Assembly: GCA_028285525.1 (NCBI GenBank) | Contig: JANQOZ010000109.1 | Span: forward strand, 1 to 64,000 | Direction: 5' to 3' | Length of the DNA stretch: 64,000 nt | Source: Lysobacterales bacterium | GTDB taxonomy: Bacteria > Pseudomonadota > Gammaproteobacteria > Xanthomonadales > SZUA-38 | Shown here: positions 1-64,000 of the stretch, in pieces | How positions within the stretch are numbered: the first letter of the stretch is position 1 | Layout of the letters: each line of letters starts with the position of its first letter | Notes under the pieces: generated by a model | Seen by the model: the letters and a program-made list of their open reading frames with translations, nothing else | Databases searched by the model: none | Told to the model about the DNA's origin: nothing | Position numbers and translations under genes: made by a program

Positions 1-1430
1 TCACTACCCTCGTAAACCACCGAACCCGTCGACGAAACCAAAACCTCGTGAAGATCCAGCGGTAATGCGGAGCCAACGGCAACGTCGGGGCCGGCGGCCG
101 AGCTGGCGGATATCGGTGGCGCCCACTGGTCCAGCGGTAACTCAGGCTGCTCGGATATCAGTATCAGCGATCGCTTCAGGCCGTCGATCCAACCGCGAAC
201 TGTCGCTTCGTCAAAAAGGTCCGTGTTGAAAGTTGCCTCAAGGAGCACGCCGTCTGGACCCGGCAGAAAGTTGAAAAAGACCTCAAAATTCTCTGCTACA
301 CGGGGCAGTGTCCTAAGCCGACAGGTCAAACCATCCAGCTCTATGCCCGCAAACTCCTGATCGATGTTGAAGACCACAGGAATAAGTGGAATCCGCGCAG
401 CATCACGCGGGACGTTCAATTGTCTGACTAGTTCTGCAAACGTGAAGGACTGATGCTCGTAAGCATCCATCACGGCTTCCTTGACGCTCGGAACGAGCTC
501 CGCAAAGGATGCATTCGCAGGAACCTGCTGTCGGACTGGCAGCATTTTTACGCAGTGCCCCACCAGCGACTGAAAGTCCCCATCCAGCTGACCGGCGACA
601 GCCATGCCAAGAATCAGGTCATCCTGACCTGTTAGCTGCCGCAGCTGCAGGAACAGTGCACTGAGAAAAGAGGCGACCAGCGTCGCACCCTGCCGACCGC
701 CGGCCCGGGTGAAAGGATCGATCAAATCCCGCGAAAACAGGACGTCGAGGCGGCGGGCACCGAAGGTGCGAAATTCCGGTCGAGCGCGATCCAGAGGCAA
801 ATCAAGCGGCGCCGGAAGCGTTGCAAATTTTTCCAGCCAGTGTGACGCATCCGCGTTTCCGTGACCTCGAGACTCATGGAGCGCATAGTCAACGAACGAT
901 TTGGGTGGCTCCAGCTGCGCTTCAACCTCGTTGAGGGAGGCGTTGTAAAGCCCTTCGAGTTCTTCGAGCAGCACCGCCATCGACCAACCGTCGACCACGA
1001 TATGGTGAAACAGTAGAAAAAGCGTATGTTGGTCGTGCGACTGCTGCACCAACACGACACGCCAAAGTACGTCTTGCTGCAAATCAAAAACGTGTCGAAC
1101 CAGCGCGGCGCGCTGCTCTTCCACCGAATACTGATCGGCGTCTGTGATTACGTCAAAATCAAGCCGCGGGCTCGCGGCGATACAGGCAAACATGCCGCGC
1201 CGGTCGAAATTGGCCCTCAGGGACTCGTGACGTTCCGCCAATTCGATGAGCGCGCGCTCCAGCGCCACTCTCTGCAGCGGGCCGCTGAACTCGAGTTCAA
1301 TTCCCTCATTGAACGCCAGCGCAGCCTGTGGATCCGCAAGACAAGAGGAGAAAATCTCCTTTTGCGAAGCGGTTGTGGGAACCGCGGCGTCCAGCTCTCC
1401 ATCGCGAAAGGGATTGAAACTCGTCTTCAC
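1..1430 (-). CDS. Non-ribosomal peptide synthetase, N-terminal condensation domain (partial, runs off left edge)
   Basis: About 476 residues are visible and the frame is open to the window edge. A GTG start at 1430-1428 overlaps the TGA stop of the upstream PKS gene (GTGA), so translation is probably coupled. The visible part is a complete condensation domain. Its catalytic motif HHIVVDGWS lies at about residues 142-150 (H142, H143, D147), followed by a latch-type stretch and a linker at the cut end. Condensation domains form the amide bond between an upstream carrier-bound acyl or aminoacyl donor and a downstream aminoacyl acceptor. Position suggests that the donor is the amino-acyl chain made by the preceding KS-AT-ACP-aminotransferase protein, so the new beta-amine or another amine would be acylated or used here (inference). 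An adenylation and carrier domain should follow outside the window. The condensation identity is firm; the substrate is unknown. Confidence 0.9.
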   Translation of the reverse strand, partial: MKTSFNPFRDGELDAAVPTTASQKEIFSSCLADPQAALAFNEGIELEFSGPLQRVALERALIELAERHESLRANFDRRGMFACIAASPRLDFDVITDADQYSVEEQRAALVRHVFDLQQDVLWRVVLVQQSHDQHTLFLLFHHIVVDGWSMAVLLEELEGLYNASLNEVEAQLEPPKSFVDYALHESRGHGNADASHWLEKFATLPAPLDLPLDRARPEFRTFGARRLDVLFSRDLIDPFTRAGGRQGATLVASFLSALFLQLRQLTGQDDLILGMAVAGQLDGDFQSLVGHCVKMLPVRQQVPANASFAELVPSVKEAVMDAYEHQSFTFAELVRQLNVPRDAARIPLIPVVFNIDQEFAGIELDGLTCRLRTLPRVAENFEVFFNFLPGPDGVLLEATFNTDLFDEATVRGWIDGLKRSLILISEQPELPLDQWAPPISASSAAGPDVAVGSALPLDLHEVLVSSTGSVVYEGS

Positions 1431-4400
1431 TTCAGGGAAACCGCCACATAGTTGCCGTCGTCGCCTTTGACATACCAGGCAGGATTACCCTGCTCGTCGC
1501 GGCCAAGTTTTGCGTCTGTTGCCGGTCGATTCTCTGGCAGGAACTGCTCCTCTGGGGGCATAGCCCTGGCGTCCAGGAGATCGTTAGCGACCATTTCGGC
1601 GGCAGCCGTCTCAAAAGCCGCCAGCAACTGCTCGAGCATCTCTGGCGTATGAGCCTGCGTCAAAAAGCAGGGCCGATGGCTCCAGATATGCACTCCTTGT
1701 TCGCGCAGCAGACTGAAGAACACTTCAGCGAAGGGAACCTCCAGATCGAAATAGAATACGGAACTGAATACCTGCGCCCTGATATCTACCCCCAGTCTTC
1801 GCATCCGCAGGTTCAGTTCTGCACAGAAGTCTGCCGTCGTCTGGTTTAGATTTTGTTGCAGTCCGCCACCTTGTTCCTTCAGGTGGCGCAGGACTGCCCT
1901 GCTCGCCGCCATGGCAAGAGGGTGCCGAACAAAAGTTCCTGCAAAGAAGGTCACGCCGACCTCAGGCGAGGATTCGTCACCAAAACGCCATTGACCACCG
2001 TCCATGGCGTCCATGTATTTAGCTTTCCCCGCCACAACACCGATCGGGTACCCGCCACCGAGAATCTTGCCGTAGGTCGCCAGGTCGGCTCGAATTCCAA
2101 AATACTCCTGCGCTCCACCCGGCGCACAGCGGAACCCGGTAACCACTTCGTCAAATATCAGCGCAATACCGTTTTCTTCGGTTACCGCGCGAAGCTGTTT
2201 CAGGAATTCAGCCGGCTGGATATCCGGCGCGCGGCTCTGGACCGGCTCCACCATTACTGCCGCAATCTCGCTGGCCTGAGATCTGATCACGTCGATCATA
2301 TCCATATCGGCCCAGGGCAGAACCATCACGTTATCGGAAACAGAACGAGGAATTCCGGGCGCGCCAGGGAGCGCCTGACCGGTCTTTCCGCCTCGCACGA
2401 TCACCTCATCGAAGATTCCATGATAGGCCTGCTCGAAGGAAACAACACGCGTGCGGTTGGTCACGGTCCGAGCCAGCCTGATCGCGGCCAGCACCGCCTC
2501 GGATCCGGTGTTGGCGAAGGTCATTCGTTCATTGCCGGTCATTTCGCATAGAAGCTGAGCGACCTCTCCAGCCAGCTCGGTTTGCGGACCAATTTCAACG
2601 CCCAGGTCTATCTGCGCTTTGACTGCTTCCGTTATGAATGCCGGCGAGTGACCAAAGAGAATCTGACCAAAGCCGTTGGTCAAATCGATGTACTCGTTAC
2701 CGTCAATATCCCAAAGCTTTGCGCCACTTGAGCGACGGGTCACTATCGGATACACCATCTCTTTCCAAAGCGGGTTGAACCCCGATACGGTCCGAGGATC
2801 GGCAAAGTGTGTCCGGTGCTCCTGAGCAAATGCTTTCGATGCCGGAGTGCGAGCCACGTAACGGTCCTGGATTGCCATCAGGGCACTTTTCTGCCGTTCC
2901 GTCAGCTCACCAGCTTGGCTGGAGATACGCGTGCCGGGGCCCCGGCGCCTTGCCTGATCCAGCTTTTGCTGCACCTCAGCGGGTAAGTCGATTGCCTTGC
3001 TCGCGGTGCTTGACTGCACCGCCAACTTTTTCTCACCCAGGGCAGCCGGAAGCTCGCCAGTGCCTCCCAGCGCCTGCAGCTGCAGCCTCATGATTTCCAG
3101 CTGGTTTTGGATAAGCGCATTCAGAGCCGCGCCGGGCTCACCGCTCGTTGGCAGACCAGTCATCTGCGCCATCACCTGCATGTTCTGATCCGACTGAACA
3201 GGCGTAGCCGGCGCTGACACCGCAAGCGCCGGGTTCTTCTCGGCCAGGTATGCGGCCAGCGAACTGACCGTGTTGTACTCCTCAGATAGATCCCGGAAGC
3301 TGATCGATACCCCAAACTCAGAGCTTACGGTCCGGCTCACCTGAGTCAGCAAGAGTGAATCCAGGCCGAGTTCCAGAAACGACAGGTCGTCCTGATCCGG
3401 CACCACGCTAATGCCCGAATACTCTTCGAGCATCTCCCGAAGCTGCTCCCGCAATGGGCTGGTGACATTCTGCGGTGGTTCGCCAACCTCAGGCTCTGAG
3501 ATCTTCGCTTCGGAGGTTTCTTTGGTCTGGTTGATTGTCATACCGGTTCCTTCCGGTTCATCGACACAATAGGTCGTTGGTTCAAACTCGTAGCCAGGCA
3601 GCGGGATTCGTCGGCGTTTCTCGTCTGCGTAAATTCTGTCGGCATCCAGAGGCAACCCGCTGGTCCACAGTGCCCCCCAAGCACCCGCGAGGGAATCGAT
3701 CGCAGCCGACTTCAACGTATGGCTAGCAGTGACAGCATGGCGCTGTTCAAGGGGCAGGCCCCTTGCAAGCGATGCGAGGGTTGATCCCGGGCCGGCTTCG
3801 AGAAAGACCAGATCGCGGGCGTCTTCGTTAAGCGTTGTAAGCGCGGCCAGGAAGTCTACCGGCTGCGCCAGCTGCCTCGCCCAGTAGGACGGACTGACCG
3901 CATCAGTATCGCTTAAACGCTCACCAGTCACAGTCGAGATGATCGGCACTCCAGGAGGCGCTGTTCGCACGCCGCTGAGGTATTCCTCCAGCTCATCAGA
4001 AGCCGCTTTCATCATCGTCGAATGGAAGGCATGGGAGGTGTTGAGTATCTGGCATGCCGTACCGCGCTGCTTCAAAGATGTGGCAAACGCCTCAACGTCA
4101 GGCGTCTTGCCGGCCACCACAACGCTGCGAGGTCCGTTTACGGCCGCCAGCGAGAGTTCAGGCGGCAGGTGTTCGGAAAGGTCCGAGAAACCGGATCGAA
4201 CGGCCAACATCGACCCAGGTTCCTGAGCTTGCATGAGCTCCCCGCGACGGCAGACGATCTTCATCGCGACCTCGGGCGACCACATGCCGCTGATACATCC
4301 GGCGGCAAACTCTCCAATGCTGTGCCCAATCAGTGCTGCCGGCTCCAGTCCGTGATTGATCCAGTAGTTCCCCAGGGCCCAGGAGACAGCAAACAGCGCG

Positions 4401-6208
4401 GGCTGGGCGAGTTCGGTCTGACGAAGCTTTTCCTGAGCCCGATAATCTTCAGGGTCGGCATGAAACAACAGCTCTGTCAGGATTGCTTCTCGCTCTCCAG
4501 CTGCAGCGAGCATCCGTCTGACGTCCTCACCCACCGATTCGAGCTGGCCGACGAACCCTGCTGCCATGCCGGGTTGCTGGGCACCCTGTCCCGGAAACAT
4601 GAAAACACAATCCGTCGCGGCTCCCGCCTTGGCGGCAGTCCATGCTGATCCGGGATTGCTCTTAAGAGCTCTTTCAGCAGCAACATCCGGCCAGCATTCG
4701 GGCGCGCCGAGCAGGGCGCCACGAAAAGCGTGAGGCTCGCGTGTTTTCAGGACCGTGTAGGCGGCGTCGGCCGTGTCGGCAGCATCCACTTTGGTCAGGC
4801 GGCCGATCATCGCTTTTGCCAGGCGATCTAGGGCTCCCTCCGTGCGTGCGCTGAGGAGCAGCGCAGGAACGCGGGAAAGCCTGTCCGACTCGCGGTATTC
4901 GGGCCACTCCTGGAGAAGAACATGGGCGTTGGTACCACCTACGCCAAACGAACTGACGGCACCTCTTCTTGCCATCCCGTTCGGTAAATCCCACGCCTGA
5001 GACTGACTGTTGACGGCGAAACGCGTTCCTTCGAGACCAAGGTTTGGATTCGGCTTAACATAGTTTTGGACACCCGGAATTGTCGCGTGCCGAAGCGAGA
5101 GCGCCATTTTGATCAGGCTGGCTGTACCCGCGGCATGAATCAGGTGGCCGATATTCCCCTTGATCGAACCCAAAAAGCACGGCACCTCGCCGCGGCCATA
5201 AACCTCTTTCAGGGCAGCCACCTCGACCGGATCACCCAGGGGGGTTGCGGTACCGTGCGCTTCGATATGGGTGACGGATTCCGGCTCAACATCCGCTACG
5301 CCCAGCGCGAGACGCAGCGCATCCGCCTGTCCGCCGACACTCGGTGCGGTAAAGCTGACTTTGCTGTTTCCGTCGTTGTTGATTCCCGCGCCCAGGATGA
5401 CCCCGTGGATCGTGTCGCCGCTGTTCTGTGCGTCTTCCAGCCGCTTGAGCAAGACCAGGGCGGCACCTTCGTTGAAGGTTGTTCCGCTCGCCTCGGCATC
5501 AAATGGCCTGGTTCGTCCATCCCTGGAAAGCATCCCACCTTCGTTGTAAAGGTAGCCGCGATTCGAAGGCGGATTTAGCGATACGCCTCCTGCAACCACA
5601 CAGTCGCTTTCGAAGTTCAGCAGGCTGCTGACTCCCTGGCACACCCCGACAAGCCCGGTTGAGCAGGCGGTCAACAGATTGATACAGGGGCCTCGAAAAT
5701 TGAACAGATACGCCAACCGAGTCGCTGGGAAGTCATGTTCATTGGCTATCGAAGAGTTCAGCTCACCGAATCGCTTAACGAGCTGCTGGCCTGAAGGAGA
5801 GCTGAGATAATCAGACTGGTAGCGATTCCAGTTCGAGCCCACAAACACACCGACGCGATCATCAACGCGTCGTATGTTGATACCCGCGTTTTCAAAGAGA
5901 TGCCAGGTCAGTTGAATCAAAACCCGATGCTGCGGATCCATGATGCGGGCTTCCATTGGGGAAATTCCAAAGAACTCTGCATCGAAATCCATTGCGCCAT
6001 CGACGATGCCACGGGCAGGAACGTAGTTACCGTCAGACGTTATCGCGCGATCTACCGGATGAATCTCGGACTCTGTAAACAGCCGCACCCCGTCGACTCC
6101 CTCGAGCAAACCTTGCCAGAGTTCTTCCACGCTGTTGGCACCCGGGAATCGTCCGGCCATACCGACAATTGCCACCGCATCTTCTACGGCGAACTGTGAG
6201 TCATTCAT
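1427..6208 (-). CDS. Type I polyketide synthase fused to an aminotransferase (KS-AT-ACP-AMT)
   Basis: A 1593-residue multidomain protein. The ketosynthase (about 10-435) has active-site C182 in TACSTGL, H318 in EAHGT and H355 in GNIGHL. The acyltransferase (about 530-830) has S630 in GHSIGE and HAFHS at 726-730, the pattern of malonyl-CoA-specific ATs. The carrier domain has S951 in LGLDSL. After a Q/A-rich linker comes a class III PLP aminotransferase (about 1120-1540), with D1353 in FDEVVTGF and the PLP lysine K1381 in TYGKILGGG. The family resembles glutamate-1-semialdehyde aminomutase and the AMT domain of MycA in mycosubtilin synthesis. Expected chemistry is one malonyl extension followed by conversion of the beta-keto group to a beta-amine while still bound to the ACP. 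The ATG overlaps the stop of the upstream A-PCP gene (ATGA), and the downstream NRPS overlaps its stop. Domain calls are secure; the substrate is inferred. Confidence 0.95.
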   Translation of the reverse strand: MNDSQFAVEDAVAIVGMAGRFPGANSVEELWQGLLEGVDGVRLFTESEIHPVDRAITSDGNYVPARGIVDGAMDFDAEFFGISPMEARIMDPQHRVLIQLTWHLFENAGINIRRVDDRVGVFVGSNWNRYQSDYLSSPSGQQLVKRFGELNSSIANEHDFPATRLAYLFNFRGPCINLLTACSTGLVGVCQGVSSLLNFESDCVVAGGVSLNPPSNRGYLYNEGGMLSRDGRTRPFDAEASGTTFNEGAALVLLKRLEDAQNSGDTIHGVILGAGINNDGNSKVSFTAPSVGGQADALRLALGVADVEPESVTHIEAHGTATPLGDPVEVAALKEVYGRGEVPCFLGSIKGNIGHLIHAAGTASLIKMALSLRHATIPGVQNYVKPNPNLGLEGTRFAVNSQSQAWDLPNGMARRGAVSSFGVGGTNAHVLLQEWPEYRESDRLSRVPALLLSARTEGALDRLAKAMIGRLTKVDAADTADAAYTVLKTREPHAFRGALLGAPECWPDVAAERALKSNPGSAWTAAKAGAATDCVFMFPGQGAQQPGMAAGFVGQLESVGEDVRRMLAAAGEREAILTELLFHADPEDYRAQEKLRQTELAQPALFAVSWALGNYWINHGLEPAALIGHSIGEFAAGCISGMWSPEVAMKIVCRRGELMQAQEPGSMLAVRSGFSDLSEHLPPELSLAAVNGPRSVVVAGKTPDVEAFATSLKQRGTACQILNTSHAFHSTMMKAASDELEEYLSGVRTAPPGVPIISTVTGERLSDTDAVSPSYWARQLAQPVDFLAALTTLNEDARDLVFLEAGPGSTLASLARGLPLEQRHAVTASHTLKSAAIDSLAGAWGALWTSGLPLDADRIYADEKRRRIPLPGYEFEPTTYCVDEPEGTGMTINQTKETSEAKISEPEVGEPPQNVTSPLREQLREMLEEYSGISVVPDQDDLSFLELGLDSLLLTQVSRTVSSEFGVSISFRDLSEEYNTVSSLAAYLAEKNPALAVSAPATPVQSDQNMQVMAQMTGLPTSGEPGAALNALIQNQLEIMRLQLQALGGTGELPAALGEKKLAVQSSTASKAIDLPAEVQQKLDQARRRGPGTRISSQAGELTERQKSALMAIQDRYVARTPASKAFAQEHRTHFADPRTVSGFNPLWKEMVYPIVTRRSSGAKLWDIDGNEYIDLTNGFGQILFGHSPAFITEAVKAQIDLGVEIGPQTELAGEVAQLLCEMTGNERMTFANTGSEAVLAAIRLARTVTNRTRVVSFEQAYHGIFDEVIVRGGKTGQALPGAPGIPRSVSDNVMVLPWADMDMIDVIRSQASEIAAVMVEPVQSRAPDIQPAEFLKQLRAVTEENGIALIFDEVVTGFRCAPGGAQEYFGIRADLATYGKILGGGYPIGVVAGKAKYMDAMDGGQWRFGDESSPEVGVTFFAGTFVRHPLAMAASRAVLRHLKEQGGGLQQNLNQTTADFCAELNLRMRRLGVDIRAQVFSSVFYFDLEVPFAEVFFSLLREQGVHIWSHRPCFLTQAHTPEMLEQLLAAFETAAAEMVANDLLDARAMPPEEQFLPENRPATDAKLGRDEQGNPAWYVKGDDGNYVAVSLK

Positions 6209-8067
6209 GAGGTAGTTATCCTTCCGCGCCGCCGGCGTCGCGATGCTCGGGCTGCCGCCGCTCGCTGACCTGCATCCTCCTGTTGGGCCTGCTGCGTCTC
6301 ACCAATGAACGCCGCCATCTGGCGGATTGTGGGATACTCAAATACGCGAGTCACCGATACCTCCCGGCCCGCGAGCTTCGTAAGGTGCTGAGCGAGTTCT
6401 AGCGTCTGAAGGGATGTGCCACCAGCGTCAAAAAAGTTCCGATCTGGGTCCCCAAGCTCGCCGGCAGGCAGAAAGCGTGCCCAGACGCTGGCCACCAATT
6501 TCTGAGCCTCATCGCCAAACGCAGGCCCGCTATTCGTCTCGTTAATTTCGGATTCGTAGGGGTTTGGCAACCGATGCTCGTCCAGTTTGCCCGTCGGCCC
6601 CAGCGGAAAGCTGTCCATATGAATGAACTGAGCAGGCACGATAGGCTCAGGAAGTCGCTCCGCGAGAAAGCTCCTAAGGCCTTTTTGGGGGACTTCGGCA
6701 AGATAGTAGGCGACGAGCTGCTTTTCGCGCTGCCGATCAGGCTTGATTCGGACACGGGCATCCGAGACATCGGGATGCGCCAGCAGGTGACTCTCCAGGT
6801 CTCCCGGCTCCACGCGATGCCCCCGAACCTTTAATTGACCGTCATTGCGGCCCTCGAAGAAAAAACAGCCGTGCGCATCTCGCCTGGCGAGATCCCCGGT
6901 GCGGTAGTAAAGCCGGCCATCCATCTCGACAAATCGTTCGGCCGTCTCTTCGGGCCGATTCCAGTAACCACCCGCAACACCCGACCCGCTGGTAAACAGC
7001 TCGCCGATTTCACCATCCAAGACGTCGTTCCCGTCTCGCAGCAGCCTTACTCCTGTTTTCGGCAATGCCTGCCCGATAGCCATCGGCCCGGCGGGGTCGA
7101 GGTCCCGGGGCACCACATAAGCAGTAGTAAATACGGTGTTTTCAGTCGGTCCGTAACCGTTAATGATTCTGATACCGGCGTTTTGTGCATATACGTTGAG
7201 GCAATGCTGGACGGCGAGTGCCTCTCCGCCGACGAAGAGCCGTTCCAGACCTGCAAAGCACTCGGGCGCCAGCGCGGCAAACTGATGAAATAGCGATGTC
7301 GTCAGGAATACCGTCTCTACACCATGAGTTTTGATGATCCGGCCGAGTTCGGCGGGTTGCGGTATGTTTTCGGGCGGATACAGGACGCAGGTTCCACCGC
7401 ACGCGAGGGCGCCGAACAGCTCGAATAATGAAGCATCGAAGGTCGGTGCTGAAATCTGAAGAGTTTTGGTGGAACCGTCGAAATCGCCGTAGTGTGATGG
7501 ATCAAATAGCCGGCTGATTCCGGCGTGGGTTATCCGGACCCCTTTCGGCCTGCCAGTGCTGCCCGAGGTAAACATCAGGCATGCGGTCGAATCGTCTGCC
7601 AAGCCGTGGGCAGGAAGAAAACCCTGATTATCGATAGTTGATTCCAAGGCCTCGGATAGCCTCACCAGCTTCAGATCCTGTGCAGGCAGGTCCAAGCCCT
7701 CGTCAACGAGGCAAACAGCATCCTTACAATCATCGAGCATGACTCGAATCTTCGCCTCGGGATAGCGAGGGTCAATCGGCAGGTACGCTGCGCCGGTCGC
7801 GAGCACCCCCAGCCACCCGGCAACCGCCCTTGACGACCGATGTGCGAGAACCGGAACGACATTCCCGCCGGAAACCCCAAGATTTTGAAGCGCGGAACCG
7901 ACGGTGCTTGCATCGCGGGCAAGTTCCGCGTACGACAGTTGCAGGCCCGACGAGACGTCCACCAACGCGATCCGATCTCCCTGTCGGGCGACAAGGTCGG
8001 AAAAGCGTCTCCAGAGATGGTTTGCGCCGGACTCCCCTGCAGCCACTGGCATTTCCTTGGACTTCAC
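6205..8067 (-). CDS. NRPS loading protein, adenylation and peptidyl carrier domains (A-PCP)
   Basis: A 620-residue stand-alone A-PCP didomain with no condensation domain, so it probably starts this assembly line. The adenylation domain (about 15-500) shows core motifs FTSGSTGRPKG (166-176), YGPTEN (305-310), YRTGD (388-392), KVRGHRVEPGDLE (413-425) and the catalytic K494 in GPTGKLD. The carrier domain ends the protein, with the pantetheine serine S552 in DAGGTSL. Aligning by eye to GrsA gives pocket residues D-A-F-L-F-G-G-V-F-K. The aspartate at the amino-binding position implies an alpha-amino acid, and the rest suggests a hydrophobic one; I cannot name it. The start is GTG at 8067; an ATG at 8052 is the alternative. 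It is first in an operon with the KS-AT-ACP-AMT gene (4-base overlap). The upstream 277-base gap is shared with a divergent hydrolase gene. Confidence 0.93.
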   Translation of the reverse strand: MKSKEMPVAAGESGANHLWRRFSDLVARQGDRIALVDVSSGLQLSYAELARDASTVGSALQNLGVSGGNVVPVLAHRSSRAVAGWLGVLATGAAYLPIDPRYPEAKIRVMLDDCKDAVCLVDEGLDLPAQDLKLVRLSEALESTIDNQGFLPAHGLADDSTACLMFTSGSTGRPKGVRITHAGISRLFDPSHYGDFDGSTKTLQISAPTFDASLFELFGALACGGTCVLYPPENIPQPAELGRIIKTHGVETVFLTTSLFHQFAALAPECFAGLERLFVGGEALAVQHCLNVYAQNAGIRIINGYGPTENTVFTTAYVVPRDLDPAGPMAIGQALPKTGVRLLRDGNDVLDGEIGELFTSGSGVAGGYWNRPEETAERFVEMDGRLYYRTGDLARRDAHGCFFFEGRNDGQLKVRGHRVEPGDLESHLLAHPDVSDARVRIKPDRQREKQLVAYYLAEVPQKGLRSFLAERLPEPIVPAQFIHMDSFPLGPTGKLDEHRLPNPYESEINETNSGPAFGDEAQKLVASVWARFLPAGELGDPDRNFFDAGGTSLQTLELAQHLTKLAGREVSVTRVFEYPTIRQMAAFIGETQQAQQEDAGQRAAAARASRRRRRGRITTS

Positions 8068-8296
8068 GGCCGATTACCTAAACCTTAATTTTAGCAACGG
8101 GCTCAGCAGCGGTCGCATAAACTTTTGTAACTTGACCAAAAGAAAGGGACACCGCCTCTAGCTCCAGCATCAGCGACACCTGTTACATAAACGCAACGCC
8201 TTCCGTTTTCCCTCTGCGGCAAATGCAAAAAAGTGTCGGAGTGCAAGGCGAGAGCCACCCGCAACGACTTGTTGTGTCATTATAGAAGGCTAGGGA

Positions 8297-8316
8297 GACT
8301 CCTGATTACAGGAGTC
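8297..8316 (+). promoter_or_regulatory. Perfect 8-bp inverted repeat upstream of the hydrolase pair
   Basis: GACTCCTG, then ATTA, then CAGGAGTC forms a perfect 8-base-pair stem with a 4-base loop. It ends 28 bases before the ATG at 8345, inside the divergent control region between the A-PCP operon and the plus-strand hydrolase pair. It could be an operator for a dimeric regulator or a hairpin in the 5' leader of the hydrolase mRNA. No T-run follows, so it is not a typical terminator. The function is inferred only. Confidence 0.4.
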
Positions 8317-8344
8317 AGGCTTACCAAAAGAACACATTTGCCGC

Positions 8345-9034
8345 ATGGACCACGCATTCTTTGGCCAACGCCAACAGTTGTTCGGCACATTTCATCCAGC
8401 CTCTGGCCAAACCCGAGATCGAGCCGTGCTGATTGTCGCACCACCCTTCGGCGACAATCTGCGGAGTCATTGGACCCTGAACAAGACGGCAAGCAAATTG
8501 GCGGAAGCAGGCATCGACGTACTTCGGGTCGACTTGTCGGCGTGCGGGAACGCGCCTGGCGACCTGGGTGAAGTCACCTGTAAGACGTGGATTGCGGACT
8601 GTCAGGAAGCGCTCCAAGAGCTAAGCGACCTGTCTGGATCCACCAGAGTAATCACCTTTGGGGTGCGTTTTTCTGCCGCTTTGATGCTTGCCGCACTGGA
8701 TGGGGCCGGTAGCCGTGCCGAAACCATTGCCTGGGACCCAGTTTGGGACGGAAAGCAGTACTTGGAAGAGCTTCGAGCTATCAAATTTGGACCACAATCG
8801 GAGGGCGTACTGGCGGGTCACGCTGTTTCGGCAGACTTGATATCAAGCTTTGCCGACTTCGCAATTGAACCCGGTGATGACGAGAATACGCTTGTCATTG
8901 CGACAACCGAGTCTTTTCCGGGCACAAACGTCTCGCAGGTTAACCTCGACTGTGAGTGGGCCTTGGCAGATTTAAAGATGATTTACGGTCACGACATCGT
9001 GAGCACCACCGTAGAGTGGTGCGGACGCCCATGA
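8345..9034 (+). CDS. Alpha/beta-hydrolase-fold protein lacking the nucleophile serine (exosortase-associated hydrolase 2-like)
   Basis: A 229-residue protein with an alpha/beta-hydrolase fold: strand-rich N-terminus, PFGDN near the oxyanion position (34-38) and a DVLRVDLS segment (58-65). The nucleophile elbow, normally GxSxG, reads GVRFS (106-110), with arginine where serine should be, and no clear catalytic histidine is seen. It resembles the protein at 11457-10675, which carries GLRLG at the same place. Both look like the 'hydrolase 2' family found beside exosortase A loci (from memory). It overlaps the next gene by four bases (ATGA), so the two products are probably made together. A non-catalytic partner or carrier-protein-binding role is inferred. 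The ATG has only a weak ribosome-binding site. Confidence 0.75.
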   Translation: MDHAFFGQRQQLFGTFHPASGQTRDRAVLIVAPPFGDNLRSHWTLNKTASKLAEAGIDVLRVDLSACGNAPGDLGEVTCKTWIADCQEALQELSDLSGSTRVITFGVRFSAALMLAALDGAGSRAETIAWDPVWDGKQYLEELRAIKFGPQSEGVLAGHAVSADLISSFADFAIEPGDDENTLVIATTESFPGTNVSQVNLDCEWALADLKMIYGHDIVSTTVEWCGRP

Positions 9035-9831
9035 AACCGGAAATTCATCGTTTTGGTAAACAAAGGGAATTACTGGGTTTTTCTCAAATTCCAGACAAAC
9101 ACAACGGTACAGCGCTGATTTTTCTCAATTCCGGGCTGCTTCCATCGATGGGCCCCTTTCGGCTATTCCTCGAGTATGCGGATGAGATGGCCGAGAAAGG
9201 ATTTGTCACCGTGCGCTTCGATCAGTCCGGGAAAGGCGACAGCTACCGAAGAGACATGGATCGACCTGAGGCGAATTCACTGGATTTTCAGGCCGTTAAA
9301 GAGTTGTTGGATTCTGCGAGAGTTGAACGTTTCGTACTGATCGGGCTGTGTTCGGGCGCCGACGACGCAAGCCAGATCGCCGAGCAATTCTCCTGCATCG
9401 ATGCTGTTGTATTGCTTGATGGCTTTGCTAAAAAAACGAGGGCATACCAATTGCGGTACTACCTGCCACGGATTCTCAAGGTTGCGCCGATGGTCCGGGG
9501 CGTAATTCGGAAATTCAGGTCTTCCGGATCCGGTGACGGGATGCTAACGCCGGTGTCGTTACGCAATTGGGAGAGCGACGACCAGATGATCGAGCGATAC
9601 CAAAAACTGCTGAACCGAGGAGTTAGGATACTCGCGATCTTCACCGGGGGCATAGAACGTTACTACAATCACCAGGGCCAGCTGACAAATGCTGTGGGGG
9701 CATCACCAAACCTGACTGAAATCTATCAGCGAGACGCGGAACACATTTACCCGGAACCCTCGCAACGGCGTTGGCTGAAGTCAACGATTACCGAGTGGTT
9801 GGACCAGCACTTAAGGATTACTGAGGTTTGA
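9031..9831 (+). CDS. Alpha/beta hydrolase with a cysteine nucleophile elbow (exosortase-associated hydrolase 1-like)
   Basis: A 266-residue protein; the ATG at 9031 overlaps the stop of the preceding hydrolase-fold gene. Family features are LNSG at 32-35, the VRFDQSGKGDS segment (61-71), a nucleophile elbow GLCSGA (105-110) placing C107 at the catalytic position, and H238 in the late DAEHIY motif as the likely catalytic histidine. A GxCxG elbow is known in dienelactone-hydrolase-like enzymes, so thioester or ester cleavage is plausible. It is paralogous to the protein at 10682-9837 and lies tail to tail with it, five bases apart. Context inside an NRPS/PKS cluster without a thioesterase suggests release or proofreading of carrier-bound intermediates (inference). 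Confidence 0.8.
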   Translation: MKPEIHRFGKQRELLGFSQIPDKHNGTALIFLNSGLLPSMGPFRLFLEYADEMAEKGFVTVRFDQSGKGDSYRRDMDRPEANSLDFQAVKELLDSARVERFVLIGLCSGADDASQIAEQFSCIDAVVLLDGFAKKTRAYQLRYYLPRILKVAPMVRGVIRKFRSSGSGDGMLTPVSLRNWESDDQMIERYQKLLNRGVRILAIFTGGIERYYNHQGQLTNAVGASPNLTEIYQRDAEHIYPEPSQRRWLKSTITEWLDQHLRITEV

Positions 9832-9836
9832 AGCGC

Positions 9837-10682
9837 CTACCGGGTTTTCCTATCCACAATGCGGACCCAAGCCACAATGTCCTCCGGAATCTGCTTCTGG
9901 TGACTGAGGCCGGTCAAAATATGCGTCGCGTCGAAATGGTAATCGACCCTCAATCGGCCAGCAAAATTCACGTCCGAAAAACTACTTTCGAACTGCCCGG
10001 GATAATTCAACGTCTGCATTTGACCGCCGGTAAAGATCGCAAAAATCTGCGTACCGGCCTCGACAATTTTTGAAAGTCCCTCAGCCACCTGCTCTCGCGG
10101 AGGTTTTACTCGAATATAGCTGGGCATTTCCACGAATTCGTCGTCTGGCTGGTCCCCTCTACTGGCCGGTTTATTAAGACGAAACAATCGCTTGGCAAAA
10201 CGCATCCATACATTGGGATTTAAAAGTCTCGGACCATAGTGGTGGAAATACCATCTTGGCGTGCGATAGCAGAACGGATCGATCTGGATGATACCAATGA
10301 CCCTAGAGTCGACCTTCGCCACCTCATAGGATCCGTCCGCGCCGGAACACAGGCCATAGAGCACGAAGCGATTGATGCCACGCTTGCGCTCAAGGTAGTT
10401 CATCACCTCAGCGGTTTCCTCGATGGCGGTTTCCTCGAAGGGCTTGCTGCCACGGCGGGTCTCGCTGTCCCCGATACCCGAAAAATCGAACCGCACCGAC
10501 AGATAGCCGGCTTGGGCCAAGGTTCGCGCGATATGGACCGACATGCGGCAGGTGCCCACATGGTGCATCACGCCGGAGTTCAGGATGACCACCGCGGGGG
10601 CGCTGGCGTCCACGCTGTCCGGCTGGGAAACAATGGCCGTCAGGGGCGTGGGTTTACCGATTCTGACCGCTCTCTCACGCAC
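9837..10682 (-). CDS. Alpha/beta hydrolase with a cysteine nucleophile elbow (exosortase-associated hydrolase 1-like), second copy
   Basis: A 281-residue protein from a GTG at 10682, which overlaps the end of the upstream gene by 8 bases and has GGAGAGG about 12 bases before it. An upstream in-frame TTG at 10715 is the alternative start. Motifs are LNSG (34-37), SVRFDFSGIGDS (62-73), elbow GLCSGA (110-115) with C112 as putative nucleophile, and H254 in FDATHIL. The architecture matches the plus-strand paralog at 9031-9831. It is the last gene of the operon that starts with the glycine/monooxygenase NRPS and the KR-DH PKS. The likely role is hydrolysis of a thioester or ester in that pathway; the exact substrate is unknown. 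Confidence 0.8.
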   Translation of the reverse strand: MRERAVRIGKPTPLTAIVSQPDSVDASAPAVVILNSGVMHHVGTCRMSVHIARTLAQAGYLSVRFDFSGIGDSETRRGSKPFEETAIEETAEVMNYLERKRGINRFVLYGLCSGADGSYEVAKVDSRVIGIIQIDPFCYRTPRWYFHHYGPRLLNPNVWMRFAKRLFRLNKPASRGDQPDDEFVEMPSYIRVKPPREQVAEGLSKIVEAGTQIFAIFTGGQMQTLNYPGQFESSFSDVNFAGRLRVDYHFDATHILTGLSHQKQIPEDIVAWVRIVDRKTR

Positions 10683-11457
10683 GGGAGTTTTCGTCCTCTC
10701 CAAACCAGCCCACAATCGCCTGGATGATGGGCTGCGGCAGCAGGATACCGCCGAAGTCGTCCACGTAATTCCAGTCTCCGGGCGCTGGCGTCAGGCTGAA
10801 TTCATAGTTGGGCAACTGCTGCCACGCCGATCTGAGCTTCTGCCCTTCAGGATAGTCGCTCGAGACGACGTGGAAAACCCGTTTCGCCCGCGGCTCCATC
10901 GTCAGCAGATCGGCGCCAGCCAGCCCATCGCGCAGCGCCTTGGATAGTCCGAAGCCGTTGAAATAGAGCGTACCGTCGTCGTCGATGAAGTTATTGTGCG
11001 CCTCGTCCCCGAGGTGCATGACCTCCTGAAGTTCCGCTTCGTAAGCCGCGCCAGAGTTGACCGGATCCCACAGCACGAGGCGGTCGAGTTCGAGCTGGGT
11101 ACTGGCCACCGCACCGAGCAGTCCACCCAGACGCAGCCCGATCAGGTGAAGGTGGGTGATTCCGGCGGTTTCGCGAAGCTCCTCGGCCGCGGCCGAGATG
11201 TCGGTGAGCCATTGCTCTAGGTCCGCGTCGGCCAGCACGCCACTCGAGTTGCCCGTGCCGCTGTAGTCAAAGCGCAGCACGTGGTACCCCTGTTTGGCCA
11301 GCAGCATGGCCAGCTGCCGGTTGGCCCGGTGGGCTCGCATGTATTCCTGGCCAAAGGGGTAACATACGAGCACACCTTCACTGCGCGGGCGTCCCCCCGG
11401 GGGGTGGTAGACCCCGAACAGCGGTTCCGCTGAAGGGCCGAAAAACAGCGGCGTCAC
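10675..11457 (-). CDS. Alpha/beta-hydrolase-fold protein lacking the nucleophile serine (exosortase-associated hydrolase 2-like), second copy
   Basis: A 260-residue protein. The GTG at 11457 overlaps the TGA of the PKS gene (GTGA), so it is translationally coupled to it. It has an alpha/beta-hydrolase fold with CYPFGQEY (32-39), HVLRFDYSGTGNS (59-71) and an elbow reading GLRLGG (107-112), where R109 replaces the nucleophile. No convincing catalytic histidine appears near the C-terminus, where the usual position reads GDWNYVDD. It matches the 'hydrolase 2' family of exosortase A loci (from memory) and the plus-strand paralog at 8345-9034. It is probably not a classical hydrolase; a structural or binding partner of the adjacent cysteine hydrolase is the favoured inference. 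Confidence 0.75.
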   Translation of the reverse strand: MTPLFFGPSAEPLFGVYHPPGGRPRSEGVLVCYPFGQEYMRAHRANRQLAMLLAKQGYHVLRFDYSGTGNSSGVLADADLEQWLTDISAAAEELRETAGITHLHLIGLRLGGLLGAVASTQLELDRLVLWDPVNSGAAYEAELQEVMHLGDEAHNNFIDDDGTLYFNGFGLSKALRDGLAGADLLTMEPRAKRVFHVVSSDYPEGQKLRSAWQQLPNYEFSLTPAPGDWNYVDDFGGILLPQPIIQAIVGWFGEDENSRA

Positions 11458-14400
11458 GAGCGTTTACCGAACAGCGACTTGACCAGCCCGCGGCGCTGCG
11501 CTGGTTTTTCGGCTTCAGGCTCCGCCGAAGCGTCGGGTTCCGTGGCCGCTGGTGGCGCCGCGGCCGTCTCGTCCACCTCGTCGATTCCGCGCTGGGAATC
11601 GACCTCGGCAGCTACCTGCTCCAGGGTCTGCAGCGCCATAATCGCCTGGTTGAGCTGCACACCAAATTTCTTGTTGGTCTTGGTGATGGCGCGGATCGAC
11701 AGCAGCGAGTGGCCACCCAGGTCGAAGAAATTTTCATCGACGCCGATCCGGTCCACGTCCAGCACCTCCTGCCAGATGGCGACAATCGCCTTCTGCGTTG
11801 GCGTTTCCGGGGCCTCGAAGGTGTCGACGGGCGCAAACGGGTCAGTCAGCAGCTTGCGCTTCGGCTGACCACTGCTGTCCAGCGGGATCTCGTCGATTTC
11901 GATAAGGTGCTGCGGCAGCAGCTCCGGCGCCAGCTCAGCCTTCAGGTGCCGCCGAAGATCGCTGACGGTGACATATTCATCCGGGTCCACCACAAAATGT
12001 GCGACCAGGCGGCGTTCGTCCTCTTCGTCCAGGTGCGAACGAACAACGGCGAGTTCGATCGCCTCGTGGTCGAGCATCGCCGCTTCGATGACCGGAATAT
12101 CGGGGTCGATGTCAGCGTCGTGGCCGGAGTCGGCCACCACCGTGGCGCGGGCACCGCCGCCCCCGCTCTGCGTAAGCTGCTGCACCATGAGATCGATTTC
12201 AAAGGCCGCAACAGCAACCTGGGGCAGCCCCACCCGGCGCAGCGCCATGTCGAACGCCGTGGCGCCCTCCTTGGGCGAAATACCCAGCTCCAGCGTCCGC
12301 TTCAGTGCCGGGTCCAGCTCATCGTCGGCCGGCGGCGCGCTGAGCGCGGCGGCCAACCGCTGCATGGTGAAGTTTTGCACCATCAGCAGCGGCGTACCCG
12401 CTTCGTCGGTCACCACGATGTCGAAGGTGACACTGTCTCCCGCGCGGCCTTCGCTGGCTTCCTGTTCGCGGTAGGTCACGTGACTGTACCAGCGTCCGGC
12501 GGTGGCCCCGAAGTAGGTCAAGTTCTGGTAACCGACCGGCACATACAGCTCGTCCATCGGCTGATAGCCGGGAATCAGCGCCTGCGCGCCCGCGGTCGCC
12601 ATGTCCAGCATCGCCGGATGCAGCCGGTAGTGCTCCAGATCGGATTCGTGGGACCCGAGGTCAATCTCCTCCAGCGCTTCACCCTGCCCCAGGTGAATCG
12701 CCTTCAGGCTGGCCCAGCGAGGCCCAAAATTCAGATGCGGATGGTGGTCCGCCTCGTCGAACCGCTGGACCCGCTCCGTGCAGCGCGCCAGCAGCTCGCT
12801 GCGCGGCTCCGCGCTGATCGACTTCGGCGCAGCCGGAGTGATGTCGCCGCGGCAGTGTTCGGTCCACTCACGGCCGGCTTCACTACTGATGAGAAATTCA
12901 CCCTCAGCCAGGTCCACCACCACCTTCAGTGCGCGGCGGTCACCATCGGGAACAAAAAACGGCGCCATGAAAAACACGTTGGCCATGGCCACCGTGGACT
13001 GCCCGGTCGCCTCGGCAAAAGCCGCCCGCGCCAGCTCGATGTAGCCCGCGCCGGGGATCAGTGCGTCGTTGCTGGCGGCGAGCCGGTGCTCGTCCAGCAC
13101 CCAGTCCGTGTCGGGACTGAAGATCTTGATGAACTCGCAGCGTTCCTCGGTTCGGGTCACGCAGGTTCCCAGCATGGGGTGAGTAACGGCCTCACCCAGC
13201 GCCGCCAGCTCGATTGCGCTGCCGTCGGCGATGGACGCCGCCATACCCACCTGGCGCCACGCCGGCCAGTTGATCGCCGTGTAGGCGGTGCCGTTGGTGC
13301 CGTCGCGGTGCGCACAGTAGCTGTCGAGATAGGCGTTGGCGGCCGCGTAGTCGATCTGGCCCGGCAGGCCGGCAAAGGCGCTGATGGACGAAAACGCCAC
13401 AAAAAACCTGAGCTGCTCACCGGCAAACGCCTGGTCGAGCAACCGGGTGCCCTGCACCTTGGGGGCCAGGACGCGACGGGCGTCGGCCGGCTCCTTGAGC
13501 TGGATCAGCGCGTCGTCGATCACGCCCGCGGTGTGGACAACGCCGCAGACCGGACCGAACTGTTCCCCGATCCTCGCGCGCAGTGACGTCACCTGGTCAG
13601 GGCGGCTGATATCGGCCGCAAGGTGAGTGACCGTCGCCTTTTTGCTGATCGACAGGAGCGTCTTGAATCGCTTAGCCAGCGCGCCGGGGCCCTCAGCCAG
13701 CGTCTCCCACTCATCAGTGGGCGGCAGCTCGCGCCGGGAAACGAGCACGAGGTTGAGCTTCGCCTGCTCTGCGAGTTTTTCCGCCACCACCAGCGCCAGG
13801 CCGCCGATGCCGCCGGTGATCACCACGGTGTCGTTGTCCCTGAGTTTCACCAGGGGCGCACCCTGCGGCGGCAGCGCCGCGTCGAAGCCGCTGACGAAAC
13901 GCTGGCCGTTGCGCAGCGCAATCACGGCGTCACCCGTTTCCTCATCCGGGTCGCCGGCTGCGCGAACGAGAATTTCCCGTTCCAGCGAGGCAAGCCAGTT
14001 GCCGGCGGAACCGCTGCCGGCCTCCAGGTCCACCAGGCGTGCCTCCACCGACCGCAGCTCCCGGTTGGCGACGCCGACCGGACCGAGCGCCAGGGCCTGG
14101 CCAGGGTCGGCTACCGTTTCGGCGCCCACCGCAAACAGGCCGCGGGTCACGACGGTGATCGTCATGCCCTCCTCGGGATCTTCGTCCGCCACTGCCTTGA
14201 CCAGGGCAAACAGCGGCTGGAACACCGACTCGACGGGGTCCGCGGTGCTGTCGCCTTCGACAAACACCACCACGTCCGTCGGCAGCTCGTTGCTCTGCGC
14301 CGCCCCGGCGAGCAGGTCCGCCCACGCCTCCGCCTGGTCCAGCGGCAGGCTGAAGCCGTGGTCGGCTGGCGCCAGCTCCGCTCCCCGGGTGGCGCGGATA

Positions 14401-17267
14401 ACCGCTGCCCGGCCTTCAATCCGGCTGGCCAGCGCGCGCGCTTCCTGGCCGTCGCCAACCACCATGATCCGCTGCTGCGTGCGTTCAGGCGCCGTGTCGG
14501 GCAACCTGCCGGCGCGACGCCAGACGGGCTGGTAAAACCAGTGGGCGATGTCTTCCTCGCGCTTCAGACCCGCCACGTTGCCTTCCGAGAACACCTCGTC
14601 CCCGGGCTCGACCCAGTAGCGCGCGTGGTCGAAGCTGTAGGTCGGCAGCGCCAGCCGCTGCCGCCGCTCGCCGTCCCAGTAAGGCCTGAAGTCGCTGACC
14701 CCGCCGGCCTGCCACAGCGCGCCGAACATCCGCAGCATGAATGCCTGATCGGACTCGCCGTCATCCGGATGTCGCATGGAATGGACAATGCCACCCCCGA
14801 CGGTGTTCGCCGGGTTAATCTGGCACAGACTCGACAGCGTCTTGCCGGGCCCAACCTCCAGCAGGGTGAGATTCGGTTTGGCCAGCAGCGCCTCGGCGCA
14901 GTCGGCGAATCGAACCGTATGCCGAAGATGCTGCACCCAGTAGTCCGGGTCGGTCGCCTGCTCGTCGGTCATCCAGGAACCAGTGAGATTGGCCGTCAGC
15001 GGAATTTTCGGTGCGCTGAGCTCCATGGAACGCAGGTAGTCGCCGAAGGCCTCGAGGATCGGCTCCAGCATGCTGCTGTGCGCGGCGATGTTGATGCGCA
15101 CCCGCTGAAACTCGATTTCCTGCTGGTTCAGCGTGTTTTCGAGGGCGGCCAGGGACTCGCTCGGGCCGGAGACCACGGACAGTTCCGGTGCGTTGACGCA
15201 GGCGAGCGACAACGCGTTGTCCATCAGCTCGCGCAGACGCTCCTCGCCGGCCTGCACGCTGAGCATGCCGCCTTCCGGCACGGTCTCGAAGAGCTGACCG
15301 CGCAGCGCCACGAGCCCCACCGCGTCGCGCAGGCTGATCACGCCGGCGATACAAGCGGCGGTGTTTTCGCCCATGGAATGGCCGGTCAGACAGACCGGCT
15401 CCACACCCCAGGACATCCAGAGCTTCGCCTGGGCGTACTGGGCGGTAAACAGCGATGTCAGTGACCGGGTGGGGCGCTCGAGCTCAGCGCGCGCCGACTC
15501 TAGCTGATCCGGCGCCGGGTACATGAGCGACTTCAGGTCAAAGTCGATGAAATCCTTCAGATGGTTCAGGCACTCGTCCACCGCCGCGCGGTACACGGGT
15601 TCGGTGTCATAAAGGTCTTTGCCCATGCCCGGATACTGGGCGCCGCCGCCGGCAAACATGAAGGCGACCTCGGCAGCCTGCTCCGGCGCCGCCGCCGTCA
15701 GCACCCGGTCAGCCGGCTGCTGGGTCAGCAGTTCGATCGCCTCGGCGTGGTCCGCGGCGGCCAGGACGCGGCGCTGGCCAAAGCTTCGTCGTCCGGTCTG
15801 CAGCGTATAGGCCAAGTCCGCGAGCGGCACGTCCGGGTGGGTTTCGAGGTACTGCGCGAGCTTCTTGCTGTTCCGATTGAGCGCCTTCTCCGTGCGCCCG
15901 GACACCGTCAGGAGCACCCGCTCGCTGCGGTGCGGCGCGCTGGCCCGAGCCGGCGGCGCCTCCTCGAAGATCAGGTGCGCGTTGGTGCCACCGACACCCA
16001 GGGAGCTGACCCCGGCACGCCGGGGACCGTCATCGCGGTGCCAGGGTTTGACCTGGGCGTTGACGTAGAACGGGCTGGATTCCCAGTCGATCGCCGGATT
16101 GGGCGCCGTGAAGTTGATGTTCGGCGGCAGTTCCCGGTGCCGCAGGGCCTGGATCACCTTGATCGCGCTGGCAACGCCCGCGGCGGTGTCCAGGTGCCCG
16201 ATGTTCGCCTTCACCGAGCCAACGCCGCAGAACTGTTTCTTGTCGGTCTCGCGCTGATAGGCGCTCGTCAGCGCGGCGATTTCGATCGGGTCGCCAATCG
16301 GGGTACCGGTCCCGTGACACTCGACGTAGTCGATGCTGTCGGGATTGATGTCAGCCACCATCAGCGCCTCGTGGATTGCCGCCGCCTGGCCGTCGACGCT
16401 CGGCGCCATGTAGCTGACCTTGCCCGCCCCGTCGTTGTTGACGGCCGAGGACTTCAGCACGGCGAGGATGTTGTCGCCGTCAGCCAGCGCGTCCTCCATG
16501 CGCCGGAGCACGAGCACTCCCGCTCCGCTGCCAAACAGCGTCCCCTGGGAGTTGGCGTCGAACGGCCGGCAGTGGCCGTCGGGAGACAGGATTTCACCCT
16601 CCTGATACGTGTAGCCGCGGTGATGCGGCATCTCGATCGTGACGCCGCCCGCCAGGGCCATGTCACACTCGTGGCTGAGCAGACTCTGTGCAGCCAGGTG
16701 CATGGCCACCAGCGAAGTCGAGCAGGCGGTCTGCACATTGACGCTAGGGCCGGTCAGGTTGAAACAGTAGGACACGCGGGTGGTCAGGAAGTCCTTGTCG
16801 TTGCCGGTGTGGCGGACCAGGAACAGGCCGTGGCGGTTCATGTACTGCGGGTTGGTGAACAGGTTGTACGGCATGTACGCGTTGTGACCGGAGCCACCAA
16901 AAACGCCGACCGCGCCGTCAAACTGCGCCGGGTCGTGTCCGGCGTTCTCCAGCGCCTCCCAGGCCACCTCAAGGAACTGCCGGTGCTGCGGATCCATCAT
17001 GGACGCTTCCAGCGCGCCGAAGCCAAAAAACCCGGGATCGAACTGATCCATCTTGTCCAGGATCGCGGCAACTTTGACGTAGCGCGGGTCATCAAGGACG
17101 CTGTCGGGCACACCCTGGTGACGCAGCTGCTCGTCGGTCAGCGGCGTAACGCTCTCGACGCCGTCCCGCACGTTGCTCCAGAATGCGCCGGCATCCAGCG
17201 CGCCGGGCAGCCGGCAGGCCATCCCGACGACCGCGATATCGTTTGAAATGTCCAGGTTTGTACTCAC
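11454..17267 (-). CDS. Type I polyketide synthase (KS-AT-KR-DH-A-domain remnant-ACP)
   Basis: A 1937-residue protein with a GTG start at 17267. The ketosynthase has C182 in TACSTSL, H318 in ECHGT and H358 in ANIGHL. The acyltransferase has S631 in GHSMGE, but the specificity motif reads IAAHSSM (727-733), neither HAFH nor YASH, so the extender is uncertain. The ketoreductase has TGGIGGLA (1151-1158) and the FSSIS / YAAAN catalytic pair (Y1307). The dehydratase-like domain has H1394 in DEHRLA, 11 residues before the IPGAGY proline rather than the usual 9, and D1555 in LHPAMLD. Residues about 1725-1810 match the C-terminal subdomain of NRPS adenylation domains without the rest of one. The carrier serine is S1854 in LGGHSL. 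The expected product is one extension reduced to a double bond. No thioesterase is present. The gene lies between the Gly-module NRPS and two hydrolases in one operon. Confidence 0.93.
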   Translation of the reverse strand: MSTNLDISNDIAVVGMACRLPGALDAGAFWSNVRDGVESVTPLTDEQLRHQGVPDSVLDDPRYVKVAAILDKMDQFDPGFFGFGALEASMMDPQHRQFLEVAWEALENAGHDPAQFDGAVGVFGGSGHNAYMPYNLFTNPQYMNRHGLFLVRHTGNDKDFLTTRVSYCFNLTGPSVNVQTACSTSLVAMHLAAQSLLSHECDMALAGGVTIEMPHHRGYTYQEGEILSPDGHCRPFDANSQGTLFGSGAGVLVLRRMEDALADGDNILAVLKSSAVNNDGAGKVSYMAPSVDGQAAAIHEALMVADINPDSIDYVECHGTGTPIGDPIEIAALTSAYQRETDKKQFCGVGSVKANIGHLDTAAGVASAIKVIQALRHRELPPNINFTAPNPAIDWESSPFYVNAQVKPWHRDDGPRRAGVSSLGVGGTNAHLIFEEAPPARASAPHRSERVLLTVSGRTEKALNRNSKKLAQYLETHPDVPLADLAYTLQTGRRSFGQRRVLAAADHAEAIELLTQQPADRVLTAAAPEQAAEVAFMFAGGGAQYPGMGKDLYDTEPVYRAAVDECLNHLKDFIDFDLKSLMYPAPDQLESARAELERPTRSLTSLFTAQYAQAKLWMSWGVEPVCLTGHSMGENTAACIAGVISLRDAVGLVALRGQLFETVPEGGMLSVQAGEERLRELMDNALSLACVNAPELSVVSGPSESLAALENTLNQQEIEFQRVRINIAAHSSMLEPILEAFGDYLRSMELSAPKIPLTANLTGSWMTDEQATDPDYWVQHLRHTVRFADCAEALLAKPNLTLLEVGPGKTLSSLCQINPANTVGGGIVHSMRHPDDGESDQAFMLRMFGALWQAGGVSDFRPYWDGERRQRLALPTYSFDHARYWVEPGDEVFSEGNVAGLKREEDIAHWFYQPVWRRAGRLPDTAPERTQQRIMVVGDGQEARALASRIEGRAAVIRATRGAELAPADHGFSLPLDQAEAWADLLAGAAQSNELPTDVVVFVEGDSTADPVESVFQPLFALVKAVADEDPEEGMTITVVTRGLFAVGAETVADPGQALALGPVGVANRELRSVEARLVDLEAGSGSAGNWLASLEREILVRAAGDPDEETGDAVIALRNGQRFVSGFDAALPPQGAPLVKLRDNDTVVITGGIGGLALVVAEKLAEQAKLNLVLVSRRELPPTDEWETLAEGPGALAKRFKTLLSISKKATVTHLAADISRPDQVTSLRARIGEQFGPVCGVVHTAGVIDDALIQLKEPADARRVLAPKVQGTRLLDQAFAGEQLRFFVAFSSISAFAGLPGQIDYAAANAYLDSYCAHRDGTNGTAYTAINWPAWRQVGMAASIADGSAIELAALGEAVTHPMLGTCVTRTEERCEFIKIFSPDTDWVLDEHRLAASNDALIPGAGYIELARAAFAEATGQSTVAMANVFFMAPFFVPDGDRRALKVVVDLAEGEFLISSEAGREWTEHCRGDITPAAPKSISAEPRSELLARCTERVQRFDEADHHPHLNFGPRWASLKAIHLGQGEALEEIDLGSHESDLEHYRLHPAMLDMATAGAQALIPGYQPMDELYVPVGYQNLTYFGATAGRWYSHVTYREQEASEGRAGDSVTFDIVVTDEAGTPLLMVQNFTMQRLAAALSAPPADDELDPALKRTLELGISPKEGATAFDMALRRVGLPQVAVAAFEIDLMVQQLTQSGGGGARATVVADSGHDADIDPDIPVIEAAMLDHEAIELAVVRSHLDEEDERRLVAHFVVDPDEYVTVSDLRRHLKAELAPELLPQHLIEIDEIPLDSSGQPKRKLLTDPFAPVDTFEAPETPTQKAIVAIWQEVLDVDRIGVDENFFDLGGHSLLSIRAITKTNKKFGVQLNQAIMALQTLEQVAAEVDSQRGIDEVDETAAAPPAATEPDASAEPEAEKPAQRRGLVKSLFGKRS

Positions 17268-17341
17268 TTCTTCTTGCCGCGGATCACTTCGCAGGCTGTG
17301 CAGAATAGCTCTCGGTAGCGACTATGTCGTGCAAATCCACG

Positions 17342-20300
17342 TTAGCGCCCGCGCCGTTGCCTTCCCCTCGAAGCACGTCTAGCCTGAGCTCGCGCTTCGC
17401 TTCGATCCAGTCCGGTTTGAATCGCCTCATGGCCACCGTCATCGAGGTAGTCTGCCAGGGCTTTGACCGTAGGAAACCGAAACAAATCGGTAACTGACAA
17501 ATGGCGGTCAAAGTTCGAAGACAAGATACCTTGCATCTTCACTGCCAGAATCGAATGTCCACCCAGATCGAAGAAATTGTCAGTCACGCTGATATGGCCC
17601 AGTCCCAGAACCTGTTTCCAGATGTCCAGGATCTTCTTCTCCGACTCGTTGGAGGCGTCCTGAAAAGCGCGGTCCTTGCGTGGGCCCGTGGATGCGTCTA
17701 CGTTCGGCAACGCCTTGCGGTCTATTTTCCCGTTTGGTGTCAAGGGAATCGCGTCGATCGCCAGGAAATGATTCGGCACCATAAAATCCGGCAGGCTCTT
17801 CCGAATGAATTCGCGAAGTGACGTGTTTGCCAGGGCGAGCGCTGGATCGGCGAGCACATAATAGGCCACCAGTTGCTTGGTACCCGCGCTGTCGTCTCGA
17901 GCCACTACCACGGCCGAATCGATTTCCGGATGCGCACGTAAAGAGACTTCGATCTCGCCAAGCTCAACGCGGTGGCCGCGGATCTTGATCTGGTGGTCTA
18001 CCCTTTCAAGGAACTCCAGCCGCCCGTCCTCGCCGTATCGCACGACGTCACCAGTGGCATATAGCTTCTTTCCCTCATCGAAGGGATCACTGATAAAACG
18101 CTGCTGGTCGAGTTCCTCGCGATTGTGGTACCCCCTCGTTACGCCCTCGCCGCCGATATACAGTTCGCCCGGCCGACCCTGGGGAACGAGCCTTTGTTCT
18201 TTGTCCAACACAAAGCAGCGGGTGTTGGCGATTGGTCTGCCAATCGTCACGCGATCGAAGTCGGCCGCGATTGGGTCAATCGTCGACCAGATTGTCGTTT
18301 CCGTCGGTCCATACATGTTGACGATGCGTGTTTCTGGCATGATCTGCTGAAGCTCCGTCACCAGATCCGACGGCAGTGCTTCACCCCCGATCAGCAGCTG
18401 CTCAATTGAACCGTAAGTTGCGGAATCTGCACTCAGCAATGGCAGCATACGAGCCATACTCGGCGTGCATTGCATATGCGAAATCTGGTGTCGCACGATG
18501 TCCTCCGCTACCGTCGCCTGGTCGCGCAAAGCGCGCAGTCTCAAGAGCTCTCGCAGGTCGTTGATATACGGTAGATGCTGAAGCACCGCATCGACGTCGA
18601 CACCGAAATCTACCAGGCAGGCGATCTCAGACACACCGACTCCCGTGACGGCATTCACCAGGTCGACGCATTTTTCTGGCGAGCCCAGCAGACTGCTGGT
18701 CTCAAAATAACGTTCAAAGGCAAACTCAAGCAGATTCTCGAATTCGTCCGGACTCAGGTCTTCCAGTGCGGTTTGCGCAACCTCAGTGGAGGACGGGCCC
18801 TTGTTGTATGCCGTCCAGGCATCAGCATATTGACCGACCAAGCTGGCTGAACCTCGGAGGTAATCCTTCATGGGCCCACGGACGATCTGCTTGACCGCTT
18901 CATTTTCCGGGCCAACGAAGGTATGCAGCATCAGCGTGACCCGGCCGGCGTCGGGATCGTGGCCATTTTCCTTTCGCGCCGCCCGGTAAAGCGCAATTTT
19001 CTGGCTTAGATCCTCAATGGTCTGACCTAGCAGATGCGTGAGGACGTTGGCGCCGATCCGTCCAGCTTGCTCATAAGTAGCAGGACTGCCTGCGGCGGTG
19101 ATCCAGACCGGGAGCTCGGGCTGAACAGGTCTGGGCAGGGTCCCGATCTCTACTCGGTCACCCTTGGGGTTTTCAGCCTGGACCTTCTCTCCGCGCCAGA
19201 GGGCACGCAGCTGCTCAAGGTTGTCGTACATCACCTGGTGACGCCGCTCATAGTTCTCGGGGGCGAGCACAAAATCGTTGGGCTGCCATCCGGAGGCGCA
19301 GGCGATACCGACACGGCCGTTGGACAGGTTGTCGACAACAGCCCACTCCTCAGCAACCCGAAAAGGACTGTGCAAGGGCAACACGACACTTCCTGCCCGA
19401 ATTTCGAGGTTTCGCGTGCTGGCTGCAATCGCAGCTCCCATCACCGACGGATTGGGATACAGGCCGCCAAAGGCGTGGAAGTGGCGTTCCGGTGTCCAGA
19501 TTGCTTCAAAGCCGTGATCATCCGCAAATCGCGCGCCCTCCAATACCAATCGGTATGGGTCCTTCTTGGCGTGATCGGGTTCGTTGGCAAAATAAAACAG
19601 GCTGAAGGCAACGGGTTCGGGCGCTAACTCAGCACTTGCCAGTGCGCCGTGCAGGACAACCGTATAGCCGCGTGTCAGAGTCCACAGCAACTCAAGAACG
19701 GATATATCGAAAGAAAGACTCGTCACCGCGAGCCAGGTCTTTCGCTTGTCGTGCCTGACAACATCGTCCATACCAGTGAAAAAATTCACCACGTTCCGGT
19801 GTTCGACCAAGACCCCATTAGGCTGGCCCGTTGAACCTGAGGTGTAGATCAGATAGGCCAGATCGTCAGGACCGCATGCAGACTCGATGGAAGCAGGTCC
19901 TGGACGGGTATCGAACTCGTCGGTGCAAAGGAAACGAACACCGGTTTCACTGAAGCGCGACTTGTAGCTGCGCTCGGTAATCAGCAGTCGTACTCCCGCG
20001 TCTCGCACGCAAAACAGCAGGCGCTCAGCGGGATATTCCGGATCGAGCGGCAAGTAAGCTCCGCCCGCACGCAAAATCGCCAGTACCGCCACCACCATTT
20101 CGGTAGACCTTGAAACGCTCAGTCCGACGATCGAACCTGGGCCCACACCCAAGGCTTGCAGTCTTTCGGCAAGGCGAGCAGATCGCTCATCGAGTTCCCG
20201 ATAGCTCGTTTTCTGGTCGCCTGCGATCAGGGCGGTTTGTTCGCCACGAGAATTTGCCTGCGCTGCAAACTCCTCGTGAATCGTTGTAGCGGGAATTGCC

Positions 20301-21631
20301 GCGCCCGTGTCGTTCCAGGTTTCCACGAGCTGGTGGTATTCCCTGGGACCCAGAATCGAGAGGCTATCGAGGGGAACATCAGGGTTCTCGACGAAGACAC
20401 TCAAACAGTTTTGGACCTGCTCCAGACACCGTTCGGCTGCCGGACGAGACAGCAGGTCGGCGTCAAACGAAAGCTTCAGAAAGAGGGCAGGCTCAGCATA
20501 AGCATAAATCGTGACTGGATAAGGCGTGCGTTCATGCAACCTGAATTTACGGGTGGTCCAGGAACGCCGCCGCTGCATGATCGCTTCGTTAAGGATCTGT
20601 TTGTCGAACATCAGAAGCGTCCGGAACAGGGGCTGACCCGGAGGAATCTCTGTGCTTCGCTGAATATCAGTCAGCGCCGCATGTTCGTGTGGCCGACCAT
20701 CGATCTGCTGCTGCCTCAGGGCGGATGCCAGTTCGCGGGGGGTTTGCCCAGCCAGCCGGGCAACGACGGGTACGGAGTTGATGAAGACCCCAACCATCCG
20801 ATCAGCGTCCGGCACGGTAGCTGCCCGACCAGCCCTGGTGGCGCCAAAAACCACCGTTTCCTCCTCACAGTGGCGACTGAGTACCATTGCCCAGGCGGCC
20901 TGCACGAGGGCATTCAACGTCAGGCCGTTTTCTGTAGCCCACCGAGACAAACCGGCTGTCTGGTCATCTGAGAGCTGAATTTCGACGTCCGCTCGGTTCG
21001 TTCCAGGTGCATCGGCCGATACAAATGGCGTGGCGTGGTCAAAACCCGCAAGCAGCGAGCGCCAGTACTCCAGCGCCTGCGAATCAGCCCAGTCTGCTCG
21101 CCACTGTTGGAACAACTCCGCTGATGGCCGTGGCTCAATTGCGTATGACTCCCCCGAGATCAGCGCGTCATATCGATCGAAGACCTCAACCAGCAGGTCC
21201 GGAAAGCTGCGGCCGTCGCACAGAATGTGGTGAAAAGTCCACAGGAAAACCCATTGCGAGCGACTAATCTCCAGCAGAGTGAACCGGATCGGAGGGCCAG
21301 CGAACAGGTCGAATCCCTGGGCGCGATCCTCCTCCAGGACCCTGGCAAGGTATGCACCGTCAGCCCATTCGGCCTCGCCTACCTGAAGGACCGTCCATGT
21401 CGGCGCAAATTCATCCGCGACGCCCAGCTCAAACTGGCCCTGCTCATCTCGCAACACGTACGATCGAAGCACAGAATTGTGAGCCATGGCGCCGTTCCAG
21501 GCCACGCGAAGGTGCCCCTCCGCCAGGGGCTCATTGAGCTCAACGACAATCTGTTCAACATCAACGCCGGAGCGGCTGTCCACCAGCTGGTGGAACACCA
21601 TGCCCTGTTGAATTGGCGTTAGCTTTGCCAC
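17342..21631 (-). CDS. NRPS module C-A-PCP, glycine-type A domain with internal luciferase-like monooxygenase
   Basis: A 1429-residue protein. GTG at 21631 is preferred because AGGAAG lies 5-6 bases upstream; a TTG at 21664 is the alternative. The condensation domain has HHILCDGRS at 134-142. The adenylation domain starts near 440. A complete flavin-type luciferase-like monooxygenase (about 675-1019, from FSLFYFANE to the LVDFG region) is inserted between its A4 and A5 motifs. The pocket code read by eye is D642, I643, L646, Q1054, L1080, G1082, M1106, I1114, W1115, K1302, i.e. DILQLGMIWK, which matches the known glycine code closely. The A3 loop reads TSGSTGQPNG, with asparagine instead of the usual lysine. 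The carrier serine is S1360 in LGGHSI. The arrangement parallels MtaG/MelG of myxothiazol and melithiazol, where glycine is oxidised to leave a terminal amide. The same role here is an inference. Confidence 0.93.
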   Translation of the reverse strand: MAKLTPIQQGMVFHQLVDSRSGVDVEQIVVELNEPLAEGHLRVAWNGAMAHNSVLRSYVLRDEQGQFELGVADEFAPTWTVLQVGEAEWADGAYLARVLEEDRAQGFDLFAGPPIRFTLLEISRSQWVFLWTFHHILCDGRSFPDLLVEVFDRYDALISGESYAIEPRPSAELFQQWRADWADSQALEYWRSLLAGFDHATPFVSADAPGTNRADVEIQLSDDQTAGLSRWATENGLTLNALVQAAWAMVLSRHCEEETVVFGATRAGRAATVPDADRMVGVFINSVPVVARLAGQTPRELASALRQQQIDGRPHEHAALTDIQRSTEIPPGQPLFRTLLMFDKQILNEAIMQRRRSWTTRKFRLHERTPYPVTIYAYAEPALFLKLSFDADLLSRPAAERCLEQVQNCLSVFVENPDVPLDSLSILGPREYHQLVETWNDTGAAIPATTIHEEFAAQANSRGEQTALIAGDQKTSYRELDERSARLAERLQALGVGPGSIVGLSVSRSTEMVVAVLAILRAGGAYLPLDPEYPAERLLFCVRDAGVRLLITERSYKSRFSETGVRFLCTDEFDTRPGPASIESACGPDDLAYLIYTSGSTGQPNGVLVEHRNVVNFFTGMDDVVRHDKRKTWLAVTSLSFDISVLELLWTLTRGYTVVLHGALASAELAPEPVAFSLFYFANEPDHAKKDPYRLVLEGARFADDHGFEAIWTPERHFHAFGGLYPNPSVMGAAIAASTRNLEIRAGSVVLPLHSPFRVAEEWAVVDNLSNGRVGIACASGWQPNDFVLAPENYERRHQVMYDNLEQLRALWRGEKVQAENPKGDRVEIGTLPRPVQPELPVWITAAGSPATYEQAGRIGANVLTHLLGQTIEDLSQKIALYRAARKENGHDPDAGRVTLMLHTFVGPENEAVKQIVRGPMKDYLRGSASLVGQYADAWTAYNKGPSSTEVAQTALEDLSPDEFENLLEFAFERYFETSSLLGSPEKCVDLVNAVTGVGVSEIACLVDFGVDVDAVLQHLPYINDLRELLRLRALRDQATVAEDIVRHQISHMQCTPSMARMLPLLSADSATYGSIEQLLIGGEALPSDLVTELQQIMPETRIVNMYGPTETTIWSTIDPIAADFDRVTIGRPIANTRCFVLDKEQRLVPQGRPGELYIGGEGVTRGYHNREELDQQRFISDPFDEGKKLYATGDVVRYGEDGRLEFLERVDHQIKIRGHRVELGEIEVSLRAHPEIDSAVVVARDDSAGTKQLVAYYVLADPALALANTSLREFIRKSLPDFMVPNHFLAIDAIPLTPNGKIDRKALPNVDASTGPRKDRAFQDASNESEKKILDIWKQVLGLGHISVTDNFFDLGGHSILAVKMQGILSSNFDRHLSVTDLFRFPTVKALADYLDDGGHEAIQTGLDRSEARAQARRASRGRQRRGR

Positions 21632-22074
21632 TGTAACTTCCTGATTCAAAGTATTTGGCGTCAACTCCGGTTGAAAGAGAACCCTGTTCAGGAGCCTCTA
21701 AAGAATCGGCCGGAGTCGAGAACGGCCATTGGCATCATGCTGAGCCAGACCCCCGCCCAGCAATAAGACCGCGTTGTTGGAAGCCGACCCGCCGCTCTTA
21801 CCCGCTAGAGTTTAATCCACATCCGCGACGCCGCCAGTGGTAATCGATTAAGTCTGAGACAAATCAGAGCAAATTAAGCGAAGTTAACAATCCGCAAAGT
21901 CACGTAGCTCAAGCCAATGCGCAACGTGGTTGGCATCGCGAATGCACCGGAGTTGTGAGTAGCCGTGAATCGACCAACGAAAGCGCGATCCTCTGGTTGC
22001 AGCGGTTTTGTCGCGCCGCGCGGCCGTGTCGGGTCAATAGTCGACGGTGTTCAGCGCTCAAACGGCATTCGTCG
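21632..22074. promoter_or_regulatory. Upstream region of the NRPS/PKS operon, with palindromes
   Basis: These 443 bases separate the first NRPS gene from a glycosyltransferase gene on the same strand, and no gene is visible in them. They hold a perfect 10-base palindrome TAATCGATTA (21841-21850) followed at once by an inverted repeat TCTGA-6-TCAGA (21853-21868). The stretch at 21841-21895 is clearly AT-richer than its surroundings, as expected of a control region. No convincing paired -35/-10 boxes could be assigned. Confidence 0.35.
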
Positions 22075-23262
22075 TTAAATGAGCGACAGCAACTGCTCTG
22101 CGTTATGCCGCCACTGTCGCTCTTCCAAGATGTAGTTACGAGCGTTGGTTCCGACCGTTTTTTGCTCATCTGGATGACCGACAAGCGAGAGCGCCTTTTG
22201 GACGCACCCCTCGCGATCAGACGCCGGAAACAGCCACGAAGTCTCGCCGTCCCGAACGACCTCGCTAATCGGCGGAAAATCAGGAACAACCATCCCTTTG
22301 GCCATTGCCATGAATTCGAAGAGCTTCATAGGAGAGCCATAGATGTTTGAATCGGGAAGAATTCCGTAGTCCATGGCAGCAATGTAAGCTGGCACAAGGT
22401 TATGAGTAACTCGTCCGGACAGGATCACTTGGTCAGCGACACCATGTCGGTCTACCGAATCGCGCAGGCTCTCAAAGCATTTGCCATCCCCGACCAGCAG
22501 CAGCGACAGTTGAGGAAAGTCCTTCAATCGCGGCGCAATCAGGTCGACGAACCAGTCGATACCGTGCCAGTGAACGAATGCACCGACATAGCCGAGTACC
22601 ACCTTATTTGACAAGCCCAACCGCGCTCTCAGGTCTGTATCCTTCACTCGATCGGGAGAAAAGATCGCAACGTCCGCCGCGTTAGGCGACACGACTGAGG
22701 CGGCCATTCGAGGATACGCGCCTGCGGCAAGCTTCTGAAACTGCGCTGAGATGAAAACCAACCCGTTGGCGTTGGAGAAAGCCCAGTCCTCCAGCCGTCG
22801 GGCGATTCCGGCAAAAACCAGAGGCCTTACCCGGCTTACCAGCACCGAATCGTTGATCTCCAGAACTATGGGAATTCCGCGCCGGCGCGCAAGCCAGACT
22901 CCCGCGACCATAAAAAGGCTGTAACGTTCGTAGATCAACTCCGCTTCTTCAGCTCGCACGCGAGCGGACAGACGAAAGATGATCACCAGGTTGTAAGCCA
23001 TTTCAAAGACTTCAAACGCAAAAGGCGGCAGCTTCTTGGTGAACTCAACAAGCCGCCTTAACCCGAGGCCAGACCGCGACGGCCCGGCTTTCATCGCTTG
23101 AGCGGGAGCCTGGGACTCCGGGTCGGCACCGGGCATCGACAAAATGCTGACATGATGTCCGAGTTCCCGAAGGCCTTTGGTCACTCCGCGAATGTGCGCC
23201 CCTTCCGCACCCTTTCCGCGAGTTCGATGATGGAAAACAATCCTCAAGTCGTTGAACTCCAC
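22075..23262 (-). CDS. Glycosyltransferase, GT4 (GT-B fold)
   Basis: A 395-residue protein from a GTG at 23262, which has AGGA about 8 bases upstream; a GTG at 23322 would add 20 residues. N-terminal FHHRTRGKGAEGAHI is a donor-side glycine-rich entry loop. Near the C-terminus come LLLVGDGK and the EFMAMAKGMVVPDFPPISE segment, which is the E-x7-E nucleotide-sugar-binding signature of GT4 retaining transferases. It probably adds one sugar to the EPS repeat unit or a related glycan on the cytoplasmic face. It lies on the minus strand between the NRPS operon and the EPS genes, separated from both by intergenic DNA. The sugar specificity cannot be read from the sequence. Confidence 0.85.
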   Translation of the reverse strand: MEFNDLRIVFHHRTRGKGAEGAHIRGVTKGLRELGHHVSILSMPGADPESQAPAQAMKAGPSRSGLGLRRLVEFTKKLPPFAFEVFEMAYNLVIIFRLSARVRAEEAELIYERYSLFMVAGVWLARRRGIPIVLEINDSVLVSRVRPLVFAGIARRLEDWAFSNANGLVFISAQFQKLAAGAYPRMAASVVSPNAADVAIFSPDRVKDTDLRARLGLSNKVVLGYVGAFVHWHGIDWFVDLIAPRLKDFPQLSLLLVGDGKCFESLRDSVDRHGVADQVILSGRVTHNLVPAYIAAMDYGILPDSNIYGSPMKLFEFMAMAKGMVVPDFPPISEVVRDGETSWLFPASDREGCVQKALSLVGHPDEQKTVGTNARNYILEERQWRHNAEQLLSLI

Positions 23263-23488
23263 CCTATTCCTGGAAGCCAGCCACCGGACACTGTTTGGCC
23301 ATTGTGGACCTTGGTCAACCACACCAGGCAGTAGGCCGGCGTTTCGCGCCGTCGCGGGCGGGCCGACGGCCTAGCCCGAGGCCGCTGTATGATACTCCTT
23401 TTACTACACACTAGAGCGGGAAAACCTGGACGCGGCTCCTGCATGCTGCCCCCCAGAAGCCGCAACAACCCCGGCCTTCAAGCGACTG

Positions 23489-24010
23489 ATGAACATTTTC
23501 CGACTAATTCAATCCGATTTTCAGCGAAAAAGAGAGATCTTCAGGGAAGATGGCGCCAATCCTGGTGCACTTCGGCTGGTACTGACCGACGGGACCAGCG
23601 CCTCAATTCTCTACCGCCTCATGAAGTTGTTTTCCCGTCATTTCTTGGGTTACCCCGTCGCCTTTTTCCTGCAATGGTTGAACAGGTTGATCAACGGATG
23701 TGTCATTGGCGTCAAGGCAAGTTTCGGTCCGGGTTTCGTCATCATGCATCCGGTTGGGGTCGTGATTAACTCCAAGGTGTCGGGTGGCCGGAATGTGACG
23801 ATCGAGAGTGGTGTCGTCATCGGTGACGAGAAAGGGCGATCGCCAACGCTGGGCAACCACATCTTTATCGGCTCAGGTGCAAAAATAATTGGGGGCCTGG
23901 TCATTGGCGACAATGTGAAAATCGGGGCCAATGCGGTTGTGACCAAATCCTGTGGGCCTGACACAACAATGCTCGGAATTCCGGCAAAAGCCTACAGCCA
24001 ACGATCTTGA
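23489..24010 (+). CDS. Hexapeptide-repeat O-acetyltransferase (serine acetyltransferase-like)
   Basis: A 173-residue protein. Residues about 75-165 form a left-handed beta-helix of hexapeptide repeats (for example VIGVKASFG, VTIESGVVIG, IFIGSGAKIIGG, VKIGANAVVTKS), ending in the typical LGIPAKAY cap. H87 in IMHPVGVVI is the likely catalytic histidine, as in CysE-like enzymes. The N-terminal helical part is shorter than in true CysE, and such short forms often occur in polysaccharide loci. It probably transfers acetyl from acetyl-CoA to a sugar or precursor during EPS assembly. It is a single gene, convergent with the FG-GAP fusion gene 118 bases downstream. Confidence 0.85.
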   Translation: MNIFRLIQSDFQRKREIFREDGANPGALRLVLTDGTSASILYRLMKLFSRHFLGYPVAFFLQWLNRLINGCVIGVKASFGPGFVIMHPVGVVINSKVSGGRNVTIESGVVIGDEKGRSPTLGNHIFIGSGAKIIGGLVIGDNVKIGANAVVTKSCGPDTTMLGIPAKAYSQRS

Positions 24011-24128
24011 GCCACCGCTCTGCTGGAGTTCATCGAAATTGCAGATGCACTCAGTGTTGAGGGAGTCGACGGATCGTTCTCGTGAGCATGCGCGTCAGGG
24101 TGAGAAACCGGCACAAAGTCGCAACAGG

Positions 24129-26222
24129 TCACCAAACCCCATAGTGCTGCCAGGCAGCTATCCGTGCGGGTTTTTGCGCTGAGCGAAGATATCCAAGCTT
24201 TCGCCACAACTTCTCGTTTCCAGTCATGCTGATGATTTCCGGCAAGTGCGCGTTGGAATTCCAGCCTTCGCCCTCGTGCCAGCGCCTTTCAATATCTGGT
24301 CGATCCGGACAATAGACGTAGCGAACGACGTCACTACCGCGCTGATCGGCGTTCCATGGTTTGTCGTACAAAGCGGTGGACTTTGCCTCTACGGCAATGG
24401 CGTCGGCAACCTCTTGTGCCTCCGGGACAATTTTCGCCGCCCTGACCATTGCATAGTGGAGCATGTTGCTCATCCATGGACTTGCGCACTGAGGATTTCC
24501 TTCGATTTCGGTGTTTTCGTGCCTACTCCAGCTATGGAGGATCCAGCCACTGCCTTTTTCAAGCTGGCGCTGCCTCAGGTAGGTCGCCGCCGCTCGGAGA
24601 TCAGCACTGGTATCCAGTCCCAGTTCATGGAGATAAACCAAACCGTTGATGGCGACCCCCCAATTTCGCTCCGTAAAATTACTCTCATCAGTAATCGGGG
24701 CTATCGCCTGTCCCATCCAGCCAAACGACAAAAGAACCTGCCGCTCAAATTCCAGATCTGCGGTGACTTCTTCGCCGTGATGACGCAGCCAGAACAAAGC
24801 AGTTGGCGTGTAATAAAACTTTGCGTCACAGGGGTTCACTCCGGCACCCTGGAATCCACCACCGCAGTCAGGCCATCCTGGTTGCCCCTGGCGCTTCAGA
24901 TTCTCCAGATACCACCGAGCACTGGCAATGCACTCAGAACGGTACTGCTGCTCTATTTCGGCCCAACGACAAACCAGCTGCACTCGATCGTAGAGCCAAC
25001 ACTGAAGACTGCCGTGAGAGCACTCGGCATAGAACGATTTCATCTGCCAGGAGATCAGCCTGTGCCGCTCCTTATCCTTGTCCCTCGTCCTTTTAGGAGC
25101 AGCGCTGGTTGGACCTTGCCGCGTTTTGGCCAGCGTTGCAGTTGCAGCGTTTTCCGCAAGGCTGTGGACGGGACTCGATCCCGAATTCCCCAAACGGTTT
25201 GTTCGTTGAGTTAGCCAGCAGGCAACAGGGCTCCCCGTCATGCAGATATCAAGGACGCCGTCGTCGTTCATGTCGCCGGTGGCAGCATACCGCTTCGACT
25301 GCGGGTGGGGCAGATCCGGCAGCGGCAGGGAGGTCTCGTAATCGAAGCCGCTACCGTTGCCCAGGTAGACTTTGCCGGTCAGTCCATCAACATAGTCGCT
25401 AAGGCCATCACCATTGAAGTCTGCCACAGGAAATCTCGAGTAGTTCCATTGCGCTGAGAGCTCATCGACCGTGATGCTCCCCCGATCCCGTATGTGGAGC
25501 ACCAGGAGTCCGCCAACCCGGTCGATGCCCCCGATACACAGCAGCTCGTCTCCTGGAGATCCGTTCGCCTCAACCCGTTCGCACAATCGCGTATCAGAAA
25601 AATCCGGTGCGGGAAGCGGGTCTGTGAATTCTGGCCCGGCAAAAATCCCTTTTCGGGTCACGGCGTCAAGAATTCCGTCTCCGTTCCAGTCTGCAAAACC
25701 CACGCCGTAGCCTAGCCCCGACATAACCTTTCCCCGGTCGACCAATCGGCCATCTCGGGTAAGGCATCTGTTTCCGTCGTAAGTTTGCCCTCCGCTCGTT
25801 TCTCCCGCGGTCCACTGGGTATCCCTCGCGGCCGCGCAGGCAAAGCCGACAAATTCCCCGGTGCCGGGGTCGTAGCAATGATCAGAAAACTGACCTGCAC
25901 TATCGGTAATTACCAGTCCGCAGTCTGCTTGGGCCATTCTCAGCGCACCCCCGGGGCGTCCAAAGACAACCGGGGACGTCAGGGCGTGTGATTTGCTAAT
26001 CCGAAAACAGACGTGTCCGCTTCGCCCATGATCCGCTGCGCATACGTGATCCTGAAGAATCTGAACCGCGAAGGGGTTTATGCTGCCCGCGTTACCTTGG
26101 ACATTGACTTCGTTGAAAACCAAAGTTGATGCTGTCTGTCGGCCATCATTGACCGCTTGAGCCAAAATGGCTCCCGACGCGAACGTGGAGACCCAGGCTG
26201 CGAAGAAAAACGCTGATTTCAT
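24129..26222 (-). CDS. Secreted FG-GAP repeat protein fused to a GWPDC/CDAKF-type helical domain
   Basis: A 697-residue protein with a signal peptide (about 1-22, ending near AILAQA). The N-terminal half contains FG-GAP/VCBS-type calcium loops: DWNGDGILD, DFNGDGLSD and DMNDDGVLD. After a low-complexity linker (about 355-395) comes a 300-residue domain with YDRVQ, GWPDC-GG, AGVNPCDAKF, GLVYLH, SPWMS, HLPEI and AWQH. The same ordered motifs occur in the separate secreted protein at 34073-35287, and an FG-GAP protein is encoded right after that gene. The domain could be an alpha/alpha-toroid glycan hydrolase or lyase, but I do not recognise the family. It is presumably periplasmic or extracellular and linked to EPS handling by context. 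No enzyme function is claimed. Confidence 0.85.
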   Translation of the reverse strand: MKSAFFFAAWVSTFASGAILAQAVNDGRQTASTLVFNEVNVQGNAGSINPFAVQILQDHVCAADHGRSGHVCFRISKSHALTSPVVFGRPGGALRMAQADCGLVITDSAGQFSDHCYDPGTGEFVGFACAAARDTQWTAGETSGGQTYDGNRCLTRDGRLVDRGKVMSGLGYGVGFADWNGDGILDAVTRKGIFAGPEFTDPLPAPDFSDTRLCERVEANGSPGDELLCIGGIDRVGGLLVLHIRDRGSITVDELSAQWNYSRFPVADFNGDGLSDYVDGLTGKVYLGNGSGFDYETSLPLPDLPHPQSKRYAATGDMNDDGVLDICMTGSPVACWLTQRTNRLGNSGSSPVHSLAENAATATLAKTRQGPTSAAPKRTRDKDKERHRLISWQMKSFYAECSHGSLQCWLYDRVQLVCRWAEIEQQYRSECIASARWYLENLKRQGQPGWPDCGGGFQGAGVNPCDAKFYYTPTALFWLRHHGEEVTADLEFERQVLLSFGWMGQAIAPITDESNFTERNWGVAINGLVYLHELGLDTSADLRAAATYLRQRQLEKGSGWILHSWSRHENTEIEGNPQCASPWMSNMLHYAMVRAAKIVPEAQEVADAIAVEAKSTALYDKPWNADQRGSDVVRYVYCPDRPDIERRWHEGEGWNSNAHLPEIISMTGNEKLWRKLGYLRSAQKPARIAAWQHYGVW

Positions 26223-26477
26223 TGCCCGTCTTCCGCATCAGTTGACCAAAACCAGAAACCGCTGATTGCCAAAACCGTGCGGCTTCGCGCTGACGACCCG
26301 CAAGTCGCCGGTTCCTTGGAAGGTATCGTTCCTGCCGCAGGAGATCAATCCTTTAAAAGAGCACTCAATTGACGAATCCCTGGGCGCCAGGCGCCTGATT
26401 AGGCGGCTTGAAATGGGTGCTCTTCGGCGATCGTTGTGTTCTATGGACAAAGCGGTCAGACTCGCGCCAACGGGAAC
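26223..26477. promoter_or_regulatory. Divergent intergenic region with long-range inverted repeat
   Basis: This region separates the minus-strand FG-GAP fusion gene from the plus-strand GT2 gene and should carry promoters for both. AAGAGCAC (26357-26364) pairs perfectly with GTGCTCTT (26417-26424). The segment between them includes GGCGCCAGGCGCC (from about 26384), which can itself fold. A structured leader for the GT2 group is possible but unproven. Confidence 0.3.
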
Positions 26478-27680
26478 ATGTCTGATCATCTAATGATTGA
26501 AACCGCGTTCTGGCTATCCGCCACCCTGATCCTGTACACCTACTTCGGATACCCGCTTCTACTCATTGCCATCAGCGGCATTCGACAAGCCTATCTGGAT
26601 ACAACATATGTATTGAACAGAACTGACCGCCGAACCGCCCCAGTGCTCGAACTTCCAACCGTAACCGTGGTCGTGTCGGCCTTTAACGAGGAATCGTGTA
26701 TCGGTGATCGGATCGCCAACCTGCTGGCCGCGGACTACCCACCCGACAAGCTTCGTGTCCTTGTGGGGTCAGATGGCAGCACCGACCGAACGGCAGAGAT
26801 CCTAGGGGGCGTTTCGGATCCGCGGCTGGTCACAAAAGTCTTTTCGACAAACCGGGGCAAGATTAGCGTGCTGAACGACCTGGTGCAGCAGGCCGATTCC
26901 GAGCTACTGGTCATGACTGACGCCAACACGGTGTACGATACCGACACGATCAAAATGCTGGTACGGCATTTCTTTGACCCACGGGTTGGAGCGGTTTGCG
27001 GGGAACTACATTTGGTCGACCTGGAATCCGGTCTGAACCAGGATAGTGCCTACTGGCGATACGAACAGGTCCTGAAATTTCACGAGTCTCGAATCGGTGG
27101 ACTTTTGGGGGCAAATGGGGCCGTCTACGCAATCCGAAGATCCCTGTACGAACCACTGCCAACCGACACCATCATCGACGACTTCCAGATCGTCATGAAC
27201 GTGTCGAAGCAAGGCTACATGGTGAAATATGACCCAGAGTCCAAGGCCAGTGAAACGGTGGCACCCAATCTGGCGGCGGAGCATGGTCGGCGGGTACGAA
27301 TCGGAGCCGGCAATTTTCAGTCAATCTCAAGAGTTAAATGGGCGCTGAACCCATTGGTTGGAAGTCGATCATTGTCATTTTTGAGCCACAAACTGCTGCG
27401 CTGGTTCGTTCCGCATTTGATGATAATCGCGCTATTGACCAACGCGCTTTTAGTGTCGAGCCCGTTCTACCTCACAACCCTGGCAGGGCAGGTTTTGTTT
27501 TATGCAATTGCCGTCTATGGCCTGCTCCGACTAAGGTCGAACCGTTTGAACCCGTCGTTTGTGTCTATACCCGCCTTTTTTGTCGCGATGAATTTTGCAC
27601 TTCTGTTGGGCTTTTTCCGGTTCCTCCGGTCTGATCTGCGGGGATCTTGGAACGCAACTGAGCGGGAGCAAGAGCTGTAG
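26478..27680 (+). CDS. Membrane glycosyltransferase, family GT2
   Basis: About 400 residues from the ATG at 26478; another ATG lies at 26493. An N-terminal membrane segment (FWLSATLILYTYFGYPLLLIA) precedes a GT-A domain. That domain has VVVSAFNEE, GSDGSTDRT, TDANTVYD (the DxD-type metal site), GANGAVYAIRR and IDDFQI, the acceptor-side acidic pair. Two or three C-terminal membrane segments follow (LMIIALLTNALLV, VLFYAIAVYGLL, FVAMNFALLLGFF). This is the architecture of processive or lipid-linked sugar transferases in EPS systems. It is first in a plus-strand group with two deacetylases and a GT4. It probably uses an NDP-sugar in the cytoplasm on a polyprenol-linked acceptor; the sugar is unknown. 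Confidence 0.88.
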   Translation: MSDHLMIETAFWLSATLILYTYFGYPLLLIAISGIRQAYLDTTYVLNRTDRRTAPVLELPTVTVVVSAFNEESCIGDRIANLLAADYPPDKLRVLVGSDGSTDRTAEILGGVSDPRLVTKVFSTNRGKISVLNDLVQQADSELLVMTDANTVYDTDTIKMLVRHFFDPRVGAVCGELHLVDLESGLNQDSAYWRYEQVLKFHESRIGGLLGANGAVYAIRRSLYEPLPTDTIIDDFQIVMNVSKQGYMVKYDPESKASETVAPNLAAEHGRRVRIGAGNFQSISRVKWALNPLVGSRSLSFLSHKLLRWFVPHLMIIALLTNALLVSSPFYLTTLAGQVLFYAIAVYGLLRLRSNRLNPSFVSIPAFFVAMNFALLLGFFRFLRSDLRGSWNATEREQEL

Positions 27681-27930
27681 CGGGACCTTACGCGATCCGT
27701 TAGCCTTTTGGACCCATGCCAGGGTCTGCAAAAAGTATTGTTTTGCAATGCTGACTGAGGGCTCCAACCCGGAATGCAAATTTCAGTTGCGAGATTAGGT
27801 CTTCTTTTTGCCTTTCAGACCAAGTCTCGTAAGATCGAAGCGGTTGCGATCTGGTTTACCAGCAATTCGCTCGGAAAACAGCTATACACTGATGAAACTA
27901 ATAAAGTTCGAGGTCTGACGCTGACAGCAG

Positions 27931-28959
27931 ATGAGAAAGGCGCATCTTTTCAGTCAGGCCTTCTACCACTCGCGATTGGCCGCAATATCGAACTTCTTGC
28001 TGAGGAGCAGATCGATGCCCCTCAATATTCTTGCCTACCACCGTGTATTACCGCGATGGGACGACTCCCATGCGGGCGATCTGGAACTGATCAGCGCCAC
28101 CACTGACGACTTTCGCTGGCAGATGCAATTTGTCAAAAAGCATTTCGACGTCATCGGGCTTCATGACCTGATTCGAAATCTCGACGGCGAGTCTCCCCTG
28201 CCACCAAGACCAATCATGGTGACATTTGACGATGGTTTTCAGGACAATTTTCGGGAGGCTTTGCCCGTTATTGAGGACCTGGGTTTGTCGGCAACGTTTT
28301 TTGTTTCCACTGGACTCGTCGGAAAACGAGAACCCTTCTGGTTTGACTGGGTCTGTCAGGCAGTCCTTGAAACCAAAGCCGACGTTATAGAAGAAAAAGT
28401 TCTCGGCCTACGGATCGACATTCCGTCCAACAGTGATCAGCGACGATCGGTTGCGGGCCAAATACTTCAACGACTGAAAGGGATTCCCAATCAGGAAAGG
28501 CGTGACGCCCTGGGCCGACTCGTCGAAGCGCTCGCGATACCCATGAAGGTTAAACACCAGAATGATCAACCGATGACATGGCAGCAACTACAGAGAATTG
28601 TTGATGCCGGCAGCTTCGTAGAAAGTCATGCCCATGAGCATGCGGTGCTATCGTCCCTCGAGCCCACGGAAATCCGTAAGGAAATCGGGACGTCGGTAGG
28701 GCTGCTGAAGAGCAAACTCAAGCGTCCTTGTGTTGCGCTTTCGTATCCGGTAGGTGGTTCAAATTCCATTAATGAGAGTGTCTTACAATCAGCCGCTGAT
28801 ATGGGAATCCGGCTTGGTTTCACCTACATTTCCGGAGTGAACAATCGAAGTCTGGCTAGGCCCCTGCTACTCCGTCGCACCCACGTCGAGCGTTACATCG
28901 GGCGAGCGGAATTCGCAACCCGTATGACGCTACCGAAGCGATTTTTTGTCGAAAAATGA
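27931..28959 (+). CDS. Polysaccharide deacetylase (NodB/CE4 family)
   Basis: A 342-residue protein with a NodB fold: NILAYHRVLP near residue 35, catalytic TFDDGFQDNF around 100 (the two aspartates being base and metal ligand), SATFFVSTGLVG, and SHAHEHAVL supplying the histidine motif. No signal peptide or clear membrane segment is seen. It would remove N- or O-acetyl groups from the EPS or an intermediate. Its stop overlaps the start of a second, smaller deacetylase (ATGA), so the two are co-translated. A 250-base gap separates it from the upstream GT2 and holds no gene I can support. Confidence 0.88.
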   Translation: MRKAHLFSQAFYHSRLAAISNFLLRSRSMPLNILAYHRVLPRWDDSHAGDLELISATTDDFRWQMQFVKKHFDVIGLHDLIRNLDGESPLPPRPIMVTFDDGFQDNFREALPVIEDLGLSATFFVSTGLVGKREPFWFDWVCQAVLETKADVIEEKVLGLRIDIPSNSDQRRSVAGQILQRLKGIPNQERRDALGRLVEALAIPMKVKHQNDQPMTWQQLQRIVDAGSFVESHAHEHAVLSSLEPTEIRKEIGTSVGLLKSKLKRPCVALSYPVGGSNSINESVLQSAADMGIRLGFTYISGVNNRSLARPLLLRRTHVERYIGRAEFATRMTLPKRFFVEK

Positions 28960-29576
28960 AACGACAACTCAAGCGGACTATTCAATACTTGCTCTCTCTG
29001 GGCTGCATTCGCTGGGGTGCCTCAGGCGATGGCATGACCTTTGGTCTGACGTTCGATGACGGGCCAACCGAAGACCATACGCCACGACTGTTGGACGTTC
29101 TGGATCGGCATCAGGCTTCGGCGACCTTTTATGTAATTGGCAGCAGCCTCCAGGACAATTTACAGTTGGGGAAAGAAATCGTGGCCAGAGGCCACAAGCT
29201 GGGAAACCACTCGCTGCGACATCGCGATTTCGCAGGGTTGACGACATCCCAACAACTGCAGGAACTGGACCAGACCGATAGTCTGCTGCGGGAAATCACG
29301 GGAGATGCTCAGTTCAGTTTCCGACCGCCACGGGGAGAATTGCCCCCCTTACTATTGCTATCACTGGGGATGCGAAGGACCAAGATCCAAATGTGGACCT
29401 ACGACACAATGGATTTCAAAAAAGACCTCGCGCTAGTTCGTGCACGTCTTGCCGCGAGACAACCGCGACCAAGAGATGTACTGCTGTTTCACGACGACGG
29501 TCCCCTAGCGGCGGAGGTGCTGGACGATCACTTGCCCATCTGGAATAGGGCTGGGCTCCGCGCAACCTCGGTTTAG
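28956..29576 (+). CDS. Polysaccharide deacetylase (NodB/CE4 family), small
   Basis: A 206-residue protein overlapping the previous deacetylase by four bases. It is a compact NodB domain: LTFDDGPTEDHT (base and metal-binding aspartates), ATFYVIGSSL, GNHSLRHRDF (two metal-ligand histidines), RPPRGE (arginine motif) and LLFHDDG near the end. It matches the canonical five CE4 motifs better than the preceding protein, so it is probably the catalytically standard enzyme of the pair. No signal peptide is evident. The substrate is presumably an N-acetylated sugar in the EPS or its lipid-linked precursor (inference from context). Confidence 0.88.
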   Translation: MKRQLKRTIQYLLSLGCIRWGASGDGMTFGLTFDDGPTEDHTPRLLDVLDRHQASATFYVIGSSLQDNLQLGKEIVARGHKLGNHSLRHRDFAGLTTSQQLQELDQTDSLLREITGDAQFSFRPPRGELPPLLLLSLGMRRTKIQMWTYDTMDFKKDLALVRARLAARQPRPRDVLLFHDDGPLAAEVLDDHLPIWNRAGLRATSV

Positions 29577-29588
29577 TCAAACTACGTT

Positions 29589-30695
29589 GTGAATGTCCTT
29601 CACCTAACGTTGTCTTTTGAGCCGGGAGGCCGACGCCGAGCCATCGAAACACTCGCCGATGGCGGAAAGCAAACCGGTTTCAATTCATACCTGTGTTGCT
29701 TGACCCACCTGGGGTGCGACCCGGAGGAGACCGAGGGGCGATTTCTCGAAACTGACTCTCTGAACAAGACAAACCTCTTGAGCGTGTCGGTAATCAGACG
29801 ACTTAACCGTATCATCGCGAGAGACTCCATCGACGTTCTTCATTCCCATGATGGCGCTTCACTTTTTCTCGGCAGCGCGTCAATGCTTGGCGGAAGAAGA
29901 ATCGGACACATCACAACTTTTCATCGATCACTCGATATTGAAACCGCCACACTGAAAGGAAAGATCCGTAACGCAGTGGCTTTAACGCAATGCGACTTAG
30001 TGCATACCGCCAGCGAAGAGCGCAAAGAGCACTACCTGAAATCGAATTGGGTCAACCCCAAAAAGGTGTTTACGCAGCCGCTTGGCGTTGACACCAAGTC
30101 GTTTCAGTACTCGGCATCAGCGCGTGACACGATCAGAGCACAGATGGGAATCTCAGAGCACGACCTGGTTTTCGGAGCCGTGGGGCATTTTGGCCGGGAA
30201 AAAGGCGTCGACCTGGTGGTCTCGGCCTTTGTTGAGGTGGCGAACGAAAAATCCGATTGCCACCTGTTCGTGGTTGGCACCGGAGATAGCGAGCAGCGTG
30301 AACGCTTGAGTAAACTTGCCGATAGCCACGCCAGTCGAATTCACTTTCTGGGCTATCGAACCGACGTGCCAAAGGTGATGTCTGCGATGGACATTTTTGT
30401 GCATGGTGCGAGACAGGAGGCTTTTGGATTGGTGCTGGCAGAAGCGCTTTCAAACGGTCGTCCGGTCATCGCGACGAACACTGGGGGTGCACGACAGATA
30501 CTCAATACTGAGGTCGGGGTGCTCGTGCCGCGTGAAGACGTGAGAGCGATGCGCCAGGCAATGATCGAGCTCTCGGCAGCGCCGAAGAAAAGAGAGTCGA
30601 TGGCAATCGCGGCGGTTTCGCGAGCTCATGACTGCTTTAGCGTCTCTTCATACGCAGAAAACATTCAATCCCGGTACAAAGAGCTGTTGCGCTAG
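29589..30695 (+). CDS. Glycosyltransferase, GT4
   Basis: A 368-residue protein with a GTG start 12 bases after the deacetylase stop. The N-terminal domain begins NVLHLTLSFEPGGRRRAIETL. The C-terminal domain has FGAVGHFGREKGVDLVV, LFVVGTGDSEQRE and HGARQEAFGLVLAEALSNG, where the E-x7-E signature binds the nucleotide sugar. The C-terminal half is that of a typical GT-B retaining transferase. It ends the plus-strand group of GT2, two deacetylases and GT4, so it probably acts in the same glycan pathway. The donor sugar is unknown. Confidence 0.9.
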   Translation: MNVLHLTLSFEPGGRRRAIETLADGGKQTGFNSYLCCLTHLGCDPEETEGRFLETDSLNKTNLLSVSVIRRLNRIIARDSIDVLHSHDGASLFLGSASMLGGRRIGHITTFHRSLDIETATLKGKIRNAVALTQCDLVHTASEERKEHYLKSNWVNPKKVFTQPLGVDTKSFQYSASARDTIRAQMGISEHDLVFGAVGHFGREKGVDLVVSAFVEVANEKSDCHLFVVGTGDSEQRERLSKLADSHASRIHFLGYRTDVPKVMSAMDIFVHGARQEAFGLVLAEALSNGRPVIATNTGGARQILNTEVGVLVPREDVRAMRQAMIELSAAPKKRESMAIAAVSRAHDCFSVSSYAENIQSRYKELLR

Positions 30696-30790
30696 CGGGG
30701 ATCGCACATGGCATTCCGATGCATCGCAACGAATGAACGCGAGCAAATCATTCCCCTTTTCTTGCTTGCAGCGAAACCTCAGGGCTGAGC

Positions 30791-31819
30791 CTATGCCGCC
30801 ATAGGGCGCTGGCCATTAAAGGACAGCGAGGCCGAGTTTTCGTCCAAATGACTGTAGAGATGCTTCGAGGCATCAATAGGATCCGCAACGGGATCCCAAT
30901 CCTTACGAAAGAGCTTTTTCATCAATCCCGCGACGCGGTTTGATAGATTGATTGGAAGAAAAAAGTACCGGCAAATGAGAAAAGCCTTGCGACGAAAGGC
31001 CCAGTTGTACATGCTTTGTTCGGAATAAAAACCGTACCCCCAACGTTTCTCAAACTCTCTATGGGAGGCCGCAGCGAGTCGTTCATCCCACCGAAAGAAG
31101 AAGTAACGCATGTCGCCGAGATGCATTCGTGTTCCAAGGTTATCAAATAAGACAACGGAAGACGGCTCGATCATGACTCGCTCACCTTTTCGGCGAAGCT
31201 GCATACAGATATCGATGTGCTCGCGAACGACCATGTCAGGGATGTCCAACGCCTGCAGTTTCTTCGTATCGAACAAAACACCATGGAGTTCAAACGTTTC
31301 CGAAGGAGCCGGTTCGCTTGGCAAGCTGTCCGGCGACGCGCGACGAAACAGCTTGTGTTCGATCAACAGTTCACGATCCTGGTACTGAAGCATTCGGATC
31401 TCACTCTGGTGGAGGTGATTCCGAATGCTGGCCCCGATATCAACCCCATCCTTCTCCAGGATGACTGGGGAAGCGATGGCTGCACCAGCATCGATCGAAT
31501 CGGACAGTGGTTGATACCATCCCTTGGTGACGCGGGAGTCATTATCGATCCATGCCGTCTTGTCAGACTGCAGCTCGCTTTGAATTTTCTTGAGCGCCGC
31601 CATTGGAGTGATCAGCCCAAAATCCAGAACTCGAGCGCGTGGCTTTTGCGCTAGCAGACTGTCAATTGACCTCCGGAGGCGCGATGGGTAACCGAGGTCG
31701 AGGACAAGGAGCTCAAAGTCAACAGGCGTATGACGGTAGAGCTCCTCAATACACTGTATGACGCCGGAATAGCGATCTCGTGGACCTACAATAACCGTGA
31801 GTTCTGGATGGCTGCTCAT
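30791..31819 (-). CDS. Glycosyltransferase, GT2-like
   Basis: A 342-residue protein with a GT-A-like start (ELTVIVGPRDRYSGVIQCIEELYRHTP) and AWIDNDSRVTKGW as the probable DxD-type metal site. A long region follows with basic, aromatic-rich sequence near the end (RRKAFLICRYFFLPINL). The EHIDICMQLRRKGERVMIEPSSVV segment resembles the acceptor-proximal ED motif of GT2 enzymes. It appears cytoplasmic, with possible membrane association. It is a lone minus-strand gene between a GT4 and a cupin-like gene. Its leader has a good -10-like TATAAT on the minus strand at 31981-31976, but no clear -35. Confidence 0.75.
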   Translation of the reverse strand: MSSHPELTVIVGPRDRYSGVIQCIEELYRHTPVDFELLVLDLGYPSRLRRSIDSLLAQKPRARVLDFGLITPMAALKKIQSELQSDKTAWIDNDSRVTKGWYQPLSDSIDAGAAIASPVILEKDGVDIGASIRNHLHQSEIRMLQYQDRELLIEHKLFRRASPDSLPSEPAPSETFELHGVLFDTKKLQALDIPDMVVREHIDICMQLRRKGERVMIEPSSVVLFDNLGTRMHLGDMRYFFFRWDERLAAASHREFEKRWGYGFYSEQSMYNWAFRRKAFLICRYFFLPINLSNRVAGLMKKLFRKDWDPVADPIDASKHLYSHLDENSASLSFNGQRPMAA

Positions 31820-32402
31820 AATTCACCAGCGAATGAAGAAATTTCAGTATGCGTGCTCCTTACACTAACTGAAGTAGCAAAGGAGGAGCACCTGACTTTG
31901 TTAAACAAGGTATCACCTGCGAAGTGTCTCACGCGCGCAGAAATCGGAATGTTCTTGCGCCAGTTCATATCGCTAATTATAGCGGCAAAAACTAAAGGTG
32001 TTTGGTGCCTTAGGGGTGGCAGCAGCCTGGAGTCTGCGCTAACTTCAGTAACGGGCGGACGACAAAACCGCAAGCGTGGACACGCTGCATCCTCGGTGCT
32101 GTCAACTACCTCCGGCGCTGCGCTCTAATCCACTTCGCGCGTGTTGTAGAGGCGACTTTCGCGGTCTTTCGTGAACCCTATCCTGGTGCTGGTTGGGCCC
32201 CAAAGGCCTGACCCAACGACGCAACGTGCTGAGGGAAACTTTCGATCTTGAGCCCTCGAGACGCAATGTCGCCCACTGAGCTTGCATTGCGCACACTGAA
32301 GCTTTAGAAGTGGTTTCTGTGGTCGTCAGCAGGTGACTCGCCAGTCGAATGCGTTGCGGCCCGAGGCGCCGGCACACAATCCATTTGGCTCGAGCATTTC
32401 GG
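31820..32402. other. 583-base intergenic region, no gene seen
   Basis: No open frame here has convincing coding character. The left half is AT-rich and holds a perfect CGCTA-ATTA-TAGCG inverted repeat (31971-31984), which contains the minus-strand hexamer TATAAT. It also holds a 7-bp stem GTGCTCC...GGAGCAC (31853-31859 with 31885-31891) near the start of the GT2-like gene. The right half can form a loose GTTGGG...CCCAAC hairpin around 32188-32215. Promoters for both divergent genes must lie here. Decayed coding sequence cannot be ruled out. Confidence 0.4.
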
Positions 32403-33161
32403 ATGGTAAAAAAGACACTGGTAGCGATTCTCTTACGCGCCTTAAGGCACGGTTTGAAGAATAATCACGACCCGCTTGATGCGTTGCTTGGCCATGCGCT
32501 AGGGGCCTATTTTGGGGTTATTTCCCAGGCTAGGCTCAGGGATGAGCTAGCGAGGTACTATTCAGAGCTGAGCATACCTGATTTGCTCGAGTGTATTGAC
32601 TACCCCGCCGCCAAAGCGCGCGTCGTCACCGACGGCTACAAGACCGATCTGGTGGACCACAAGTCGGCCGGCAAACCCATCTGGATGCCGCAACCGGTTT
32701 GGGATAAAAAGCTGGCGCTTCTCAGACATGCCCGCGTAAGACTGGACCTTCTCACGCTCAGCGAGGGAGCTTCGATACCGCCACATCTTCATCGTGGTGT
32801 TGTCTCAGGTTTCATGCTGCTCGAGGGCAGGGCTGCGATTCGGCACTACGATATAAGCCGTTACAATCGCGATTCGGTTTTGGCGCGTATGACCGTCGAC
32901 GAGGTTCTTGAACCCGGACAGTACACGGTAAACAGCGATGCAAAAGACAACGTCCATTGGCTATTAGGGGTCGCTGATCGCTCCATTCTCTATCGCTTCA
33001 ATATCACGGGGCTGCCGTCGGAGTTGCCGGAGTATGGTGACCTCGCGGGACGGCTTTATATAGATACCTCTCCCATTTCCGCCCCGTCCGAGCAGCCTGT
33101 GAAGTTGCGGTTCGCAACTGAGGAGGAGGCGCGAGCGATTACGTTCGAAAGACGTTCGTAG
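32403..33161 (+). CDS. Cupin-like protein of unknown function
   Basis: A 252-residue protein from the ATG at 32403; an upstream in-frame start at 32349 is less likely. The N-terminal 90 residues are helical. The C-terminal half (about 110-225) is a double-stranded beta-helix: IPPHLHRGVVSGFMLLEGRAAIRHYD gives a cupin motif 1-like HxH...E pattern (broken here as PHLHRG, then MLLEG), and a VHWLLGV segment gives the second histidine. It resembles cysteine dioxygenase-like or sugar-binding cupins, but I cannot assign a reaction. It lies alone between EPS genes. Confidence 0.6.
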   Translation: MVKKTLVAILLRALRHGLKNNHDPLDALLGHALGAYFGVISQARLRDELARYYSELSIPDLLECIDYPAAKARVVTDGYKTDLVDHKSAGKPIWMPQPVWDKKLALLRHARVRLDLLTLSEGASIPPHLHRGVVSGFMLLEGRAAIRHYDISRYNRDSVLARMTVDEVLEPGQYTVNSDAKDNVHWLLGVADRSILYRFNITGLPSELPEYGDLAGRLYIDTSPISAPSEQPVKLRFATEEEARAITFERRS

Positions 33162-33200
33162 CTCACCGAACCCGTCGAGCGGCTAGCCCACCCAATACAC

Positions 33201-33944
33201 CTAAATCGTGGCGAGAGCTGAGCAGTATGGAGCCGGCCAATGCGCGCCTAGAGCGCCCCACACCTGTTCACCAAACTTAAATGCAGCGTCCCTGGGGTTT
33301 CGCCATTGGTCGAATGGGGGATCATAAAAAGAACCTGTTTTGACGATGCTAAAGCCATGGTCGGCCAGTTTCGCGAAAAGCTGATTGCGGGTTGGTCGAT
33401 AGCGAACAAATGTCTCGCAATCCAGGCCGACCCCCATCTTCGACTTTATCCAGGTCCTGACAGGCGGTTCTACTTTCGCCGCCAAAACAAGATGCCCGCC
33501 AGGCCTCAGGATGCGTCGAGCTTCCTTAAGGTAGACATCCGGATCCGTGAAATTGATGACTACAACCGATGTAACAATGTCAAACCGTTCTTCTGAAACG
33601 CCGGATCCGTCTTCAGGGCATACGCTGAAAGCCACTTCAGGATATTGCTCAGCGGCAAACCTGACGCGTTCCGGATCAACATCAACAGCCTGAACCTTGT
33701 GGTTTGTCGACAGGGCGAACGAAATGTCGCCCCAGCCACACCCATAGTCGAACAGGCTGCCTTTCAGCCCGCTGCAAAGGCGCAATATTTCCCGATGCCG
33801 CCGGGCTTGGTGACGTTCTTGAGGTGCGCCACGATAGAAATGCTTTTCGACGGCCATGCGCCCAGTCTGCCTTTTCAAAATTTTCACAAATGGGGTGGGC
33901 GTGAACACTATAATCCGCCCCGAGCCCAGCAGCATCGAAATCAT
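33201..33944 (-). CDS. SAM-dependent methyltransferase, class I
   Basis: About 247 residues from an ATG at 33944; an in-frame TTG at 34025 would add 27 residues. The SAM-binding motif I is LFDYGCGWGDIS, followed by VQAVDVDPERV (acidic loop), ERFDIVTSVVVINF (motif II/post-II) and ILRPGGHLVLAAK (motif III). This is the Methyltransf_11/25 pattern. In an EPS locus such enzymes commonly methylate sugar hydroxyls or the terminal residue, but the target is not visible. It is convergent with the cupin-like gene (39 bases) and divergent from the secreted GWPDC protein. Confidence 0.85.
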   Translation of the reverse strand: MISMLLGSGRIIVFTPTPFVKILKRQTGRMAVEKHFYRGAPQERHQARRHREILRLCSGLKGSLFDYGCGWGDISFALSTNHKVQAVDVDPERVRFAAEQYPEVAFSVCPEDGSGVSEERFDIVTSVVVINFTDPDVYLKEARRILRPGGHLVLAAKVEPPVRTWIKSKMGVGLDCETFVRYRPTRNQLFAKLADHGFSIVKTGSFYDPPFDQWRNPRDAAFKFGEQVWGALGAHWPAPYCSALATI

Positions 33945-34072
33945 ACCGCTGACGTGATTATAGGTACCATCTGTCGGTCCTGCGACGGCATTTTTTGAAG
34001 AATTGTGAACGGCGTCAATATTCAAGAATTCGACACGCTTACACTCCGGCCGGTCACCTAGCAGAGTTCAGA

Positions 34073-35287
34073 ATGAAAACATTTTTCACAGCCGTGTTTG
34101 TCCTTATGCTCTCGTTGAGTAGCGCGCACGGGCAAGAAATCTTCGCCTCGGGGTTTGAGCGGCAGTTTCAAAGCAGCGGTCAAATACCTCCTATGTCTAG
34201 CCAGAATTCCGCCAGGGTGGGATTCATGGCCGAACAGCTCGACTGGTATCTGGATCAGCCCTACGACAACCTGAACACCTGGATGTATGACCGAGTGCAA
34301 GTCCTATATGAGTATTATCTGAGGACTGGTGACGAGAGCGTTCATGCCGAAGCGACCCGCAGCGCGATCGAGTACGTCAAACATTACACCCGAAACGGCG
34401 GTTCGGGAGGCTGGCCAGACTGTAACGGCGGCTGGTCACACGCTGGTGTCAACAAATGCGACGCCAAATTCACCCACGTTTCTGCGCTCTACTATTTAAA
34501 AGAGGTAGACGGGATCGAATCTTTCGATGCCGACCTGCTTTCAAGCCTGGAAGACTATTCGATGGCCGCAGGCTGGTTTGTGCCGGCCGGCCCGTACGAC
34601 AGCCCTAACATCAAATGGAACGAACGCGTCTACGGCTTGATGCTCACTAATCTCGTCTATCTACATCTGCTCGGCAGCAGCACAGCCATGGAAAACATAG
34701 ACCGGTTTATTAACTGGTTCTACGACCATCAACAGTCTCCCTCGTTCGATCAGTTCACGGGCGCATGGCTCCACTCGTACTACGGTCACGAAGGTTTTGG
34801 AGAGCCCGGATCTGCGAATGATGCACGCACGTTCAGTCCCTGGATGAGCGCGATGGTTATCGGGGGGCTGTGGCGCGCGTATCAGATCAACCCCGATGAA
34901 CGAATTGGGGAAATGATCGTCGATTTCGCTCAGGCGCTTGAAGACTATGGGTTTATTACGAACCCAACCTCTTGGAGACATCCTTACAACGATTCGGGCC
35001 AAATCGCCTGGTACCTGGCTTTTCCGAATGATTCGGCTCGCCAACAGCAGGTTATGGACAATGACGGATGGTATGCCGACACCCATTTGCCCGAGATTCA
35101 ATGTATGGTGGCGGCCGGCTTTTATTTCTCTCAGTCGCAGTCTCAGAAGGCCGCCTTTCAGGCACGCTTTGAAGCGATTGAGCCCTTCTACAACACGTTA
35201 ATGGCCGGAGTGTCATTCCCTGCGCGGTTGTTTGCGTGGCAGCACTCTCACAACCCGTCCTGTGAATGGTTCATGGAAAATGGATAG
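34073..35287 (+). CDS. Secreted protein with GWPDC/CDAKF-type helical domain, unknown function
   Basis: A 404-residue protein from the ATG at 34073; the longer frame has an implausible leader. A signal peptide (MKTFFTAVFVLMLSLSSAHG) is followed by EIFASGFER. The rest (about 50-400) is a helix-rich domain with YDRVQVL, GWPDCNGGW, AGVNKCDAKF, NLVYLH, SPWMS, HLPEI and AWQHS in the same order as the C-terminal half of the 24129-26222 protein. Conserved W, D, C and H residues suggest an enzyme, possibly a toroidal glycoside hydrolase or polysaccharide lyase, but the family is not recognised. The next gene, an FG-GAP/UnbV protein, overlaps it by 8 bases, so they are co-expressed. Confidence 0.85.
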   Translation: MKTFFTAVFVLMLSLSSAHGQEIFASGFERQFQSSGQIPPMSSQNSARVGFMAEQLDWYLDQPYDNLNTWMYDRVQVLYEYYLRTGDESVHAEATRSAIEYVKHYTRNGGSGGWPDCNGGWSHAGVNKCDAKFTHVSALYYLKEVDGIESFDADLLSSLEDYSMAAGWFVPAGPYDSPNIKWNERVYGLMLTNLVYLHLLGSSTAMENIDRFINWFYDHQQSPSFDQFTGAWLHSYYGHEGFGEPGSANDARTFSPWMSAMVIGGLWRAYQINPDERIGEMIVDFAQALEDYGFITNPTSWRHPYNDSGQIAWYLAFPNDSARQQQVMDNDGWYADTHLPEIQCMVAAGFYFSQSQSQKAAFQARFEAIEPFYNTLMAGVSFPARLFAWQHSHNPSCEWFMENG

Positions 35288-36878
35288 TCCCAAGCATCAC
35301 CGCGCTAGCAGCTGGAAGCTGCAGACAATCACTGGCGTCACACCTGGAATGAGCGCTGGCGCCCCGCTACTCTTAGCAGCGCTCCTTGCCGGCTGGTCGA
35401 CAGCCTCTCAGTCGTTCGAATTCGAAAACGTAACGAATGCCGTGGTGGACCAGACGGCTTCGTCTTCCTACCGGTTTGACGCAGTTTGGACGGACTTTAA
35501 TGGGGACGGTTGCTACGATCCTTTCATTTTTGACCACAACAACTCAACGACGTCACGACTTTGGCTTCACTCTTGCAACAGCGACCGCGGCGGCACCTTC
35601 AGCCTCCGATCCAATAACCAGGTTTCCTACTATATAAGCTCGCCCAGCTGGGTTCTCGGGTCCGGGTGGATGACCGTTCTGGACTTCGACGGTGACGGTC
35701 GCCAGGACTTCTGGCTTCGTCATGCAAACACCCCGGCAGGAAGGTATCTCAACGGAGGTAATTCCGGCAGCATTCCAACGTTTTCGGAAAAGCAGTATGG
35801 GTGTGATGATCGCTGCGTTTTTGCTGACATCAACGGCGATGGAAATCTCGACGTTGTCCGATCTGATGTGGCGGTCGAGGAAATGATTTCTCGAGACGAG
35901 ATACTGCCGCCTCGCACATCTCGAGGTTATGTAACGCTCACCGCAGATCTGAATAACGACAGCTGGACCGACATCGTCCAACCCGGTCGAGGTGGAGTCT
36001 GGCAAAACGCTGGCGGGCAGCTGACCTGGAGAAACACCGGTTTCGAAGGCGGTATGATCGTTGCTGCCGTTGCGGATGTTGACAACGATGGTGACCTTGA
36101 TTTTTTCTCGTATGCCGGCAGCGCCGAGACTGATGGCGGGTTCCATGGCTACCGAAATGACGGGAACTTTAGGTTCACAGAAATGCCGATGCCTGAGGTC
36201 GGCTTCCAAAGCTATTACACTAACTACGGCAATCTAGTCGCAGCAGACCTTGACAATGATACCCATGTCGATCTGGTGATAAGTGGAGCTCCGTCTGCAT
36301 CGAGCGACCACACGGTCCTACGAAACAACGGCGGATGGTCTTTCACCGTGGAGACCAACCCGTTCGGTCGAGCTGGTGGGGGGAACCCGTGGCAAGCGGC
36401 TAAAGCTCGCTCTTCAATTGCAGACTATGACAACGATGGGCGACTGGATGTTCTGGTAACACAGATAAATTCGAACTTGGCCATATTTCGGAATACCACC
36501 ACTAGTGGAAACCAATGGTCGAGGCTGAGATTTCAGGGATCGGACGGCAATTCCCAGGCAGCCGGGGCTACGGCAACGTGGTACGCCAATGGATCGCAAC
36601 AGATCCTGGCACATCAGCACGTCGTGATTGACAACCAGCATGCGATGACGGAATTGCATGCGGGCCTTGGAAACGCTCAAATCTTCGATCTTGAGGTGAC
36701 GTTTCCGAATGGCGGCGACACATTCCGATACGAGGGCCTGACGCCAGGCTCCGAATTTATCATTTACACGGATGGCTGCCTGCTAAGCGATTGGTCACGT
36801 GGCGAGGAGATCCCGCGCGATGCCCCCGCCGGCTGCGAAGCCGGAGGCGCTTTCTTCCGGTCAGGCTTCGAACGCTAG
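35280..36878 (+). CDS. Secreted FG-GAP/VCBS repeat protein with ASPIC/UnbV domain
   Basis: About 532 residues from an ATG at 35280 that overlaps the stop of the previous gene; an ATG at 35349 directly before the signal-like segment (PLLLAALLAGWSTASQS) is the alternative. Calcium-loop repeats include DFNGDGCYD, DFDGDGRQD, DINGDGNLD, DLNNDSWTD, DVDNDGDLD, DLDNDTHVD and DYDNDGRLD, predicting a seven-bladed propeller. Residues before the C-terminus (LRFQGSDGNSQAAGA to the VTFPNGG segment) match the ASPIC/UnbV domain. The protein ends FFRSGFER, echoing the SGFER near the N-terminus of its neighbour. It probably acts outside the cytoplasm together with the GWPDC protein, since both halves occur fused at 24129-26222. 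Confidence 0.88.
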   Translation: MDSPKHHRASSWKLQTITGVTPGMSAGAPLLLAALLAGWSTASQSFEFENVTNAVVDQTASSSYRFDAVWTDFNGDGCYDPFIFDHNNSTTSRLWLHSCNSDRGGTFSLRSNNQVSYYISSPSWVLGSGWMTVLDFDGDGRQDFWLRHANTPAGRYLNGGNSGSIPTFSEKQYGCDDRCVFADINGDGNLDVVRSDVAVEEMISRDEILPPRTSRGYVTLTADLNNDSWTDIVQPGRGGVWQNAGGQLTWRNTGFEGGMIVAAVADVDNDGDLDFFSYAGSAETDGGFHGYRNDGNFRFTEMPMPEVGFQSYYTNYGNLVAADLDNDTHVDLVISGAPSASSDHTVLRNNGGWSFTVETNPFGRAGGGNPWQAAKARSSIADYDNDGRLDVLVTQINSNLAIFRNTTTSGNQWSRLRFQGSDGNSQAAGATATWYANGSQQILAHQHVVIDNQHAMTELHAGLGNAQIFDLEVTFPNGGDTFRYEGLTPGSEFIIYTDGCLLSDWSRGEEIPRDAPAGCEAGGAFFRSGFER

Positions 36879-36906
36879 CCTTCTTATCCTGTCAGTGGTC
36901 GCTCTT

Positions 36907-38088
36907 TTAACGAGCTCGCGCATCCTCGTAAGCAGACGATCTAACCTCCGATAAAATACGAGCGGTTTCAGCTGCATTTGTGGCCCAACTGAATCTGGCG
37001 ACGCTCTCGCTTATCGAACCGGAATCCCATGTTTTTGCCACGACGCGATCTATTGTTTGCCCGGCTCCCAGGGCGTCTTCCGGATCGATCAGAAAACCGT
37101 TTTTGTCGGCGATAACTACCTCCGGAATTCCACCGACTGCTGTAGTGATAACAGGTGTCCCCGCTGCCAGGGCTTCCAAAACAACATTCGGCAGACCCTC
37201 GTTACGGCTGAAGAGGCATAGTGCGTCCGCAGCACGCATCCAGCGGGGAATCTTGTCATGTGGCTGGGGACCGAGAAACTCGATCCGATTCCCAACGCCC
37301 AAGTGACCCGCAAGCTCCTCTAACCTGAGTTTCTCTGAGCCGCCTCCCAGAACGACTAGCCGAAGTTCGGGACTCTGCGTTTTGGCAAACGCGTGAATCA
37401 ACCGATCGATCCCTTTCACTGGCTTCAGGTTTCCAACGAAAAGCAAAAACCGCCTATCAGGATCTATCCCAAGCTGCTTTCTCGAGTCGACCTTATTTCC
37501 AGAGCGAAACACGCTCAGCTCGACACCGTTGTAAACCGTCCTAATCTCCGAACCTTCCGCCCCCAAGGCAATCATTTGGTTCTTCAAGTCATTGCTTACG
37601 GCTATGAGACCATCAGCTTCCGACAACGTTTTTCTGGTTTGTTCGGTACGGGCACTACCGGAGATGCTGTGGATATCCGACCCATGCGCCTTGAGTACAA
37701 CTGGCAGCCCTAGACCCTTGGCAAGGTCCAGTGCCGCCAGTCCATCCGGGTAAATCCAAGTCGCGTAAACCACATCGGGACGAAAACCAGCGACGCACCG
37801 AGAGAACGAACGCCTGATCGACCAACGATAAAAATGATGATAACTGCCACGCATCACTTTCGGCGGGTAAAAAAACCGGGGGTGCTCAGCCCTTCTAATC
37901 TTTCCAGGCTGTGGTTTCAGGGCTCTCCTATCTGAGGCCAGTGTCGCTGCGGCCGACGTCCAAGCGACCGGAGCGATCAGTTCGAGATCGACCAACTCCG
38001 AAAGGTGGCTAAAGTGCTGTCGGTTGAAGGTCGCCCTCCCAGGCTCCGCGGCATTTGGGAAGAGGTTGGTGACCGCAAGAACCTTCAC
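36907..38088 (-). CDS. Glycosyltransferase, GT4
   Basis: A 393-residue GT-B protein: VTNLFPNAAEPGRATFNRQ at the N-terminus, YATWIYPDGLAALDLAKGLGLPVVLKAHGSD in the acceptor domain (quoted in parts), LLFVGNLKPVKGIDRL, and SRNEGLPNVVLEALAAGTP with the E-x7-E donor-binding signature. The ATG overlaps the stop of the upstream deacetylase-like gene (ATGA). It is the last gene of the long minus-strand EPS operon that starts with the Wza-like lipoprotein. The likely role is transfer of one sugar onto the lipid-linked repeat unit. Confidence 0.9.
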   Translation of the reverse strand: MKVLAVTNLFPNAAEPGRATFNRQHFSHLSELVDLELIAPVAWTSAAATLASDRRALKPQPGKIRRAEHPRFFYPPKVMRGSYHHFYRWSIRRSFSRCVAGFRPDVVYATWIYPDGLAALDLAKGLGLPVVLKAHGSDIHSISGSARTEQTRKTLSEADGLIAVSNDLKNQMIALGAEGSEIRTVYNGVELSVFRSGNKVDSRKQLGIDPDRRFLLFVGNLKPVKGIDRLIHAFAKTQSPELRLVVLGGGSEKLRLEELAGHLGVGNRIEFLGPQPHDKIPRWMRAADALCLFSRNEGLPNVVLEALAAGTPVITTAVGGIPEVVIADKNGFLIDPEDALGAGQTIDRVVAKTWDSGSISESVARFSWATNAAETARILSEVRSSAYEDARAR

Positions 38089-39266
38089 CGGTCTAATGCG
38101 GGAGGCGGCGAAATGAGGAAATCTCGAAAGTCGTTCGGATCGCCTTCATGCCCGGCTTCGGCAGCCTTCGCAATGTTGAACATTTCGCGAGCCGTCACGT
38201 AGTGCAACGCGAAATCTGCGTTGTCGCGATACCTGTTTTCCATATAAGAAAACATCTGATCCATTTTCTCGCCCAGCAGCGTATCCATGTCGTAGTCCTG
38301 AGTGCCATGGGTATGTACCTTCACGAATATCCATTCAGGCCGCCCCAGTACATGTATTCCTTCGTTGACCCAGGCGTCGACACGTTCCGGCGACGGAGGT
38401 TGCCCTTTCCGTATATCGCCGTTCTCAATGCGGGGAATCAGACCCCATTTTCGATCTTTCCAATTGAGCGATAACGGCCCTTGCATAATCAACAGGTGCG
38501 CGTCTCCTCTGGAACCGCCGACCGACATTGGGCGCCCGGTGTCGTGCGACTTGGGCTTCTCCGGGTCGTCGGTCGCATAGTAGATGCTATTGATCGTTTT
38601 GGTTTGAGAAGGGTCTGGGGCTGCGGGAAGCGTAAAGTCTGCATAGCAACCGGTGTCGGCGAGTATCTTTATCTCATCGTTTACCCCACAGTACCGACCG
38701 TCGGGCCTGGAGTTATCGAGGCACCAGTTTCCGTGGATGAAGGCGTAAACGGGTTTGCCAGTCGCCTTGTCTCGGCCGAGCAGACCGTGGCGAGTGACTA
38801 ACGTTTCTGAAAATCGCTCCAGTTTCCGGGTCACCCCCTCCGAAGTGTCATTGTCATGATGCAGATGAACCTCTACTTCGCCATAGCCATCGGCGCAGAG
38901 CTTGCCGATCGCGGCCAGATGCTCTTCCCGGTACTCTTCTTCAGGGTAAAAAAACGTATGCTGAGGCGCGACTCCATCGGAGTCGCGATGCTTATCAGCA
39001 AGCAGAGGATAATCCCGAACCCAACGGGCTACACGTTCCCGTTCCTGATCCAAAGTCGCTTTGCGCCACATGGGTTCGTAGTGATCGACAAAGCAAAAAA
39101 TAATGTGTTGGACCCCGGCATACCTTGGCCGGGTCTTGAATCGCGACACCATATACGGCCAAAGCCAGACACCCATATTACGTTGCCTTACGAGAACCAC
39201 TAGCGCACTCAAAAAAAGCCCCGACAGCAGAAAGCACACCCCGAGAAAAATTGGCCAAAATTTCAT
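38085..39266 (-). CDS. Membrane-anchored polysaccharide deacetylase-like protein, divergent
   Basis: A 393-residue protein. An N-terminal membrane segment (FLGVCFLLSGLFLSALVVLV) is followed by a domain with IIFCFVDHYEPMW, EVEVHLHHDND, FIHGNWCLDNS, and a late VKVHTHGTQD motif. The spacing of acidic and histidine motifs recalls a NodB-type or glycoside-hydrolase/deacetylase barrel, but the usual TFDDG and SH(T/S)xxH motifs are replaced, so the assignment is tentative. The anchor would place it at the inner membrane. It sits between two GT4 genes in the EPS operon, overlapping the downstream one by four bases. It may deacetylate or trim the polymer. Confidence 0.6.
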   Translation of the reverse strand: MKFWPIFLGVCFLLSGLFLSALVVLVRQRNMGVWLWPYMVSRFKTRPRYAGVQHIIFCFVDHYEPMWRKATLDQERERVARWVRDYPLLADKHRDSDGVAPQHTFFYPEEEYREEHLAAIGKLCADGYGEVEVHLHHDNDTSEGVTRKLERFSETLVTRHGLLGRDKATGKPVYAFIHGNWCLDNSRPDGRYCGVNDEIKILADTGCYADFTLPAAPDPSQTKTINSIYYATDDPEKPKSHDTGRPMSVGGSRGDAHLLIMQGPLSLNWKDRKWGLIPRIENGDIRKGQPPSPERVDAWVNEGIHVLGRPEWIFVKVHTHGTQDYDMDTLLGEKMDQMFSYMENRYRDNADFALHYVTAREMFNIAKAAEAGHEGDPNDFRDFLISPPPALDR

Positions 39267-39322
39267 AACATTTCGTCAAGCAAAATCATCAGTATTAACG
39301 TTGTTCGACCCCTGATTTCGGT

Positions 39323-40444
39323 TTAGCACGGGGTCCCGGTGACATCTGAATAGATAGCCCGATACCTGTCGGCCATCGTGGACAAGGTGCCATGGTTCGC
39401 GGCCCACTCGCGGGCTTTCGATCCCATCACTCTTCTGGTCGCTTCATCATTGGCGAGATCAGTCATCGCCGCTCCAAACGCGTCGACACTACCAGGCGGG
39501 ACAACGAGACCACGCTCGCCATGGGCAATGATCTCCGAGTTGCCGCCGACGTCGGTCGCAATAACGGGTATACCTGAAGCACAGGCTTCGAGAAGTGCCA
39601 CCGAATAACCTTCAGAGTTTGAGCTCAAAAGAAAGATGTCCATGGCCGGCAAAATGGCAGCGACGTCTGTTCGTTCCCCGAGTAAGGTGACCCGGTCCCC
39701 GATGTTCAATTCCCGAATCAACGTCTCTATTTCGGGTCTTGTCGCTCCCTCACCGACAACAATCAAGTGGGATTCACCAATGTGTTCCGCGGCATTCGCA
39801 AAAGCCCGGATCATCAGTTCGTGGTTTTTCATTTTGTTCAGTCGTCCAACGGATCCGAATATTGTCTGAGCCGGCGAAATTCCCAGCTCATCGAGCGTCT
39901 TGTTTCGATCAGCATGCTCGATTGCGAGGTACTCTTCTAACCGCGTTCCATTGGGTACAACTTTCAGCTTTCGAGGGAAACGCTTTCGAACCTGTGCCAA
40001 TTGTTCGGATTGAGCAGCCGCCTCACAGACACACACAACAGCAGATACGATTGGTAAGACCAGTCGAAACAGCCTTTCTCGTCGCAGGAGTGGGTTTCCT
40101 CCCATGCCGTGCCTCGTGCTGATGACAGGTCTCCTTGAAAACAAACCCGCCAGAGAAGCGTAAAGATGCGGAATGTGATTGTGTGCGTGGATGAGCAGCG
40201 CATTTTGTCTTGCGACCTTTGCCAGTCGAAACACTACACGCAGGTCAAACCCTTGAGATTTGTCGAGGGCAATTACCTCTACCCCCATCTCCTCCAGCTC
40301 GAGAGCCAGCCGGCCGGTTTTGTATATGCAAGCAACTTTGGGGCGAAAGCCAGAGGCCAGCTGAGCCCTGGCCAGGTCCACCACGATACGCTCCAACCCC
40401 CCGGTTTCCAGCGATTCGACAACATGCAGAACGGTGCCCGTCAC
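39323..40444 (-). CDS. Glycosyltransferase, GT4 (PEP-CTERM/EpsH1-associated type)
   Basis: A 373-residue protein. The GTG at 40444 overlaps the upstream TGA (GTGA). It opens VLHVVESLETGGLERIVV, the signature opening of sugar transferases in exosortase A-linked EPS loci (TIGR03088-like, from memory). It continues with IHAHNHIPHLYASLAG, STRHGMGGN, GRLNKMKNHELMI and SNSEGYSVALLEACASG (E-x7-E). It is a cytoplasmic GT-B retaining enzyme. It lies between the PaaK-like gene and the deacetylase-like gene in the operon, consistent with repeat-unit assembly. Confidence 0.88.
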   Translation of the reverse strand: MTGTVLHVVESLETGGLERIVVDLARAQLASGFRPKVACIYKTGRLALELEEMGVEVIALDKSQGFDLRVVFRLAKVARQNALLIHAHNHIPHLYASLAGLFSRRPVISTRHGMGGNPLLRRERLFRLVLPIVSAVVCVCEAAAQSEQLAQVRKRFPRKLKVVPNGTRLEEYLAIEHADRNKTLDELGISPAQTIFGSVGRLNKMKNHELMIRAFANAAEHIGESHLIVVGEGATRPEIETLIRELNIGDRVTLLGERTDVAAILPAMDIFLLSSNSEGYSVALLEACASGIPVIATDVGGNSEIIAHGERGLVVPPGSVDAFGAAMTDLANDEATRRVMGSKAREWAANHGTLSTMADRYRAIYSDVTGTPC

Positions 40445-41790
40445 TGAATGCGACTCATGGTGACGCGGTGTTTCCCGCTAGGGCCAAGCGGAATAGCGTC
40501 CAGACTCTCAAATTCGACTTCCATTCCCTGGCCAAGCGAATTTGCTATCTCTTGTCGAATTACATCCAAGAGCGATTCGTCCGGGGATGCGCTCCAAACG
40601 ACCTTAATCACTAGTTTGTCGCGATCTGTCTGAATCACCTGGAAATTCCGAATTTCCGCGAAGTCCTTGAAAAAGTGTGGAAAAAATTCGCCTGATACAA
40701 CCTGCCCATTCGTGCCCAGAATGACATCCAAGAGCCTGCCCTCTACAAACGAAAGCATCGGATAAGGCCGACCACACTTGCAGTATTCGTCTGACAGTTG
40801 ACCAACATCGCCTATTTCGTACCGAATAAAGGGCATCTGGGTGTTGTGCAGATCGGTTATAAGAATTCTGCCTCTGCCATCTGTTGCGTTGTCCTTTTCG
40901 TCCACTACTTCAACGACGACCTGGTCAATGTTGATGTGGAGTCCTTGCTGCTGTTCACACTCTGCAGCTATCAACATAAATTCTCGGGACCCGTAAGTGT
41001 TGTAAACAGGACACCGAAACACCAACTCAATCAGGGTCCGGTCAACCTCGGTTAGCGGCTCGGCTCCAGTAAGAATCGACTTTGGAGAAAACGGCTTGAG
41101 GCCGTTTCTTTGGCAAAATTTTGCCAACTCAACGAGCGGTGCGACATATGCGACTATCGACTCAGGACGAAACCTGTCGATTTGTGACACATAGTCCCTA
41201 AGCGTTGCTTCAGACAAATCAAATGCACTCAATAGTCTCCGGTTGTAAAGCCTATTGAACAGCCGTTCTTTCAGAGCGTTAGCAGATCCTTGACTACCAA
41301 GCGCTGTGCCCCAGAGGTAAATCGTAGGCTCTCCGAGCCTGACGTTACCCCAACCGTAACCTCGCCACATAACGGCAATTCGCCTGAAATAGCTTTCCTG
41401 GTCGTGCTCAAACGTCAGCGGTTCACCAGTGGAGCCACCGGTGCTCTTGGTAATTGGCGGCCCCAGCCTACTTTCGGTTCTCAGCTGATCAAAGTTTGAT
41501 CGGATATCTGACTTTCGAAGTACCGGCAAGGCGGCAAGATCCTCCGCAGAATTCAGAGCCTGAACGTCGATATCGAGGGATTTCCAAAGGGATCGATAAT
41601 AAGGAACGCTCTCGCTACAGTGCTTCAGCAGGCTTCTCAACTTGCGAGATTGAATCGCTTCTAGATCCGCTCTCAACAGAGCTTCCGAGCGACCATATTC
41701 GTCAAAAAACTTAGTCGTAGGGCGGCGCCGCAATACCGACTCGTACAGCGGAAACAGCAATCCTCGAAAGGTCTTTCCGTATAGGCTCAT
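40441..41790 (-). CDS. Phenylacetate-CoA ligase-like adenylate-forming enzyme (PaaK/CapK family)
   Basis: A 449-residue protein. The phosphate-binding loop reads TKSTGGSTGEPLTF, the middle motif YNTYGSREF, and further motifs are IRYEIGDVG, CKCGRPYP (a conserved cysteine pair in this family) and C-terminal LGPSGKHR with the catalytic lysine. These are PaaK-type features, and CapK-like relatives are common in capsule loci. The usual reaction is acyl-adenylate formation; in EPS loci the acceptor and acid are mostly unknown. Its ATG overlaps the flippase stop (ATGA), and its stop overlaps the GT4 start. It may activate an acyl decoration for the polysaccharide (inference). Confidence 0.88.
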   Translation of the reverse strand: MSLYGKTFRGLLFPLYESVLRRRPTTKFFDEYGRSEALLRADLEAIQSRKLRSLLKHCSESVPYYRSLWKSLDIDVQALNSAEDLAALPVLRKSDIRSNFDQLRTESRLGPPITKSTGGSTGEPLTFEHDQESYFRRIAVMWRGYGWGNVRLGEPTIYLWGTALGSQGSANALKERLFNRLYNRRLLSAFDLSEATLRDYVSQIDRFRPESIVAYVAPLVELAKFCQRNGLKPFSPKSILTGAEPLTEVDRTLIELVFRCPVYNTYGSREFMLIAAECEQQQGLHINIDQVVVEVVDEKDNATDGRGRILITDLHNTQMPFIRYEIGDVGQLSDEYCKCGRPYPMLSFVEGRLLDVILGTNGQVVSGEFFPHFFKDFAEIRNFQVIQTDRDKLVIKVVWSASPDESLLDVIRQEIANSLGQGMEVEFESLDAIPLGPSGKHRVTMSRIQ

Positions 41791-43325
41791 TCTTGAACTG
41801 CTCGCTGTAGCAACCTATCTAACGGGGAAATACGAAACGGAACAAACCGGTTCCTGACTTCTAGTAGGAATTGCGCGTCATTGGCTGGCAGAAACCGAAA
41901 GTACAGCAGGACAATCGTGAAACTGCTTAGGAAAACAATGGCTCCCGGGACGAGGAGAAGCAGATTTGGATCGCCCGCAATAAACAACCAAGATACCGGA
42001 AGGCAAGAAATCGCTGACGCAAAGAGAATGCGGAAATAGACACCAAACTCCAACGCATACCCATTGGCTTTCCTAGAAAGCCAGATTACCAGTGAAGAGC
42101 TTATGAGGCTGACTAAGCAAAAGGAGCCAACCGCGCCAACAAGACCATAACGGCCCACAAGCCAAACTCCGAGCGACAGTTTTATGATCATGGACAAAAC
42201 GGTTACTGAAAGAATCGAGGACTGTTTGTCAATCGATACCAGCAGAGAGTTTGAAGCAATAGCCCACGTGTTGTAAGCCGAAAAAAGCAGCAGAAAGGCA
42301 AATGGTATGACAGCGTTTGCATATTGAGGTCCGAAAAGGCCAACAATTATCTGTGGCGAAGCGAGACCGCAAAACACGCACGCGGGTATCGCTAGAAGCG
42401 CGGTAAAACGTTTGGTCGCCAAAAGTCGGCGGTTGGTGGATTCTTTTCCCTCGCCTAGGCTTTTTGACAGTATCGGGAGAATGACCGCCGAGAAAATTCC
42501 TGGAACAAGCAATGCCACCGCACTGGCGACCCTCAGCGCTACGCTGAAATTGGCAACGGCATCAAAGCTAGCGAGTAGGCCGAGGAAAAATACCTCTATT
42601 TGCGTCGAGGACAAAAAACCTAAAACTACGGTAGAAGAGACGATCGCCACGTGTCGATTCGCCCGTTGTCTCGTAACTCTGTTTATCTTCAACTGCCTGT
42701 CTGAGCTCATCAACGACCGTGTCTTAATGCTTGAGACGAAGAAAAACAGAAACGACACCGCCAAGAAAACCAGCAAAAACGTGAGCAGACTCGGAGAGAA
42801 AAAAGCAGCAGACGCAGTCAAAAGCAAATAAGCTGGGGATACGACAAGAGCAACAAACGCGGTCAGGCGAAATTTTTCGTAACCCTTCGCTACCGAGATA
42901 CAGAACATGTAGTAAGCGCGGATTGGAACTGCGACCACAGGCACCGCGAGCCAAAGCATCGGTACGTCTGGGAACTTTTGAGCCTTAACGAGCAATAGAA
43001 CCGCAAGAACAAGGGGAACGACAAAGAGGAGTAGCCAAAGGAGGATTTTCCTTAGATAGCGAATGACGACAATCAGATCGTCATTTGAACCTTTACCTCT
43101 GGATTCAGCGACAAACTTGATCACTCCCTGATTAATGGCTCCGCTGCTCAAAACTACGCCGAGCTGAACAAACCACAGGATGTAACCATAAAGACCGAAG
43201 ATGTCCGGCCCCAAGGTGCGCGCAATGATTACTGAGGCAAGCATGCCGATGCCGTACTCGACATAGATGCCAACCGTCGAATAGATGACGTTGTCAAAGA
43301 CCGTCATTTTGTTGCTCTTAGGCAT
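41787..43325 (-). CDS. Polysaccharide flippase (Wzx-like, MATE/MOP superfamily)
   Basis: About 512 residues from the ATG at 43325, 24 bases after the stop of the upstream ligase gene; a longer GTG/ATG-less extension to 43412 overlaps that gene and is less likely. Around 12-14 hydrophobic segments span the protein, with an N-terminal VIYSTVGIYVEYGIGMLASVI segment and IIARTLGPDIFGLYGYI, typical of the O-antigen flippase family. It moves lipid-linked repeat units across the inner membrane. It is notably AT-richer than the PKS region, which is common for wzx genes. It is co-transcribed with the ligase/polymerase and the PaaK-like gene. Confidence 0.9.
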   Translation of the reverse strand: MPKSNKMTVFDNVIYSTVGIYVEYGIGMLASVIIARTLGPDIFGLYGYILWFVQLGVVLSSGAINQGVIKFVAESRGKGSNDDLIVVIRYLRKILLWLLLFVVPLVLAVLLLVKAQKFPDVPMLWLAVPVVAVPIRAYYMFCISVAKGYEKFRLTAFVALVVSPAYLLLTASAAFFSPSLLTFLLVFLAVSFLFFFVSSIKTRSLMSSDRQLKINRVTRQRANRHVAIVSSTVVLGFLSSTQIEVFFLGLLASFDAVANFSVALRVASAVALLVPGIFSAVILPILSKSLGEGKESTNRRLLATKRFTALLAIPACVFCGLASPQIIVGLFGPQYANAVIPFAFLLLFSAYNTWAIASNSLLVSIDKQSSILSVTVLSMIIKLSLGVWLVGRYGLVGAVGSFCLVSLISSSLVIWLSRKANGYALEFGVYFRILFASAISCLPVSWLFIAGDPNLLLLVPGAIVFLSSFTIVLLYFRFLPANDAQFLLEVRNRFVPFRISPLDRLLQRAVQE

Positions 43326-43348
43326 GTTGGATCGACGTGGCTCGTCGT

Positions 43349-44650
43349 TTAGAGCAAGACTTTTACGACAACGTATAAACCAATGACGCAAGCGACCGTC
43401 ATTGAGCCCCACTGGAATAGGTCAGCGCCGAGCCTGAACGGGCGCAGCAGAGGGAACTCCTGGCGCAAGTAATTGAAATGCCCGTTGATCATTCCGATGA
43501 GAATAAACAGAAAAACGACATAACTGCGCGAGAGAAAGAACCCCGCAAAACAAAAACCCAGGAGGGAAAGCCAGAGCGCATTCGCAACACTTCGGTCAAG
43601 TTCGATTTCCGTGGAGGTTCCCGCATCCTTCAGGAACTTCGATGCCCGAAAAGGCATTAGAAGGCCATAACCACACATCGCAACGAATACGAAGGTACCG
43701 ACTATCCCGAGTTCCGCAATCACGAGCAGCAGTGAGTTATGAGCAGTCAGGTAGTGGTAGTCGGTGAAAAGCCCGGCGCCAACCCCAAATAAAGGGTTGG
43801 ATTCGAACATCTGTAACCCGCTGTACCAGGCCTCTACACGTCCACTGGCGGAGGACTCTGAAGCAGAAATAACCGCGACCCTTTCCGGTAGAAACTGAAC
43901 AGCGGCTATGCCTGCAAGCCCCATTCCAATTGAGAGCGTTTTTCCAAAGCGTCGATAGACCAGGATCATCAATATACAAAAGGCAGCCAGCATGGTCCCG
44001 CGCGACTGCGTCAAATACATATTGAACAGATAGCCAGCTAGGACCACCAACCAAAAGGTCTTTGAGAGAATGCCTCCCGCGTTCCGAAGAAAGTGCAGAA
44101 CAAAAGGCATCATCATGACCAAATAGAGACCCAGATCGTTCGGATCATTGAGAATACCGATGTACCTGACACGCCCCTGAATCGCTATCTCTCCGGTCCA
44201 GCCGAAGCCGGAATAGTGTTGCTGCAGACTGTGGACCACGAGCGCGGCGCCGCTAAGCGCCAGGATCCGCATCAGGGAGCGAACAGAACGAGTGTCTGCG
44301 CTAACGGCTGTCACGAAACAAAAGACCAGGTAAATCGGCAGAAATGACATGAACCACTCAATTCCACCCCCGATCCACCCGTTTGCCGCTCGCGAGAAGC
44401 TCGAGACAAATAGAAACATCAAGACCAAAAATCCTATCGGACCAGCCTGATTCTTGCGGTGAAACGCCCATACCAGCAGGCAAAGACCCAAAGACACTGG
44501 GACAATTGGCATATCCGCAAACGCAGGGTGAAAATCCTGCGGCCTGATCGTCGAGATGACGAGGTTCGCCGAAACCAGGGCTAGCAGAAAGCCGTTTGCC
44601 GAGGCACTCCGTGCGGGCATGGCGGCGACTGGCGAGTCGTAAGTGTTCAT
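43349..44650 (-). CDS. O-antigen ligase/polymerase family membrane protein (Wzy/WaaL-like)
   Basis: A 433-residue polytopic protein with about 10-12 membrane segments. A large periplasmic loop carries SASGRVEAWYSGLQMFESN and PLFGVGAGLFTDYH, then TAHNSLLLVIAELGI; the conserved R and H residues are the hallmark of the Wzy_C/WaaL fold. An LNDPNDLGLYLVMMMPF segment precedes the loop, as in exosortase A-associated O-ligases. It probably polymerises or ligates repeat units at the periplasmic face. It lies between the GNAT-type gene (7 bases) and the flippase gene. Confidence 0.9.
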   Translation of the reverse strand: MNTYDSPVAAMPARSASANGFLLALVSANLVISTIRPQDFHPAFADMPIVPVSLGLCLLVWAFHRKNQAGPIGFLVLMFLFVSSFSRAANGWIGGGIEWFMSFLPIYLVFCFVTAVSADTRSVRSLMRILALSGAALVVHSLQQHYSGFGWTGEIAIQGRVRYIGILNDPNDLGLYLVMMMPFVLHFLRNAGGILSKTFWLVVLAGYLFNMYLTQSRGTMLAAFCILMILVYRRFGKTLSIGMGLAGIAAVQFLPERVAVISASESSASGRVEAWYSGLQMFESNPLFGVGAGLFTDYHYLTAHNSLLLVIAELGIVGTFVFVAMCGYGLLMPFRASKFLKDAGTSTEIELDRSVANALWLSLLGFCFAGFFLSRSYVVFLFILIGMINGHFNYLRQEFPLLRPFRLGADLFQWGSMTVACVIGLYVVVKVLL

Positions 44651-44657
44651 GTGGACG

Positions 44658-45773
44658 TCAGCGCCCGGCGAGTGCAGTCCAGACTTTAGAAAACAAACCC
44701 TCGGTCGCCTGCACTCTGGTAACTAGGATGCTCATCGATTCGCGCGTTTGGGTCGCGAGATCTCTGGTTGTTTTGGTGGACTCGAGAAAATCACACCTTT
44801 TCGCACCCGATTTGATGGCTTCCTTAACGGCCTGGAGGTAAACAACCGCCTCCAGGTTGGTTTCGGACGCTTTGGCTTTGCTTGCGACCGGCAAACAGTA
44901 GAGGGTGTCCTGCCAGCGAACCGTAATCGTAGTCGCGGTCGGTACATCCTGGCTAACCAGGCTTATGGCCTGGGCACGACCTTTTGAAATGAGATCCCGC
45001 AGTAACCTGGACCAGAATCTAAGGTCGGCATCGGTGACCTTGGCTTTCCCGTGAGTTTTAACAAACTGCAGATAGCCAGCCGCCATTTTTTCGCAAGCAG
45101 CGCCGTCGCTCAGCGGAGTGACGCGAAGTTCCTCTGACGCGTTAAATCCCAACTTTTCGAGCGTCATCTGCGACCAGTTTCTCACTCCAGGATCCAGCAT
45201 CTCGAGATAATACGCCCAGTCTGGAGGTAGCTCGATGATTGGGTGTGCAATACGATCGCAGCTCGACTCTGACAGCTGAAACTCTTTAATCAGACGATGA
45301 ATGAAAGGGCTGTCAGACGGAACCCCCGTCAGTCGAGCGACACTCCAATCCGCGCGTTCACTCAGCATACTGCTGAGGATGAGGCTCGTTACGCGACTGC
45401 GATCTTTCGGATGTGCGACCAGATCGAAGTATCCGGTCGAGCCGTCTCGCTGCGTGCCGATAAACCTCAGTTCGTAGTGGTCACCGAGTCGAAAGTTTTT
45501 CTGGCGAGCCAGGTAGGCAGGTAGTAAGCCTAGCAGTCGAGATTTCGAGTTGCGGACTGCGTACACTCGCAGGTCATGAATTCTCCCATACGCCGCCCAC
45601 CAGTTGAGGACGTATTCTGCCGATTGAAAGATATCGCTCTCTGGGCAGGACTCGCAGAGCTTATTCCACTCATCCGCGATCGAAGATACTTCCGCTTCCT
45701 CACTGATTACGCGAAGCGAAAGACCTCGGTTAATCGCCTCGTCGGGGGTGACATGGATTGGTCCGGTTTCCAT
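44658..45773 (-). CDS. FemAB/GNAT-fold acyltransferase (CelD/BcsL-like), EPS associated
   Basis: A 371-residue protein with two acyltransferase-like halves. The first has DEWNKLCESCPESDIFQSAEYV and LLGLLPAYLARQ, quoted in parts. The second, C-terminal half (about 255-355) has TTITVRWQDTLYCLPVASKAKA and YLQAVKEAIKSGAKRCDFLES, matching the Acetyltransf_6/FemAB pattern. Related proteins are encoded in cellulose and exosortase A-type EPS loci. It would transfer an acyl or aminoacyl group to a sugar or lipid intermediate; donor and acceptor are unknown. It is 9 bases after the outer-membrane protein gene in the operon. Confidence 0.82.
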   Translation of the reverse strand: METGPIHVTPDEAINRGLSLRVISEEAEVSSIADEWNKLCESCPESDIFQSAEYVLNWWAAYGRIHDLRVYAVRNSKSRLLGLLPAYLARQKNFRLGDHYELRFIGTQRDGSTGYFDLVAHPKDRSRVTSLILSSMLSERADWSVARLTGVPSDSPFIHRLIKEFQLSESSCDRIAHPIIELPPDWAYYLEMLDPGVRNWSQMTLEKLGFNASEELRVTPLSDGAACEKMAAGYLQFVKTHGKAKVTDADLRFWSRLLRDLISKGRAQAISLVSQDVPTATTITVRWQDTLYCLPVASKAKASETNLEAVVYLQAVKEAIKSGAKRCDFLESTKTTRDLATQTRESMSILVTRVQATEGLFSKVWTALAGR

Positions 45774-45782
45774 CGCACAGAT

Positions 45783-47096
45783 TCAGCGGCGATAAGTAAC
45801 TTGAACCGAAGCGACAAAGGTGTCGAAGGTGAGTGCTGGAATTGTATTGGATTCATCCGAGTACCGGACGCCGAAAAGCAAGAACAGGTTTCGGGTCCGC
45901 TGATAGCTCACACCCACTGACGCGTCGAAACGGTCACTCTGCTGTCCGATGTCAGTGAACTCCTGATCGGTCCATCCGAGATTTGATGTCATCGAAAGGA
46001 GCGGCGCAATCTGCCACTCAAATCCTACGTCGAATGACAGAAGCTCCTGATCCAGTTCAGAAACGGAATAATCCTGCTCATCGTATGTTGCTGAAAGGTT
46101 GAAGCGATAGTTCTGCCCAACCGGCCGTGACCAGGTGGCGCCCGCCAGGCTCCGAGTGAAGGGATCTCTTACGACCGCAGTTTCTTGGACAGGCCGGGCA
46201 ATAAGTGAGTTGCCGAATCCGAGCGTGTCAGAAAAAGTGTCGCCAATCTCACGCGTCAGCCGCAACCCGAACTCTTGACCGCCAGCAAGTTGGCGCGTCC
46301 ATTCCAGTCGAAAGTAAGGCGAGTCGATACTCTCAATCCCGTCAAAATCGGCCTGGGCATAACCGACGTCAACGGACAGCGAGCTTGCCATCCCCGATCC
46401 GACGCCCAAGTCACGCGTATAGATCGCAGACACCACTGACCGATCGTAATCGGGCTGAGTTAAGTCAATCTGGTCAAAGCCCACCGAATCGTTTTGCAGC
46501 CGGAGACCGATCGTTGTCGTAGGGCTTAGTAGCCGATTCCACTGCCCGAAGATTGAATACCCATCGTAATCGACCGCGTTGTCATCTTGATCTGCGAGGA
46601 AGTTGTTGTAGCGAGCGCCCAACAACAAATCATCTGCACTTCCTAAGCGAAACGTGAGATCAGGACCGGTGGTGAACGAGTTCGTCTGCTGTACGTTGTC
46701 CGGCGTTTGGACACCCAAGACGTTCAGCGCTGACCGGGTAAGACCGTTTTGGGCCACCCAGTTGAGTCTCCCATCGACGACCCGGTAGTTCATTGAAGCA
46801 GAGATGTTGCCGCGAAACTCACTATCAAACGTACTGTCCACGTAACTGGCATGCTCAACGATTCCCGAGGCCTCAACGTCAATTCGGGTGCCCTGGCGAT
46901 CGATGCCGAAGTCGATGAACGGCGCAAGCAGAGTATCCTCGACCTGAGAGCCTGGCTGAAGTGCAACGTTGTCGTTGTACTCAACCCGCAGGCCGATACC
47001 GTAGTCCAACGTTGGGCCATAGGCTTCTGGTTGCGCAAAGGAACCGGCGCTCCAGACGCTCAACACAAAAAAAGCAAAACCCGACCTGCTAAGCAT
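45783..47096 (-). CDS. Outer-membrane beta-barrel protein, EPS associated (TIGR03016-like)
   Basis: A 437-residue protein with a signal peptide (MLSRSGFAFFVLSVWSAGSFAQ). The rest is alternating polar/aromatic beta-strands (for example GIGLRVEYNDNVAL, YRFNLSATYDEQDYSV, LSMTSNLGWTDQEF), ending SVQVTYRR; the terminal aromatic before RR is typical of outer-membrane insertion. It fits the TIGR03016 type of outer-membrane protein found in exosortase A/PEP-CTERM EPS loci (from memory). A role in export or surface attachment of the polymer is inferred. The start is 2 bases from the stop of the kinase gene. Confidence 0.82.
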   Translation of the reverse strand: MLSRSGFAFFVLSVWSAGSFAQPEAYGPTLDYGIGLRVEYNDNVALQPGSQVEDTLLAPFIDFGIDRQGTRIDVEASGIVEHASYVDSTFDSEFRGNISASMNYRVVDGRLNWVAQNGLTRSALNVLGVQTPDNVQQTNSFTTGPDLTFRLGSADDLLLGARYNNFLADQDDNAVDYDGYSIFGQWNRLLSPTTTIGLRLQNDSVGFDQIDLTQPDYDRSVVSAIYTRDLGVGSGMASSLSVDVGYAQADFDGIESIDSPYFRLEWTRQLAGGQEFGLRLTREIGDTFSDTLGFGNSLIARPVQETAVVRDPFTRSLAGATWSRPVGQNYRFNLSATYDEQDYSVSELDQELLSFDVGFEWQIAPLLSMTSNLGWTDQEFTDIGQQSDRFDASVGVSYQRTRNLFLLFGVRYSDESNTIPALTFDTFVASVQVTYRR

Positions 47097-47098
47097 AA

Positions 47099-47860
47099 TC
47101 AGCGCCCCTTGAATGTTGGGAGGCGATTAAAGATCACGCCAGCGAACTTTTCCTGCGAAAAAGTCTTGACGTTGTCTACGATTTTTGACGATGTTGCCTG
47201 CCCATAGGGCACAACCAGACACACCAGGTCGGCGTAGTTTTCCAGAACATGGGTATCAGCCGCGGCTCGCATGTCCGGCGCATCAATGATGATATAGCGA
47301 TCAGGATAGCGTTGCTGCAGCATGTGTATGAGCAACCGCATGTTCATGGTGCTTAGGCATTCCGTCTCTCTCGCGACTGGCCCACCTGCCGGTATGACTC
47401 GCACCCTGGGAATCGCAGCAGGCTTGATAATATCCGAAATCGAAATACCGTCGGGATCATTGAGGAAGTCGGTCAAACCTGGCTCAGCGTCTACGCCCAA
47501 CAGGTTATGAAGCGCCGGCCGATAAAGGTTGCAGTCGACAATCAGCGCTGTCTTCGATCGGTCAAGCGCGATCGCAGATGCTAGATTTAGCGCAACGTGA
47601 GTCGCTCCACCCTTCGGAAACAAGGAAGTGATTACGCAAACGTAATTTTTGTTGTTGGCTTTTCTTGAAAGGTCGGCCCTTAGCTCACGAAAGGCGTTAA
47701 AAGCTTCAAGATGTGGCGTGCGCGCATGGATAATGAGGTTGTCGTCCAACGTCCGCGGTACGAGCGGGTTGGGTTCTTCCATGAGCGCAATGAGTTCGCG
47801 GCCCGCCTCTTTCTCTGACTCCTCGCCATCAACATGTCTTATGGGGATTGCTTCGGTCAT
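47099..47860 (-). CDS. Tyrosine-autokinase-like ATPase (CpsD/CapB family) with degenerate P-loop
   Basis: A 253-residue BY-kinase-type protein. The core has Walker A'-like IVDCNLYRP (107-115) and Walker B YIIIDAPDM, but the P-loop reads FPKGGATHVALNLA (81-94), where alanine-threonine replaces the expected GK(S/T). No C-terminal tyrosine cluster is seen. The N-terminal 60 residues carry a RTPHLEAFNAFRELR entry helix, as in these kinases. The family normally phosphorylates itself and works with the Wzz-type partner to control chain length. Loss of the P-loop lysine suggests weak or no kinase activity, so a regulatory ATPase-like role is possible. The gene overlaps wzz by four bases. Confidence 0.85.
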   Translation of the reverse strand: MTEAIPIRHVDGEESEKEAGRELIALMEEPNPLVPRTLDDNLIIHARTPHLEAFNAFRELRADLSRKANNKNYVCVITSLFPKGGATHVALNLASAIALDRSKTALIVDCNLYRPALHNLLGVDAEPGLTDFLNDPDGISISDIIKPAAIPRVRVIPAGGPVARETECLSTMNMRLLIHMLQQRYPDRYIIIDAPDMRAAADTHVLENYADLVCLVVPYGQATSSKIVDNVKTFSQEKFAGVIFNRLPTFKGR

Positions 47861-49392
47861 AGCTGCGCGCCGCCCGAGAGTTTGTACCAGGCTGCCAGCG
47901 CGTACATCGCCGCGAGTGCAAACAGTCCAATGGTGAACGCTAAAGTAGATGCTGTTGCGGATGCGCCGACGGGTTTCATATCACTGATAACGGATAGCAC
48001 GGGCACCTGCAGCTGCTCGATTTGTTCCTTCATTCTTACTCTGGGGTCGAACTGGACGAGCAGCGCCGTAATCGCCAACGGTAACGCAAACGAAAAAACC
48101 AGCCCCGCAAGAGCGATATGGAGAAACCGTAATCCAGTGGGCGTAAACGGCACTGCCGGGGGTTCCTGGACCGACATAATCAGACCTTGCTGCTCCTGGT
48201 CCATCGTCATCGAAACCCGAGCCTTTTCACGCCGCCGCAGGAGATCCTGGTAAATGTCCTGGTTGACCTCATAGTCTCGGTTCAGCTCAGTCAGCGCCTG
48301 CTCCGACTCACCGATCTTTTGGCTGCGATCGATCTCCAGTTCGAGTAGAGTCTCCAGCTCCCTGAGACGCACGCTTGCACTACTTTGCCGCGTCCGAATA
48401 TCCGCAAGGCGTGAGCGCAGATCCCCGAACAAGTCCTGACCTTGCCCAGTGCCGCCGTCAGATGTAACTGCAGCTGCAGCGACGCCGGCCACGCCTTCCA
48501 GCACGGCCAATTCCTCTCGTAGCTGTGATATTTGCCCCTGGATGCGAACAATGTCCGGGTAAGCATCATGGTAACTCAATCGTAGTGTTGCCAACTCACT
48601 TTCGAGTTCCGCGAGCCGCAGGCGAATCTGAGATTGTCTACCGGCAGCATTGGTAACGACCGTTTCCTTACTGAGTTGCTCGACCAGGGAAATCTCTTGC
48701 GCGTTCAGTTCCGATATCTCGAGTCGCAACGACTCTGCTTCCCGGCGCAACCCCATAGCCCGCTCGCCGACTTGCCGCGATGACTCGGGCAGAGCGTCCA
48801 GATTCTCATCCCGAAACCTCTTTAGAGCCAATTCGGAGTCCACCAGCTTTGCATGGTATTCCTGTACTTGACTGTCGATGAATTTGAAGGCCGACAAGCT
48901 CTCCTCGCGCTGGGACTTCATGCTTTCCCGGATGATCCAATCTACAAACATGTTTGCAACATCGTATGCTCTTTCCGGATCCTGGTCGCGATAGGAGATG
49001 GTAATGAGATTGCGACCGCGGTTTCGGACGGTCGTCCGGCCACGAAGGTCCTGCATCAGGCGTTCACGTTCTTGACCGGAGGTAGAGTCGTCAATCCAGC
49101 CGCCAACCTCCAGAATCCGTTCCAACAACCTTCGACTGAACGCAATCTCGCTAACGATAGAAGCCATGTAGGCAACCTCGGTCTGCTCAGCTACGCCTTC
49201 CATGAGCGGTCCGACAATGTTGCGGTTTTCGACCAGGATTGAGCCGGTAGATTCATACACATTGGGTTTGGTAAACGCGACAACCAGGGCTGTTGCGCTG
49301 ACAACCAGGGCGACCGCGACCCAAAGGTTGCGGCGCGCTGACAATTCGCGCGCAATGGCCTTGATAAGTCTTTCTGTTTGAGGATCAAGCAT
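47857..49392 (-). CDS. Polysaccharide chain-length determinant (Wzz/GNVR type)
   Basis: A 511-residue inner-membrane protein. An N-terminal membrane segment (VAVALVVSATALVVAFTKP) is followed by a Wzz domain (VYESTGSILVENRN), a long coiled-coil region (about 165-400, with heptad-rich E/L/R stretches), and a C-terminal proline-rich membrane segment (FTPTGLRFLHIALAGLVFSF). A further hydrophobic segment lies near the end (FTIGLFALAAMYALAAWY). It matches the XrtA-associated chain-length protein type. It controls polymer length with the outer-membrane exporter and the kinase-like ATPase. The spacing to the Wza gene is 21 bases. Confidence 0.9.
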   Translation of the reverse strand: MLDPQTERLIKAIARELSARRNLWVAVALVVSATALVVAFTKPNVYESTGSILVENRNIVGPLMEGVAEQTEVAYMASIVSEIAFSRRLLERILEVGGWIDDSTSGQERERLMQDLRGRTTVRNRGRNLITISYRDQDPERAYDVANMFVDWIIRESMKSQREESLSAFKFIDSQVQEYHAKLVDSELALKRFRDENLDALPESSRQVGERAMGLRREAESLRLEISELNAQEISLVEQLSKETVVTNAAGRQSQIRLRLAELESELATLRLSYHDAYPDIVRIQGQISQLREELAVLEGVAGVAAAAVTSDGGTGQGQDLFGDLRSRLADIRTRQSSASVRLRELETLLELEIDRSQKIGESEQALTELNRDYEVNQDIYQDLLRRREKARVSMTMDQEQQGLIMSVQEPPAVPFTPTGLRFLHIALAGLVFSFALPLAITALLVQFDPRVRMKEQIEQLQVPVLSVISDMKPVGASATASTLAFTIGLFALAAMYALAAWYKLSGGAQL

Positions 49393-49413
49393 CAGGCCTT
49401 TTCCATTTCGTTC

Positions 49414-50043
49414 TTACAACGTGCGTTCCGGCACGGTAATGACGTCGCCGGGTCGCAGGTTATAGTTAGTGTCCAGATCGCCTTTGTTCAAAATCTGATT
49501 GAGCAGAACGTCGAAGGTCCCGGAGTCAGAGCCGCTCTTCCGAATCAGACGACTGCGATCAGGGTTCGCAAACTCGTTCGGCCCCCCTGCCGCGAGAACG
49601 GCGTCAAGTACCGTCATACCCTGCCTGTAGGCGATAGTAACGGGCGACCTGACCGCCCCCGTCACCCTTATTCGGGAAAGGTATTCGTGACTGTTCAACT
49701 CGGTCAAGATCACGGCGACCAAAGGGTTTTTGATGTAGACGGATAGTTCCTGCTTGATGGACTCCGAAACCTGTTCCGGCGTTCGTCCACTGGCCTGCAC
49801 GTCACCGATTAGCGGGACAGAGATTTTCCCGTCTGGTCGCACGGGGACGGAGGCATCCAGGTCCGGATTTCTCCAGACAGAGATCTGCACAACGTCGTCG
49901 ACGCCGATCAGATATTCATCGACGAGAACTGCTGATTCGTTTTGATCTGTTGGAAGCCGATTGGTTGCAGATGGCGCTGCACATCCGGCGAGCAGCACGA
50001 AGACGGACACCGCGACCAAGCACCAAATCCTTTTCGATCTCAT
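49414..50043 (-). CDS. Polysaccharide export outer-membrane lipoprotein (Wza/EpsA-like)
   Basis: A 209-residue protein with a lipoprotein signal (WCLVAVSVFVLLAGCAAP, lipobox LAGC, C21). The poly-export domain begins DEYLIGVDDVVQISVWRNPDLDASV and continues VSVPLIGD-type sequence (here ISVPLIGDVQ). One SLBB domain follows (RVTGAVRSPVTIAYRQGMTVLDAVLAAGG), and the protein ends NLRPGDVITVPERTL. It is shorter than E. coli Wza, as is usual for XrtA-type EPS exporters. It should form the outer-membrane channel component. It is the first gene of the 11-gene minus-strand operon, divergent from the J-domain gene, with the control region between 50043 and 50141. Confidence 0.9.
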   Translation of the reverse strand: MRSKRIWCLVAVSVFVLLAGCAAPSATNRLPTDQNESAVLVDEYLIGVDDVVQISVWRNPDLDASVPVRPDGKISVPLIGDVQASGRTPEQVSESIKQELSVYIKNPLVAVILTELNSHEYLSRIRVTGAVRSPVTIAYRQGMTVLDAVLAAGGPNEFANPDRSRLIRKSGSDSGTFDVLLNQILNKGDLDTNYNLRPGDVITVPERTL

Positions 50044-50140
50044 GTAGTTCTACCCTTCTGAGAACTTTCCAGCGCAGTTGCAAGCTGGCCCAAAAATAGC
50101 AAGTATATCAGGAGATCATCACGCGCCAGGTCCATTGACC

Positions 50141-50551
50141 GTGTCTCAAGATCCTGATTTTGACCGGATTTATCGTCTCCTCGACGTCGACCCAGAGGAT
50201 GGATGGACCGCCATCCAGCAGGCATACCGTCGGAAAGCCCAAACTTTTCATCCAGACCGCGCAAGCGGGAACCCCGTTATCGAAAAAATAGCAGCCAAAC
50301 GTTTTGAAGAGCTCACCAATTCCTTTGAGCATCTAAAACGGTTTTATCGAATATTTGGCGACCTACCCCCACGCGAAATCAAACATGTCGTGCGAAAACA
50401 TTCTGAAGCCGAGCAATCAGAACAGTATGTGGGCCCTGCCAGGGTGGGAGTCCAGAGATCGGCTGGAAAAAGCAGCTACATCTGGATCCTTCCGCTGGCA
50501 ACACTGTTACTTTTTATGATTGCAGCCTTCCTTGGCTTGCTTTTGAGCTGA
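50141..50551 (+). CDS. Membrane-anchored J-domain protein
   Basis: About 136 residues from a GTG at 50141; a TTG at 50078 is an alternative. Residues about 4-70 form a DnaJ J-domain (IYRLLDVDPEDGWTAIQQAYRR, then HPDRASG with the HPD motif that stimulates Hsp70 ATPase). A basic linker follows and the protein ends in one hydrophobic segment (IWILPLATLLLFMIAAFLGLLLS). It lies divergent from the Wza operon and convergent with the sugar transferase. A chaperone role for membrane or export components is inferred. No G/F or zinc-finger region is present, so it is a type III J-protein. Confidence 0.85.
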   Translation: MSQDPDFDRIYRLLDVDPEDGWTAIQQAYRRKAQTFHPDRASGNPVIEKIAAKRFEELTNSFEHLKRFYRIFGDLPPREIKHVVRKHSEAEQSEQYVGPARVGVQRSAGKSSYIWILPLATLLLFMIAAFLGLLLS

Positions 50552-50585
50552 TATCCGGGACAACTGTCCTTTCGGCGCCCTGTCT

Positions 50586-51986
50586 CTAGCGCCCCTTACC
50601 GAAGAGCACAACTTCCACGGTCGTCATCATCACATACAGATCGAGCATCAGATTGTGATTTTTCACGTAGTACAGATCATACTCAAGTTTGTTTTTCGCA
50701 TCCTCAATGCTGGCGCCGTACGGATATTTCACCTGAGCCCAACCGGTGATGCCCGGCTTCACGGTATGTCGTTCGTCGTAGTACGGTATTTTCTCGCCTA
50801 GATCGGACACGAAAACCGGCCGTTCCGGTCGAGGGCCGACGAAACTCATAGCGCCGCCAAGAACGTTAAAAATTTGCGGGAGTTCGTCAATTCGAGTACG
50901 CCGTATAAAGGCGCCAACGCGCGTGATTCTTGAGTCTCCGACGTTCGCCCATTTCGCCTTCCCGTCCTTTTCCGCATCAACCGTCATGCTACGAAACTTC
51001 AGAACGTCGAACAGTCTGCCGCGCTCTCCAACGCGCTGCTGACGGTAGAAAACGGGACTACGCAAGCCGTCTTCCAGCTTGATACAGATTGCGGCGACGA
51101 CCATGACCGGAAAAGAAACCAACAGGAGACTGACGCTGGCAGCAACGTCGAACGCGCGTTTGCTTGCAGACCTGAAAGCGTTCTTTGAACACCCGTCACT
51201 GAAGACCAGCCATCCAGGGTTGAGCATTTCTAGCCGAACACGTCCGTCTTCCCGTTCAAAAAACGTTGTCTGCTCGATAATGGAGATCCCCATGAGTTTG
51301 CATTCGAGCAATTCACCCATTGGAAAGGCGTTTCGTCTGTCATCCGCGGCAAGGACAATTTCTTCAACGCGCATGCGTCGGCAGTACTCTGCCAGCCTCC
51401 CTTCAGCAATATGCGCGAGATCTCGCGCAGGTAACCGTGGCGATTCGTCCTTTGCCGGCATAAAGCCGGTCACCCTTAATCCGCTGCCCTGCCCTGAGTT
51501 TATACTCGCCTGAATGGCCTCCGCAGCTTTGCCCGCGCCCAATACAAGGACGCGTTTCCGCAGTCCCTGCACGTTGAGAACGCGAAAGAAAAGCGGCCGG
51601 ACGATTGAGACCGCAGCTACTGCGGTCAGAAGCGATACAAGAAGTACGCTGCGCCCCGAGTACAAATCAGGAAAAACGTAATAGAAAACGGCGAGCCCCA
51701 ACCAGCCTATCGCAAATGCTGCGCCAAGTCGCAGGCAGAATTCGCCTAACCGTTGGGCCTGCTGATATTGGTATAGACCCATGGCGCTCATGCCCGCGAG
51801 CATGAAAAAGGCGAAAGCTACAGCTCTTGGGAGAACGTCTCCCATATAGGCATCGGCGTGGCCCAGGTCGCCAAATCGCACCAGTGACCCCGCATAAAGA
51901 CATGCAAAGAGAAGCAGGCCGTCAATTGCCGCAAGTAATACATAGGGCAAGCGGACATACTGCTTAAATATTCGAATTGTCGGCAT
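50586..51986 (-). CDS. Undecaprenyl-phosphate sugar phosphotransferase, initiating EPS transferase (TIGR03013-like)
   Basis: A 466-residue polytopic protein. Four or five N-terminal membrane segments are followed by a CoA-binding-like domain (KRVLVLGAGKAAEAIQ), another membrane helix (VSLLLVSFPVMVVAAICI) and a C-terminal bacterial sugar transferase domain. Landmarks of the latter are RAFDVAASV, KFRSM, DELPQIFNVL, MSFVGPRPERP, KPGITGWAQV and the terminal DLYYVKNHNLMLDLYVMM. It transfers the first sugar phosphate to undecaprenyl phosphate. It resembles the exosortase A-associated type. It stands alone on the minus strand, 276 bases from the divergent dehydrogenase gene. Confidence 0.92.
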   Translation of the reverse strand: MPTIRIFKQYVRLPYVLLAAIDGLLLFACLYAGSLVRFGDLGHADAYMGDVLPRAVAFAFFMLAGMSAMGLYQYQQAQRLGEFCLRLGAAFAIGWLGLAVFYYVFPDLYSGRSVLLVSLLTAVAAVSIVRPLFFRVLNVQGLRKRVLVLGAGKAAEAIQASINSGQGSGLRVTGFMPAKDESPRLPARDLAHIAEGRLAEYCRRMRVEEIVLAADDRRNAFPMGELLECKLMGISIIEQTTFFEREDGRVRLEMLNPGWLVFSDGCSKNAFRSASKRAFDVAASVSLLLVSFPVMVVAAICIKLEDGLRSPVFYRQQRVGERGRLFDVLKFRSMTVDAEKDGKAKWANVGDSRITRVGAFIRRTRIDELPQIFNVLGGAMSFVGPRPERPVFVSDLGEKIPYYDERHTVKPGITGWAQVKYPYGASIEDAKNKLEYDLYYVKNHNLMLDLYVMMTTVEVVLFGKGR

Positions 51987-52262
51987 TTTTTCCCCGCATC
52001 GTTTTCTCGATGAAAACGAGCTGCTTCCAGTTAGACCAACGCCAGCAGCCTTACCCCTCCGGTAGAACTGCCACGTCTAGGTTATCCCATTCCCTCATCG
52101 ATAAAACCCTGGGTTCTGAAACAATTGTTACATCCCTACGACACTTCGAGACGAATGCTTACACAGGTCTGTTAAACGAATGTGGCAGCAAGAAAAACAC
52201 AGTCGACTGCAAACAATTTTTCGCTAAACTTCGTGCCTATTCAATTCGGGATGTACCGTAAA

Positions 52263-53549
52263 ATGACCTCCCCCGCAGCAGCAGAGAACGCGCACCTCGC
52301 GGTAATCGGCCTTGGCTATGTCGGACTGCCATTGGCGGTTTCGTTCGGTCATCACTTCAATACCACGGGTTTTGACATCAGTTCCGACAGAATTGCTGAA
52401 CTTCGCGCCGGCAACGACTCCACGCTTGAGGTCGATTCTGCAGAACTCGCTGAAAGTAAACGTCTCCGATTCGCCGATTCCCTCAACGACCTGGAAGGCG
52501 CAGATGTCTACATCGTCACGGTCCCTACGCCAATCGACCACAACAAGCAGCCAGACCTCTCCCCCCTGGAGTCAGCCTGCCGCTCAATTGGCACCGTTCT
52601 GAAGCCCGGGAACATCGTTATTTTTGAATCAACGGTTTACCCAGGTACCACGGAGGAATTTTGCGGACCGATCCTCGAGAAAGTGTCTGAGCTGTCGCTG
52701 AATAAGGACTTTTTCCTCGGCTATAGCCCGGAACGAATCAACCCTGGCGACAAGCAGCACCGAATAACCGATATCGTCAAAGTGACCGCTGGCTCAACGC
52801 CAGAAATTGCTCAGTATGTCGATGATCTCTACGGCACGATCATCAAAGCTGGAACGCACCTGGCCAGTTCGATCAAAGTCGCTGAGGCGGCCAAGGTGAT
52901 TGAAAACACCCAGCGTGACCTGAATATCGCCCTCATAAACGAGCTGGCGCTGATATTTGATCGCCTGGACATCGATACCCTGGAGGTGCTCGAGGCCGCC
53001 GGGACCAAATGGAATTTTCTGCCTTTTCGACCGGGGCTGGTGGGTGGGCACTGCATCGGGGTTGATCCCTACTATTTGACCCATAAGGCGCTGCAGGTTG
53101 GCTACCACCCCGAGGTGATTTTAGCCGGCCGCAAGTTGAATGACGGCATGGGCGTTCACGTCGCCAGCAAGGTGGTCAAGCTTATGACCCAGGCCCGTCG
53201 GCACGTATTTGGCGCCAAAATCCTGGTTCTCGGCCTCACCTTCAAAGAGAACTGCCCAGACCTTCGCAATAGCCGCGTTATCGACATAATCAACGAACTT
53301 CGCAGCTATAACGCCGAAGTTGACGTCCATGACCCTTGGGTGGAACCGGCCGCTGCGAAGCACGAGTTCGACATCGATTTGCTACAGGATCCGCCGAAGG
53401 CACACTACGACGCCATCATCCTGGCAGTCGCGCACAAGGAGTTTTCAGACTCGGGCATCGAAGAGCTGCGAGCCTTGGGCAAACCTGGCCACATCTTCTT
53501 CGACATCAAATCGGTTTTTCCGGCAGATCAGGTTGACGACCGCCTATAG
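52263..53549 (+). CDS. UDP-sugar dehydrogenase (UDP-N-acetyl-galactosamine/glucosamine type, TviB/WbpO-like)
   Basis: About 428 residues from an ATG at 52263, with GGGA about 10 bases upstream; ATGs at 52251 and earlier are less likely. The NAD-binding site is [14 protein letters not shown], the middle motif VTVPTPID, and the catalytic cysteine lies in [13 protein letters not shown]-terminal [16 protein letters not shown] is the UDP-binding region. It oxidises the C6 hydroxyl of a UDP-hexose(NAc) to the uronic acid, supplying an EPS precursor. The next gene is a matching 4-epimerase. The exact sugar cannot be fixed by eye, but the sequence is nearer to the TviB/WbpO type than to Ugd. Confidence 0.9.
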
Positions 53550-53597
53550 ACAGTCGCAACATCGCTGACCGAACAAATCCGTTAATCGGAGTCTTCC

Positions 53598-54605
53598 ATG
53601 CGAATCCTGGTAACCGGCACCGCCGGGTTCATCGGCAGTCATGTTGCTCACCAGTTGCTCGACCGGGGCGATGAAGTGCTGGGCCTGGATAATGTCAACA
53701 ACTACTACGAGGTCTCGCTGAAGGAAGCGCGCCTGTCTCGACTGCTGGACCGAGATGGATTTACGGAGGCACGAATCGCGCTGGAAGATCGAGATGCCGT
53801 CGAAAAGGCGTTCACCGACTTTCAGCCTCAGCGCGTTGTCCACCTCGCGGCCCAGGCGGGAGTCCGCTACTCGCTGGAAAATCCTCGCGCCTACATCGAC
53901 ACCAATCTGGTTGGATTCCTCAACATCCTGGAGCCCTGCCGCCACCAGCAGGTTGAACACCTGGTCTACGCCTCAAGCAGCTCGGTTTATGGCGCAAACA
54001 CAAAGATGCCGTTTTCTGTGCATCACAACGTCGACCATCCGCTCAGCCTCTATGCGGCCACCAAAAAGTCCAACGAGCTGATGGCCCACACCTACAGCAG
54101 CTTATTTGGCGTGCCGACGACGGGCCTGCGGTTTTTTACCGTTTACGGGCCCTGGGGAAGGCCCGACATGGCGTTGTTCATCTTCACCCGCAACATCCTT
54201 GAGGGTAAGCCGATCCAGGTATTCAACCACGGCAAACACAAGCGGGACTTCACCTACATCGACGACATTGTCGAGGGGGTTGTGCGCCTGACTGACCACA
54301 TAGCCGGCCCAAGCGATGCCTGGGACAGCAACGCCCCCGATCCAGCAACAAGCAAAGCCCCGTATCGGGTGTTCAACATCGGCAACAACCAGCCGGTCGA
54401 GCTCATGCGATACATCGAGGTGTTAGAGCAAGAGCTGGGACAAGAGGCTGAAAAGGAGTTCCTCCCTCTACAGCCTGGCGACGTCCCCGCCACCAGCGCA
54501 GATATTGACGCTCTATCGAATGCAGTGGGCTATCGCCCCGCCACTCCTGTCGAAACCGGCATCAAAAACTTTGTAGCCTGGTATCGCGACTACTACCAGG
54601 TCTAG
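53598..54605 (+). CDS. NAD-dependent nucleotide-sugar epimerase (UDP-glucuronate 4-epimerase type)
   Basis: A 335-residue extended short-chain dehydrogenase. [16 protein letters not shown] binds [19 protein letters not shown] is the typical uronate-epimerase loop, YASSSSVYG and the YAATKKSNE active site (YxxxK) follow, then [14 protein letters not shown] and the DFTYIDDI motif. Features match the UDP-glucuronate 4-epimerase (CapI/LspL) subfamily. It probably epimerises the UDP-uronic acid made by the preceding dehydrogenase. An upstream start is not needed; 48 bases separate the two genes. Convergent with the YdcF-like gene with almost no gap. Confidence 0.9.
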
Positions 54606-54609
54606 AGGG

Positions 54610-55302
54610 CTAGTCCAGCCAGAATCGGAGCTGGTAATAGGCCAGCCCCACGACTTCGTGCAGTAGGTGGTCCAGCCTGCCGACAGAGCGGTAATCCGGC
54701 AGCATCCCCCTCCAGTTCTCAGTGACGTCTACACCGACAGGGCAGACCTCAACGCCATGGTGAGAAAACGACGCGCGACTCCTTCGCATGTGTAGCGCAG
54801 AGGTAACGAGCCAAACGACAGCGTCCTGAGTCTGCGGATGCTGAGCTGCTGCCTGAGCAGCCTGCAGCGTGTTCGCCGAACCCGCCAAATCGACAAGGAC
54901 CGACTCCCTGCCCCACATTTGACTCACGCGTCGAAACACGGCGGTCTCTTGTTGCGTACCTGAGACGAGAATCGGCACATCGCCGTTCGACGCTGCTAGC
55001 TCTAAAGCGTGCTCCAGGCGAAGCAACGATTTGTGTGTGAGCGTCTCAAAACTACGGCTGCCCGGCGGCTTTCTCACCCCCGCGGGCAGGAGGACGATGA
55101 TATCTGGACGTGTTTTCTGACAAGGCTGCGGCTCGGTATACTCCGCCTCCCACAACCGCGTTAAACCGTAGGCAACAGGCGGTGTCATCGCCAACAGAAG
55201 CAGGCCAAAACAGATTGCGCCAAGAGAAACACACCAGACTTTTTGCCTCAGCAGCCAACTCGCGAGCGCGAGCGCAACCAGCCAAGCCAGCGGGTTTGTC
55301 AT
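54610..55302 (-). CDS. YdcF/SanA-like membrane protein (DUF218)
   Basis: About 230 residues from an ATG at 55302; GTG at 55314 is the alternative. Two N-terminal hydrophobic segments (NPLAWLVALALASWLL, VSLGAICFGLLLLAMTPPVAYGL) are followed by a DUF218 fold: DIIVLLPAGVRK, ILVSGTQQE, SANTLQAAQAA and VWLVTSALHMRRSRASF. The family (ElyC, SanA) is linked to envelope integrity and lipid carrier handling in E. coli. It probably sits in the inner membrane with the DUF218 domain on the periplasmic side. It is convergent with the epimerase gene and 27 bases from galE on the same strand. Confidence 0.85.
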   Translation of the reverse strand: MTNPLAWLVALALASWLLRQKVWCVSLGAICFGLLLLAMTPPVAYGLTRLWEAEYTEPQPCQKTRPDIIVLLPAGVRKPPGSRSFETLTHKSLLRLEHALELAASNGDVPILVSGTQQETAVFRRVSQMWGRESVLVDLAGSANTLQAAQAAAQHPQTQDAVVWLVTSALHMRRSRASFSHHGVEVCPVGVDVTENWRGMLPDYRSVGRLDHLLHEVVGLAYYQLRFWLD

Positions 55303-55328
55303 GAACAAGCGCACAGGCGCCGGCCCGG

Positions 55329-56327
55329 CTAGCCTGCTAGCTTACGCTGCTCCGCCAGCTTCTGCTCCCAGGCTAACGCCGACTCTACGATCGTCGACAG
55401 GTTGTCGAACTTAGGCTCCCAGCCCAGCACCTCACGCACCCGCTCAGCTTTTGCAATCAGCTCCGGCGGATCACCGGGCCGTCGATCAACCTCGGTAATT
55501 TTGAGTCGCTTGCCCAGGCTCTGCTCAACCGCGGCGATCACCTCGCGAACGGTAAAGCCGCGCCCGTAGCCGCAGTTCATCGTCTCGCTTTGGCCGCCCC
55601 GGCGCAGGTAGTCCAGCGCTCGCAGGTGGGCGTCTGCCAGGTCCTCGACGTGAATATAGTCGCGGATGCAGGTGCCGTCTCGGGTCTCGTAGTCGGTTCC
55701 GAACAGCTTCACTTCCTGACGAATGCCCATGGCCAGCTCCGACAGCACCTTGATCAGAAGAGTGGCCTTCGGCGTGTTCTGACCGATGCGTCCGTGAGGG
55801 TCACAGCCGGCGACGTTGAAATAACGCAGCACCACCGATCGAAGCTTGCCTGTCGCGCCCACATCCCGAAGCATCCACTCGGACATCAGCTTGGATGTGC
55901 CATAGGGATTGATCGGAATTGTCGGCGTGTCCTCTGAGGCAATTCCGTCTGGCGGCATGCCATAAACCGCAGCCGTTGAGGAAAACACGAGCTGTTCCAC
56001 GCCGTGATCCACGCAGGCCTGGATCAGGTTGCGGGTCTGCATCGTGTTGTTTTCGTAATAGCGCAGTGGGTCTTCGACCGACTCGGGCACAATCGTTCGA
56101 GCAGCGAAGTGCATGACCGTATCGACATCGTGCTCGCCGAAAACCCGGTCGAGCAGTGAACGATCGCCCACGTCGCCCTGCACCAGCTCGCCGTAAAGCA
56201 CGGCGTGGTCGAAGCCGGTCGACAGATTGTCGAGCACCACCAGCTCCTGCCCGCACTCGCCCAGCTGGCGGGCCACATGGCTGCCGATATAGCCGGCGCC
56301 GCCGGTAACCAGTACCTTTTTGGCCAT
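55329..56327 (-). CDS. galE: UDP-glucose 4-epimerase
   Basis: About 332 residues from the ATG at 56327 (MAKKVLVTGGAGYIGSHVAR); an in-frame start at 56351 adds 8 residues. NAD-binding TGGAGYIGSH is followed by LDNLSTG, FSSTAAVYG, the YGTSK active site, RYFNVAGCDP and the RDYIHVEDLADAH motif, all characteristic of GalE. It interconverts UDP-glucose and UDP-galactose (or their N-acetyl forms), supplying the EPS pathway and other glycans. It is close to the YdcF-like gene and divergent from the TPR gene, with 171 bases between. Confidence 0.94.
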   Translation of the reverse strand: MAKKVLVTGGAGYIGSHVARQLGECGQELVVLDNLSTGFDHAVLYGELVQGDVGDRSLLDRVFGEHDVDTVMHFAARTIVPESVEDPLRYYENNTMQTRNLIQACVDHGVEQLVFSSTAAVYGMPPDGIASEDTPTIPINPYGTSKLMSEWMLRDVGATGKLRSVVLRYFNVAGCDPHGRIGQNTPKATLLIKVLSELAMGIRQEVKLFGTDYETRDGTCIRDYIHVEDLADAHLRALDYLRRGGQSETMNCGYGRGFTVREVIAAVEQSLGKRLKITEVDRRPGDPPELIAKAERVREVLGWEPKFDNLSTIVESALAWEQKLAEQRKLAG

Positions 56328-56498
56328 CACAAAATCCCCCGTAAAGTCCATTTACCCTACTAGTGTAGCTGTAGGAAAACGTTGCATGGCGTTCAGACTG
56401 TCAAAATTTCTTACGAGAGCGGTTTACCCCTCGAGCACAGCTGGAACCGCCAACTACCGGCAGTGTCGTAACCCATTGTTAAAGGATAAAATTGGGCT

Positions 56499-58847
56499 AT
56501 GAGTTTTTTCCAGGAACTGCTCAAACGACGCGTGCCGCAAATCTGCGGCATTTACCTGGGCGCGATCTTCGCGGGCGTGGAGTTTACCGACATCATCGTC
56601 GAGCGCTACGGCCTTTCCGATCTGTGGGTCGACGGCGTGTTGATCAGCATGCTGACCCTGCTGCCGACTGTGATCATGGTGGCCTGGTTTCACGGGGCGC
56701 CGGGCCGGGATCGCTGGCGGAAGCGCGAGCTTGTTGGCATCCCACTCAATGTCATTGTCGCCGGTGTGCTCGTCCTGCTGCTGTCGCCCAAGCAGCCGGT
56801 AGAAGCGGCCTCCCAGATCCGCACCGCCACCGACGAAAACGGCCAGACGGTAACCATGGAGGTGGCTCGCGCCGACCTGAAGCAGCGAGTGGCCGTATTC
56901 TTCCTAGACCCTGACGGCTTCGACAGCGATCAGCCCTGGGAGTCTTACGCAGTGAGCACGCTGATCAAGGCAGGCCTGCAGTCAGATCCGTTTGTCGACT
57001 CCTACTCCCTCTATAACCAGTACAGCAATGGCCTGATCTGGCGCCTGAAGCGCGCCGGGCACGTGGATGGCCTCAATGCGCCGCTGTCGCTGCTTAATGA
57101 GGTGGCAGTCAGCTATCACCAGGAATATTTTGTCGCCGGCAGCCTGTCCCCTTTGCCTGACGAGCGCTGGCGCGCCGATATCTCGCTCTACCGAACTGGA
57201 TCGCTGGAACGGCTCACCCAGCTCATGTTGGAGGGCGACTCGCTTTTCGACATCAGCGACAGCGCGATCGACGGCATCATCAGTAAGCTCGACCGGCCCA
57301 AAGACACCAACATGGTGGTCTCCCGGCTGCCGGCCAGCGAGCTTCTCACCGGCAACACCGAGGCCCTCAGGCTTTATATCGAGGGCAGCAATGCACTCCT
57401 GCTGAACAACGACTACGGAACGGCTCAGGCGCGCTGGGAACAGGCCATCGAGCTCGACAAAGGTTTCGCCGAGGCCTACGCCGACCTGGCAGATGCCCAG
57501 GATGACCAGGGCGACTATCAGGCCGCGCTCGCCAATCTCAAGGAGCTCAATCGGCTCAGCCACAAGTTTGACGAGTCGCGCCGAATTCTCATCAAAGCCT
57601 GGACCTATCAGCTCCAAGAGCAGGAGGAGAAGGCGACGCGAGTCTATGAGATGTATACCGAACTCCACCCCGAAAACGCGGAGGCCTGGCGCTCGCTCGG
57701 ATACAACTACATGTGGACCGGGAACCGGGTGGCAGACGCGCGCCGCGCCTTCGAAAAATCGCTGGAGCTGATGCCTAACCAGTATTGGCTGATCTACCAG
57801 CTTGCTGATATCTATCGCGTTCAGGGTGATACGGAGGCTGCCATCGAGCGTTACGAGGAGTATCACGAGCTGCTTCCGAACACCTATCTGGCCATGGTCG
57901 CCATCGGCGACATGAAAACCCAGAACGGTGACCTCGCGGCCGCGCAGGAGTACTACGAGAAAGGCCAGCTTGCCCAAACGAATATGGTGACGCCGGTGAT
58001 CAAGCTGGCCATGAATCAGGCGCGCCAGGGAAAGCTGGAAGAGGCCTTCGAGCTGTTTGAAGAAGCGGAATTTGTGGCCGAAGCCCCGCGCCAGCTGGCC
58101 ACACTCTACGCGGCCCAATCACGACTGTACTCAGCGCTCGGCCAACCAAAGACTGCACTCAAAATGCTCAAGAAGCAGCTCAATATGGAAGCGGAGACCT
58201 TGAATCGCGTCGACGCGATGGTCAACCACATGCGCAACCTCCAGCTCTATGTGTACGCCGGCGAATCGGCGGAGGCAGAGGCGTTCCTGGCCACCATGGA
58301 CGACATGTTTGGCCCCCCCTTCGACTTCATTCCGCGCATTGGCTACATGATCCTGCGGATGGCCGAGGGCAACGTTGAGGAAGCTGCCGAGCACAACCGG
58401 TTCATTGCAAAGGTTCTCGAGAAATCTGCTCGCAAGGATCTGGAATACGTCACCGAATTTACGTACGGGATGATCAAGCGGCGCGGTGGCGAACTCGATG
58501 AGGCGCTGGCGCTGCTCGAAAACGCGTCAGCGTTGTACCGGCAGTCTATCCAGCAAAACAACGAAGAAGCTGAGGCTGAGTTTGTGCAAATCAGCATTGA
58601 ACTCGCCCGCACGGCCATCTTGGCTGACAAGGCAGAGCGGGCATTGGCTGCCCTCGAGCCGCTGCTCACGAGCTGGCCTTACCACCCGGAGGGCAACTGG
58701 CTGGCCGCGCAGGCGCAGCAGCAGCTCGGCCGGAGCCAGGAGGCGGAGAAGTCGCTCGCTATTGCGCGAGACATGTGGGTCAACGCGGAGGAAGGCTTTG
58801 AACTCGCGGAAGCGGCGAGAGAGGGGCTGACTTCGGCAAGTCTATGA
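56499..58847 (+). CDS. Membrane-anchored TPR repeat protein, unknown function
   Basis: A 782-residue protein with AAAGGA about 11 bases upstream of its ATG. The N-terminus carries FFQELLKRRVPQICGIYLGA and two more hydrophobic segments (LISMLTLLPTVIMVAWF, IVAGVLVLLLS), a layout seen in membrane-bound TPR and adenylate-cyclase-like proteins of gammaproteobacteria. Residues about 120-300 resemble the TolB-like region of that family. From about 300 to the end come roughly ten tetratricopeptide repeats (for example AQARWEQAIELDKGFAEAYA, ARRAFEKSLELMPNQYW). It probably scaffolds protein contacts at the membrane. There is no cyclase domain and no specific link to the EPS genes. Confidence 0.85.
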   Translation: MSFFQELLKRRVPQICGIYLGAIFAGVEFTDIIVERYGLSDLWVDGVLISMLTLLPTVIMVAWFHGAPGRDRWRKRELVGIPLNVIVAGVLVLLLSPKQPVEAASQIRTATDENGQTVTMEVARADLKQRVAVFFLDPDGFDSDQPWESYAVSTLIKAGLQSDPFVDSYSLYNQYSNGLIWRLKRAGHVDGLNAPLSLLNEVAVSYHQEYFVAGSLSPLPDERWRADISLYRTGSLERLTQLMLEGDSLFDISDSAIDGIISKLDRPKDTNMVVSRLPASELLTGNTEALRLYIEGSNALLLNNDYGTAQARWEQAIELDKGFAEAYADLADAQDDQGDYQAALANLKELNRLSHKFDESRRILIKAWTYQLQEQEEKATRVYEMYTELHPENAEAWRSLGYNYMWTGNRVADARRAFEKSLELMPNQYWLIYQLADIYRVQGDTEAAIERYEEYHELLPNTYLAMVAIGDMKTQNGDLAAAQEYYEKGQLAQTNMVTPVIKLAMNQARQGKLEEAFELFEEAEFVAEAPRQLATLYAAQSRLYSALGQPKTALKMLKKQLNMEAETLNRVDAMVNHMRNLQLYVYAGESAEAEAFLATMDDMFGPPFDFIPRIGYMILRMAEGNVEEAAEHNRFIAKVLEKSARKDLEYVTEFTYGMIKRRGGELDEALALLENASALYRQSIQQNNEEAEAEFVQISIELARTAILADKAERALAALEPLLTSWPYHPEGNWLAAQAQQQLGRSQEAEKSLAIARDMWVNAEEGFELAEAAREGLTSASL

Positions 58848-58919
58848 CCACGCCGTCGCCGCCAAAACCGTTCTGCGCTGAAGCCCATTGATCCGGTAAC
58901 GCGGCACGGCACCCTCTCC

Positions 58920-60308
58920 ATGGCTTCCAGTGCTTCCACTGCCCGACTCCTTTTCTGGCTGCTTCTTCTCGGATACATATTGTTTATCCTCAGTGCCAGC
59001 TTCTACTCGGCAGACTGGCAACGCCTTGAGTCGCTTGACCCCAACAAAAATGGTCGTGGGCTTTGGTTCGGCGAGGAGCTCTCCTTTCGCCGCCTCCGGG
59101 ATATTGCGACAAATGTGCTCCTATACATGCCGCTTGGGCTATTAACAGCGGTTGTCGTTTCGCTCGGTCGCAAGATCACAATCACAAACCCGGCGATCGC
59201 AGCCGGTCTGGCCCTAAGTATCGCCATCGAAACGGTTCAGGCATTTGTCGGAAGGTTCTCAGATCCGACCGACATCGCCAGCAACTCGCTGGGGCACGTG
59301 CTGGGTTACGTCATCATGATGATTGCCGTAAACCGATTTCACCTCAGCCCGCCGGTACTACTTGGGCTCAGCGCTGATCAGCATGGCGTAAATCAAGTGC
59401 AGACCATGCAGGGCCTGCGTTTTCTTTATATCACCATTTTTTATGTCGTCGCCTTGTTGCCACTCGATTTTGCAGTCGGCGTTACCAATATTTTTCGCAA
59501 GCTCCAGCCTGAGGCAGGCGGCGACCCTCGACTCATTCTGGATCTCCTTTACCACTGGAAGCAGCCAGGATTCCCGATCAGGTCTCTGACCTTGACCGTG
59601 CTGGCATACGTGCCGGTGGCGCTTCTGACGGCACTGATCGATCAAGGCCGTGGTGTATTTAGCTTGTCCCGGACGGTTTTGCCGTGCGTCGGTTTGGCAT
59701 TGGCGACTGAGATCTCACAGATTTTTGTCGCAAGCGGTCGCAGTGACGTGCTAGTAGTCCCAGTCGCGGCGACCACCGGGCTGGCTATTGGCCTAGCCGT
59801 TAGAGCTGTCGGGAAAAACTATCGCGCCAAGACCGATGCGCGGGGTCTCAGTCGATTCCTGATCCTGCTGATCGTCTGCTATCTGCTGTTCCTTTTCTCG
59901 CTCGCCTGGGCTCCCTACGAGTTTGAGTCGCCTGGAACCTGGAAGCGAAAACTACTAAGCGAGACAAACCTCATTCCGTTTCGTCTCCATTTTTCTAGCC
60001 GATCCGTCGCGGCAGCAGTCGATATCGTCCGAGAACTTGCCGTACTCATGCCACTCGGCGCGCTGATTGCACACTGGATGCAAACGGTCCTTGGTAGTCA
60101 GCTTTGGATCGTGAGCGCCGCGGCGGGAGGGATCCTTGGGCTGGGCGTTGGTTTGGCTATAGAGGGGTCTCAAAGCCTTGTTGTGGGACGTTATATCGAC
60201 GTGACTGATGCGCTGCTCGCAGCTGCCGGCTGTATGCTCGGCTGTGTCGTATGGAGTTCGTTTGCGCCCCGTATCGGACCATCGACCGCTACAGACAGTT
60301 CCCATTAG
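58920..60308 (+). CDS. VanZ-family membrane protein with two VanZ-like units
   Basis: A 462-residue protein with about 10-11 membrane segments. Two regions carry VanZ-type motifs: first DIATNVLLYMPLGLL with AIETVQAFVGRFSDPTDIASNSLGH (quoted in parts), second DIVRELAVLMPLGAL with IEGSQSLVVGRYIDVTDALLA. VanZ-type proteins are often encoded beside exosortase A EPS loci, and the VanZ of Gram-positives affects teicoplanin sensitivity; the function in proteobacteria is not settled. The stop overlaps the end of the convergent beta-helix gene by four bases. It was chosen as one gene because the frame is continuous. Confidence 0.88.
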   Translation: MASSASTARLLFWLLLLGYILFILSASFYSADWQRLESLDPNKNGRGLWFGEELSFRRLRDIATNVLLYMPLGLLTAVVVSLGRKITITNPAIAAGLALSIAIETVQAFVGRFSDPTDIASNSLGHVLGYVIMMIAVNRFHLSPPVLLGLSADQHGVNQVQTMQGLRFLYITIFYVVALLPLDFAVGVTNIFRKLQPEAGGDPRLILDLLYHWKQPGFPIRSLTLTVLAYVPVALLTALIDQGRGVFSLSRTVLPCVGLALATEISQIFVASGRSDVLVVPVAATTGLAIGLAVRAVGKNYRAKTDARGLSRFLILLIVCYLLFLFSLAWAPYEFESPGTWKRKLLSETNLIPFRLHFSSRSVAAAVDIVRELAVLMPLGALIAHWMQTVLGSQLWIVSAAAGGILGLGVGLAIEGSQSLVVGRYIDVTDALLAAAGCMLGCVVWSSFAPRIGPSTATDSSH

Positions 60309-62014
60309 CTACCACAGGCCAAACGTTCGACACCGGCAAGCCTGGACAGCGCAAACTCCTCGATACCATCCGGCCCCGAGAGCACGGCGGAGCCGGATTC
60401 GCAATTAATGAAAGTCAGGTTTAGCGTCCCCCAGGAACTCACCTGCACAGCACCGGGATCGAAGTCAGAAAATACGCCGCCCTCAGCTTCCAGCATGTCC
60501 ACAGTAACAGCAGCTCCGGGCAACACCTCTCCTTCGTAATCACCCACAAGCCAGAAACGTTCGCCGTTGTTTCTGAATCCGTAGAAATAGATCAAGAAGC
60601 GACCACGGTTCAAGAATTGAATATTGAAACCACGGCCTGAACTCGCCGGATCGAACCAGGAGCCGGTGGCACCCACAAGATCATCTGAGCTGGCGAAAAA
60701 TTCAAATGCACCTATGTCTACTGGACCCTCGGTCAGCCTGAACTCAGTCGCCGAGCTGGGGCGGCCGGCCAATCGAGCAATCGGGTGAAAGACTGGCTGC
60801 AGTTGCGGCGCTTCGATGGCAAATTCCGGGCGGCTTTCGTTGGTCGTTACTCCACTGTTCACCAACGGGCTACTGCTGGTCGGTCTGAAATTGGATTGTG
60901 CTACGTCGGTAAAGCCAGGGTCTGCCCCAGACAGAGAGCCACTAAATCCAGCTGGGATGAAGCTTGAGCCTGACTCTATCCAGTTGTTCTGACCCGTGAT
61001 CAATGTGCTCCCAGTGGACCAATCGGCCTCAACCTCTCTGACAATTCGAAGTGCACTGCTGCCTGAGTTGAAAAAGACGTTGTTGCTGGCCTCCAACGAC
61101 TCGAGCCCGTCAAACAACCGAAAAACGGTCGCCTGGCCTCCTCCGGTCCGAACTACCGTGTTGTTGACAAACCGATAGCGTCCAAACGTTTGTCCGGTTG
61201 CGTCGCCCCCGAGTCGCAAAATCGAACCGAAGTCGCTGGTGTGCAGAATCACATTGCCAACAATGTCCGAGTCCTCGCGCACAAGCGACTCGGTCCAGCC
61301 GTCGGCAACTCCAGCTGGGTCGGGCCCGATCAACTCCAGCTCGTGATAGAAGCCATTCTCCAGCCAGTTGTAATAGATCTCATTGCGCTCGGCTCTGCTC
61401 TTGATCAGATTTCCGCCCTCACCCGTTCCGAACTGGCTGTCCGAGACAAAACTGAACTGAAGCCGAAAAACGCTTCCCGGATACTTGACCTGGTCAGTAG
61501 CCATATAAATCGCGTGAAAGCGCCCATCAGCACCCGCATTCACTACCGCAGAGTTTTCTACCGTCAGGGAACCCGAATCCTGATCCGCACCGAGAATCCC
61601 GTTGCCGGGGCAATCGTGAATAAATATCCGCCTAAGAACGACGCCGGTACCCTGGTGGAAAAAACAACGGAAGCTACCACCCGAAATCTCGATATTTTCG
61701 AATTCAATATAGCTAGCTTGATTGTGAACCGTGTTTGTGCCGCCCTCGAATCGAGGGGCATTGCCGTTGACGTCTACGCCAATGATGACAACTGGGCGAC
61801 CAGGTTCGCCACCGTGCTGGGATCTGATACGGACACTGCCGTAACTTGCGTCACCCCTCAACAAAACAATGTCGTCCGCAGCCAGCGTCGTGTTGTTGAG
61901 AAGAACCGTAAGATCAGCAAACTCCGTTCCAGGACCCACCTCAAAAACCGCTGAGTCGGCAGAATTGAAGGCTCCCAATAAGAGAAGCGAAAAGAAGGTT
62001 GACCGAACTACCAT
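60305..62014 (-). CDS. Secreted right-handed beta-helix protein with C-terminal beta module
   Basis: A 569-residue protein with a signal peptide (MVVRSTFFSLLLLGAFNSADSA cut in parts). Residues about 25-430 are parallel beta-helix coils typical of pectate-lyase-like folds (YIEFENIEISGGSFRC, LTVENSAVVNAG, LEASNNVFFNSG). A C-terminal module (about 440-565; GSWFDPASSGRGFNIQFL, FYGFRNNGERFWLVGDY, a paired cysteine near the end) is one I associate with secreted proteins of Lysobacterales (from memory). Polysaccharide binding or lyase activity is plausible, but no catalytic residues were identified. Convergent with the VanZ gene. Confidence 0.8.
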   Translation of the reverse strand: MVVRSTFFSLLLLGAFNSADSAVFEVGPGTEFADLTVLLNNTTLAADDIVLLRGDASYGSVRIRSQHGGEPGRPVVIIGVDVNGNAPRFEGGTNTVHNQASYIEFENIEISGGSFRCFFHQGTGVVLRRIFIHDCPGNGILGADQDSGSLTVENSAVVNAGADGRFHAIYMATDQVKYPGSVFRLQFSFVSDSQFGTGEGGNLIKSRAERNEIYYNWLENGFYHELELIGPDPAGVADGWTESLVREDSDIVGNVILHTSDFGSILRLGGDATGQTFGRYRFVNNTVVRTGGGQATVFRLFDGLESLEASNNVFFNSGSSALRIVREVEADWSTGSTLITGQNNWIESGSSFIPAGFSGSLSGADPGFTDVAQSNFRPTSSSPLVNSGVTTNESRPEFAIEAPQLQPVFHPIARLAGRPSSATEFRLTEGPVDIGAFEFFASSDDLVGATGSWFDPASSGRGFNIQFLNRGRFLIYFYGFRNNGERFWLVGDYEGEVLPGAAVTVDMLEAEGGVFSDFDPGAVQVSSWGTLNLTFINCESGSAVLSGPDGIEEFALSRLAGVERLACGS

Positions 62015-62247
62015 CCCTGGACCCTCGCGTGAACCACTGTCTCAACCTGACTCTTGTATCGTGAACTCATAGTGAAGCCAGCCGTCACCTGTTCGAACCT
62101 GACTCTGAAACCGACGCCGAATTCGGTAATGGAATACTACCCGCATTTGCGGAGAGGGAGCACAACAGGAGTCGCATTCCACGAGCAGACGAGAGCGGGA
62201 TTGGCTTAGAAACGGCAGTGCGCCGGGTGGTGGCCTGCTCCCGAACC

Positions 62248-64000
62248 TCAGTTCGGGGCCAACACGAGTTCGATTACCACCGTCTCGCCCCCGCTGAGTT
62301 CAACCAGGCGGGGATCCAGGACGTAGGCTCGCTGAATCAGCGATTCGTCAGAGGCTGCAAGCGCGGACTTGATGGCTGAGGCGCGTGCCGTGGCGAGCTC
62401 TCGCAGAGCGTCATCTGAGATTTCCAGCGAAGCCAACAGCTGTTCTTCGACGGCGGCGAGGTCCGGGAGTGGTTCAGCGCCCTCCTCTTCCGGCGGTAGC
62501 GTCGGGAGTTCGCCGATTCGCGCCTGAAACGCCTCGATCAGCGCGGAATTTCTCGCTTCGTCATCCAGACCGGAGAGACCCAGCTCCGCTTCCAGGCGCT
62601 GGGTTTTTAGCGCCGGTGCATCAAGGCCGCGGCTGGCGACGCCCGCGATGTCCAGTCGCAGCGTTGGGCGCTGCAGCAGGGCTTCCGAGAGTTTTGTCAA
62701 TCGATCGGTGGCGGCCTCGTCCAGCTCGCCGATGCCGGGCTGAAAGTTCACGTACTGCAGGTCTTCGCCGCCCCCAGGAATGAGCTTGCCGAGAATGAAA
62801 AACGGTGAGGCGGCGGCTTTGACGATCAGGTTCACAAACGCCTTGAAGACGACCGAGCCGATGCGGAACTTCGGATCGTTCAAGTTGCCTGCAACCGGCA
62901 CGCCGAGGTCGATGTTGCCCGACGGGTCCTTGAGCAGCGCCAGGGCAAGGTCCAAAGGCAGCGATACCGCATCCTCGCTGTCCACCGATCCGCCCAGCGT
63001 CAGCTGGCCCAGGACAACTTCATTGCTGCCCTTGAGGCTGTCACCGTCAAGCTCATAACCCAGCTCCAGGTCCAGTCGCCCGCGTTCGATCAGGCGTCCG
63101 ACATACTTTCCGGCATAAGCGTTCGCTGAGGTGAGATCGATGTTTTTGGTGGACAGCGTTACCTTGTTGCGGTCTTCGAGCGGATTCAGCTCGCCGGTGA
63201 TTCCGATATCCGCGTATCCCTCCAGCTTACCGGCGAAATCCAGCGACGCCGGCTTGTCCACGTTGCTGTTCAGGCCTCTTAGCGTGCCGCCAAACTGGTT
63301 GATGCTGGCGCTGAAGGCCGGCTGCACCGATGCGTCAGCAAACCGCAGCGTACCGCCGTCGATCGTCAACTCACCCAGCTCGATGACCGGTCCGGGTGCC
63401 TCCTCGGCCTCAGCCGCCGACTCCGGCTGCGCCTCAGCCTCCTCCGCTTCCGTCTCATCGGGCGAACCGGTGAGCCGCGAGATATTGCTGCTGCCGTCTG
63501 CGGCAATCGCAAACGTAGCGCTCGGCTCGCTCAAGGAAACTCGATCGAAGTGAACCAACGCCGGCTCATCGGCCGGCACGTTGACGTCGATGCCGGCCAG
63601 CGAAAAAGAAGCAAATCCGGCCAGCGGGCCCTCCTCACCGCTGGTGGCCAGGTTCGACACCTCAACCGAACCGCCCGCTTTGAGTCCATCGCTGAGGCTC
63701 ACGTTCAGCTGCGCGCCCAGTGCACCGCTCTCCACATTCAGCGCGGCTGATTCGCGCACGTAGCCCGTCAGCCAGGGCAGCGGGAGCTGACTGAGCGTCA
63801 GGCCGCCGTCGACCGCAAGCGGCGTGAGCACATGCTGCCCGTCCCAGAGAATCTGGCCGTCGCCCAGCGCCGCGTCCAGCCTGACCGGGAACTGCGTGCC
63901 GGGCGACAGATCAAAGTCCGCCAGCGACAGCTCGTTGATGGTGAGCGTCTGAGCGGTTTCAGGCTGAACCGACTGATCGGTCCAGTTGATCGGGAGATTG
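62248..64000 (-). CDS. DUF748/AsmA-like periplasmic protein (partial, cut by right edge)
   Basis: The frame is open through 64000, so the true start lies outside; an internal GTG at 63831 is not the real start. The visible 583 residues show AsmA/DUF748 features: repeated layered beta-strand units such as LSLADFDLSPGTQFPVRLDA, SQLPLPWLTGYV, GGTLRGLNSNVDKPASLDF and the LPLDLALALLKDPSGNIDL box, then NDPKFRIGSVVFKAFVNLIVKAAASPF, quoted in parts. The C-terminal 150 residues include an OmpA-like LRLDIAGVASRGLD segment. Proteins of this type bridge or scaffold the envelope and affect lipid transport. It has no evident link to the EPS genes. Confidence 0.85.
   Translation of the reverse strand, partial: NLPINWTDQSVQPETAQTLTINELSLADFDLSPGTQFPVRLDAALGDGQILWDGQHVLTPLAVDGGLTLSQLPLPWLTGYVRESAALNVESGALGAQLNVSLSDGLKAGGSVEVSNLATSGEEGPLAGFASFSLAGIDVNVPADEPALVHFDRVSLSEPSATFAIAADGSSNISRLTGSPDETEAEEAEAQPESAAEAEEAPGPVIELGELTIDGGTLRFADASVQPAFSASINQFGGTLRGLNSNVDKPASLDFAGKLEGYADIGITGELNPLEDRNKVTLSTKNIDLTSANAYAGKYVGRLIERGRLDLELGYELDGDSLKGSNEVVLGQLTLGGSVDSEDAVSLPLDLALALLKDPSGNIDLGVPVAGNLNDPKFRIGSVVFKAFVNLIVKAAASPFFILGKLIPGGGEDLQYVNFQPGIGELDEAATDRLTKLSEALLQRPTLRLDIAGVASRGLDAPALKTQRLEAELGLSGLDDEARNSALIEAFQARIGELPTLPPEEEGAEPLPDLAAVEEQLLASLEISDDALRELATARASAIKSALAASDESLIQRAYVLDPRLVELSGGETVVIELVLAPN

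Follow-up and report, generated by a model that had tools for sequence, protein, structure and literature searches.

What is made by an assembly line in which a loading protein (A-PCP) meets a KS-AT-ACP-aminotransferase (AMT) protein, and what would the product be for? Such a line opens the window, by which we mean the whole stretch of 64,000 nucleotides analysed here. A first-pass annotation had proposed that it builds a 3,4-diamino acyl chain from an alpha-amino acid by one malonyl extension and transamination. The setting escaped this annotation: rather than forming a free-standing natural-product cluster, the line sits within a PEP-CTERM-type exopolysaccharide (EPS) locus. On balance, we lean towards the view that it is built into this locus and makes a nonribosomal diamino-acyl peptide for the EPS, to which the peptide is probably attached.

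Domain order and starter unit

The line comprises three genes, each overlapping the next by 4 bases in the ORF list:

6205-8067, minus strand: loading protein A-PCP, 620 aa (A about 6586-7992, PCP about 6304-6495)
1427-6208, minus strand: KS-AT-ACP-AMT protein, 1593 aa (KS 5060-6181, AT 3770-4606, ACP 3245-3448, AMT about 1685-2752)
3-1430, minus strand: start of an NRPS, C domain followed by a probable A-domain start, truncated at the contig end

Both the overlapping gene order and the stand-alone A-PCP described in the first-pass annotation are borne out by Pfam, which finds AMP-binding, AMP-binding_C and PP-binding yet no Condensation domain in the loading protein, KS, AT, PP-binding and Aminotran_3 in the second protein, and Condensation in the third; the Aminotran_3 match is placed between the ACP and the C domain of the NRPS. 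Characteristic motifs are present throughout: the Cys motif TACSTG and NIGH in the KS (with EAHGTAT read by eye), LGLDSL in the ACP, GGTSL in the PCP, HHIVVDG in the C domain and, in the AMT, YGKILGGG, which fits the lysine-bearing YGKI(L/I)GGG. The AT had been called malonyl-type, and it does carry the malonyl-type motifs GHSIGE and HAFH. A congener (G001) carries the same trio with 95-98% identity, so the ORF pattern is not due to chance.

With a TIGR01733 (amino acid adenylation) score of 345.4 over a cut-off of 317.4 and the pocket code DAFFFGGVFK, including Lys517 and the amino-binding Asp235 that had already been noted, the loader A domain is of the amino acid type rather than one for a non-amino acid substrate. 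The code is hydrophobic and may be Val/Ile-like. The line does not start with a fatty acid or with a fatty acyl-AMP ligase, its starter A domain being of the NRPS type. The only further C domain in the rest of the window's genome belongs to a neighbouring, separate line:

9837-21664, minus strand: C-A(LLM)-PCP (17342-21664), KS-AT-KR-DH-PCP (11454-17267) and an own hydrolase pair (10675-11457 and 9837-10715)

This line is absent from G001, which retains the trio with its adjacent hydrolases (see below) and whose sole C domain is the downstream one, so a starter supply from 9837-21664 can be rejected and a condensation protein upstream of the KS is not in evidence. Consistent with direct loading, 29 of the 36 AMT lines with a readable loader have the loader A domain and KS-AT-ACP-AMT in one protein, and Asp235 is found in all 36 despite codes that differ among lines. 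As far as sequence goes, the proposed 3,4-diamino acyl unit is thus well supported. As to the neighbouring PKS, nothing matching it was found in the phage collection.

When the AMT is compared with known families, its nearest solved relative is the AMT of MycA (437.7 bits, the best glutamate-1-semialdehyde aminomutase reaching 210.8). MycA-type lines, including those for mycosubtilin, iturin and puwainaphycin, begin with a fatty acyl ligase. They share the KS-AT-ACP-AMT order followed by a C domain but lack the amino acid A-PCP start seen here, owing to which the beta-amine would neighbour an existing alpha-derived amine. We envisage that a hydrophobic (Val/Ile-like) alpha-amino acid would be loaded onto the PCP by the A domain of the same protein (6205-8067), that the KS would join this aminoacyl unit with malonyl-ACP to form 4-amino-3-oxoacyl-ACP and that the MycA-type AMT would convert its 3-oxo group to an amine. 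The outcome would be a 3,4-diamino acyl unit (3,4-diamino-5-methylhexanoyl in the case of valine). In statine-type units (e.g. pepstatin) an aminoacyl group is likewise extended by malonyl, yet the 3-hydroxyl is kept, whereas the 3-position here would bear an amine.

Could the vicinal diamine fail to form? The KS might refuse a free aminoacyl-PCP, the AMT might be inactive or the 4-amino-3-oxo intermediate might cyclise, as free thioesters of this kind can, and one related locus (G135) indeed keeps loader and KS-AT-ACP with the AMT missing. With KS, AT, ACP and AMT motifs intact, however, the AMT nearest to MycA and loader and AMT kept together in 36 lines that differ in loader code, we regard this as very improbable.

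The diamino acyl unit would next be handed to the NRPS, which would append at least one residue to give a short diamino-acyl peptide. As the window opens at base 1 of its contig, this NRPS continues outside the assembly, and a contig carrying the continuation was not found in the same genome, where no A-domain contig fits and no contig end overlaps. The region to the left, a gap already apparent in the first pass, could be filled in part from G001, where the same frame extends 48 bases further, reading ...YEGSELSGAELDLRARRIGS; the 16 residues gained look like the start of an A domain. In most relatives the residue following is glycine-like by a pocket code that is mainly DILQxGxxWK. For the part beyond the contig end we would expect the order C-A(Gly-like)-PCP-C-PCP. 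Scanning contigs with the entire KS-AMT protein gave four matches, all of them actinobacterial PKS.

A divergent hydrolase pair

Next to the loading gene, and divergent from the line, lie two genes related to the exosortase-A 'hydrolase 1/2' and conserved with the trio in G001:

8345-9034, plus strand: hydrolase-2-like alpha/beta protein, Arg at the nucleophile position (GVRFS)
9031-9831, plus strand: hydrolase-1-like alpha/beta protein, Cys nucleophile motif GLCSG (ORF from 8956, with ATG 9031 as the probable start)

The nucleophile place is taken by Cys in 59/59 hydrolase 1 rows and by Arg in 55/57 hydrolase 2 rows, and the same Cys (1) and Arg (2) arrangement is seen in the XrtA/PEP-CTERM EPS system (TIGR03100, TIGR03101). 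Going by these residues, the protein at 8345-9034 is probably a catalytically dead partner and that at 9031-9831 a candidate release or transfer enzyme. Foldseek returned general esterase-like folds for hydrolase 1 and did not discriminate further. In contrast to the XrtA system, the window's hydrolases score 53.3 and 75.8 bits, under the curated cut-offs (168.45 and 202.75), and NRPS/PKS lines lie by the hydrolases, where they replace or join small ligase and carrier genes. Lines from Rhizobium and Rhodobacter terminate in a TE domain of their own, so that some lines can dispense with the hydrolases. Moreover, hydrolase 1 is 20-35 kb away from the line in many genomes and may therefore serve the EPS instead of the NRPS.

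Exopolysaccharide setting of the line

Further along the window the following EPS genes are found:

27931-28959 and 28956-29576 (span 27931-29576), plus strand: two polysaccharide deacetylases, with homologues in related loci
43349-44650, minus strand: Wzy/O-glycosylation-ligase-like polymerase
45783-50043, minus strand: EPS machinery (TIGR03016-type outer membrane protein, tyrosine autokinase, chain-length determinant, XrtA/PEP-CTERM-type export protein)
50586-51986, minus strand: initiating polyprenyl glycosylphosphotransferase (EpsB_2)
52182-53549, plus strand: UDP-sugar dehydrogenase, TviB-like, with homologues 61-65% identical in 4 of 10 related loci tested

Export, chain-length, kinase, outer membrane and EpsB proteins are shared with the XrtA system, and XrtA-type EPS proteins score above cut-off (TIGR03027, 200.5 over 180; TIGR03007, 331.2 over 278.85). 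A true XrtA system can nonetheless be rejected, since the XrtA gene (TIGR03109) is absent from the window's genome; within the order, 7 out of 398 genomes have a match to it. The window's genome contains no 16S gene, and the 16S of another genome of the order (G605) is nearest to Aeromonas (87.3%; 91.4% over the first 600 bases), followed by Methylomagnum, although its 3' part has Burkholderia as first match. The order is thus probably gammaproteobacterial, and might be Xanthomonadales.

Across these 398 genomes, AMT is found in 91, hydrolase 1 in 95 and both in 87 (raw counts, uncorrected for ancestry), which leaves eight genomes with hydrolase 1 alone and four with AMT alone. Both genes share a contig in 78 of the 87, at distances of up to 50 kb in 74 and up to 10 kb in 31 of these 78. 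EPS genes flank the line in all 10 loci of the order tested (3-9 distinct matches each), while control stretches (n=10) had no EPS match in eight cases and one match in two. The line of G045 is also in an EPS setting. Five out of five AMT lines without an A-PCP loader have no EPS match, whereas 4-6 matches accompany five of seven lines with one; no EPS match lies within 20 kb in G528, and G351 has a PPTase only. Loader-labelled rows of the AMT tree fall on one side of a branch in 40 of 41 cases (support 88/88, not starred), in a tree that is weak, with several long branches and with the 41st row (G014) and also G633 labelled as loaded with no loader read.

Might this be a secondary-metabolite cluster placing a beta,gamma-diamino unit in a nonribosomal peptide that has no polysaccharide link? 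Domain order and A-domain type would fit, but the EPS linkage together with the co-occurring hydrolase makes this improbable to our minds.

Annotated plasmid lines from elsewhere bear on another possibility, namely a free, exported small peptide, such as a ligand for metal (perhaps copper), that merely resides in the EPS region. EPS genes adjoin five of the eight such lines (hosts include Rhizobium, Aliiroseovarius, Rhodobacter and Variovorax paradoxus). The other three (Variovorax WDL1, Variovorax RA8 and Spirosoma) adjoin copper-handling genes and have no neighbour matching the window's EPS proteins, so not every line is tied to EPS. On the WDL1 and RA8 plasmids, genes for copper oxidase, cupredoxin, copper-binding protein and TolC are found no more than about 20 kb from the line, and a multicopper oxidase and copper ATPases adjoin that of Spirosoma. 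A vicinal diamine with glycine amides would make a plausible chelator, and the TE domain in some lines would suit a free product. However, WDL1 and RA8 share one neighbourhood and thus count as about one case, the same line adjoins EPS genes in Variovorax paradoxus VAI-C, and within the order both the flanking EPS genes and the hydrolase 1 gene accompany the line nearly throughout (10/10 loci; 87/91 AMT genomes). A free peptide therefore seems to us rather unlikely, albeit worth keeping in mind.

Probable placement on the polysaccharide and possible wider occurrence

As to an EPS-bound peptide, its release would probably be aided by the divergent pair, in which hydrolase 1 is of the Cys type and hydrolase 2 probably dead as a catalyst. 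The most likely acceptor would be an amino sugar in the repeat unit of the EPS, and deacetylases from the locus itself could unmask this sugar. More tentatively, we propose that a widespread EPS class in Gammaproteobacteria, Betaproteobacteria and Alphaproteobacteria may bear a peptide started by a 3,4-diamino acid. Hydrolases 1 and 2 could then form a transacylase pair passing the peptide from NRPS/PKS to the sugar, and XrtA-linked hydrolases 1/2 elsewhere might do likewise with simpler carrier-bound groups.

If so, a conserved NRPS/PKS would belong to polysaccharide biosynthesis rather than secondary metabolism, uniting two fields that are mostly annotated separately, and the exosortase-linked hydrolase 1/2 pair would gain a first testable role. 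Recurrence in EPS clusters suggests that coat sugars may carry an unusual two-amine building block, whose positive charges could affect adhesion, biofilm and metal binding and whose assembly would provide a source of 3,4-diamino acids.

Our literature search, with narrow queries and partial journal coverage, found nothing on point for an EPS-NRPS link or for the diamino unit. The first pass knew of few such lines and took the building block as possibly little described; as to layout, A-CP-KS-AT-CP-AMT (PLP1) proteins of the same domain order, from Pedobacter heparinus (C6XWU5) and Thiorhodococcus drewsii (G2E5C9), were tabulated in a 2013 survey (PMC3870968, Table 2), so the layout is not new. 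The table gives sequence predictions and no product, and the main text of the survey contains neither 'polysaccharide' nor 'exopolysaccharide' (PMC3870968). The prediction for C6XWU5 in that survey is Nrp-Mal-Gly-Pk (PMC3870968).

The assembly line and its starter

The window (bases 1-64000) belongs to contig C77 (136,657 bases; assembly of 6.2 Mb in 125 contigs), whose start truncates a run of three overlapping minus-strand genes. These were delimited as open reading frames with Pfam domains, and two hydrolase genes run divergently from the A-PCP:

6205-8067, minus: A-PCP
1427-6208, minus: KS-AT-ACP-AMT
3-1430, minus: NRPS opening with a C domain, cut by the contig start
9031-9831, plus: alpha/beta hydrolase, hydrolase-1-like
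8345-9034, plus: alpha/beta hydrolase, hydrolase-2-like

Genes and domain order are as the first-pass annotation described them; by motif search, the catalytic motifs sought are all present, the one KS histidine that our pattern missed (the first) lying in EAHGTAT. The A domain scores 345.4 bits against the amino acid adenylation model (cut-off 317.4), and we take its pocket code, DAFFFGGVFK, to resemble Val/Ile codes. With 437.7 bits against MycA (PDB 6kfm), the AMT domain leaves its best glutamate-1-semialdehyde aminomutase score (210.8) far behind. The trio recurs in a congener (G001) at 95-98% identity, where the truncated NRPS extends 16 residues more, apparently entering an A domain.

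The layout itself is known, and the suggestion that such lines are rare is unsupported: a survey of embedded PLP domains, published in 2013, tabulates A-CP-KS-AT-CP-PLP1 for Pedobacter heparinus and Thiorhodococcus drewsii (PMC3870968, Table 2). Both entries in that table carry no known product, and the term "polysaccharide" is absent from the survey's main text.

An upstream condensation protein might have supplied the KS with a different starter. The whole G001 genome, however, holds a single C domain, located downstream of AMT, which argues against such a supply. Among 36 AMT lines with a readable loader (window included), the A domain is fused to the KS in one polypeptide in 29 and encoded by an adjacent gene in 7, and the amino-binding Asp is present in all. 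In three further lines (G551, G577, G662) the sequence analysed stops before the loader is complete; no loader of this kind is seen in the region examined for five AMT lines (G166, G194, G202, G206, G239), and one locus (G135) has a loader without AMT. As far as genomes can tell, the A-PCP is the true starter of the line. The 36 pocket codes are, on our reading, Val-like (16), Pro-like (7), Thr-like (2) or other (11, including the window), and the A domain after the loader mostly carries DILQxGxxWK, a Gly-like code. Given fused or adjacent loaders, a universal Asp and varied codes, the 3,4-diamino acyl unit proposed at first pass is well supported as the most economical prediction, and the starter amino acid probably differs between species. 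In such a scheme, an amino acid would be loaded onto the A-PCP, one malonyl extension and transamination would give the diamino acyl unit, and the NRPS would append further residues.

Several relatives have an abnormal A pocket without Asp235 in the second module (G045, L064; G084, L060; G099, L068; G134, L070; G643, L184) and several others a C-PCP lacking any A domain; loading of the final residue may therefore occur in trans, or this residue may stay unloaded. A PaaK-like AMP ligase lies within the exopolysaccharide (EPS) locus (40441-41790, minus; 41-45% identity in several related loci) and might load the final A-less PCP. In G045 and G084, Pfam finds no TE in the second protein; the Rhizobium and Rhodobacter third proteins are C-PCP-TE.

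An exopolysaccharide setting

Our main finding is that EPS genes surround the line, a setting which the first-pass annotation overlooked and which shifts the probable purpose of the line towards the polysaccharide. The export protein and chain-length determinant score above curated cut-offs, and the set also comprises an autokinase and outer membrane protein of XrtA/PEP-CTERM type, EpsB, a Wzy-like polymerase, glycosyltransferases, two deacetylases and sugar-nucleotide enzymes. The hydrolases are akin to exosortase-A hydrolases 1 and 2, with scores below cut-off, and are kept in G001 at 81-85% identity. This genome has the PEP-CTERM-type set (45783-51986) but no exosortase A (XrtA); among 398 genomes of the order, just 7 match its model, TIGR03109. 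FG-GAP repeat proteins are encoded at 24129-26222 (minus) and 35232-36878 (plus), and an FG-GAP-like gene is also close to the Variovorax WDL1 line.

Across these 398 genomes, AMT is found in 91 (26 of 98 genera) and hydrolase 1 in 95, with 87 holding both, 4 AMT only and 8 hydrolase 1 only (Fisher's test, p ~1e-72, uncorrected for ancestry). The two share a contig in 78 of the 87, within 50 kb in 74 and within 10 kb in 31 of these; two same-contig pairs are ~400-460 kb apart.

We used 24 window proteins (hydrolases included) as queries against the 40 kb surrounding the line (in G664, 20 kb) in 10 same-order genomes, a non-random set taken for its available loci. All ten gave 3-9 distinct matches (weakest: G125, 3); of ten 40-kb control stretches elsewhere in these genomes, two gave a single match and the other eight gave nothing. 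The full G045 locus reads export, chain length, kinase, outer membrane protein, hydrolase 2, hydrolase 1, GalE, deacetylase, formyltransferase, glycosyltransferase, Wzy, deacetylase, glycosyltransferase, NRPS and then an A-PCP-KS-AT-ACP-AMT protein. In 12 further loci, none of five AMT lines without an A-PCP loader had EPS matches nearby, whereas five of seven with one had 4-6; of the other two, G351 had a single match (a PPTase) and G528 none within 20 kb. G662 was placed with the loader lines, its loader being cut off and its PCP visible.

Three of the annotated plasmid lines argue against a universal EPS role. Of 34 records that cover 80% or more of the window protein at a single place, eight were examined. 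EPS genes and a PPTase adjoin the lines of Rhizobium CCGE531, Rhizobium SL42, Aliiroseovarius M344, Rhodobacter CZR27 and Variovorax paradoxus VAI-C; window EPS proteins match only four of these five (1-4 genes each), as the plasmid EPS genes are mostly of other families. The A-PCP-KS-AT-ACP-AMT lines of Variovorax WDL1, Variovorax RA8 and Spirosoma linguale (L163, L164, L165) are flanked instead by copper resistance genes, with no match to window EPS proteins.

Hydrolases and a second line

The nucleophile place is Cys in 59 of 59 aligned hydrolase 1 rows, as in canonical exosortase-linked loci with a readable motif, and Arg in 55 of 57 hydrolase 2 rows. A Cys hydrolase 1 beside a probably dead hydrolase 2 would fit a transfer enzyme for carrier-bound acyl groups; a fold search with hydrolase 1 returned esterase-like hydrolases only. 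Deacetylases could expose an amino sugar to accept the group.

The window also holds a second NRPS/PKS line with its own hydrolase pair:

17342-21664, minus: C-A-PCP with a luciferase-like monooxygenase (LLM, MupA/Atu3671 family) inserted in A
11454-17267, minus: KS-AT-KR-DH-PCP, KR before DH
10675-11457 and 9837-10715, minus: Cys/Arg hydrolase pair

In G001 it is replaced (L054, 11322-17102) by KAS III, an NAD synthase-like gene, an exosortase-type acyl-CoA ligase, an ACP and an asparagine-synthase-like amidotransferase. G034 encodes an A-LLM-A-PCP protein close to hydrolase genes, and Ruegeria and Paracoccus plasmids carry a related PKS and LLM protein among glycosyltransferase and sugar transferase genes.

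Follow-up and report, generated by a model that had tools for sequence, protein, structure and literature searches.

A Cys Hydrolase and Its Arg-Elbow Paralogue as a Candidate Split Enzyme for Unloading Carrier Proteins

Two facing gene pairs and their surroundings

Two pairs of hydrolase-like genes lie between two NRPS/PKS operons in the 64,000-nucleotide stretch of Lysobacterales DNA that we analyzed (the window), and they raise the question of what such pairs do there and how they came to face each other. As the first-pass annotation had described, the pairs are convergent, 5 bp separating the stop codons of their innermost genes, and each consists of a gene with Arg at the nucleophile elbow (H2) followed in an overlapping frame by one with Cys (H1); all four genes proved to be where it had placed them. 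Pair a, on the forward strand, comprises H2a (8345..9034; 229 aa), a pseudo-hydrolase partner whose open reading frame and translation reveal the elbow GVRFS with Arg108 (codon 8666-8668), and H1a (9031..9831; 266 aa), a Cys alpha/beta hydrolase with the elbow GLCSGA and Cys107 (codon 9349-9351). The stop of H2a overlaps the start of H1a by 4 bp (ATGA). Pair b, on the reverse strand, comprises H2b (10675..11457; 260 aa), a pseudo-hydrolase partner with the elbow GLRLG and Arg109, and H1b (9837..10682; 281 aa), a Cys alpha/beta hydrolase with the elbow GLCSGA and Cys112. Both genes of pair b start with GTG and overlap by 8 bp, and H2b in turn overlaps the PKS gene upstream by 4 bp.

The operon that ends with pair b begins with an NRPS of the composition C-A-PCP, with a luciferase-like monooxygenase insert in the A domain (17342..21664, reverse strand; NCBIfam and Pfam), and continues with a PKS of the composition KS-AT-KR-DH-ACP (11454..17267, reverse strand), which lies directly upstream of H2b. 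A Pfam search of this PKS placed the ACP last and found no thioesterase domain. The order NRPS, PKS, H2, H1 occurs in other phyla as well, and we propose from the gene arrangement that pair b serves this operon (21664-9837). Divergent from H2a is a gene for an A-PCP protein (6205..8067, reverse strand), followed by one for a PKS with the domains KS-AT-ACP-aminotransferase (1427..6208, reverse strand); their products are 94.6% and 96.7% identical, respectively, in a congener (L025), and this adjoining operon is probably the client of pair a. Family searches also revealed, from its gene content, an exopolysaccharide locus of the XrtA-associated type (39323..51986, reverse strand) with genes for a glycosyltransferase, a ligase, Wzx-like and O-ligase-like proteins, a GNAT protein, an outer-membrane protein, a tyrosine kinase, a chain-length protein (TIGR03007, over cut-off), a Poly_export protein and a sugar transferase.

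The symmetry of the pairs had been read as a mirror-image duplication. A recent local inverted duplication would explain the mirror layout and the 5-bp gap, and AU tests left a joint clade of the two pairs formally tenable (p 0.22 with H1 alone, 0.09 with H1 and H2 together), but three observations make such an origin very improbable. First, the congener carries pair a with the same neighbors (H2a is 85% identical there), and yet the two sequences stop matching at base 9684 of the window, beyond which the congener has a different gene module. Second, the two pairs are only 31-32% identical to each other, whereas pairs from other orders share 54-56% identity with pair b. Third, the starred clades of our trees set pairs a and b apart. 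By comparison of the two sequences, pair b and its NRPS/PKS operon stand in place of another module of the congener.

Kinship and predicted active site

The best-scoring named families are TIGR03100 and TIGR03101 ("hydrolase 1" and "hydrolase 2, exosortase A system-associated"; both hypothetical equivalogs). Against TIGR03100, H1a scored 53.8 bits and H1b 76.5 bits (curated cut-off, 168.45), and against TIGR03101, their best NCBIfam match, H2a scored 75.8 bits and H2b 100.1 bits (curated cut-off, 202.75), so that all four proteins fall far short. By sequence, the closest Pfam relatives are the S33/Hydrolase_4 group, and the only Pfam matches were to Hydrolase_4 or Abhydrolase; H2a matched no Pfam family, and neither pair in the window matched PF00975, the NRPS/PKS thioesterase family. 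Profile comparison of H1 with H2 (hhalign) gave 99.5% with an E value of 4.5e-23. Judged by their profiles, then, H1 and H2 are paralogous families rather than unrelated ones, as the first-pass annotation had supposed.

The alignments set the two apart at the elbow. Cys occupies the nucleophile column in 113 of 113 H1 sequences, His is present at its triad column in 111 of the 113, and the acid is D, N or E. The H2 elbow has Arg in all 108 aligned sequences, a few H2 of one family having lost it, and among single-chain H2-H1 fusions Cys is invariant while the H2 elbow is Arg or, in about half, Gly. Arg is thus dispensable in places.

An AlphaFold2 model of H1b (pLDDT 93.7) places Cys112, and no other residue, at the elbow immediately behind strand 5; Asp135 directly follows strand 6, and His254 comes after strand 8. 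The predicted triad Cys112/Asp135/His254 would therefore occupy the positions of a thioesterase triad, in the order usual for NRPS thioesterases (PMC11298585). In the H2b model (pLDDT 94.9), Arg109 sits at the elbow, Trp229 lies in the loop that follows the final strand, and the His is missing. In structure searches (Foldseek and VIA-align) the top matches were generic esterases and lipases, with the DcsB and curacin thioesterases among near-tied rows, and no specific thioesterase kinship emerged among these top matches; the fold alone thus leaves the function undecided.

The pairs share with PF00975 terminal thioesterase domains the alpha/beta hydrolase fold, an acid after strand 6 and a place behind the last carrier; they differ, beyond the missing PF00975 match, in being two-part, in having a partner devoid of the nucleophile and in using Cys for Ser. 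Cys is also the nucleophile of SulM and ObiF, which release beta-lactam and beta-lactone products from a terminal PCP (PMC11298585). Those enzymes, however, are single domains lacking a pseudo-enzyme partner, and their acid follows strand 7 (PMC11298585) rather than strand 6, where the model puts Asp135 of H1b. In the limited literature collection that we searched, we found neither a split thioesterase nor a pseudo-thioesterase of the H2-H1 kind described. A reading of the pairs as a defense system was dropped, PADLOC giving no match.

Recurrence beside carrier proteins

We assembled two samples: a set of 80 loci, which leans toward NRPS-type H1 because its contigs were searched with a narrower alignment, and a sample of 398 genomes, which is independent of that skew. 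The order of the pair, its elbows and its coupling recur in more than 100 pairs from many phyla, far beyond chance. H2 lies 5' of H1, and an overlap of exactly 4 bp is the commonest arrangement (48 of 105 pairs). In the 398 genomes H2 adjoins H1 at 33 of 34 places, 16 of which are single-chain H2-H1 fusions; the L156 protein is likewise a natural fusion, whereas an apparent fusion at L040 was discarded because its reading frame is only extended and overlaps a PKS gene. The trees of H1 and H2 mirror each other (r = 0.92; best permutation, 0.29). The idea that the two are obligate partners thus holds in a weakened form: adjacency, conserved 4-bp overlaps, fusions and tree correlation make the partnership near-constant, but one locus (L046) retains only a C-terminal remnant of H2 and another (L112) has no H2.

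In 81 of 104 pairs H2 either has a carrier-protein domain immediately before it or is fused to one: in 69 the carrier ends directly at H2, and in 12 both belong to the same protein. About one-fifth of the pairs, including pair a and those of Rhodanobacteraceae exopolysaccharide loci, have no carrier directly upstream. Some 13 NRPSs carry H2 as a fusion after their terminal PCP or module, at the position of a thioesterase, and in 11 terminal NRPS/PKS proteins that were scanned no thioesterase domain was found. Linkage to polysaccharide export was seen in 16 of 24 genomes, as against about one expected, and a pair protein was also found fused to a flippase-like domain.

Canonical members of TIGR03100 and TIGR03101, which score over the cut-offs, come immediately after a free ACP gene, often overlapping it by 4 bp, and have the Cys/Arg split, gene order and coupling in common with the window pairs. 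The kinship to exosortase-A hydrolases suggested earlier is borne out to this extent. The window proteins nevertheless differ in their low scores, in residing in NRPS/PKS operons and in their genomic background: the exosortase model TIGR02602 found no match in this 98%-complete assembly, which ties the pairs to polysaccharide loci and carrier proteins and not to the exosortase itself.

A proposed role in unloading carriers

Sequence, genomic context and the structure model between them establish the fold, the triad, the loss of the nucleophile in H2, the coupling, the fusions and the adjacency to carriers. From these we infer a complex, its thioester chemistry and an acceptor, and we propose, with a probability of about 0.7, that the H2-H1 pair is one unit, a split, carrier-protein-dependent Cys thioesterase/acyltransferase with H1 as the catalytic and H2 as the non-catalytic partner. 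The Cys of H1, which in H1b is Cys112 with His254 and Asp135 to activate it, would attack the thioester on the upstream carrier, and the chain would then be held on H1 as an acyl-enzyme. H2, standing at the usual place of a thioesterase domain, would bind H1 and probably the carrier too; the Arg of H2 probably forms a pair with the acid kept after strand 6, or else touches the phosphopantetheine arm. The chain would then be handed on; water is the less likely acceptor, and a polysaccharide intermediate is the leading candidate. Because the pairs recur beside carrier proteins, and often in polysaccharide clusters, their probable role is that of a two-part device for lifting a finished molecule off its carrier.

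The strongest competitor, although an unlikely one, is ordinary hydrolytic release, in which H1 frees the finished chain from the last carrier by hydrolysis, H2 serves as a subunit for docking or stability and no polysaccharide acceptor takes part. It needs no acceptor at all, and it fits the terminal position of the pairs and the lack of any other thioesterase domain. But the two best-characterized Cys thioesterases, SulM and ObiF, make rings rather than hydrolyze (PMC11298585), and the excess of polysaccharide-export linkage and the flippase-like fusion speak against it as well.

The first-pass annotation had left the choice between release and editing open. The release position of the pair speaks for the former, whereas an editing (type II) thioesterase, which would clear wrong or stalled groups from carriers with no part in final release, is an improbable reading: separate genes at operon ends are consistent with it, as is the finding that, where a locus has two pairs, each assembly line has its own, but the fusion of H2 to the terminal PCP at those 13 or so loci makes release the better fit, and the terminal proteins scanned offer no other release domain. 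Ordinary type II thioesterases are, moreover, single Ser proteins. More improbable still is direct action on the polysaccharide (its de-esterification or quality control, with carrier neighbors incidental), a role that has been guessed for the TIGR03100-annotated Bcam1334 of a Burkholderia exopolysaccharide cluster (PMC3584217) and that would suit the exopolysaccharide linkage and the carrier-less Rhodanobacteraceae loci, but that is made unlikely by the adjoining or fused carriers of most pairs, among them free ACP genes with a 4-bp overlap, and by NRPS-PKS operons that end with the pair.

If the split-enzyme reading is correct, the exosortase-A hydrolases 1 and 2, widely annotated but with no assigned reaction, would gain a specific, testable role, and product release would be accounted for in many assembly lines that have no recognized thioesterase. 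It would also point to exopolysaccharides modified with peptides or polyketides. Conceivably, though we would not wager on it, H2-H1 serves bacteria generally as a device for turning carrier-held acyl, aminoacyl or whole NRPS/PKS chains into covalent decorations of growing exopolysaccharides, and its pseudo-thioesterase half can form part of the assembly line itself. The unit occurs in four settings: NRPS/PKS lines, exosortase-A loci with a free ACP, the flippase fusion and amino acid-[ACP] ligase operons. Operons of this last kind, with genes for an ACP, an acyl-CoA dehydrogenase, the amino acid-[carrier protein] ligase, DUF1839, GH2 and an alpha/beta hydrolase, resemble the window pairs in that the last hydrolase gene encodes H2 and H1 as a single-chain fusion, as we found in Azospirillum, Rhizobium and Mycetohabitans. 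Unlike the window pairs, the fusion is one polypeptide, sometimes with a long extra N-terminal half, and a tRNA-synthetase-like ligase, not an NRPS, loads the carrier.

Conserved pairing of H1 and H2

Translation of the window reproduced the four genes of the first-pass annotation, with their positions, their arginine or cysteine elbows and their in-pair overlaps. On the plus strand, H2a (8345-9034; elbow GVRFS, Arg108) overlaps H1a (9031-9831; GLCSGA, Cys107) by 4 bp, and on the minus strand, H2b (10675-11457; GLRLG, Arg109) overlaps H1b (9837-10682; GLCSGA, Cys112) by 8 bp; the stops of H1a and H1b lie 5 bp apart. The proteins rank best with the hydrolases of exosortase-A loci (TIGR03101, hydrolase 2, for H2a and H2b; TIGR03100, hydrolase 1, for H1a and H1b), yet all four score far under the curated NCBIfam cut-offs. 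NCBIfam types both families as hypothetical equivalogs and assigns no reaction; a role of the TIGR03100 protein in polysaccharide quality control has been guessed (PMC3584217). In the limited literature collection that we searched, TIGR03100 was named only in that paper, and we found no description of a split or pseudo-thioesterase pair.

Profile comparison gave clear homology between H1 and H2, bearing out their proposed paralogy. The H1 cysteine was invariant (113/113 sequences), the histidine was present in 111 of the 113, and the acid position held Asp in 93, Asn in 18 and Glu in 2. The H2 arginine was invariant in 108/108 sequences, a count that leaves out two matches with serine at this site (in L023 and at L044 17370-19151), which we rejected as other hydrolases, neither belonging to a pair. 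One family includes a few H2 proteins that lack the arginine.

H2 lies upstream of H1, with an overlap of exactly 4 bp in 48 of 105 pairs. In an independent sample of 398 genomes of the phylum, H2 adjoined H1 at 33 of 34 H1 places, and at 16 of the 34 the two formed a single polypeptide, H2 first. Among 18 aligned fusions the H1 site was always Cys, and the H2 site was Arg in nine and Gly in nine. The H1 tree mirrors the H2 tree (r = 0.92, 68 pairs), and the H2-H1 pair is a conserved unit. Two loci depart from the suggestion that the partners are obligate: L112, without H2, and L046. At the latter, near 9801-9986, only a C-terminal remnant of H2 precedes an intact H1, reflecting real decay or an assembly fault.

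Origin of the two pairs

Pair b closes a minus-strand operon of an NRPS (17342-21664; C-A(LLM insert)-PCP by NCBIfam and Pfam domains), a PKS (11454-17267; KS-AT-KR-DH-ACP by Pfam domains), H2b and H1b. The NRPS adenylation domain is interrupted by a MupA/Atu3671-type luciferase-like monooxygenase, and an NRPS of this type with a KS-AT-DH-KR module and H2-H1 also occurs in Gemmatimonadota, Acidobacteriota and Gammaproteobacteria. An A-PCP gene and a PKS gene (KS-AT-ACP-aminotransferase) run divergently from pair a.

The facing pairs had been read as a mirror-image duplication, against which we set a break in synteny, low identity and tree placement. A congener's locus (L025) matches window 1-9684 at 94%, the match ending within the 3' end of H1a; at the site of pair b and its operon it carries another module (L025 9867-17102), with predicted ligase-like, ACP-like and asparagine-synthase-like proteins (the latter two by eye). 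Pair a shares 31-32% identity with pair b, whereas pair b shares 54-56% with pairs from other orders, which have the same NRPS-PKS-H2-H1 arrangement or lie near the same NRPS type. In trees the two pairs fall in separate supported groups; AU tests of a single clade gave p = 0.22 (H1) and 0.09 (H1+H2), which is no formal rejection, and the branches are long. The simplest reading is that the two pairs belong to separate assembly-line modules, inherited independently and set side by side.

The pair-b operon in one species and the L025 module in the other represent a swap of modules within a genus. Two-pair loci recur (L026, L048 and L054); in the latter two, a single cluster holds both pairs in tandem, one following a PKS and the other an A-PCP protein. 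The window's genome holds a third H2-H1 pair on a separate contig (C82:16600-18181; L022 10666-12211), which the congener shares (L024). Judged by eye, a GntR-like regulator gene lies upstream of this third pair and glycosyltransferase-like genes lie downstream; no carrier gene adjoins it.

Carrier proteins and predicted structures

Of 104 pairs, 69 have a gene with a terminal carrier domain immediately upstream of H2, and another 12 combine carrier and H2 in one protein; real NRPS-H2 fusions, such as C-A-PCP-H2, occur at about 13 loci (counted by blast domains). No thioesterase domain was found in the 11 terminal proteins scanned with Pfam. Canonical exosortase-A loci have a free ACP gene immediately ahead of H2, the two genes often overlapping by 4 bp, and one such locus (L141) has a TIGR03098 ligase alongside ACP-H2. 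In Azospirillum, Mycetohabitans and Rhizobium a fused H2-H1 closes a conserved operon whose other genes encode ACP, acyl-CoA dehydrogenase, amino acid-[ACP] ligase, DUF1839 and GH2 proteins (L228 6122-13788; L229 5844-13842; L230 3250-13788), where it is annotated simply as alpha/beta hydrolase.

AlphaFold2 models (from alignments of 80 rows for H1b and 78 for H2b) had pLDDT values of 93.7 and 94.9, respectively. The H1b model puts Cys112 between strand 5 and the next helix, at the nucleophile position, as the first-pass annotation had supposed, with Asp135 immediately behind strand 6 and His254 in the loop beyond the last strand. This modeled layout is the one typical of NRPS thioesterases; the cysteine thioesterases SulM and ObiF differ in that the acid follows strand 7 (PMC11298585). 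The H2b model has Arg109 at the elbow and a conserved Trp229 in the loop where His is expected. Foldseek grouped both proteins with generic esterases and lipases, as did VIA-align for H1b.

From formation of an H1/H2 complex onward, we infer the steps. Most likely, H1 would be catalytic, taking the chain off the carrier protein as a cysteine acyl-enzyme, and H2 would be its non-catalytic partner, occupying the thioesterase position.

Link to polysaccharides

Of 24 genomes with NRPS-type pairs, 16 had a Poly_export gene on the pair's contig, within about 46 kb of it (distances computed from contig ranges); by our estimate roughly one genome is expected by chance (60 such genes in about 123 Mb), and several Marinobacter count as one lineage. 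Many other H2-H1 pairs are flanked by exopolysaccharide genes. Proteins of ~1100 residues ending in H2-H1 are encoded at L216 8457-11768 (minus strand), L222 6782-10141 (plus) and L230 10477-13788 (plus); in that of L216 a polysaccharide flippase match (PF13440) covers the N-terminal half, joining a flippase-like domain to H2-H1, and a fusion of similar length in Rhizobium sp. NLR16a is probably built likewise. Because of the genomic context and this flippase fusion, we favor a polysaccharide or its lipid-linked precursor as the candidate acceptor of the chain after H1; plain hydrolysis of the chain is the main rival.

The window itself carries an exosortase-A-associated type of exopolysaccharide locus (39323-51986), with a chain-length protein above the TIGR03007 cut-off, yet we found no recognizable exosortase gene in the window's genome. 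Large FG-GAP repeat proteins are encoded at 24129-26222 and 35232-36878, in the stretch that separates the NRPS region from the exopolysaccharide genes.

Follow-up and report, generated by a model that had tools for sequence, protein, structure and literature searches.

Does the nonribosomal peptide synthetase (NRPS) module encoded in the window (the whole 64,000-nucleotide stretch of DNA analysed here) end its chain, or does it pass the chain on, and to what kind of product? MtaG (myxothiazol) and MelG (melithiazol), to which the initial annotation had likened it, are terminal modules with a monooxygenase domain inside a glycine-type adenylation (A) domain. On balance, we favour reading the gene as a glycine module that hands its chain on rather than ending it, within an NRPS-polyketide synthase (PKS) line forming part of an exopolysaccharide locus.

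An intact glycine-type module with an embedded monooxygenase

The gene lies on the minus strand, which the initial annotation had not mentioned, and encodes a condensation (C) domain, an A domain with a luciferase-like monooxygenase (LLM) inside it, and a thiolation (T) domain, hence C-A[LLM]-T (Table 1). The GTG at 21631, with AGGAAG five bases 5', is a likelier start than the TTG, and coincides with the end coordinate quoted in the initial annotation. The domains of the encoded protein (P0001) span residues 12-447 (C), 466-672 (A part one), 687-1038 (LLM), from 1048 (A part two), 1237-1313 (A C-terminal subdomain) and 1344-1407 (T), and the NRPS motifs were all found: HHxxxDG in C, A3, A8, the A10 lysine and the T serine. 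Bracketed by A4 (FDIS, residue 652) and A5 (YGPTE, residue 1118), the LLM is complete as annotated initially, the residues then given (675-1019) agreeing when counted from the GTG. It matches TIGR04020 (MupA/Atu3671 luciferase-like monooxygenase) over model positions 1-341 of 341 with 517.4 bits, and since the cut-off is 244.45, chance was rejected as the origin of the NRPS/LLM observation, as was a frame artefact.

The pocket code DILQLGMIWK, of glycine type and at first read by eye, was confirmed in an alignment of ~110 A[LLM] proteins, where DILQ-x-GM(I/V)WK occurs in almost every sequence. Both marks of a glycine-activating A domain with an embedded LLM, the A4/A5 site and the glycine-type code, are present, and the kinship in layout with MtaG/MelG holds. 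Neither a non-glycine pocket nor a defective monooxygenase, the outcomes that the initial annotation had set against its own reading, was found. AlphaFold modelled the protein with pLDDT 86 and predicts that both folds are retained. The alignment of the A domain with 4d4g spans the insertion (Z 55.8, 1.6 Å for 462 residues), and the insert itself matches the monooxygenase of PuwE (6ket; TM 0.91, 47% identity). The architecture of the module itself is a variant of the known A[LLM] layout. A domain search of the whole protein, whose chain stops 33 residues past T, revealed no thioesterase (TE), as noted initially, and the gene that follows in the direction of transcription, from 17267 to 11454, is indeed a PKS.

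Table 1. Coordinates of the NRPS-PKS genes, the domains of the NRPS module and surrounding genes in the window.
Feature	Position	Strand	Remarks
NRPS gene, C-A[LLM]-T	17342..21664	-	1440 aa (TTG start); 1429 aa from the likelier GTG, 21631
Condensation domain	20324..21631	-	HHxxxDG intact (HHILCDG)
Adenylation domain, part one	19649..20269	-	Motifs A1-A4
Luciferase-like monooxygenase insert	18551..19606	-	Between A4 and A5; TIGR04020
Adenylation domain, part two	17726..18523	-	A5-A10; pocket DILQLGMIWK
Thiolation (carrier) domain	17444..17635	-	GGHSI
Basic C-terminal tail	17345..17443	-	LDRSEARAQARRASRGRQRRGR; conserved across family; possible PKS docking tail
PKS gene, KS-AT-KR-DH-(A_C-like)-T	11454..17267	-	No thioesterase; KS, AT, KR and DH motifs intact
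hydr2, alpha/beta hydrolase	10675..11457	-	Arg replacing nucleophile (GLRLG); start overlaps PKS stop
hydr1, alpha/beta hydrolase	9837..10715	-	Cys nucleophile elbow (GLCSG), conserved His; overlaps hydr2
Second hydr1-like gene	8956..9831	+	GLCSG; divergent
Second hydr2-like gene	8345..9034	+	GVRFS; divergent
A-T protein, second operon	6205..8067	-	Basic tail resembling that of the NRPS at 17342-21664
KS-AT-T-aminotransferase	1427..6208	-	
NRPS condensation domain	3..1430	-	Gene cut by contig end; A_C-T end probably at the start of contig C5
Group 4 glycosyltransferase	22075..23322	-	Just upstream of NRPS gene, same strand
O-ligase-like protein	43349..44650	-	Below model cut-off
XrtA-type tyrosine autokinase-like protein	47099..47860	-	Below cut-off
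XrtA-type polysaccharide chain-length determinant	47857..49392	-	Above cut-off
XrtA-type polysaccharide export protein	49414..50043	-	Above cut-off
Polyprenyl glycosylphosphotransferase EpsB_2	50586..51986	-	Above cut-off

A cross-phylum family and a placement outside the MtaG-like clade

Relatives of the protein form a large family in Pseudomonadota, Planctomycetota, Gemmatimonadota, Chloroflexota, Cyanobacteriota, Deinococcota and others, with formyltransferase-A[LLM]-T plus KS-AT-KR-DH-T-TE as the typical unit. The N-terminal formyltransferase is the form of the majority, not of all members, and the window protein and its nearest relative (L036; ~56% identity over A[LLM], 62% over the LLM) have a C domain there. 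Since most relatives have the formyltransferase at the module start, their module should begin a chain, not end one. Most relatives resemble in this the formyltransferase-A-T initiation module of LgrA, from which the window protein differs by having a C domain in the formyltransferase's place; LgrA lacks an LLM and activates valine. Gene order at L036 is NRPS-PKS-hydr2-hydr1, as in the window, and a basic C-terminal tail (at least +4) occurs in 56 of 65 family members.

MtaG-like comparators, recognised in myxobacterial genomes by layout and not by name (C-A[LLM]-T-TE, ~1790 aa, located after PKS genes), form a separate, fully supported clade nested in a 31-row clade (SH-aLRT 96), outside which the window protein falls. 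The window protein shows neither the TE after the carrier nor the placement in the C-A[LLM]-T-TE clade expected of MtaG/MelG terminal modules. The PuwE domain has the LLM subfamily and fold in common with the insert in the window (47-49% identity) but lies outside any A domain, between a PKS-aminotransferase and an NRPS module.

Polysaccharide genes and a hydrolase pair around the module

The exopolysaccharide context had been overlooked in the initial annotation. Like XrtA/PEP-CTERM polysaccharide loci, the window has export, chain-length and transferase genes that pass XrtA models, and its hydr1 and hydr2 are distant relatives of hydrolases 1/2 of those loci, scoring below the cut-offs of TIGR03100/TIGR03101 (exosortase A system-associated hydrolases; 76 versus 168 bits for hydr1, 100 versus 203 for hydr2). 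Unlike those loci, several other genes also fall below cut-off and no exosortase was found within the window; the rest of the genome gave one weak exosortase-like match, and a PEP-CTERM search no match anywhere, the controls being equally blank.

Glycosyltransferase, O-ligase, WcaJ, Wza, Wzz and kinase genes surround those of L036, and the nine annotated plasmid loci of the family all have polysaccharide, sugar-transfer or exosortase surroundings, with the arrangement PKS - GT2 - NRPS - PPTase in several. The window likewise combines, within a polysaccharide locus, an A[LLM]-T gene with a single neighbouring KS-AT-KR-DH-T gene. With query genes taken from the window and Aminobacter and a 10-kb radius, polysaccharide genes were detected near 31 of 52 family loci, a phylogenetically unbalanced set with many Rhodobacterales, compared to 1 of 26 random NRPS loci (Fisher p 1.2e-6); per non-megasynthase ORF, matches numbered 61/347 in the family and 5/210 in the control. 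Random condensation-domain loci served as control because those recruited with the window's A-T protein were biased, being themselves polysaccharide-linked in 3 of 8 cases. Of the 19 C-type A[LLM] loci, no more than 3 had any polysaccharide gene in the initial flanks, and L036 joins them with wider flanks. As the family is often found among genes for the cell's sugar coat, its product may decorate surface polysaccharide.

A TE is carried by 39 PKS of relatives, with hydr genes near none of these, while the A_C-like PKS end lacking a TE occurs in the window and three other cases, all with the hydr pair. Judged from gene content, the two hydrolase genes take the place of the TE where it is missing. 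The hydr1 motif GLC(S/E)(G/A)AD is present in 8 of 8 sequences, and the hydr2 motif G-x-R also in 8 of 8.

Proposed pathway and alternatives

In the pathway that we envisage, the A domain would load glycine onto its own carrier, and the C domain would acylate it, a formyltransferase domain standing in that place in most relatives. The flavin monooxygenase, with the carrier within reach of the place where it is inserted, would then hydroxylate the glycine alpha carbon, for which MtaG and PuwE-type domains are precedents; by analogy with these, such alpha-hydroxylation is probable. The acyl-hydroxyglycyl chain would next move to the ketosynthase of 11454-17267, and the basic tail may help to direct it there; that the glycyl chain goes on to this PKS is very probable. 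After one malonyl-type extension, reduction and dehydration, hydr1, which is of the Cys type, would act together with the pseudo-enzyme hydr2 to release or transfer the chain in place of the relatives' TE, a role we consider quite likely for the pair. The product would finally be attached to the polysaccharide or needed for it, and a polysaccharide-related product has a good probability. It counts against this scheme that a mid-chain alpha-hydroxyglycine may undergo spontaneous cleavage of its N-C bond, as proposed for MtaG.

The initial annotation had weighed a terminal module, in which oxidation of glycine leaves a terminal amide, against mid-chain oxidation, and it is the latter that fares better. 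The A[LLM] layout and glycine code are identical in kind to those of MtaG/MelG, and PMC9396620 describes how, in myxothiazol A, cleavage of glycine by a monooxygenase domain yields a carboxamide, yet the window module lacks a TE, has a PKS downstream, bears a basic tail, lies in a polysaccharide locus with a conserved NRPS-PKS-hydr2-hydr1 order and belongs to another clade, and most of its relatives' modules open with a formyltransferase. Release of a primary amide after hydroxylation of a terminal glycine, as in MtaG/MelG, is hence very improbable and, in view of the clade, the tail and the absent TE, was rejected as the main reading. That the LLM catalyses something other than alpha-hydroxylation (e.g. 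N-oxidation or insertion of oxygen), or works on a chain that has already been extended, is somewhat unlikely. Depending on the system, hydroxylation, epoxidation or Baeyer-Villiger reactions are attributed to its subfamily (PMC8739492), but the glycine code and the site of insertion are both fixed, which speaks for oxidation of the glycyl residue, and in PuwE (puwainaphycin), the best solved relative, the role assigned to the domain is 2-hydroxylation of a chain bound to a carrier (PMC4219810).

Were the line instead to make a free secreted small molecule (a metallophore or antibiotic), its exopolysaccharide neighbours would be incidental or reflect co-regulation in biofilms. Secreted compounds are the output of most NRPS-PKS clusters, the second operon (operon B) points the same way by its likeness to lipopeptide lines, and for 21 of the 52 family loci the query set used detected no polysaccharide gene within 10 kb. 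Nevertheless, co-location with polysaccharide genes recurs across phyla in excess of the control, a glycosyltransferase gene sits between PKS and NRPS in Rhodobacterales, and no TonB siderophore receptor is listed among the genes of the annotated examples, in contrast to control siderophore loci, so that we regard a free product as unlikely. Extending our preferred polysaccharide-linked reading to the family, we suggest tentatively that small NRPS-PKS lines across phyla, with formyl- or acyl-glycine oxidised by the A-domain LLM plus one ketide, could make an amino acid-polyketide substituent of exopolysaccharides, some transferring it via a Cys-type hydrolase and dead partner, not a TE.

Assembly-line enzymes are usually taken as producers of secreted antibiotics or siderophores. 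If the family serves surface polysaccharides, many mined 'orphan' natural-product clusters would belong to biofilm matrix synthesis, and these polysaccharides would bear amino acid-polyketide groups overlooked by composition analysis. In one open-access library, we found no paper that joins luciferase-like monooxygenase, exopolysaccharide and polyketide synthase in the present sense, and none naming Atu3671; the polysaccharide-linked A[LLM]-T + KS-AT-KR-DH-T family thus appears undescribed in the open-access literature searched.

Operon B resembles beta-amino acid lipopeptide lines, and the pocket code of its A domain (6205-8067) reads DAFFFGGVFK by eye.

NRPS gene and its embedded monooxygenase

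Domain models (Pfam and NCBIfam) order the NRPS protein as C, first part of A, Bac_luciferase/TIGR04020, second part of A, AMP-binding_C and PP-binding. The luciferase-like monooxygenase (LLM) is inserted between motifs A4 (FDIS, residue 652) and A5 (YGPTE, residue 1118), a layout written A[LLM] here, and motif reading found none of the NRPS core motifs broken. GTG 21631 is the likely start, giving 1429 aa, since AGGAAG is better spaced there. The pocket, DILQLGMIWK, conforms to DILQ-x-GM(I/V)WK, a nearly invariant code in an alignment of about 110 A domains with an equivalent insertion. In the predicted structure of residues 456-1328 (pLDDT 86, pTM 0.63) a complete A domain surrounds the insertion (4d4g match, Z 55.8, 1.6 Å, 462 residues), and the insert resembles the PuwE monooxygenase 6ket (TM 0.91). 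Models, motifs, alignment and predicted structure thus bear out the monooxygenase and pocket described in the initial annotation. The LLM-family invariant residues (PERHF, GSxVxPL, GW..DF and others) are all retained, so that the sequence gives no sign of a dead domain.

Coordinates of biosynthetic features in the window
Feature	Position	Strand	Remarks
NRPS gene, C-A[LLM]-T	17342-21664	minus	start probably GTG 21631
PKS, KS-AT-KR-DH-T	17267-11454	same direction as NRPS, downstream	KS, AT, KR, DH motifs found
hydr2, alpha/beta-hydrolase	10675-11457	minus	start overlaps PKS stop
hydr1, alpha/beta-hydrolase	9837-10715	minus	overlaps hydr2
Second hydr2/hydr1 pair	beyond hydr1, within 8345-11457 hydrolase region	plus	divergent
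Second operon	1-8067		A-T, KS-AT-T-aminotransferase, C protein truncated at contig end

Relation to MtaG and other relatives

Half of the initial interpretation stands: the layout likened there to MtaG (myxothiazol) and MelG (melithiazol) is real, but the MtaG-type reading is not supported. Myxobacterial genomes encode many LLM proteins, among them a ~1790 aa set, C-A[LLM]-T-TE, placed after PKS genes, and this is the layout of MtaG. In a tree built by a quick method from the A[LLM] region, with weakly supported deep forks, MtaG-layout proteins form a fully supported clade nested in a 31-row clade (SH-aLRT 96) made up largely of C-type multimodular lines, whereas the window protein pairs with that of its nearest relative locus, L036 (support 89), outside the 31-row clade and among mainly formyltransferase-type proteins. 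On this placement, and with a basic tail and no TE, the MtaG-type reading was rejected as the main one. The tail, LDRSEARAQARRASRGRQRRGR, has basic counterparts in 56 of 65 A[LLM] proteins ending soon after the carrier (median +5, last 22 residues), against a median of -5 for control NRPS ends (n=13), and the window A-T protein preceding the second KS has a similar one. We infer docking to the PKS.

A bacterial genome scan with an LLM alignment gave at least 581 confirmed stretches; in most of the best 80, which were read, an A[LLM]-T protein of 1500-1650 aa adjoins a PKS of 2100-2200 aa (by Pfam, formyltransferase-A[LLM]-T and KS-AT-KR-DH-T-TE in example relatives), and a C domain replaces the formyltransferase in the window, L036 and a minority. 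In one protein (L030:15673-17300, N-terminal 540 residues), the stretch behind the formyltransferase domain, at residues ~300-530, looks by eye like the latter half of a condensation domain, an arrangement that would fit replacement of the first half by a formyltransferase. Two loci, L083 and L084, are near-identical, although recorded from Comamonas sp. KCTC 72670 and Myxococcus sp. CA023, and have close copies in further Myxococcus-group genomes; mislabelling or contamination may explain the Comamonas record.

Hydrolase pair and proposed course

A domain search found no TE in the window PKS, which has an AMP-binding_C-like segment ahead of its T domain and is followed downstream by both hydrolase genes. 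Among the matches listed, 39 neighbouring PKS have a TE and none of those 39 loci has hydr genes, while the window, L036, L066 and L092 combine a PKS without TE, an A_C-like segment and hydr2 plus hydr1. All eight hydr1 proteins have a nucleophile-elbow Cys (GLCSGAD type) and a conserved His, and all eight hydr2 proteins Arg at the nucleophile position. Cys in one and Arg in the other, with the exclusivity of TE and hydr genes, suggest an active/inactive pair substituting for a thioesterase. If the likeness to Cys-type polyester synthases holds, the pair may use an acyl acceptor other than water. Such pairs, with overlapping genes, occur in the window (8345-11457), L036, L040, L046, L066 and L092; the window and L040 have two pairs each. 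GC is 0.673 at 12001-16000, within the PKS gene, versus 0.57-0.60 around it.

Most likely, the A domain would load glycine on the carrier, the C domain would acylate it and the carrier-bound glycine would be alpha-hydroxylated; the chain would pass to the KS for one extension, reduction and dehydration, and hydr1/hydr2 would release or transfer it. Alpha-hydroxyglycyl amides can fall apart, as the MtaG precedent cautions, so oxidation may come late or the hydroxyl be consumed in cyclisation. As donor, the C domain may draw on the C-A-T protein of the second operon or on an acyl carrier.

Polysaccharide context and second operon

The A[LLM] layout is already known and its family context is the interesting part; the open-access literature searched held no description of a polysaccharide-linked A[LLM] family. 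On the far side of the NRPS gene from the second operon, window 22-60 kb is an exopolysaccharide locus whose chain-length determinant, export protein and polyprenyl glycosylphosphotransferase all score over the XrtA/PEP-CTERM cut-offs; it also has kinase, O-ligase, flippase-like and glycosyltransferase genes. In L036 (Gammaproteobacteria MAG), the unit NRPS-PKS-hydr2-hydr1 is flanked on one side by GT2, O-ligase, GT4 and a homologue 55% identical to window 38085-39266, and on the other by WcaJ, Wza (58%), Wzz and kinase homologues. Among annotated plasmid examples, polysaccharide or sugar-transfer genes adjoin the units of Aminobacter, Ruegeria (two), Shinella, Paracoccus (two), Parasedimentitalea and Deinococcus, VPLPA-CTERM and XrtD genes that of Aliiroseovarius, and the PKS and NRPS genes often have a GT2 gene between them. 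One or more polysaccharide-type ORFs occur in 31/52 family loci versus 1/26 random condensation-domain loci from the phylum (p 1.2e-6), and such ORFs make up 61/347 versus 5/210 of non-megasynthase ORFs, in counts with unbalanced lineages and query genes from two members. Taken by themselves, C-type A[LLM] loci showed no enrichment within the short flanks examined (3/19 with polysaccharide genes). In Rhodobacterales and Rhizobiales, plasmids often carry the A[LLM]/PKS/polysaccharide unit, as does a single Deinococcus plasmid (L030, L031, L033, L158-L163).

A search of the genome found only two condensation domains, both in the window cluster, and three strong ketosynthase matches, two in the cluster's two PKS genes and one in a 430 aa frame on contig C8. 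Another contig, C5 (L208), opens with an A_C-T fragment and stop codon (C5:1-478), probably the end of the C protein cut at window 3-1430, the inferred junction giving C-A-T; SGNH-like and cupin-like (both by eye), then TIGR04325 methyltransferase genes follow. TIGR04325 methyltransferases also occur in NRPS/polysaccharide loci of Loktanella, Rhodobacter and Rhizobium SL42. The second operon and its colinear relatives (A-T, KS-AT-T-aminotransferase, C-A-T) are a second polysaccharide-linked NRPS-PKS type. These relatives, L167:14842-27532 and L169:14875-27460, are from Loktanella salsilacus and Rhizobium sp. SL42, likewise within exopolysaccharide loci.
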